Origin: a virus
DNA: 21,840 nucleotides
Virus record (IMG/VR): IMGVR_UViG_3300037840_000105
Location: 1-21,840 of that record
Strand: one strand, 5' to 3'
Shown here: in pieces, positions 1 through 21,840 of the stretch
How positions within the stretch are numbered: position 1 is the first letter of the stretch
Layout of the letters: each line of letters opens with the position of its first letter
Notes under the pieces: model-generated
Told to the model about the DNA's origin: nothing
The model's database searches: none
Seen by the model: only the letters and a program-made list of their open reading frames with translations
Position numbers and translations under genes: made by a program

Positions 1-2
1 AA

Positions 3-203
3 CACCGCGAATACTACCGGCAGACCAAGCGGAGTGCTGCCGGGGTGTTGGTGAGCGTTCGCGCCCTGAAGCCTACCGAGGTGCTGTGCATATGCTATGA
101 CGCGGACGGAGAACTGTTTGTTCAAGGGTCGCCGCCCGATCCTGCAAACGCCATGTGGTTGATGGAACAGGCGAAGCAAAGGCTTCTGTACCCCAATGGC
201 TAA
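3..203 (+). CDS. Small unknown phage protein, 3' end only
   Basis: An open frame enters from the left edge and ends at TAA 201-203, giving 66 visible residues (starts HREYYRQTKR, ends QRLLYPNG). Its last 8 bases overlap the portal start at 196, an overlap typical of this operon. Codons end mostly in G or C, like the confirmed genes. No start is visible; it probably lies upstream. I recognise no family. In P22-like genomes the slot before the portal usually holds the large terminase subunit or a small protein that follows it. The charged, soluble-looking C-terminus does not look like a terminase nuclease end to me, so a small accessory protein is more likely. Confidence 0.5.
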   Translation, partial: HREYYRQTKRSAAGVLVSVRALKPTEVLCICYDADGELFVQGSPPDPANAMWLMEQAKQRLLYPNG

Positions 204-2511
204 CAATCCCGACAAACCGCGCGACGACGGCAAGATCAAGCTGCCCAAGGTGGACGGGGCGATGACCAAAATTCCGCCGCGTCTGTCCGGTGGCAAGAAG
301 TCCATGCCCAAGGATGACAAGCGCGTGGCGGGCCAGCCGCCTGCCCTGTCCGCCGCCAATACCCCGGACCAGGAAGGCGACGAACCGGAGGAAGCCGAGC
401 CTGAGGCCAAGGGCACAGCGGCTAAGGCCGAAAAACCCGAGAAGGAAGAGGATGATGCCGACATCCTCGCCCGCGTCCGCAAGCGCTTCAAGCTCTGCGT
501 GGCGTGGGAATCGGAGAACCGCAAGGCGGCGCTGGAAGATCTGAAATTCAAGGCAGGCGATCAATGGCCGGCCGATGTCGCCGCCCAGCGCAACACCGAC
601 CGCCGCCCGTGTTTGACCGTCAACAAAATCCCCACCTTCATCCACCAGGTCACCAACGACCAGCGCCAGAACCGACCCGCCATCAATGTCAGCCCCGTGG
701 GCGACAAGGGCGATGTCGAAGCCGCCGGTATCCTGCGCGGCATGATCCGCTCCATCGAGCGTGATAGTTCTGCCGATATTGCCTATGATACGGCGTTTGA
801 CGGCGCGGTGAGTAACGGTTTTGGCTATTTCCGCCTTCTGACCGAGTTCGAGAGCCCTGACAGCTTCGATCAGGTCCTGTGTATCCGCCGTATCCGCAAC
901 CCCTTCACGGTCTATCTCGATCCCGATCACCAGGAACCGGACGGGGCCGATAGCCTTTATGGCTTTATCACCGAGCGCGTTACCCGCGACGAATTCAAGG
1001 ACAAATGGCCGGACGCCGATCCGATCCCGTTTGCCGAGGCCTCGATTGGCGACAGCTACAAGGATTGGGTGGATGCGGAAACCATCCGCATCGCCGAGTA
1101 TTTCGAGATCAAGCACAGCAAAAAGAAATTGGTGGAGTTGGAAAACGGCTGGTCCGGCTATGAGGATGATCTCAAGGACGAGGTGAAGGAGAAAATCCGC
1201 ACCAAACGGCTTTTGGTGGTGCGCGAGCGCGAAACCGAAGTCCCCTCGGTGCGCTGGTACAAGGTCACTGCCAAGGACGTGCTGGAGCGCAATGACTGGC
1301 TGGGCCGCTGGATACCGATTATCCCGGTGATCGGCAACGAGATCGACATCGAGGGCAAGGTCAAGCTGTCGGGGTTGATCCGCGACGCCAAGGACGCCCA
1401 GCGGATCTACAATTTCGGGGTGACGGCGGAGATCGAGCTGGTCGCACTGGCACCCAAGGCCCCGTGGGTGGTCGAGGAAGGCCAGATCGAAGGCCATGAA
1501 CAGGAATGGAAGCGGGCAAACACCACCAATTTCCCCTATCTGTCCTACAAGGGCACGGCGGTTAGCGGCAAGCCAGCACCGCCGCCCCAGCGCCAGCAGA
1601 TGGTGGGTAGCCCGGTCGGCTGGATCAATCTCAAGCAGGCCGCAGCCGGCGATATGATGGCGACGACGGGGATACGGTTTGATCCCACCAACGCCGACAA
1701 CCGGATTGATGATTCAGGCCGCGCCATCCGCGAGCATGGCCGCGCCAGCGCCAACGGCTCCTTCCACTATATCGACAACCTGGCCCGGGCCTTGAAGCAC
1801 GCGGCGCGCCAGTACATCGACCTCATTCCCAAGGTCTATGACAGCAAGCGCGTCGCGGTGATCTTGCGCGAGGATGACAGCGAAGACCGTATCGTTATCG
1901 AGCCGACGCTGAATGTCGCCTACAAAGAGGTGCCTGATCCGGCCAATCCCAACAAAAAGCTCAAGCTGTGGAATCCCAATATGGGCAAGTATGCCTGCAC
2001 GGTGATCATCGGCCCGAGCTATGCCACCAAGCGGATCGAGGCGGGCGAGAACATGATGGCCTTCGCCAAGGCGATGCCCAATACCGCCGCCCTGATCGCC
2101 GATCTGATCGCCAAGGCGCAGGATTGGGATGGGGCGCAGGAAATGGCCGACCGTCTCGCCAAGGCGGTGCCGGCCAATCTGATGACCCCCAACCAGAAGG
2201 ATATTTCCCCGCAGGTTCAGGCGGTTATCCAGAACATGGACAATGCCATCAAGCAGTTGCAGCAACAGTTGCAAGCGGCGACGGCGGCATTAAACGACAA
2301 GGACAAGGATCGTCAGATAGCAATGACGAAGATCCAAAATGACTTCGAAGCCAAGCTGATGGCCATCGTCCAGAAAGCCGATGAAGGCGTACAAAAACAT
2401 ATCGGCAGTCATGTGCAGAACCTTGCCTACGATGTACGCGCGCTCGCGACTGAGATGGCGGCGGCAAAAACCGAAAAACCCGACACCGCAAAGCCAGTCC
2501 AAGCGGGATAG
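196..2511 (+). CDS. Portal protein, P22 gp1-like
   Basis: Twelve copies of a portal form the ring at the capsid vertex through which DNA is packaged and ejected. The protein has 771 residues, against about 725 in P22. Residues 1-87 are Lys/Glu/Ala/Pro-rich and look disordered. From about 100 on it follows the P22 portal pattern: QRQNRPAINVSP (157-168), then DVEAAGILRGMIR, then the GFGYFRLLTEFES strand (208-220). A helical, Gln-rich C-terminal part (about 674-771, including KQLQQQLQ) matches the long barrel helix of P22 portals. The start is uncertain. ATG 196 has only AAAGG 13 bases upstream, while Met23 (base 262) has AAGG at 247-250. It is followed by scaffold and coat genes, as in P22. Family assignment is by pattern recognition. 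Confidence 0.85.
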   Translation: MANNPDKPRDDGKIKLPKVDGAMTKIPPRLSGGKKSMPKDDKRVAGQPPALSAANTPDQEGDEPEEAEPEAKGTAAKAEKPEKEEDDADILARVRKRFKLCVAWESENRKAALEDLKFKAGDQWPADVAAQRNTDRRPCLTVNKIPTFIHQVTNDQRQNRPAINVSPVGDKGDVEAAGILRGMIRSIERDSSADIAYDTAFDGAVSNGFGYFRLLTEFESPDSFDQVLCIRRIRNPFTVYLDPDHQEPDGADSLYGFITERVTRDEFKDKWPDADPIPFAEASIGDSYKDWVDAETIRIAEYFEIKHSKKKLVELENGWSGYEDDLKDEVKEKIRTKRLLVVRERETEVPSVRWYKVTAKDVLERNDWLGRWIPIIPVIGNEIDIEGKVKLSGLIRDAKDAQRIYNFGVTAEIELVALAPKAPWVVEEGQIEGHEQEWKRANTTNFPYLSYKGTAVSGKPAPPPQRQQMVGSPVGWINLKQAAAGDMMATTGIRFDPTNADNRIDDSGRAIREHGRASANGSFHYIDNLARALKHAARQYIDLIPKVYDSKRVAVILREDDSEDRIVIEPTLNVAYKEVPDPANPNKKLKLWNPNMGKYACTVIIGPSYATKRIEAGENMMAFAKAMPNTAALIADLIAKAQDWDGAQEMADRLAKAVPANLMTPNQKDISPQVQAVIQNMDNAIKQLQQQLQAATAALNDKDKDRQIAMTKIQNDFEAKLMAIVQKADEGVQKHIGSHVQNLAYDVRALATEMAAAKTEKPDTAKPVQAG

Positions 2512-2560
2512 GCTTGCCAAAGAGTTCCAAACCGCATAATCATCTAGTACCCGCTTCGAC

Positions 2561-2598
2561 CCGGGGCACAAAGTGTCGATCCCACGGGGGAACCCCGG
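2561..2598 (+). other. Inverted repeat between portal and scaffold genes
   Basis: The 111-base gap between portal and scaffold contains CCGGGG (2561-2566) and its complement CCCCGG (2593-2598). Nested inside is CAC-AAA-GTG (2567-2575), and GGGG-AA-CCCC (2587-2596) offers a competing fold. No T-run follows, so it is not a clear intrinsic terminator. It might be an mRNA processing or attenuation structure. GGAG (2612-2615) just downstream is the scaffold ribosome binding site. Confidence 0.3.
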
Positions 2599-2622
2599 AC
2601 CTCAGAAAATTGGAGACTACCT

Positions 2623-3687
2623 ATGCCCGACGTCACAGCTTTGTCTATGCCTGACGTGCAGCCCAAGACCGGGCCTGCGCTTTCGGCCACCTCTGACATG
2701 CCGGAAATCAAGGCCGCGCCGCCTGCCCTTTCGGAACAAGCCATCCCTGCGAAAGTCGAAAAGCCTGCCGCCGAGACTAAGCCCGCCAAGGTTGAAGCCA
2801 AGACCGACGGCGAAATCACGGAGACGGGTGCCGAAAAGCCCGGAACGACTGAAGAAACCGAAGGCGAAGACGGCAAGGGCGTTGATACCACCCCGCCCTG
2901 GATGAAAGCCAAGATCAGCAAGGCCAACACCAAGGCCAGGCTTGCCGAAGCTGCCGCCGAGATTGCCACCAAACGCGCCGACGCGCTCACCGCCAATCTG
3001 ACCAAGGCGCTGGAGGGTATTGAATCCCTCACCAAAGCCCAGGCCGCTACTCTGGACAAAGAGGCCGACAAGCAGGACCCGCGACCCGCCCGCGATACCT
3101 ACGACGATCCCACCAAATACGAGAGCGATCTGGTCGATTGGGCCGACCGCCGCGCCAAATTGATTGCCAAGGCCGATTCCGAGAAAGCGGTTGCCGACGC
3201 TCTGGCCAAGGAGAAGACCGACGCCGCTGCGGTCAAAGCCAAGGAAGAGAACGACAAGACCCTGGCCGAATTTGCCGAGCGCAAGGCCAAGTTCATCGAG
3301 GATCATCCCGATTACGAGGATCTGGTCGAGAACGCCGATCCCGACAAAGAACTGCAAATCTCCATCCCGATGGCCAATGCCATCCTCAACGATGAGGACG
3401 GCCCCGCCATTGCCTATTACCTCGGCCAGAACCCGGACGAGGCCAGCCGTATTTCCAAATTGCCCGGGGTTCGGGCGATAGCCGAGTTGGGCCGCATCGC
3501 TGCGCGCCTCAATGCCAAGCCTGCCCCTGCAACCAAGCCAGCCCCCATCAAGGTCCTGAAGACGGGCTCGGAGACTGCAACCCGTAAAACCGCCGCCGAG
3601 GAATCGATGGAGGAATACGGGGCTCGCCGTCAACGAGAACTCGCCAACGCCAGACGGACTCAAATGGGGCTGGCCCCACTCAACTGA
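2623..3687 (+). CDS. Capsid scaffolding protein (P22 gp8-like by position)
   Basis: Scaffolding proteins guide coat assembly and leave the procapsid before or during DNA packaging. This 354-residue protein lies between portal and coat and has the expected character. It has a low-complexity acidic/Ala/Pro N-terminus (1-90) and a PPWMKAKI entry motif (91-98). Long charged helices follow (about 99-225), then IAYYLGQNPDEASRI (263-277), which I recognise from scaffolds of other podoviruses. The basic tail RRQRELANARR (335-345) fits the coat-binding helix-turn-helix end of P22 scaffold. GGAG at 2612-2615 sits 7 bases before the ATG. I see no protease motif. The role rests on position plus composition, so it is firm as a scaffold but not as a strict gp8 homologue. 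Confidence 0.75.
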   Translation: MPDVTALSMPDVQPKTGPALSATSDMPEIKAAPPALSEQAIPAKVEKPAAETKPAKVEAKTDGEITETGAEKPGTTEETEGEDGKGVDTTPPWMKAKISKANTKARLAEAAAEIATKRADALTANLTKALEGIESLTKAQAATLDKEADKQDPRPARDTYDDPTKYESDLVDWADRRAKLIAKADSEKAVADALAKEKTDAAAVKAKEENDKTLAEFAERKAKFIEDHPDYEDLVENADPDKELQISIPMANAILNDEDGPAIAYYLGQNPDEASRISKLPGVRAIAELGRIAARLNAKPAPATKPAPIKVLKTGSETATRKTAAEESMEEYGARRQRELANARRTQMGLAPLN

Positions 3688-3722
3688 GGCCGTAGGACTG
3701 ATCCTGCGGCATTAAGGAGACC

Positions 3723-4907
3723 ATGTCTGCAAATTCTCTGCTCACCCCGAGCATCATCACCAAGGAAACCCTGACGATCCTTGAGAACAACCTTGTTGCC
3801 GCAGGCAAGGTCAACCGTCAGTTCGAGAACCAGTTCGTCAAGATCGGGTCCTCGCTCACCGTTCGCAAGCCCAACCGCTTTCTGGTCTCCAGCGGTCCCG
3901 GCTTGCAGATCCAGAACGTGGTGGAACCGTCCACCTCGATCACGATCTCCAACCAGAAGCATGTCGATTTCCAGTTCTCCTCCACCGATCTCACCCTTGT
4001 GATCGAGGAATTCAGCGAGCGCTATTGCAAGCCCGCCGCCGCCACCCTGGCCAACCAGCTTGATTACGACGTCCTGACCAACTTCAATCAGGTCTGGAAC
4101 GAGGTCGGCACCCCCGGCACCGTACCGGGCTCCTTCGCCTCGCTAGCCGCCGTTGGCCAGCGCATGGACGAAGGCGCCGTGCCCCAGGATGGCCGTATCC
4201 TCATCCTCAACCCGGCGGCTTATTGGTCGCTCGCCGCCGCCTTCATCGGCGTGTTCGTGAAGTCGGTGGCCGAGCCTGCCCTGAAAGGCTTCCTCGCCAA
4301 CATCGCCAACTTCGAAATCTATCTGGACCAGAACATCCAGTCCCAGACCGTGGGTGCCTATGCCGGTACGCCGGTGGTCAACGGTGCCGCCCAGACCGGC
4401 TCATCGCTGGTCACCAACGGCTGGAGCGCGTCCATCGCTGGACTGCTCAATGTCGGTGATGTCTTCACCATCGCCGGGGTCTTCGCCGTCAATCCCCAGA
4501 ACCGCCAGACCACCGGGGCGCTGATGAACTTCACGGTGTCCTCCACCGCCGCTTCCGACAGCGGCGGCAATGCCACCCTCAACATCAGCCCCGCCATCAT
4601 CACCTCGGGCGCCTTCCAGAACGTCACCAACGCCCCGGCCAATATGGCGTCGATCACGGTCAAGGGTTCGGCTTCGACCTCCTACGGCCAGAACCTCGCC
4701 TTTGTCCGCGATGCCATCGGCCTGGTCACCGTCCCGATGGAGCTGCCCGGCGGCGTCGATTTCGCGGCGCGTGAGATGTGGAAGAATATCTCCATGCGGA
4801 TCATTCGTGCATATGATATCCAAAATGATGTTCTGCCTGTCCGGATCGATTTGCTTTACGGCACTTCGCTATTCTATGGGGAGCTGGCGTGTCGCCTAAC
4901 AAATTGA
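3723..4907 (+). CDS. Major coat protein, P22 gp5-like
   Basis: This is the capsid shell protein, with 394 residues against 430 in P22. It has the HK97-type organisation of the P22 coat family. The N-arm runs MSANSLLTPSIITKETL, followed by the E-loop-like GSSLTVRKPNRFLV (42-55) and the backbone helix around EFSERYCKPAAATLANQLD (96-114). A beta-rich insertion spans about 215-330 and contains NPQNRQTTGALMNFTV (257-272), a hallmark of the gp5 family and equivalent to the P22 I-domain. The ribosome binding site AAGGAG (3714-3719) is strong. Codons are almost all G/C-ending until about base 4795. The last hundred bases (about 4796-4907) shift to A/T-ending codons like those of the endonuclease gene that follows. 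Confidence 0.85.
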   Translation: MSANSLLTPSIITKETLTILENNLVAAGKVNRQFENQFVKIGSSLTVRKPNRFLVSSGPGLQIQNVVEPSTSITISNQKHVDFQFSSTDLTLVIEEFSERYCKPAAATLANQLDYDVLTNFNQVWNEVGTPGTVPGSFASLAAVGQRMDEGAVPQDGRILILNPAAYWSLAAAFIGVFVKSVAEPALKGFLANIANFEIYLDQNIQSQTVGAYAGTPVVNGAAQTGSSLVTNGWSASIAGLLNVGDVFTIAGVFAVNPQNRQTTGALMNFTVSSTAASDSGGNATLNISPAIITSGAFQNVTNAPANMASITVKGSASTSYGQNLAFVRDAIGLVTVPMELPGGVDFAAREMWKNISMRIIRAYDIQNDVLPVRIDLLYGTSLFYGELACRLTN

Positions 4908-4931
4908 CGTAGTTTGTCGGGATAGTATTTA
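4904..4931 (+). promoter_or_regulatory. Candidate sigma70-type promoter for the HNH gene
   Basis: TTGACG (4904-4909) overlaps the coat stop codon and matches the -35 consensus at five of six bases. TATTTA (4926-4931) lies 16 bases further on but matches the -10 consensus only at its first three bases. The 73-base gap is AT-richer than the rest of the window. Free-standing homing endonucleases often carry their own promoter. The -10 match is weak, so this is a suggestion only. Confidence 0.3.
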
Positions 4932-4960
4932 CACGAAAGCAGGTTTACGGCATAACTAAT

Positions 4961-4975
4961 CCTCCAAACAGGAGG
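4961..4975 (+). promoter_or_regulatory. Hairpin hiding the HNH ribosome binding site
   Basis: CCTCC (4961-4965) is the exact complement of GGAGG (4971-4975) across an AAACA loop, and a T-G wobble (4960/4976) can extend the stem. AGGAGG (4970-4975) is a full-consensus Shine-Dalgarno sequence 5 bases before ATG 4981, so the fold would cover it completely. Repression by sequestering the ribosome binding site is known for phage homing endonucleases such as T4 I-TevI. Here it is inferred from the sequence alone. Confidence 0.55.
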
Positions 4976-4980
4976 GCGCC

Positions 4981-5766
4981 ATGTCGGACATCTGCTGCAT
5001 CAAGGGTTGTGAGAAAGAAGTTTTGGCAATGGGTTTGTGTGTCAACCACTGGCGAATGAACAAGAAGCACGGGTCCCCCGTGGCTGTTCGCCAGTTGGCA
5101 CATGCAAATCGCGGTTTATCTGCCGAGGATCGGTTTTGGAAAAGCGTCACCAAGACGGATGGATGTTGGCTTTGGAACGCTGGCTGTGACCGCGATGGGT
5201 ATGGCGTGTTTGACGCTTTCATCCATGGCATCAAGACCAAGAAGGCCCACAGATTTTCTCACATGCTTTCGACGGGCGAGGTGTTGGACCGGAACGTCTT
5301 TGTAATGCACTCCTGCGATAATCCTCAGTGCGTAAACCCGTCCCATCTTAGCTCTGGCTCTGCGGCGGAAAATACCGCTGACATGATCCGCAAGGGCCGT
5401 CACGTAAACGGCCGTAAATCACAGCTGCTCAAGGTGCAAAAGGTTTCGGACGCGCAGGTGGTTGAAATACTCAAAGATCCGCGCTCCTATGATGACATCG
5501 CGGCGTCATATGGCATTCATCGGCAAAGCATCGTGGCGATCAAGGGCCGCACCACTCGGCAAGGGGTCCAAGTCGATGAGTCCCAAATTGTTCGCCGCAA
5601 ACGTGGCGCAGCGGGCGAGGCGCGTTCCAAAACCTTGACCGAAGCTGATATCCGGTTCATTCGCGATACTGACATGCGCAACACAGACATTGCCGCCAAG
5701 TATGGCGTCAGCCAGCAGACCATCTGCGACATTCGCAAGCGCCGCTCGTGGAAGGACGTGCACTGA
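4981..5766 (+). CDS. HNH homing-type endonuclease with zinc-finger start and two HTH motifs
   Basis: This is a free-standing HNH nuclease of 261 residues. The N-terminus has a Cys/His cluster (C6, C10, C20, H23) that could bind zinc. FWKSVTKTDGCWLWNAG (52-68) is typical of phage HNH_3-type proteins. The core runs VMHSCDNPQCVNPSHL (108-123), with H110, C112, C117 and H122, then N131. After it come two helix-turn-helix segments, 155-190 (DDIAASYGIHRQSI) and 218-257 (TDIAAKYGVSQQTI), likely DNA-binding. Codon use is more A/T-ending than in the capsid genes, a sign of separate origin. It sits between coat and gene 5766-6095 without breaking either, so it is an intergenic insertion and not an intron. 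Its stop codon overlaps the next start by one base. Confidence 0.8.
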   Translation: MSDICCIKGCEKEVLAMGLCVNHWRMNKKHGSPVAVRQLAHANRGLSAEDRFWKSVTKTDGCWLWNAGCDRDGYGVFDAFIHGIKTKKAHRFSHMLSTGEVLDRNVFVMHSCDNPQCVNPSHLSSGSAAENTADMIRKGRHVNGRKSQLLKVQKVSDAQVVEILKDPRSYDDIAASYGIHRQSIVAIKGRTTRQGVQVDESQIVRRKRGAAGEARSKTLTEADIRFIRDTDMRNTDIAAKYGVSQQTICDIRKRRSWKDVH

Positions 5767-6095
5767 TGCTCACCAACGGCAACCGCAAGCTGACACCGGC
5801 GCAACAGCGTCAGTATGACAGCCAGATCGAACAAGAGCGCAACGGCGCCCCTGTTCCGCTGGACATTGCGGCGCGGATGACAAAGCCGAAGGCGGCGGAC
5901 ATCGCCTATCAGGTGTTCGTGGACATCCGGGGCGAGAACGGTTCGCGCCCGGTGACCCCGAAGTTTATCGGCGGTGGAGGTGAAGAAGCCTGCACGCAGA
6001 TTCTCCAGACGATCAATTCGCAGATTTGCCTTGGCAAGCTCAAAGGATGGGGTAACGCCCGCGTTGAACGCGCCTTTCACGTAACCAACAGTTAA
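5766..6095 (+). CDS. Unknown small phage protein
   Basis: This 109-residue protein has no family I recognise. The start is ATG 5766, overlapping the endonuclease stop (TGATG), with GGAAGGA (5750-5756) 9 bases before it. An upstream GTG at 5748 is less likely because that ribosome binding site would fall inside the coding region. The first half is polar and Gln/Arg-rich (LTPAQQRQYDSQIEQERNG). The second half contains KFIGGGGEEA and ends FHVTNS. There is no signal peptide or membrane segment. Its place between coat and the fibre-like protein suggests a capsid accessory or minor head role, but that is inference. Its ribosome binding site lies within the endonuclease gene, so the insertion must have preserved or supplied it. 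Confidence 0.65.
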   Translation: MLTNGNRKLTPAQQRQYDSQIEQERNGAPVPLDIAARMTKPKAADIAYQVFVDIRGENGSRPVTPKFIGGGGEEACTQILQTINSQICLGKLKGWGNARVERAFHVTNS

Positions 6096-6106
6096 GGAGC
6101 CCCGAT

Positions 6107-7510
6107 ATGGGTATTACCACTGCACAGCCCCAGGCGCTGGACGTCACCACCAAGCAGCTTTCCGATGGCAATGGGCTTCAGGGCGGCGGCGGCACGCTGC
6201 TGGGTATCAGCGCCCAGGACGAGATCGGGTTTTATGGCAAGGCCCCGATCCAGCAGCCGACCGGTCCCGGTCAGAAGGCCCTGGTGCGCGGCAATGCCGG
6301 TGGTGTCATCGCCTATATCCAGCCGGCGGTGGCGTCGCCATCAGCGGTCAACAACATCACCACGGCGGAGAAGTCCCTGACCTTGGGTCCGGCGACGGCG
6401 GTGTTCCAGGTGGCGACCAGCGATCTGCTCTATATCAACAAGCCGACCTCGCAGGCGGGCTTGGGTGTGGGCAATGTGCGGGTGTCGGCGGCGAATACGG
6501 CCGGTGTGACTTTCAGCAACTATACCGCCGCGACCATTACCCCAACGGCTTCCGAGCAGTATTCGGTTGTCGCTGTGCGCGGCATGAATACGCTATCGGC
6601 CAACCTGACGCCGGCTGCGGTCGCTCCCAACACCACCCTGGAGCAGCAGTTCACGGTTGCCGGTCTGCGCTCTGGCAGTCTCTCCATGGTCCAGGTCTCC
6701 AAGCCGACGGCGCAGGCGGGTCTGGATATTGCCGGCGTCCGCGTCGTCGCCGACAATACCGTGGGCGTGACGTTTGTGAATGTGACGGCGGCGACCATCA
6801 CCCCGACGGCGGCGGAAGCATATACCTTCTTCGATATGGCGGGTCTCGATGCCGTCAACAACATGCTGGTCTATCAGGCGCTCCAGTCCCCGGTTTCGGT
6901 AGCCAATGCGACCACGGCAGAACAGGCGTTGACCTTCACTGGCTTGCTCACCACCGACGTCGTGGTGGGGATTTCCAAGCCCACCGCCCAGGCCGGTCTG
7001 TTCATCGGCGGGATGCGGGTGTCGGCGGCCAATAGCCTTGGCATCACCTTCGGCAATGTCACGGCGGCGTCGATCACTCCCACCGCCACCGAATCCTATG
7101 CGGTGTCGGTATTCCGCCAGGCTCCGGTTGCGCCCTTGGTGGTCTATTCGGTGTCTCTGGCCCCGGTATCGGTCGCCAACAACACCACCGCCGAGCAGAC
7201 CTTTACCGTCACCGGCTTGCTGGTGAACACCCCGGTCTGGGTCAACAAGCCTTCGGCCCAGCCCGGTCTTGGCATTGTCGGTGTGCGGGTTTCTGCCGCC
7301 AACACCCTGGCGATCAACTACGGCAACTCGTCGGCGGCGACCATCACGCCTGCCACCGAGACCTATATCGTCGGCAACTTCCAGATCCCGGCGACCACCA
7401 CCAGCGGCGCTGTGGTGCAGCCTGTCAGCGTCACCAGCCAGAGCCAGAGCATCTTGGACAACTCGATGCGCCTGGCCCTGGTCAACGAAGGTCTTATCGC
7501 CGGGGGCTAG
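6107..7510 (+). CDS. Capsid fibre or decoration-like protein with four tandem beta-rich repeats
   Basis: This is a 467-residue protein. Residues 18-50 (QLSDGNGLQGGGGTLLG, then IGFYGKAPIQQP) match a segment I know from many phage head-fibre or structural proteins encoded next to coat genes. Residues 77-423 are four repeats of about 75-80 residues spaced about 91-93 apart. Each carries NxTTxEQ, then KPTAQAGL, RVSAANT and a VTAATITPT-like strand end, consistent with Ig-like or similar beta sandwiches. The last 40 residues (DNSMRLALVNEGLIAGG) are non-repeated. The composition is Thr/Ala/Val/Asn-rich with almost no charge or cysteine, as in surface-exposed fibres. AAGGAG (6094-6099) overlaps the previous stop, 7 bases before ATG. 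It immediately precedes the methyltransferase/glycosyltransferase pair, so it is a possible substrate (inference). Confidence 0.6.
   Translation: MGITTAQPQALDVTTKQLSDGNGLQGGGGTLLGISAQDEIGFYGKAPIQQPTGPGQKALVRGNAGGVIAYIQPAVASPSAVNNITTAEKSLTLGPATAVFQVATSDLLYINKPTSQAGLGVGNVRVSAANTAGVTFSNYTAATITPTASEQYSVVAVRGMNTLSANLTPAAVAPNTTLEQQFTVAGLRSGSLSMVQVSKPTAQAGLDIAGVRVVADNTVGVTFVNVTAATITPTAAEAYTFFDMAGLDAVNNMLVYQALQSPVSVANATTAEQALTFTGLLTTDVVVGISKPTAQAGLFIGGMRVSAANSLGITFGNVTAASITPTATESYAVSVFRQAPVAPLVVYSVSLAPVSVANNTTAEQTFTVTGLLVNTPVWVNKPSAQPGLGIVGVRVSAANTLAINYGNSSAATITPATETYIVGNFQIPATTTSGAVVQPVSVTSQSQSILDNSMRLALVNEGLIAGG
6335..7375 (+). repeat. Four tandem ~90-residue coding repeats in the fibre-like gene
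   Basis: The repeats fall at bases 6335-6571, 6608-6832, 6887-7111 and 7160-7375. Shared protein landmarks are NxTTxEQ, KPTAQAGL (KPTSQAGL in the first, KPSAQPGL in the fourth), RVSAANT (RVVADNT in the second) and ATITPT. The first copy has diverged most at its start. The copies are similar at DNA level but not identical, so the duplication is old or under divergent selection. Confidence 0.85.
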
Positions 7511-7530
7511 TCCTTTGGCATGGGATGGAC

Positions 7531-7565
7531 ACCGCCGCCCTGGGCTTGCCGGCTAGGGCGGCGGT
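7531..7565 (+). terminator. Strong GC hairpin, possible terminator, after the fibre gene
   Basis: An 11-base perfect stem, ACCGCCGCCCT (7531-7541) and AGGGCGGCGGT (7555-7565), encloses a 13-base loop. It starts 21 bases after the fibre stop codon. The following bases (CGTCTATCTTCC) are pyrimidine-rich but lack a clean T-run. It may be a weak or partial terminator, or a stabilising 3' end that lowers expression of the enzyme genes relative to the capsid genes. Confidence 0.55.
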
Positions 7566-7604
7566 CGTCTATCTTCCGAGTTCCACAAGCTCCATGAGGC
7601 AAGC

Positions 7605-8180
7605 ATGAGCGAAAATAACGACATCAAAGAACTTCTCCTCGGCTGCGGCAATTCCCGCGAGAAAAAGCTATTTGCCCCGGAAAATAACCGGGACTGGCAC
7701 AATCTCACCACCCTGGACTGGAGCCCGGATTGTAAGCCGGATGTGGTGCATGATTTAACCGTGCTGCCCTATCCGTTTGCCGATAACGAATTCGACGAAT
7801 GTCACCTCTACGAGTGCTTGGAGCATACTGGCCAACAGGGCAATTGGCGGTTTTTCTTCGACCAGTTCAGCGAGTTGTGGCGAATCACCAAGCCGGGCGG
7901 GATGCTGTTTGGGACCTGTCCGCTGCCAAATTCGCCCTGGGCGTGGGCCGATCCTTCGCATACACGCGTCATCGCCCTGGAGAGCTTTATCTTCCTGCGC
8001 CAGCAGGCCTATGAGCAGCATGTCGGCAAAACCGCCATGACCGACTTCCGCCACTATTATAAGGCGGATTGGGAGTTGGTGTTCGAACACAAGGACGTCG
8101 CTACCCAGATGTTCGCGCTCAAGGCGATCAAGCCGGCTGGGGCCGCGCCGGAAATTACCGCTGCCGAGGCGGCGCAATGA
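7605..8180 (+). CDS. SAM-dependent methyltransferase-like protein
   Basis: This is a 191-residue class I (Rossmann) methyltransferase-like protein. Motif I is LLLGCGNSREKK (10-21), a variant of the usual GxGxG. An acidic end of strand 2 follows at D38 in TTLDWSP. Then comes DVVHDLTVLPYPF (46-58), DEFDECHLYECLEH-type motif IV (61-74) and LWRITKPGGMLFG (91-103). This is the pattern of Methyltransf_11-like enzymes often linked to sugar or polysaccharide biosynthesis. The acceptor cannot be read from sequence. GAGG (7596-7599) lies 5 bases before ATG. Its last 4 bases overlap the glycosyltransferase start (ATGA), so the two are translationally coupled and probably act on the same product. Confidence 0.75.
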   Translation: MSENNDIKELLLGCGNSREKKLFAPENNRDWHNLTTLDWSPDCKPDVVHDLTVLPYPFADNEFDECHLYECLEHTGQQGNWRFFFDQFSELWRITKPGGMLFGTCPLPNSPWAWADPSHTRVIALESFIFLRQQAYEQHVGKTAMTDFRHYYKADWELVFEHKDVATQMFALKAIKPAGAAPEITAAEAAQ

Positions 8181-8917
8181 GCGATCTGCCCACAACAGAC
8201 AAGTGTGTCGTGTTTGCCACGCCATGTTACGACCATCGGGTTTGCTACGAGTTCTACAAATCTGGGCTCGAAACCGAATGGGCGCTGAACGCGCGCGGGA
8301 TTGCGCGGGGTTATATCGGACGCGGCGGCGATCAGTTCATTGCCAAGGTGCGCAACAAGATCGTCAGCGAGTTTCTGACCAATTATCCGATGGCCACCGA
8401 CCTGTTCTTTCTGGACGATGATATCGGCTGGCCGGCGCTCAAGGTGGTGGAATTCTTGGACCGGCCAGAGGATATCGTGGCCGGGATTTATCCCAAGAAG
8501 CAGGAAGACCGCGATTTCCCGGTGGAGCTTGAGGCTGATGCCACCACGGGGTCATTGGTCGAGCGCGATGGTCTGGTCAAGGCCCGCGCCGTGCCCACCG
8601 GCTTCATGCGGATCAAGCGTCATGTGCTGGAAAGCCTGGCCGAAAGAGCGGGCACCTTCCGCGAGCAGGATGCCAATGGTAGCTGGGGGACCTATTACGA
8701 GATCTTCCGCTGCGGGGTGGTGAACGGCGAATTCAACGGCGAGGATTACCTGTTTTGCCAGAACGCCCAGGCACTCGGCTTTGAAATCTGGGTCGATCCC
8801 AATATCGAATTTACCCACCGAGGGAATAAGCGTTGGAAGGACACTCTGGCGGTCCACTTGGACGTTTTCCGGGATAAGGCTATTCTCGCCGCGAACAAGC
8901 TAAAGGAACCGGCATGA
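8177..8917 (+). CDS. Glycosyltransferase-like protein (GT-A fold)
   Basis: This protein has 246 residues, starting at ATG 8177 inside the methyltransferase stop. The frame is open further upstream, but only this start gives the usual ATGA overlap. VVFATPCYD (11-19) is a nucleotide-sugar-binding first strand. FFLDDDIGW (77-85) gives an Asp-rich metal-binding motif (D80, D81, D82). GEDYLFCQNAQALGF (188-202) followed by VDPNIEFTHRG (206-216) matches the acidic catalytic helix and metal-binding His of GT2/Anp1-like enzymes. The phage family is common, but donor and acceptor are unknown. A virion protein or host surface glycan are both possible targets. It overlaps the next gene by 4 bases. Confidence 0.7.
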   Translation: MSDLPTTDKCVVFATPCYDHRVCYEFYKSGLETEWALNARGIARGYIGRGGDQFIAKVRNKIVSEFLTNYPMATDLFFLDDDIGWPALKVVEFLDRPEDIVAGIYPKKQEDRDFPVELEADATTGSLVERDGLVKARAVPTGFMRIKRHVLESLAERAGTFREQDANGSWGTYYEIFRCGVVNGEFNGEDYLFCQNAQALGFEIWVDPNIEFTHRGNKRWKDTLAVHLDVFRDKAILAANKLKEPA

Positions 8918-9870
8918 GCGCAGTCCTCGCCTACGAAGCCGTTGTGATGAAGCATCCCCATGCCCGCAAGGGCAAGGTCACCCAGATCAAGGGGGTGGAT
9001 GCCGTCAGCGGTCGGCCATTTACCGATTCCCAGGGTGAACCCGATGTCTTCCCTGATGTCACGGTCAAGGACCCCCATACCGAGGCCTATTACCGCGCCC
9101 GGGGTTATATCATTCCCGGCGAAGTTCCGCCGCCGCCCGCCGAATATGCCGAATACCCGGTGATGCTGGTTCATCCCGAGCATGTCGATGCCATCCCCGA
9201 TGATTGGCATATCGAAAAGGGCGACAATGGCGAGATCATCCGCCACAAGATCTTGGGCAAGCCGGAAGTCTTTCCGCCCCGGCAGGCCAATACCGAGGCC
9301 GAGGAAGAATCCCTGGGACAGAAAGGCTACAAGCGCGCCGGCCAGGATAACCCCGATGCCATCCGCAGCGCCCATGCCTCACCCTATGTCCCGGGCCGCA
9401 AGACCCAGGAATATCCCAAGATGGTCAATGGCGAGATCGAAGACCCCGAGGCCCCGAGCGGCGGCCCGATCCAGTATCCCAAATGGATTGGCGATAAGCT
9501 GGTCCACAGCCGGGCCGAGGAAGAGGCCCTGACCGGCAAGAAAGCCGATGTGGTTCTCGATGTCTGCATCATCTGCGACGAGATCATTCTGGAAGGCCAG
9601 CCAGCAGCTACCGGCAAGAATGGCATGTTCCATACCGCGCACCTCGCGGGCGGCCATGTTCCCACCGCAGTCCCTCCCGTTGCGGTGGAAGACAAGATCG
9701 AACTGCCCGACGCGGCAGACGTGGAGCTTGGCGAGGAAACGGAGATCGGACAAGACGCGCCGAAGAAGCGTATCCGCCGCACCAAGGCGCAGATCGAGGC
9801 CGATAATGCGGCGGCAGAACTGGCAAAGCGTGAAAAACCGGCAAAGGCGAAAGTCCCAGCCGGAGAGTAA
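8914..9870 (+). CDS. Phage protein with YPK modules, Cys/His cluster and basic C-terminus
   Basis: This 318-residue protein of unknown function overlaps the glycosyltransferase stop (ATGA). Related short segments recur: EYPVMLVHPEH (80-90) followed by EEESLGQKGYK (130-140), EYPKMVNGE (166-174), and QYPKWIGDKLVHSRAEEEAL (187-206). I know this YPK..EEEAL pattern from small proteins near phage tail and head genes, of unknown role. C218, C221, H240, H243 and H248 form a possible zinc-binding cluster. The C-terminus KKRIRRTKAQIEADNAAAELAKREK has the RRTKAQIEA motif seen at the ends of several phage proteins and may bind DNA or another virion protein. Position just before gp4 suggests a head-completion or minor virion role (inference). 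Confidence 0.6.
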   Translation: MSAVLAYEAVVMKHPHARKGKVTQIKGVDAVSGRPFTDSQGEPDVFPDVTVKDPHTEAYYRARGYIIPGEVPPPPAEYAEYPVMLVHPEHVDAIPDDWHIEKGDNGEIIRHKILGKPEVFPPRQANTEAEEESLGQKGYKRAGQDNPDAIRSAHASPYVPGRKTQEYPKMVNGEIEDPEAPSGGPIQYPKWIGDKLVHSRAEEEALTGKKADVVLDVCIICDEIILEGQPAATGKNGMFHTAHLAGGHVPTAVPPVAVEDKIELPDAADVELGEETEIGQDAPKKRIRRTKAQIEADNAAAELAKREKPAKAKVPAGE

Positions 9871-9873
9871 GCC

Positions 9874-10623
9874 ATGGCCGACCCGACCGCGATGGTGATC
9901 GTGCAAGATTGCTTAGAGCTCTTGCAGGTTTACGCCCCCGGCGAAACTATCTCGGACGCCGACGCCCAGAGGACCTTATCCGTCCTCAACGATATGTTGG
10001 ATGTCTGGTCCAACCTGACGCTGTCCTGTTTCACCATCCTCGAACAGTCGTTTCCGCTGGTCGCCGGCCAGCAGCAATACACCGTGGGGCCGGGCGGCCA
10101 GATCAATGGCCAGAGGCCGCTCAAGGTTCTCGATGGTCCCGGCACCGCCTATGTCCAGGACTTCAACGGGAATAACTACGGCGTCAGCGTCGTTGCCCGC
10201 GACCAGTGGAATTTGTACGGCAATCGCTCCGAGCTGATTACCTCGGACTTCCCCGATACGCTGTTTTACGATCCGCAGTATCCGCTCGGCATCATCAACG
10301 TTATGCCGGTGCCGACCATAAATTACACGATGTTCTTTGATTCGTATTCGCAGCTCGGGGATTTGTCATCGCTCACCGCCATCCTCTCCCTCCCCCCCGG
10401 CTATAAGCGGGCGATCACGACCAATCTCGCGGTCAGTGTGAAGCCCTATTTCAAGACCGGACAGCTCGATCCGCTCATCATTGCCGAAGCGATGAAAACC
10501 CACGGCGACATCAAACGCACCAATATGCGTCCGAATGTGGCGGTGATGGAGCCGGAATTAGTGAGCAGAGCCCAGATATCATATAATCCGTACACGGACC
10601 GCCAAGGGAGCAGTTCTTCTTAG
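9874..10623 (+). CDS. Portal-to-tail adaptor / head-completion protein, P22 gp4-like
   Basis: P22 gp4 binds the portal ring from outside, is the first tail factor after packaging, and helps retain the DNA. This protein has 249 residues, against 166 in P22, so it has a longer C-terminus. The N-terminal helices (DCLELLQVYAPGETISDADA, then RTLSVLNDMLDVW) and the strand SFPLVAGQQQYTVGPGG (about 59-75) are the pattern I associate with the gp4 family. DTLFYDPQYPLG and LPPGYKRAITTNLAV follow, also typical. The Ser-rich end GSSSS is likely flexible. GGAGAG (9862-9867) is its ribosome binding site. The gp10-like gene follows directly, as in P22. Confidence 0.7.
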   Translation: MADPTAMVIVQDCLELLQVYAPGETISDADAQRTLSVLNDMLDVWSNLTLSCFTILEQSFPLVAGQQQYTVGPGGQINGQRPLKVLDGPGTAYVQDFNGNNYGVSVVARDQWNLYGNRSELITSDFPDTLFYDPQYPLGIINVMPVPTINYTMFFDSYSQLGDLSSLTAILSLPPGYKRAITTNLAVSVKPYFKTGQLDPLIIAEAMKTHGDIKRTNMRPNVAVMEPELVSRAQISYNPYTDRQGSSSS

Positions 10624-10652
10624 TTATCAAGCACTTATATAGGGCTACAGCC

Positions 10653-12320
10653 GTGGTTTCAACCCCGATTTTTGGCGGTTTTTATAAAGCGTGGTCCTTT
10701 AATCAGGCCTACCAACTTTGCACGAATTTGTACCCCAGCGTTGTGGATACGCACACCGGCAAAGAAGTCGGCGCGCTGTATTCGACCCCCGGCCTTGATC
10801 TGCTCGCCAATGTCGGGGTCGGTGCCGCGCGTGGCTTCAAGGTCTTTCAAGGTCTGCTCTATGTCGTCAGCGGCAACAGCGTTTATTCGGTCAATCTCCA
10901 GTTTGCGGTGACCCTGGTGGGCACCATTGGGACCGCACACGGCCCGGTTAGCATGGTTTCCAATGGCAAGCAGATGCTCATCATCGACGGCACCAATGCC
11001 TATCTGGTGCCGGGCGGCCAGCCGCTGACGGGGGGTACGATCAGTGACGGCGGGGCGGATTACACGGTGGGGGATTCGATCAATCTGACCGCCAATGACG
11101 GTCAGCAGAATGCCACAGCGCAGATCCTTGTCTCAAGCGTCAGTGGCGGGGCGGTGACCGGCTTTAGCGTGACATTCACCGGGGCCTTTGGCCCCCTCCC
11201 CACTACCTTCTCGCAAGCCTCGACCACGGGTTCAGGCACCGGCTTTTCGCTCAATCTGCCGACATTTGGCACTTTCGCCCCGATTTACACCGTACCCCTT
11301 CCCTTCACTGGCCCGGCCTATGGCTCCTATCAGGACGGTTTGGGCCTGATCGCCCAGGGCCAGTCGCAGATCATGTGGCAGACCAATCTATTCGACTTCT
11401 CAATCATTGATCCGCTGGCCTTCGACAGCGCCGACGCCGAGCCCGATAACATCCAGGCCTTGGCGCAGCTACACGAAGAACAATTCGTCTTCAAATCGAC
11501 TAATACCGAGGTCTGGATCAACGCGGGCATTTCCGGGTTTGCGTTCCAGAGACTGGCCGGCGTTCATATCGAGTTGGGTTGCGCCGCACCCTTCTCCGTG
11601 GCGCTATGCGGCGAATCGCTGATTTGGCTGGCGATGAACGAGCAGGGCGAAGGCACGGTGCACCAGATCACCGGCTATGAGCCCAAGAAAATCTCGACCA
11701 AGGCCATTGATAGCCAGATCCAGAGCTATGCGATTATTTCCGATGCGGTGGCCTACAGTTATCAGCAGTCCGGGCGTCTGTTCTATGTCCTGCGCTTTCC
11801 GACCGGCAACGCCACTTGGGTCTATGACCTGACCACGGGCTTGTGGCACCAGCGAGCCGCCTTTGCCAATGGGGCCTTCTCCCAACACTGGTCCAACTGC
11901 TATGCCTCGTTCAGCGGCAAGAATGTTGTGGGCGATTACCGCAATGGCAATATCTATGCGATCGATCAGAACGCCTTGACCGACAACGGCACCCCCAAGA
12001 AATGGGTCCGCACCTGGCGGGCGTTGAAAGAGCCGGTTTATGTGCCGATGACATTCGCGGCATTGGAGATCGACTTGCAGACGGGGATCAATATTCCGGC
12101 TGGTACAGCCCCGCTGGCGGTGCTGCGCTGGTCCGACGATGGATGCCATACGTGGTCGGATGAACGCTTCCAGGCGGTTGGTCCGGTTGGGGCGACGGCG
12201 CAGCGGGTGATCTTCCGCCGCTTGGGCAGCACGCGCTTCAATTCCGGGCTGGACCGGGTGTTTGAGTTGTCCGGCACCGATCAGTACCCGGTGGCCATTA
12301 TCAACGCAGATTTGACCTGA
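10653..12320 (+). CDS. Tail hub / packaged-DNA stabilisation protein, P22 gp10-like, with inserted domain
   Basis: P22 gp10 forms the hexameric tail hub that follows gp4 and carries tailspikes and needle. This protein has 555 residues, against 472 in P22. The N-terminus resembles gp10 in TNLYPSVVDT (24-33) and STPGLDLLANVG (44-55). Later come QIMWQTNLFDFSIIDPLAFDSADAEPD (239-265), the EVWINAG strand and GEGTVHQITGY, which is the beta-propeller-like gp10 pattern. Residues about 126-205 (bases 11028-11267) hold an extra Gly/Ser/Thr-rich stretch absent from P22 gp10. It starts GGTISDGGADYTVGD and resembles small beta-domains scattered through phage tail fibres. The start is GTG 10653 with AGGG (10641-10644) upstream; I see no better in-frame start. 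The stop overlaps the next start by one base. Confidence 0.7.
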   Translation: MVSTPIFGGFYKAWSFNQAYQLCTNLYPSVVDTHTGKEVGALYSTPGLDLLANVGVGAARGFKVFQGLLYVVSGNSVYSVNLQFAVTLVGTIGTAHGPVSMVSNGKQMLIIDGTNAYLVPGGQPLTGGTISDGGADYTVGDSINLTANDGQQNATAQILVSSVSGGAVTGFSVTFTGAFGPLPTTFSQASTTGSGTGFSLNLPTFGTFAPIYTVPLPFTGPAYGSYQDGLGLIAQGQSQIMWQTNLFDFSIIDPLAFDSADAEPDNIQALAQLHEEQFVFKSTNTEVWINAGISGFAFQRLAGVHIELGCAAPFSVALCGESLIWLAMNEQGEGTVHQITGYEPKKISTKAIDSQIQSYAIISDAVAYSYQQSGRLFYVLRFPTGNATWVYDLTTGLWHQRAAFANGAFSQHWSNCYASFSGKNVVGDYRNGNIYAIDQNALTDNGTPKKWVRTWRALKEPVYVPMTFAALEIDLQTGINIPAGTAPLAVLRWSDDGCHTWSDERFQAVGPVGATAQRVIFRRLGSTRFNSGLDRVFELSGTDQYPVAIINADLT

Positions 12321-12976
12321 TGTCATCAACTGGCTCGCCCCAAGGCTTCCCCAATATCAATCAGCCGATAGCCGCCCCCAATGGCTTTATCACCCGGCCA
12401 TGGCTGCAATTGATGGTGGCCTTTTGGAACCGGACGGGTGCGGCCACAGGCGGCTCTATTGTGCCGACCGGGACGGTGGTCCACTTTGCTGGACCCGCCG
12501 CCAACATTCCGGGTGGATGGATCGCCTGCGGTCAGACAGTCTCCAAGACCACCTTCCCCAACCTGTTTGCCGCCATTCTTTATACTTGGGGCGGGAGCGG
12601 CGATAATTTTGCCTTGCCGCCGCAGGATGGTTTCATCAAAGGCGTCGGCTCCGATCATGTAGGGTCTACGGGCGGCGCGGCGACGGTTGCCGTTGCCGTG
12701 GCCAATCTGCCCGCCCATAACCATCCGGTAGTCGATCCAGGCCACACCCATGTCATCACCGATCCCGGCCATGTCCATGCCTCGCTGGTGGCCGATTCCA
12801 TCAACACCACAGGAACGGCGACAGGGGCGACACAGGCGGGAAACACCGCGATTGCCATGACCGGGATCACCAACAATCCGGCAACCACCGGGATCACCAC
12901 CGGCAACACCGGGGGGGCAACCCCCATTTCGACCATGCCGCCATACGCGGTTCTGCTCAAGATTATAAAAACGTGA
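12320..12976 (+). CDS. Tail-collar domain protein, in the P22 tail-needle slot
   Basis: This is a 218-residue protein. The N-terminal part (PNINQPIAAPNGFITRPWLQ, then AFWNRTGAATGG) is typical of short phage tail fibres. Residues 49-110 form a phage tail collar domain: PTGTVVHFAGP, IPGGWIACGQ, FPNLFAAILYTWGG, FALPPQDG. A His-rich stretch follows, with HNH (133-135), HTH (142-144) and HVH (151-153) spaced exactly nine residues apart within VxDPGHxH units. In T4 gp37-type fibres such HxH motifs bind iron along a trimer axis. The end TMPPYAVLLKIIKT closes the fold in the usual way. Lying right after gp10, it occupies the position of the P22 gp26 needle and may plug or tip the tail (inference). 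It overlaps both neighbours (TGATG before, GTGA after). Confidence 0.75.
   Translation: MSSTGSPQGFPNINQPIAAPNGFITRPWLQLMVAFWNRTGAATGGSIVPTGTVVHFAGPAANIPGGWIACGQTVSKTTFPNLFAAILYTWGGSGDNFALPPQDGFIKGVGSDHVGSTGGAATVAVAVANLPAHNHPVVDPGHTHVITDPGHVHASLVADSINTTGTATGATQAGNTAIAMTGITNNPATTGITTGNTGGATPISTMPPYAVLLKIIKT
12716..12778 (+). repeat. His-rich 9-residue coding repeat (HxH-VxDPG)
   Basis: Three units (HNHPVVDPG, HTHVITDPG, HVHASLVAD) are encoded in tandem at nine-residue spacing inside the collar gene. The arrangement fits a line of metal-binding His rings in a trimeric fibre. Confidence 0.75.
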
Positions 12977-13548
12977 CCAACAAATTCCTCATCGCTGGGA
13001 TGCCTCGGTGCCGAACCGCATGGTTCAGCGTTGTCATGTCCACGGCAAATTCGTTATGCTGGCATGAGCCTACGGCGCACATCCAAAGCTATGATGCGCT
13101 GGTCGAGTTCTGGAAACCCAAGTTTGGCGAAATCGTCGGCATTTCGGATTCCGCCCTGACCCTGCAATTGGACCGCATACTGTCGGAAATCAGACCGCGA
13201 ACCCTGTTGATAGAGCGCCCGATCCCCCAGGTCATGGCCTCGATGCGCAAATACTTCAAGGGCGCGGAATTGATGCTCGACTATGACGAGGGCCGGCGCT
13301 ATCTTGGTCGGCTGGCTGAGAAGATAGACCAATTCCGCACCTGCGATCTGGTCCGCACCGTGGCCTTCGAGGCCCTAAAGGACTATGACACGGTGCTGGA
13401 TCTGATAACTTGGCTGGCCCCCGGAATCGACCTCCTGGACTTGCGCACGCTGATGCACTTCAACATCCAAGCCGACCGGGACCATGTGATCGACCTCATT
13501 AAACGACCTCATACCCATTGGTATCGAGAGCCCTGTGAAGCACTTTAA
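12973..13548 (+). CDS. Sulfotransferase-like protein
   Basis: This is a 191-residue protein. FLIAGMPRCRTAWFSVVM (5-22) resembles the 5'-phosphosulfate-binding loop of PAPS-dependent sulfotransferases (GxPRSxTTW in classical forms). LLIERPIPQVMASMRKYF (78-95) matches the 3'-phosphate-binding strand and helix with its Arg and Ser. Phage versions of this short family are common and none that I know of has a firmly established acceptor. PAPS binding is inferred from motifs only. A general P-loop kinase is an alternative. The start is GTG 12973, overlapping the collar stop by 4 bases, with no clear ribosome binding site, so it is probably translated by coupling. It overlaps the hydroxylase-like gene by 14 bases. 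Confidence 0.6.
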   Translation: MTNKFLIAGMPRCRTAWFSVVMSTANSLCWHEPTAHIQSYDALVEFWKPKFGEIVGISDSALTLQLDRILSEIRPRTLLIERPIPQVMASMRKYFKGAELMLDYDEGRRYLGRLAEKIDQFRTCDLVRTVAFEALKDYDTVLDLITWLAPGIDLLDLRTLMHFNIQADRDHVIDLIKRPHTHWYREPCEAL

Positions 13549-14092
13549 GCACATCGCATCGGGGATCGAGGTCGCGCCGCTGTTGGCCCAGATCGAGGCC
13601 CATCCCGAGATTTGGAACGTCCATCGCAACCGCACCGGGTTTGAGGGCTCGCCATTCGCCGGAAGTTCGGATGCATGGCTTCGGTATCGTGACCCCGCCG
13701 AGCTGACCGAGACCAAGAATTACAAAGAGCCACATTTTGCCGTTAACTACCCGGCCTGGGACCTCCTGCCGGCGGCGCAAGAGATCGTTTTTGACCTGAT
13801 GCGGCTGGTGCGGGGGGTGCATCTGGGCGGCGTTCTGCTCACCAAGATTCCGGCCAAATGGACGATATTACCCCATGATGACCGGGGCTCCTGGCACGCC
13901 GAAACCCATAACTGCAAAATCTATGTCCCGGTCCAGGCCAACGATCAGTGTGTGAATTATTGCGGGGATGAAAGCCTGGTCATCAATGTCGGCGAGGCCG
14001 TCAGTTTCGACAATCTGGTGACTCATAGCGTCGAAAATCGCGGGGACACCGACAGGATCACCTTGATCTGCTGTTTTCGTGTAGACCCATAG
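13535..14092 (+). CDS. Aspartyl/asparaginyl beta-hydroxylase-like dioxygenase
   Basis: This is a 185-residue member of the PF05118-type 2-oxoglutarate/Fe(II) oxygenases by motif. The iron ligands fit H114 and D116 (LPHDDRG) and H164 (FDNLVTHSVEN), and R174 (RGDTDRITL) fits the 2-oxoglutarate salt bridge. HAETHNCKIYVPV (121-133) and GEAVSFDN (153-160) are family landmarks. Known members hydroxylate Asp/Asn in protein domains. The same superfamily includes LpxO, which hydroxylates lipid A acyl chains, so the target could be protein or lipid. The start is GTG 13535, nested in the end of the sulfotransferase-like gene, suggesting coordinated expression. All catalytic residues look intact. The substrate cannot be read from the sequence. 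Confidence 0.75.
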   Translation: MKHFKHIASGIEVAPLLAQIEAHPEIWNVHRNRTGFEGSPFAGSSDAWLRYRDPAELTETKNYKEPHFAVNYPAWDLLPAAQEIVFDLMRLVRGVHLGGVLLTKIPAKWTILPHDDRGSWHAETHNCKIYVPVQANDQCVNYCGDESLVINVGEAVSFDNLVTHSVENRGDTDRITLICCFRVDP

Positions 14093-14182
14093 CCCGATTG
14101 CGGTTTTGGCCGTCACAGGGTAGTTTCATGCGTCAACGCATCCGGCAAGAGCGGCTGACTTCTCGCTAGAGGGGTATGTGCA

Positions 14183-14953
14183 TTGCCGTTCGCTTGGGCC
14201 GCCGGAGCCGCCGCAGTCGGCAGTATCGCCAGTTCGGTCATCGGGTCTAACGCTGCGACCAGCGCGGCAGGCACCGAAGCTAATGCCGCGAACAATGCGA
14301 CCGCGACACAGCTTCAGATGTTCAACCAGACCCAGGCCAATGAGGCCCCGTATCTGGCGGCCGGCGGCAATGCGCTGGCGGCGTTGCAGCAGGGGATTGG
14401 TATCGGCCCCGGCACCAACAACAGCGGCGTCGGATCGCTCAATGCACCATTCACCACGGCGCAGTTTCACAACTCCCCCGGCTATCAATTCCAGCTCCAA
14501 CAGGGCGAAAATGCCGTCCTGAGCAATGCGGCGGCCACGGGCGGGGTCAATTCCGGCAATACGCTTAAGGCGTTGACTCAGTTTGGCCAGGGCACCGCCA
14601 ATCAGGACTATTGGAACGCCTATAACGCCTATGTGAACCAGCAAAACCAGCGCTTCGGCCAATTGCAGACCGTAGCCGGATCGGGCCAGAACGCCGCTGG
14701 AAATCTCGGGGCGCTGGGAACCCAAGTTGGCTCCAGCGTGGGGAATAATATCGTCGGTGCGGGTAATGCGGCGGCGGCCGGGCAGGTTGGCAGCGCCAAT
14801 GCCATCGCGGGCGGGATCAACAACGCGACCAGCGGGCTATCGCAGAATTATCTGCTCTATAGCCTGATGAATGGCGGCCTGCCGGGCGGGACGGGCGGCG
14901 GCGGTGGCGGTGGCAGTCCCGGCGCCTATGATGCTTCGATGAATTGGTCCTAG
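14183..14953 (+). CDS. DNA ejection / injection protein, P22 gp7-like slot
   Basis: This 256-residue protein is rich in Ala, Asn, Gln and Gly. Residues 1-22 form an Ala/Gly-rich hydrophobic helix. Then come a low-charge coiled region with QLQMFNQTQANEAPYLAAGGNALAAL (43-68) and the landmark SPGYQFQLQQGENAVLSNAAA (98-118). SGNTLKALTQFGQGTA (124-139) and LQTVAGSGQNAAGNLGALG follow. I recognise this series from podovirus DNA-transfer proteins. A Gly-rich linker (232-248) closes it. It is expected inside the virion and delivered with the DNA. The start is TTG 14183, with GAGGGG (14169-14174) 8 bases upstream; no in-frame ATG or GTG is better placed. It leads a three-gene ejection block. Confidence 0.7.
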   Translation: MPFAWAAGAAAVGSIASSVIGSNAATSAAGTEANAANNATATQLQMFNQTQANEAPYLAAGGNALAALQQGIGIGPGTNNSGVGSLNAPFTTAQFHNSPGYQFQLQQGENAVLSNAAATGGVNSGNTLKALTQFGQGTANQDYWNAYNAYVNQQNQRFGQLQTVAGSGQNAAGNLGALGTQVGSSVGNNIVGAGNAAAAGQVGSANAIAGGINNATSGLSQNYLLYSLMNGGLPGGTGGGGGGGSPGAYDASMNWS

Positions 14954-14954
14954 G

Positions 14955-16514
14955 ATGGCCACCGATCCGAACATAATTTTGGACGCCGGCAATATCCAAG
15001 GCCCGAGCCCGCAGCAGCAGGAACAGGGCCTTGTGTCCATGTTCTCGCTGGCGCAGGGGATCAAGCAGGCGAAATTGCAAGACCAGCGCACCAATGCCTT
15101 GCGCGATGCTTTTACCAATCCCGACAGTGTGGATTCCACGACCGGACTACCGACCACCAATGCGCTGCGCAAGGTGATGGCGGTTGATCCCGAACTTGGC
15201 GTCAAGTTGCAGGAAGACACCCTGGATGCCCAGGTCAAGCGCGCCCAAGCCCAGCATTACAAGACCGAAGCCGTAAAGAGCAATTTTGACTTTGCCAGCA
15301 GCGCGGCGGGGATCGGCTACAATGCCTATGATGCGGCCAAGAAAGCCGGAAAGCCGGAAACTGACGCCATCGCGGCGGGCCAGGCAGCGCGTAACGAAGC
15401 AGCGAAAAACAACGGCGGCGTCATCAGCGATGATCTGGAAGATCAGATTGTCGGTTCGCCCTTCGATCCCGCCAAGGCATTAGCCCTTGCCAGTTCGAAT
15501 TCGGAGTTTGCGAAGTCCCGCAGCGAAGCCGCGGCCACCGAACGCGCGGACAAAAACATCGACCTCGGCAACCGGCGTCTGGATTACCAGGAAAAGCACG
15601 GCGATGAGGTCTTGGCTGCCGCTCTCAATCGTGGGGAGCAGGGAAAGTGGCAAGTCCTGACAGACCCGACCCAGAAGGACGCTAAAGGCAATCCAATCCA
15701 ATATCGCTATAATCCTGAGACTGGACAATCAACCACCCTGGATGCTTCCCAGCCCTTTAAACCGGGTGGCGCGGCCAAGATGGGCGGTGGCGGACAAGGC
15801 GGCGAATTCACCCCCAAAATGGGCGCGCTGATGGCTGCAACGGCAGAGCAAGGCGTTTCCCTGCCGACGGGGTTTCGCTCCAAGGCCCAGCAGATCGAGC
15901 TTTATCAGGGACTTCTCGATAGAAATCCCGATAAATCCCCAGATGAAATCGCCAAGATGCTCAAGACCGGGCAGATCGAGTTTGGGGCGCAGAAGAAGGA
16001 AACCCAGACGGCGGCGAATATCGCCGGCAAAGTTCAAGTATTTGCGAATGAACTTGACAAGAACCTACCCCTTCTCCGTAGCGCGGCTAAAGATGTCCCG
16101 CGTGGAAACTGGGTGGACCTAACCAATCTTTTGCAGACCGCCGATACACACATATCAGACCCGAAACTGAAAACTCTGAAGGGGTACATCAACTCAACAA
16201 TGCAGGCTTACGACGGGCTGGGCTCTCGCGGCGGCATGGATAAGGATAAGCGCGAGGCGAACAGGAAGTTATTGCTCTCCGCAGATGGCCCCGAGGCATT
16301 TGAAGCGCAACTCAAGGTGTTTGAGAAAGAAGCACAAATAGCGAAGGATTCGGCTTATGAGGCGACAAAATCTCCCGAACTAGACGCGCCGCCTAGTAAT
16401 GCCGGCCATGGAATTGCCGCACCTTCATCCAAGGCGGATTACGATGCGCTGCCGTCCGGCGCGCATTATTCCAAGCCCGGTGATGCGCCGGGCACGTACC
16501 GGGTGAAACCCTGA
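14955..16514 (+). CDS. Second ejection-type virion protein (gp20-like slot)
   Basis: This 519-residue protein starts two bases after the previous stop. The N-terminus (QGPSPQQQEQGLVSMFSLAQGIKQAKLQDQ) is the helical opening common in podovirus internal virion proteins. Most of the first 240 residues are predicted helical and charged. A Gly-rich linker near 277 leads to a second helical domain (about 290-470; PDEIAKMLKTGQ, then GLGSRGGMDKDKREANRKLL). The C-terminus ADYDALPSGAHYSKPGDAPGTYRVKP is a short beta-rich tail found in many phage internal proteins. Codon use becomes clearly more A/T-ending between about 15640 and 16400 than before it, which suggests a recombination junction. Assignment to the ejectosome is by position and style; no catalytic motif is seen. 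Confidence 0.6.
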   Translation: MATDPNIILDAGNIQGPSPQQQEQGLVSMFSLAQGIKQAKLQDQRTNALRDAFTNPDSVDSTTGLPTTNALRKVMAVDPELGVKLQEDTLDAQVKRAQAQHYKTEAVKSNFDFASSAAGIGYNAYDAAKKAGKPETDAIAAGQAARNEAAKNNGGVISDDLEDQIVGSPFDPAKALALASSNSEFAKSRSEAAATERADKNIDLGNRRLDYQEKHGDEVLAAALNRGEQGKWQVLTDPTQKDAKGNPIQYRYNPETGQSTTLDASQPFKPGGAAKMGGGGQGGEFTPKMGALMAATAEQGVSLPTGFRSKAQQIELYQGLLDRNPDKSPDEIAKMLKTGQIEFGAQKKETQTAANIAGKVQVFANELDKNLPLLRSAAKDVPRGNWVDLTNLLQTADTHISDPKLKTLKGYINSTMQAYDGLGSRGGMDKDKREANRKLLLSADGPEAFEAQLKVFEKEAQIAKDSAYEATKSPELDAPPSNAGHGIAAPSSKADYDALPSGAHYSKPGDAPGTYRVKP

Positions 16515-19500
16515 TGGCTGATGATTGGGGAAATGATCCGATCCAGAAGGTTGCCACTCCCGCCGCTGGCGGAGATTGGGGTAATGATTCTGTGGTGGGG
16601 ACTAAGGGGTTCAAGTTCTCGGATGACGCTATCAACGGGGCCATCAAGAATTCGTCCAAAGTGGTCTGGATGCACCCGGACCAGTATTTGGCGATGACCC
16701 CGGACCTCGAAAGCAATCCCCGCACCGACAAAAAGGGCGCCTCGCTGCAAAAGTCTCTCGCCAAGGGCGATGAGGTGGACGCGGTGCCCAGCCTGGATGT
16801 GAGCGTGGGCAAGGACGGCACCGCCAAGGTGGTGGATCAGGATGGCCGCCACCGGGCACAGTTCGCCAAGGATGCTGGGGTGGATCTGATTCCTGTGGCG
16901 GTGAAGCGTTCCGGCGAAAAGGGGTTGATTACCCATCTGGAAAGCATGAAACCGGAGCCATCTCAAGAGCAGATTTTTGACCGCAATAAGGCTTATGCCA
17001 AGCCTGAAAAAAGCTATTTGACGACGCTACCTGCGTCGGACGAGGCCAAGTTCCAGCAATGGGTGAAAGCCAATAAGGTCCCGTTTGATCCATCCCCGGC
17101 CGCTGACTATGACATGCGCGGATACTGGAAGGCGCTGGAATCTGGCGACACGGAACACACTGGGACTGGTGTCAACAAGAACGACGGACAGTTGCATTTT
17201 AGCGACTATTTCAAGACCCCCTATCACAAGAGCTTTTCAGCCGAAAGCCAGTGGGCCACCAAAGATGCTCCGAAATGGAACGATAAAGACCAGTTGATTG
17301 CTCCAGATGGCAAGGTCGTATTTGATGAGCGTACCAAGCCCGGAGTTGTCCCGTTCGATTTCAAGCCGGTCCTGCCGCCCCAGAAGGCCCAGCCGAAGCC
17401 CGCCGCCGCCACACAGGCCCCCGCTGGCGCACCCCGCTGGGATGTGCTGGGCGATATAGGACGGTCTGCGGAAGGGGCCGTGGACGCCGCTGGTGCCGAT
17501 CTGAAGGCAGCGTTCCCCGGTGCCAAAGCTGTTGGGGAAAATACCGGCCCGCTTGCCACTCTAGGCCGCATGGGAAGCGCCCTCAAGCTTCCGGCGGATG
17601 TGGCTGGACTGGCACTATCCCCCCTGACCGGCACTGCCCATGCCCTGGCCGGGAGCGCTCTGTCATACATCGAACGGTCTCAACAGCCCTCCATCGAAGT
17701 GAACGGGATTAAGGGCGCAAACCCTTTGTCTGCGGAAAACCGGAAAATGGTCCCGGTAGACCCCAAGGCCCAGGCAGATGCTGATATTGACCAACTGATG
17801 ATGCTCGCGGCCCCAGAAAAGGGTGGTTCATTCACGAAAGCGCCACCCGTAAATGCCCTGAAGGCCCAAATGTCTGAGGCTGCGCTGAAGAACCGCGCCG
17901 TCGAAAAGATCAATGCCAAGATGGCGGCGGATGGCTTAACAGCGCAGCAAGTGTTGGATGCGCAGAAAAGTGCCAATGCCGCTGGCGACAAACTTACCCT
18001 GATGGACATCGGCAAAAAGAACCTGAAAGGGCTGGCAGGTTCGGTCTATCGCGCGCCAGGAGAAGCAGGGACGAAGATCGATGAGTTTCTGGATACCAGA
18101 GACAAAGCGGTATCGGATGCCCTCACCGCCGACATCCATGGCGGTATCGCCAAGGGTTCGACCTTCGATGCGATGAAGAACCTTTTCACCGCCCGCACCA
18201 TGGCGTCCAAGCCGGCGTTCGATGCTGCATTTGATGCGAGCAGTTTGGCTCCGTTTGAAAGCCAGTTCCGCACTGAACTCACAGCGGCGACTGGCACGAA
18301 GGGCCAAATTGCCAAGCAAATCTCGGACATCGAAAAGAACAATCCTGGCGCGCTGGCGGCTCGCGGCGCAGCTGGGGCGGATGTACGCGCAAAATACATG
18401 GATCTGCGCCAAAAGCTCGATCAGGCGGAAACCGACCGCCAGTCAGCGCTCAAGGTCTTTCAGAAGGCTAAGGCAGATGGGACGGCCAATGCGCCCGGTG
18501 CCGTGTGGAGCCCGCGACTTCAGGAATTCATGGACAACCCGGAAATTCAATCTGGTCTCCGGGCTGCGCTCAAGCTGGAAAAGCAGGATTCGGTCTCCGA
18601 GCGCAGACCGTTCAAGGACAGCGACTTCGGTATTGTCGGCACCGACGATAAGGGCGACCCAATCATTGGCACGGTTCCGACCATGAAATCTCTTGCCGTG
18701 GCAAAAGAGGGGCTTGATGCGCGCATTGCCGACCTGAAAGACCCGACTACGGGCCGTCCTACCAAGTCTGGTCTGTCTCTGAAGAAGTTCAGGGACGAGT
18801 TCGTAAAAGAGCTTTACCGCCTCAATCCTCGCTACAAGACGGCTGTGGATGCTTGGTCGGGACCGTCGCAATCGGTGGACGCGATCAAGGAAGGTAAGAC
18901 CCATTTCAGCCGCCCGGAAAGCAACGAAGAGGTCAAGGCGGACTTTGACGCGCTCACAAGCAGCGATAAGGAATTCTATCGTCTTGGGGCGGCTGAGGCC
19001 AAGATTGACGCCGTTGAACGCTCTGCCGATGCCAGCGACAAGACCAAGAAAGTCATCAACAACGAGCGCGACCGCAAGCGGTTTCGAATGCTATTTAATT
19101 CTGACGCCGAGGCGCAGAAGTTCATTGATTCTGTCGAGCGCAAGCGGACGATGTTCGACACCAGAACCGACATCAAGGGCAATTCCAAGACGGCCCAGCG
19201 GCAGGCAGAAGACGACTCCGAGATGCTGGAAAAGGGCCTCAATGTCGTGCATGCGGGGGCAAATGCCCTGTCTGGAAATTGGCTCGGTGCGCTCGCGCGG
19301 GCCGCAAGGGCCAAGAAGGATTTGGGGATGATTAATGACCCGGCGTTCAATTCCGAGCTGGCCAGTATCCTGACCAATCCGAACCTAAATATTGCGCCGT
19401 CCGGTGGTCTTGCCCTTCTCCACAACACGCCACTCCCAGGGGTGCAGAACCAGCTCGCGCAGGGGATCTACCGGGCCGCCCATGTCGCCGGGGTCAATTC

Positions 19501-19564
19501 CGTCAAGGCCAACGCCTTGCGCGCGATGCTTGCGGGCCAAACGCCACCCCAGCAGGGCCAGTAG
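16514..19564 (+). CDS. Large ejection-type virion protein with ParB-like N-terminal region
   Basis: This 1016-residue protein is the largest in the window and the third in the ejection block; P22 gp16 (609 residues) holds the same slot. DWGND occurs twice (4-8, 21-25). Residues about 49-133 end in DQDGRHRAQFAKDAGVDLIP (108-127), a ParB/sulfiredoxin-like motif. Residues about 168-267 hold a domain I know from other podovirus internal proteins: YDMRGYWKAL (199-208), HFSDYFKTPYHKSFS (228-242), QLIAPDGKVVF. A Pro/Ala linker (about 283-310) leads to a long helical region up to about 960, then SGGLALLHNTPLPGVQNQL near the C-terminus. There is no lysozyme or transglycosylase motif that I can confirm. 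The start ATG 16514 overlaps the previous stop by one base. Confidence 0.65.
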   Translation: MADDWGNDPIQKVATPAAGGDWGNDSVVGTKGFKFSDDAINGAIKNSSKVVWMHPDQYLAMTPDLESNPRTDKKGASLQKSLAKGDEVDAVPSLDVSVGKDGTAKVVDQDGRHRAQFAKDAGVDLIPVAVKRSGEKGLITHLESMKPEPSQEQIFDRNKAYAKPEKSYLTTLPASDEAKFQQWVKANKVPFDPSPAADYDMRGYWKALESGDTEHTGTGVNKNDGQLHFSDYFKTPYHKSFSAESQWATKDAPKWNDKDQLIAPDGKVVFDERTKPGVVPFDFKPVLPPQKAQPKPAAATQAPAGAPRWDVLGDIGRSAEGAVDAAGADLKAAFPGAKAVGENTGPLATLGRMGSALKLPADVAGLALSPLTGTAHALAGSALSYIERSQQPSIEVNGIKGANPLSAENRKMVPVDPKAQADADIDQLMMLAAPEKGGSFTKAPPVNALKAQMSEAALKNRAVEKINAKMAADGLTAQQVLDAQKSANAAGDKLTLMDIGKKNLKGLAGSVYRAPGEAGTKIDEFLDTRDKAVSDALTADIHGGIAKGSTFDAMKNLFTARTMASKPAFDAAFDASSLAPFESQFRTELTAATGTKGQIAKQISDIEKNNPGALAARGAAGADVRAKYMDLRQKLDQAETDRQSALKVFQKAKADGTANAPGAVWSPRLQEFMDNPEIQSGLRAALKLEKQDSVSERRPFKDSDFGIVGTDDKGDPIIGTVPTMKSLAVAKEGLDARIADLKDPTTGRPTKSGLSLKKFRDEFVKELYRLNPRYKTAVDAWSGPSQSVDAIKEGKTHFSRPESNEEVKADFDALTSSDKEFYRLGAAEAKIDAVERSADASDKTKKVINNERDRKRFRMLFNSDAEAQKFIDSVERKRTMFDTRTDIKGNSKTAQRQAEDDSEMLEKGLNVVHAGANALSGNWLGALARAARAKKDLGMINDPAFNSELASILTNPNLNIAPSGGLALLHNTPLPGVQNQLAQGIYRAAHVAGVNSVKANALRAMLAGQTPPQQGQ

Positions 19565-19609
19565 AATGGCCCCGTCTGCCAATACAATTAGCAATCCGTG
19601 GGCTTGGTG

Positions 19610-20023
19610 ATGATCGAGCGAGATCAAGCGGGGCCGCGTGTGTTCATCGTGGCACAGACTATACCACACGCCGCGCAAAATTATCCAACTGTCGGGGATT
19701 ACAAGACCGACGAAAACGGCTGTCTAACCGTCAAAGTCTCAGACATGGGAAACCGGGATTACGAGTTCCTGGTCGCCATTCACGAACTGGTCGAAGCCTA
19801 TTTGTGCCAGAAGCGCGGGATTACCGACGAGGAGATCACGGCGTTCGACATCGAATTCGAGGCCAAGCGCCGCCCGGGCGATTTGAGCGAACCAGGCGAT
19901 GATCGCGAGGCCCCTTATGGCAATGAGCATAACACGGCTACTGCCGTTGAGCGTCTGATGTGCGCGGCGCTGGGCGTCTCATGGCAGGATTACGAGCGCG
20001 CTGTGCAGAGGCTTTCGCCATGA
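19610..20023 (+). CDS. Conserved phage protein with HELVEA motif
   Basis: This protein has 137 residues from ATG 19610. In-frame GTG 19598, TTG 19604 and GTG 19607 are alternatives, and none of them has a clear ribosome binding site. FLVAIHELVEAYLCQKRGI carries H-E-L-V-E-A at 58-63. It is followed by EEITAFDIEFE and, near the end, PYGNEHNTATAVERL with another Glu-His pair. The His/Glu spacing looks like a metal site of zincin type but lacks the full HExxH, so peptidase activity is doubtful. I recognise the overall pattern from phage genomes, where it is usually left as hypothetical. It overlaps the ATP-grasp gene by 4 bases (ATGA). Confidence 0.65.
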   Translation: MIERDQAGPRVFIVAQTIPHAAQNYPTVGDYKTDENGCLTVKVSDMGNRDYEFLVAIHELVEAYLCQKRGITDEEITAFDIEFEAKRRPGDLSEPGDDREAPYGNEHNTATAVERLMCAALGVSWQDYERAVQRLSP

Positions 20024-21345
20024 GCCTCAATGTCCTTATTGTGGATGCGGAAGGTCTGGGGCTTGATTTTGCCCTTCGCTGTGTAGAATCTGGACATTCT
20101 GTAAAGTGGTTTAAGCCGTCCAAAAAGCCAAGCAAAGTTGGCCAAGGCTTTCGCATCGACATGGTGGATGATTTCCGCCCCCATATGTCTTGGGCGAAGA
20201 ATGGCCTGGTGATTACCACCGGCAATGCCAAGTATATCACCGAACTTGACCGATTTCGTGATTTGGGCTGGAAAATCTTCGCCCCCACCGCCCGCAGCGC
20301 CAAGCTGGAAATTGACCGCGCGTTCGGCATGGAGGAGATGCAGAAGGTTGGGATCAAAGTCCCGCCTTATGAGCAGTTTAAAAGCCTGAAAGACGCCGAG
20401 AACTTCGCCCGCAAGTCGGACAAGGCATGGTGCTTCAAGACACTGGGCAGCGAGGAAGACAAGGCGCTGTCCTATGTCGCGTCTGACCCCGCCGATATGG
20501 TGGGATGGATCCAGCGCCAGCAAAAGCTCGGCATGACCCTCAAAGGCCCCTGCATGTTGCAGGAGAAGATCGACATGCTGGCCGAGGTCGGTGTGTCGGG
20601 GTGGTTTGGGCCGGAAGGCTTTCTGCCTGAGAAATGGAGCGTCTGCTTCGAACACAAAAAATTGATGAACGATGAAAAGGGCCCCAACACGGGAGAGCAA
20701 GGTTCGGTTCTCCAGTATGTCGAAACCGACAAGATGGCCGAGGAAATGCTCAAACCGATGGAGAACTATCTCCTCAAGGCTGGGCACCGTGGGGATTTTG
20801 CTATCGGCTGCGGCATCGACAAATCCGGCAAGGCGTGGCCGTTCGAGTTTACCGCCAGGCTGGGCTGGCCGGCATTCTATATCCAGATCGCCTCCCACAA
20901 GGGCGACCCGGCCCAATGGATGCGCGATCTCCTGGATGGCAAGGACACGCTCAGGGTCTCCCGGGATGCAGCCATCGGCGTGGTCATGGCCCAGCCGCGC
21001 TACCCCTACAACGACAGCGATCCCAAGATGGTCGAGGGCGTGCCGATTTCCGGCTGCGACGAAGTCTGGGCCGATCTCCACCCCGCCGAAATGATGATGG
21101 GCCGTGGCCCCAAAATGGATGGGGATAAGGTGGTGGAAGGCCCCATTTTCCAGACCGCTGGTGAGTATGTCGCCATCATGACAGCGCTGGGGGATACTGT
21201 TGAAAAGGCGAAAAAGCGTGTATATCGAAGCATCCGGCAAGTTTCGTTCCCCAATGCCATGTACCGCACAGACATTGGGAAAAAGGTGATTGAATGCCTG
21301 CCGGAACTCAAAAAGTTTGGCTATGCCATGGATCTAGAGCCGTGA
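20020..21345 (+). CDS. PurD-like ATP-grasp ligase (phosphoribosylamine-glycine ligase family)
   Basis: The protein has 441 residues, close to bacterial PurD (about 430). The start is ATG 20020 in the usual ATGA overlap, although the frame is open upstream. Landmarks are a PurD-like N-terminal strand and helix (LIVDAEGLGLDFALRC, 6-21) and VPPYEQFKSLKDAENFA (114-130). The ATP-grasp core follows: GPCMLQEKI (176-184), SVCFEHKKLM (207-216), GPNTGEQGSV (221-230) and EFTARLGWP (276-284, the metal-binding strand). The end MYRTDIGKKV (414-423) fits the PurD C-domain. PurD joins glycine to phosphoribosylamine in purine synthesis. The GPNTG and EFxxR sites are kept, but the ATP-binding lysine region (KAWCFKTLGSEEDKAL) departs from the PurD consensus. 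The substrate may therefore differ. It may serve as a metabolic gene or a modification ligase. Confidence 0.75.
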   Translation: MSLNVLIVDAEGLGLDFALRCVESGHSVKWFKPSKKPSKVGQGFRIDMVDDFRPHMSWAKNGLVITTGNAKYITELDRFRDLGWKIFAPTARSAKLEIDRAFGMEEMQKVGIKVPPYEQFKSLKDAENFARKSDKAWCFKTLGSEEDKALSYVASDPADMVGWIQRQQKLGMTLKGPCMLQEKIDMLAEVGVSGWFGPEGFLPEKWSVCFEHKKLMNDEKGPNTGEQGSVLQYVETDKMAEEMLKPMENYLLKAGHRGDFAIGCGIDKSGKAWPFEFTARLGWPAFYIQIASHKGDPAQWMRDLLDGKDTLRVSRDAAIGVVMAQPRYPYNDSDPKMVEGVPISGCDEVWADLHPAEMMMGRGPKMDGDKVVEGPIFQTAGEYVAIMTALGDTVEKAKKRVYRSIRQVSFPNAMYRTDIGKKVIECLPELKKFGYAMDLEP

Positions 21346-21840
21346 AGGCTCTGACGGTCGCCATTCTTGCCGTGCTGTTTCTGGCGTCGCCAGTATCCGC
21401 GCAAGAGGCTTTGAGCCCGCCGCCTGTCCTGCACTTCGATGATGCGAACGGGGCTCCGCTTTCGGGCGGGAAACTGTTTAGCTATCAGGCCGGAACGACC
21501 ACAAAGCAGAATACCTACACAAGCTCGGGCGGCGGCACGCCTAATGCGAATCCTGTAATTTTGAACAGCCGTGGCGAGGCTAATGTCTGGCTCGACCCGA
21601 CCAAGACCTACAAGTTCGTGCTGTCGCCCTCGACCGACACCGACCCACCGACCAATCCGATCTATACTGTCGATAACATCTTCGCCAATGCGAACAGCGG
21701 CGGCGGTGGCACCCAGCAGACCGGGGCGGTGGTCACGACATCCTCATCCATTTCGTCGGTCATCTGGGTCTATTCTGTCAATGCCTCTGGCACAACCACG
21801 CAAACCCTGCCCGCATCTCCGGTTCTGTGGGAGCGCCATA
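21342..21840 (+). CDS. Tailspike or tail-fibre protein, N-terminal part, with signal peptide
   Basis: The frame starts at GTG 21342, overlapping the ATP-grasp stop (GTGA), and runs off the window after 166 residues. MKALTVAILAVLFLASPVSA (1-20) is a textbook cleavable signal peptide: basic start, hydrophobic core and a VSA-Q cleavage site. Residues 29-114 match the N-terminal module of podovirus tailspikes: LHFDDANGAPLSGGKLFSY, QAGTTTKQNTYTSSGG, TPNANPVILNSRGEANVWLD, then YKFVLSPS and YTVDNIF. This module normally attaches the spike to the tail and is followed by a receptor-binding part, here beyond the edge. A Gly-rich hinge (119-123) and a Ser/Thr-rich stretch come next. P22 tailspike itself has no signal peptide. 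No strong ribosome binding site is seen, so coupling is likely. Confidence 0.75.
   Translation, partial: MKALTVAILAVLFLASPVSAQEALSPPPVLHFDDANGAPLSGGKLFSYQAGTTTKQNTYTSSGGGTPNANPVILNSRGEANVWLDPTKTYKFVLSPSTDTDPPTNPIYTVDNIFANANSGGGGTQQTGAVVTTSSSISSVIWVYSVNASGTTTQTLPASPVLWERH

Follow-up and report, generated by a model that had tools for sequence, protein, structure and literature searches.

Carboxylate-amine ligases are generally known from several systems that modify peptides and proteins. RimK-type and other ATP-grasp peptide ligases belong here, and in pupylation (Pup-PafA/Dop) a ligase of this kind is dedicated to a GG-[Q/E]-like tag at a C-terminus, PafA being a glutamine-synthetase-type enzyme and not an ATP-grasp one. 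In phages, the amidoligases, ATP-grasp enzymes and glutamine amidotransferases of LUZ24/phiEco32-type clusters are amide-forming, and they are said to have been proposed by Iyer and colleagues to modify peptides or the cell wall. These clusters (Iyer et al., 2009) comprise families other than the one considered here, and in UFV-P2 the amidoligase/ATP-grasp cluster genes lie in the early, replication-side region (PMC3890496).

The locus described here likewise encodes a putative amide-forming phage enzyme, but its PurD-type ligase lies in the virion block. It may be likened to RimK-type enzymes as a candidate carboxylate-amine ligase proposed to act on a protein C-terminus, although it comes from another ATP-grasp branch. 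It would also resemble pupylation in matching a GG-[Q/E]-like C-terminal tag with a dedicated ligase, whereas the phage tag sits on a large structural protein and is linked to the ligase by co-occurrence.

The window is a stretch of 21,840 nucleotides (positions 1 to 21,840 of IMG/VR virus record IMGVR_UViG_3300037840_000105). An earlier note on this DNA had placed five modifying-enzyme genes among virion genes on one strand, and our analysis confirms this: the methyltransferase (MTase), glycosyltransferase-like (GT), sulfotransferase-like (ST), hydroxylase (OH) and ATP-grasp ligase (ATPg) ORFs all lie on the + strand inside one contiguous P22-like late block, with the following features.

196..2511, + strand: portal protein, P22-like (phrog_156, 1.7e-125)
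2623..3687, + strand: head scaffolding protein (phrog_8865, 7.1e-27)
3723..4907, + strand: major head (coat) protein (phrog_283, 1.2e-78)
7605..8180, + strand: class I methyltransferase, coat-to-gp4 slot (Methyltransf_11, 2.7e-5)
8177..8917, + strand: GT-A-like glycosyltransferase of the phrog_1574 family, coat-to-gp4 slot (phrog_1574, 2.1e-25)
9874..10623, + strand: gp4-position head-tail protein (gene order; phrog_12985, 3.4e-36, no function annotated)
10653..12320, + strand: gp10-like DNA stabilisation/head closure protein (phrog_578, 1e-89)
12320..12976, + strand: tail collar domain protein (Pfam Collar, 5.2e-8)
12973..13548, + strand: PAPS-sulfotransferase-fold protein (ST), slot directly 5' of the ejection genes (motifs and AF2 fold)
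13535..14092, + strand: 2OG/Fe(II) hydroxylase of the Asp_Arg_Hydrox family (OH), ST slot (Asp_Arg_Hydrox, 1.4e-9)
14183..14953, + strand: gp7-like ejection protein (phrog_598 DNA ejection, 2e-37)
14955..16514, + strand: gp20-position ejection protein (by order only, between the gp7-like and gp16-position genes; no family match)
16514..19564, + strand: gp16-position ejection protein, C-terminus ...GQTPPQQGQ (gene order; phrog_5880, 7e-33, no function annotated)
19541..19561, + strand: Gln tail TPPQQGQ at the C-terminus of the gp16-position protein, proposed ligase substrate (terminal Gln enriched beside the ligase)
19598..20023, + strand: orf141, small HELxE protein, often immediately 5' of the ligase
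20020..21345, + strand: PurD-like ATP-grasp ligase, ATPg (GARS_C, 5.6e-12)

Overlaps with a neighbour do measure 4 to 14 bases (MTase/GT, GT/orf318, collar/ST and orf141/ATPg, 4 b each; ST/OH, 14 b), but they involve all five enzyme genes and not four of the five.

Our preferred reading, held with moderate confidence, is that these genes include a virion-assembly-linked module that we infer to be expressed late and that would modify the phage's own ejection (internal virion) proteins, with the ligase predicted to act at the gp16 C-terminus. This explanation draws on the observed gene order and slots, conserved catalytic features, a bias in the tails of the last ejection protein, and the co-occurrence of tail and ligase.

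Across IMG/VR contigs, the gene order and the slots of the enzymes recur more than expected by chance, and the enzyme genes are not random morons. In related contigs their occurrence was neither independent nor random, so that the suggested link to structural genes stands; relatives carry ST, OH, GT and ligase repeatedly at these positions, and the MTase–GT pair was found once more. ST, OH or GNAT is present in 77/96 dereplicated ligase-bearing contigs, and 95/96 of the ST/OH/GNAT genes share one position, the slot immediately 5' of the ejection-protein genes, 2.3–7.5 kb upstream of the ligase. The three are interchangeable occupants of this single slot. GNAT is missing from the window and present in the slot of other contigs. 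What stays constant is the ATP-grasp ligase, linked to the last ejection protein, a constancy to be read with the contigs having been gathered largely through the ligase itself. It lies 3' of the gp16-position gene, either directly or after orf141, also where none of the ejection genes has a match in the P22 set. No Pfam enzyme was found among ten scanned slot ORFs of ligase-less phages, and single-protein IMG/VR scans with ST and with OH gave no matches. The OH alignment contains no block of sufficient conservation for a scan.

The GT occupies the coat-to-gp4 slot in 9 of the 18 ligase-bearing contigs in which the coat-to-gp4 region is complete, and the MTase–GT order recurs only in contig L161. 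GT and MTase, whose slot is a different and less conserved one, probably form a modification unit of their own. The idea of one kit of five enzymes therefore survives in its recurrent link to structural genes, but not as a unit, since the slots are separate and MTase and GT stand apart from ST, OH and ligase. The methyltransferase scores above the Methyltransf_11 gathering cut-off (25.2 bits against 21.2), as its L161 relative also matches (27.3 bits). The GT-like protein is 36% identical to a gene of MW202691 labelled 'polysaccharide biosynthesis', and its tentative assignment to GT-A draws on phrog_1574 (no function annotated), a DxD-type motif that is invariant in the family alignment and a weak similarity to viral A197 in a profile search (2c0n, E 0.03); it matched no curated family.

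ST is claimed by fold and motif and not as a Pfam member, because no curated family scored above cut-off: the window protein had no Pfam match, and 3/13 relatives weakly matched Sulfotransfer_3 (best 0.02). Its PAPS motifs are conserved (5'-PSB PR in 68/68 and T15 in 66/68; 3'-PB R82 in 67/68 and S90 in 63/68, spacing 8), H31 is invariant and E32 nearly so. For the AF2 (AlphaFold) model (84.4), nearly all best PDB fold matches are sulfotransferases (TMq 0.5–0.6, E 2.5e-4 to about 1e-2), headed by tyrosylprotein sulfotransferases (2.5e-4). ST thus shares the fold and the 5'-PSB and 3'-PB motifs of tyrosylprotein and other PAPS sulfotransferases, but differs from solved members in being only ~190 aa long and lacking detectable sequence similarity to them. 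OH matches the family of Asp/Asn beta-hydroxylases and proline-4-hydroxylases (Asp_Arg_Hydrox, PF05118; 38.4 bits, gathering cut-off 22.6), with the HxD...H triad (H114, D116, H164) kept in 29/29 sequences and R174 in 25/29; its nearest solved relative is L-proline cis-4-hydroxylase (1.2e-10). It is set apart by being phage-encoded and often coupled to ST. Sulfation or hydroxylation signatures (Tyr, acidic Tyr, Pro and Asn/Asp content) in gp4, gp7, gp10, gp20 and gp16 gave no consistent signal over many tests.

In an alternative reading, the targets would belong to the host, being either its proteins or its surface molecules (lipid A, polysaccharide); their modification late in infection would serve takeover or superinfection exclusion, and the site by the ejection genes would be a tolerated insertion hotspot. 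This suits the Asp_Arg_Hydrox, GNAT, sulfotransferase and GT families, whose substrates can be lipids, sugars or host proteins. We regard this alternative as rather improbable. The free exchange of ST, OH and GNAT within the slot fits it, and there is a precedent in Rac, a GNAT of phiKMV-like phages that targets the alpha subunit of host RNA polymerase (PMC7552054). A hotspot, however, does not explain why the ligase constantly follows the last ejection gene in phages of different types, nor why the product of this gene has Gln or YGG-x-Q tails. Of the targets named in the earlier note, virion proteins or host surface molecules, the pattern points to the former, specifically to ejection proteins as presumed substrates, and away from capsid, tail surface and host glycans.

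In 62/111 ligase-bearing phages, Gln is the final residue of the last ejection protein; for the other ORFs on the same contigs the share is 95/1477 (6.4%). In a comparison with ligase-less P22-like phages, terminal Gln was present in 37/63 ligase-bearing phages against 2/30 without the ligase. A prediction of terminal Gln, fixed in advance, was borne out in new loci (28/54). Terminal Gln is not obligatory, because ~44% of ligase-bearing phages lack it, Glu and Pro being the commonest alternatives. A start–stop overlap as the cause of the terminal Gln was rejected (ATGA-overlap control, 16%; gap-only, 21/42). One ligase clade has YGG-x-Q/E tails: of the 30 matches to YGG-type tails among 3,897 ORFs, 27 fall on the protein next to the ligase. 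YGG-tailed proteins mostly have no detectable C-terminal homology to one another, and for two queries no homologues were found in named phages. No comparable tag was found at the N- and C-termini of gp7-like and gp20-like proteins in GNAT-bearing contigs.

Tail type follows ligase phylogeny. Within P22-like phages, ligase presence amounts to nearly one clade, and independent-pair tests (ligase against ST/OH) had too few contrasts and were powerless. Shared ancestry is a partial confound of the tail–ligase co-occurrence, and linkage of neighbouring genes could keep both together. Tails and ligase might accordingly be a cassette inherited passively, the Gln or YGG-x-Q tail serving packaging or conduit function without being a ligase substrate. 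Ejection-protein C-termini do matter in themselves: infectivity of T7 depends on the five C-terminal residues of gp16 (PMC8954989). We nonetheless consider passive inheritance unlikely, since position -1 is kept while -2 to -20 are scrambled, an identical YGGPQQ end occurs on proteins with unrelated preceding sequence, and Gln is kept where the ligase is 1.4–6.8 kb away (L205, L206, L025). In the ligase-less L134, nested inside the ligase clade, the last ejection protein ends ...GSDH.

The ligase is virus-specific and scarcely occurs elsewhere, with at least 532 IMG/VR loci as opposed to 3 contigs from 84,980 prokaryote species genomes, and with no carrier among the cultivated phages of the collection searched. 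It belongs to the ATP-grasp superfamily with GARS_C; the GAR-synthetase fold (AF2 model 95.5; 2e-32, TM 0.76 (0.76/0.79)) and the ATP-grasp residues are conserved. Its Pfam matches are GARS_A and GARS_C, GARS_N being without a match. It looks active by its catalytic residues, with K140, K148, E211, K213, G225-E226 and E276-x-T-x-R280-x-G-x-P284 kept in 59/59 relatives. The exact chemistry is uncertain, because the metal-ligand Asn of the PurD ExN motif is Thr in all members; PurD GDPE is also changed, to G(W/Y)P, in 59/59. The ligase resembles PurD (TIGR00877) in full-length fold, ATP-grasp residues and C-terminal domain, and all 59 relatives match this family model (best only 3.3e-29), but it falls far below the equivalog cut-off (86.7 bits against 288, the match starting at model position 82), its N-terminal domain is unmatched, and it is virus-only and sits beside ejection genes. 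Orf141 has invariant residues in 21 relatives (H62 E63 L64 E66, D84, PG, PY, H111) and matched no Pfam or PDB family.

A role in purine metabolism is unlikely, and we give very little credence to an auxiliary metabolic gene boosting purine synthesis, which would account for the fold and C-terminal domains and recalls a purD, possibly of this family, that a snow-virus survey counts among the auxiliary genes of one complete viral genome (PMC11097641), given the sub-cut-off TIGR00877 score, the missing GARS_N match, the altered ExN and GDPE positions, the absence of PurM (PF00586) from 16 ligase-bearing records (controls, 14/14 matching) and the invariable siting by ejection genes.

Under the preferred reading, modification of the phage's own ejection proteins, a swappable enzyme (ST, 2OG hydroxylase, acetyltransferase or a pair) would be made upstream with or just before gp7, and the downstream ligase, descended from GAR synthetase (PurD) and specific to viruses, would act on the last ejection protein. 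The C-terminal carboxylate of this protein (usually that of a terminal Gln, in one clade that of a YGG-x-Q/E tail) would be activated by the ligase to an acyl phosphate and then joined to an amine, by chemistry as used by RimK and PurD. The phage may benefit through altered conduit assembly or through escape from exclusion systems; in P22, the mutations that allow escape from SieA fall within the C-terminal regions of gp16 and gp20 (PMC10883804). More tentatively, and with some doubt, we propose a tag-and-ligase system: the GAR-synthetase-derived ligase would recognise the terminal Gln (or YGG-x-Q/E) tag and conjugate it to an amine, possibly that of another protein, the swappable ST, OH or acetyltransferase would modify a neighbouring ejection protein, and together they would finish the DNA-injection conduit.

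Hardly anything is known of enzymes that modify phage ejection proteins post-translationally, and the literature we found does not describe such modification. The group concerned is large and consists of uncultured short-tailed phages in which modifying-enzyme genes flank three ejection-protein genes, which suggests that the phage would chemically finish its own injection machinery. A ligase almost restricted to viruses, with a C-terminal tag to match, would open the chemistry of the injection conduit to direct tests and would give phages a possible way round exclusion proteins that target ejection proteins. Moreover, some of the viral genes called as metabolic 'purD' may be protein ligases.

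The window, a viral record of 21,840 bases, carries a P22-like podovirus late block with genes for portal, scaffold, coat, HNH, gp10-like, collar and gp7-like proteins and for two other large proteins, assigned to the gp20 and gp16 ejection-protein positions by gene order only. The HNH endonuclease gene (4981-5766) lies directly 3' of the coat gene, as in relatives L123 and L006. Five enzyme genes are present where the earlier note had placed them:

7605-8180, methyltransferase
8177-8917, GT-A-like glycosyltransferase
12973-13548, protein of predicted PAPS-sulfotransferase fold (ST)
13535-14092, 2OG/Fe(II) hydroxylase (OH)
20020-21345, + strand, PurD-like ATP-grasp protein (the ligase)

The overlaps of 4-14 bases reported for four of these in fact extend to all five, each sharing 4 or 14 bases with a neighbouring gene.

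Genes mapped on ligase-bearing contigs follow a common plan, [ST and/or OH and/or an acetyltransferase, GNAT]-gp7-gp20-gp16-(orf141)-ligase, which is also kept where the ejection-position proteins carry a transglycosylase domain or match no PHROG ejection family. Across 96 dereplicated contigs, the upstream enzymes were GNAT (39; identity checked with Pfam on four members), ST (11), OH+ST (10), OH (10), GNAT+OH (5), GNAT+ST (2) or none (19), and 95/96 ST, OH or GNAT matches fall in the slot upstream of the ejection genes. Two contigs have ST between two different hydroxylases (L154:130-1941 and L157:2862-4421). Among P22-like phages, ST, OH or GNAT occur in 36/40 ligase-bearing vs 7/21 ligase-less contigs, a contrast confounded by ancestry because, in the gp10 tree, ligase-bearing phages essentially form a single deep clade and a small divergent one.

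The proposed co-occurrence of all five families holds in part: ST, OH and the ligase recur around the ejection genes, while the glycosyltransferase and methyltransferase occupy a separate slot between coat and gp4 and may form a second unit. This slot holds a glycosyltransferase in 9 of 18 ligase-bearing contigs, and the methyltransferase-glycosyltransferase order was found once outside the window (contig L161). In MW202691.1 (L006, 14953-16227), the glycosyltransferase continues into a fused C-terminal extension whose match to methyltransferases is weak, an arrangement resembling the window's separate pair.

The sulfotransferase fold of the 12973-13548 protein is supported by conserved PAPS-binding motifs and an AlphaFold model, although Pfam gave no such support for the window copy. 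The top PDB matches are tyrosylprotein sulfotransferases, at a modest TMq of about 0.6, so the claim covers the fold and not a tyrosine substrate. The protein matches phrog_10855, labelled "hydrolase", which is probably a sulfotransferase-fold family instead.

A ligase scan recovered 26 relatives and alignment scans hundreds, with only three contigs among 84,980 prokaryotic species genomes. Its AlphaFold model has a complete GAR-synthetase fold. Identity with PurD was rejected: the protein scores 86.7 bits against TIGR00877 (cut-off 288) and matches no GARS_N domain in Pfam. Among 59 diverse members, all keep the ATP-grasp residues and have Thr for the ExN Asn of PurD, and neither the Asp nor the Glu of GDPE is retained; PurM was absent from the 16 ligase-bearing records searched and found in 14/14 control genomes. 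The ligase is thus virus-specific and is probably active on a changed substrate. Directly 5' of it in many relatives, orf141 (19598-20023 in the window) represents a small family that has invariant HELxE, PG, PY and H motifs, lacks Pfam or PDB matches, and is possibly a metal-dependent partner enzyme. An opposite-strand HNH endonuclease gene separates the two in L029, L131, L203 and L209.

The last ejection protein beside the ligase tends to end in Gln: 37/63 ligase-bearing vs 2/30 ligase-less phages dereplicated at 60% identity, 28/49 vs 1/24 at 40% and 15/27 vs 0/15 at 30%, the ligase-less records being fragments, so that ligase absence may not hold for every member. Terminal Gln occurs in 6.4% of other ORFs on the same contigs and in 16% of control ORFs with an equal ATGA overlap, and tail entropy is 2.15 bits at position -1 vs 3.3-4.0 at -2 to -20. 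At least 35% terminal Gln was predicted in advance for new loci, and 28/54 had it. These loci also revealed a second tail, [Y/F]-x-G-x(1-3)-[Q/E/D] (e.g., YGGPQQ, YGGTQ); 27 of its 30 matches in 3,897 ORFs fall on the protein beside the ligase, without a P value because the pattern was defined post hoc. Homology reaches the C-termini in only 47/231 pairs of proteins so tailed, and tail types follow the ligase tree. In one phage inside the ligase clade, the third ejection protein ends ...GSDH and no ligase was found in its 54-kb record (the search detected 7/7 positive controls). The gp16-position proteins of ligase-less P22-like loci (e.g., L054, L064, L068, L105) often end in about NQNALA plus R, P or K, which suggests lineage-specific constraint on the C-terminal tails of ejection proteins. 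The window's gp20-position protein (14955-16514) ends ...YDALPSGAHYSKPGDAPGTYRVKP, an element recurring at that position in L019, L131, L140 and L212.

LUZ24-like phages have ATP-grasp/amidoligase clusters, which are early genes in UFV-P2 (PMC3890496), and sulfotransferases and 2OG oxygenases have been catalogued among phage auxiliary genes, their role being unclear (PMC10580990). No paper that we found describes a C-terminal Gln tag or links a PurD-type ligase to ejection proteins, though Iyer et al. 2009 may mention either.

In the simplest reading, the ligase would activate the last ejection protein at its C-terminal carboxylate, as PurD does glycine, and join this group to an amine. The modification would sit at a protein end important for delivery in P22 and T7: P22 mutations escaping SieA lie in the C-terminal regions of gp16 and gp20 (PMC10883804), and T7 gp16 requires its last five residues (PMC8954989). 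The upstream enzymes would sulfate, hydroxylate or acetylate gp7 or gp20; that they are interchangeable agrees better with an arms race or with host adaptation than with a single fixed chemistry.
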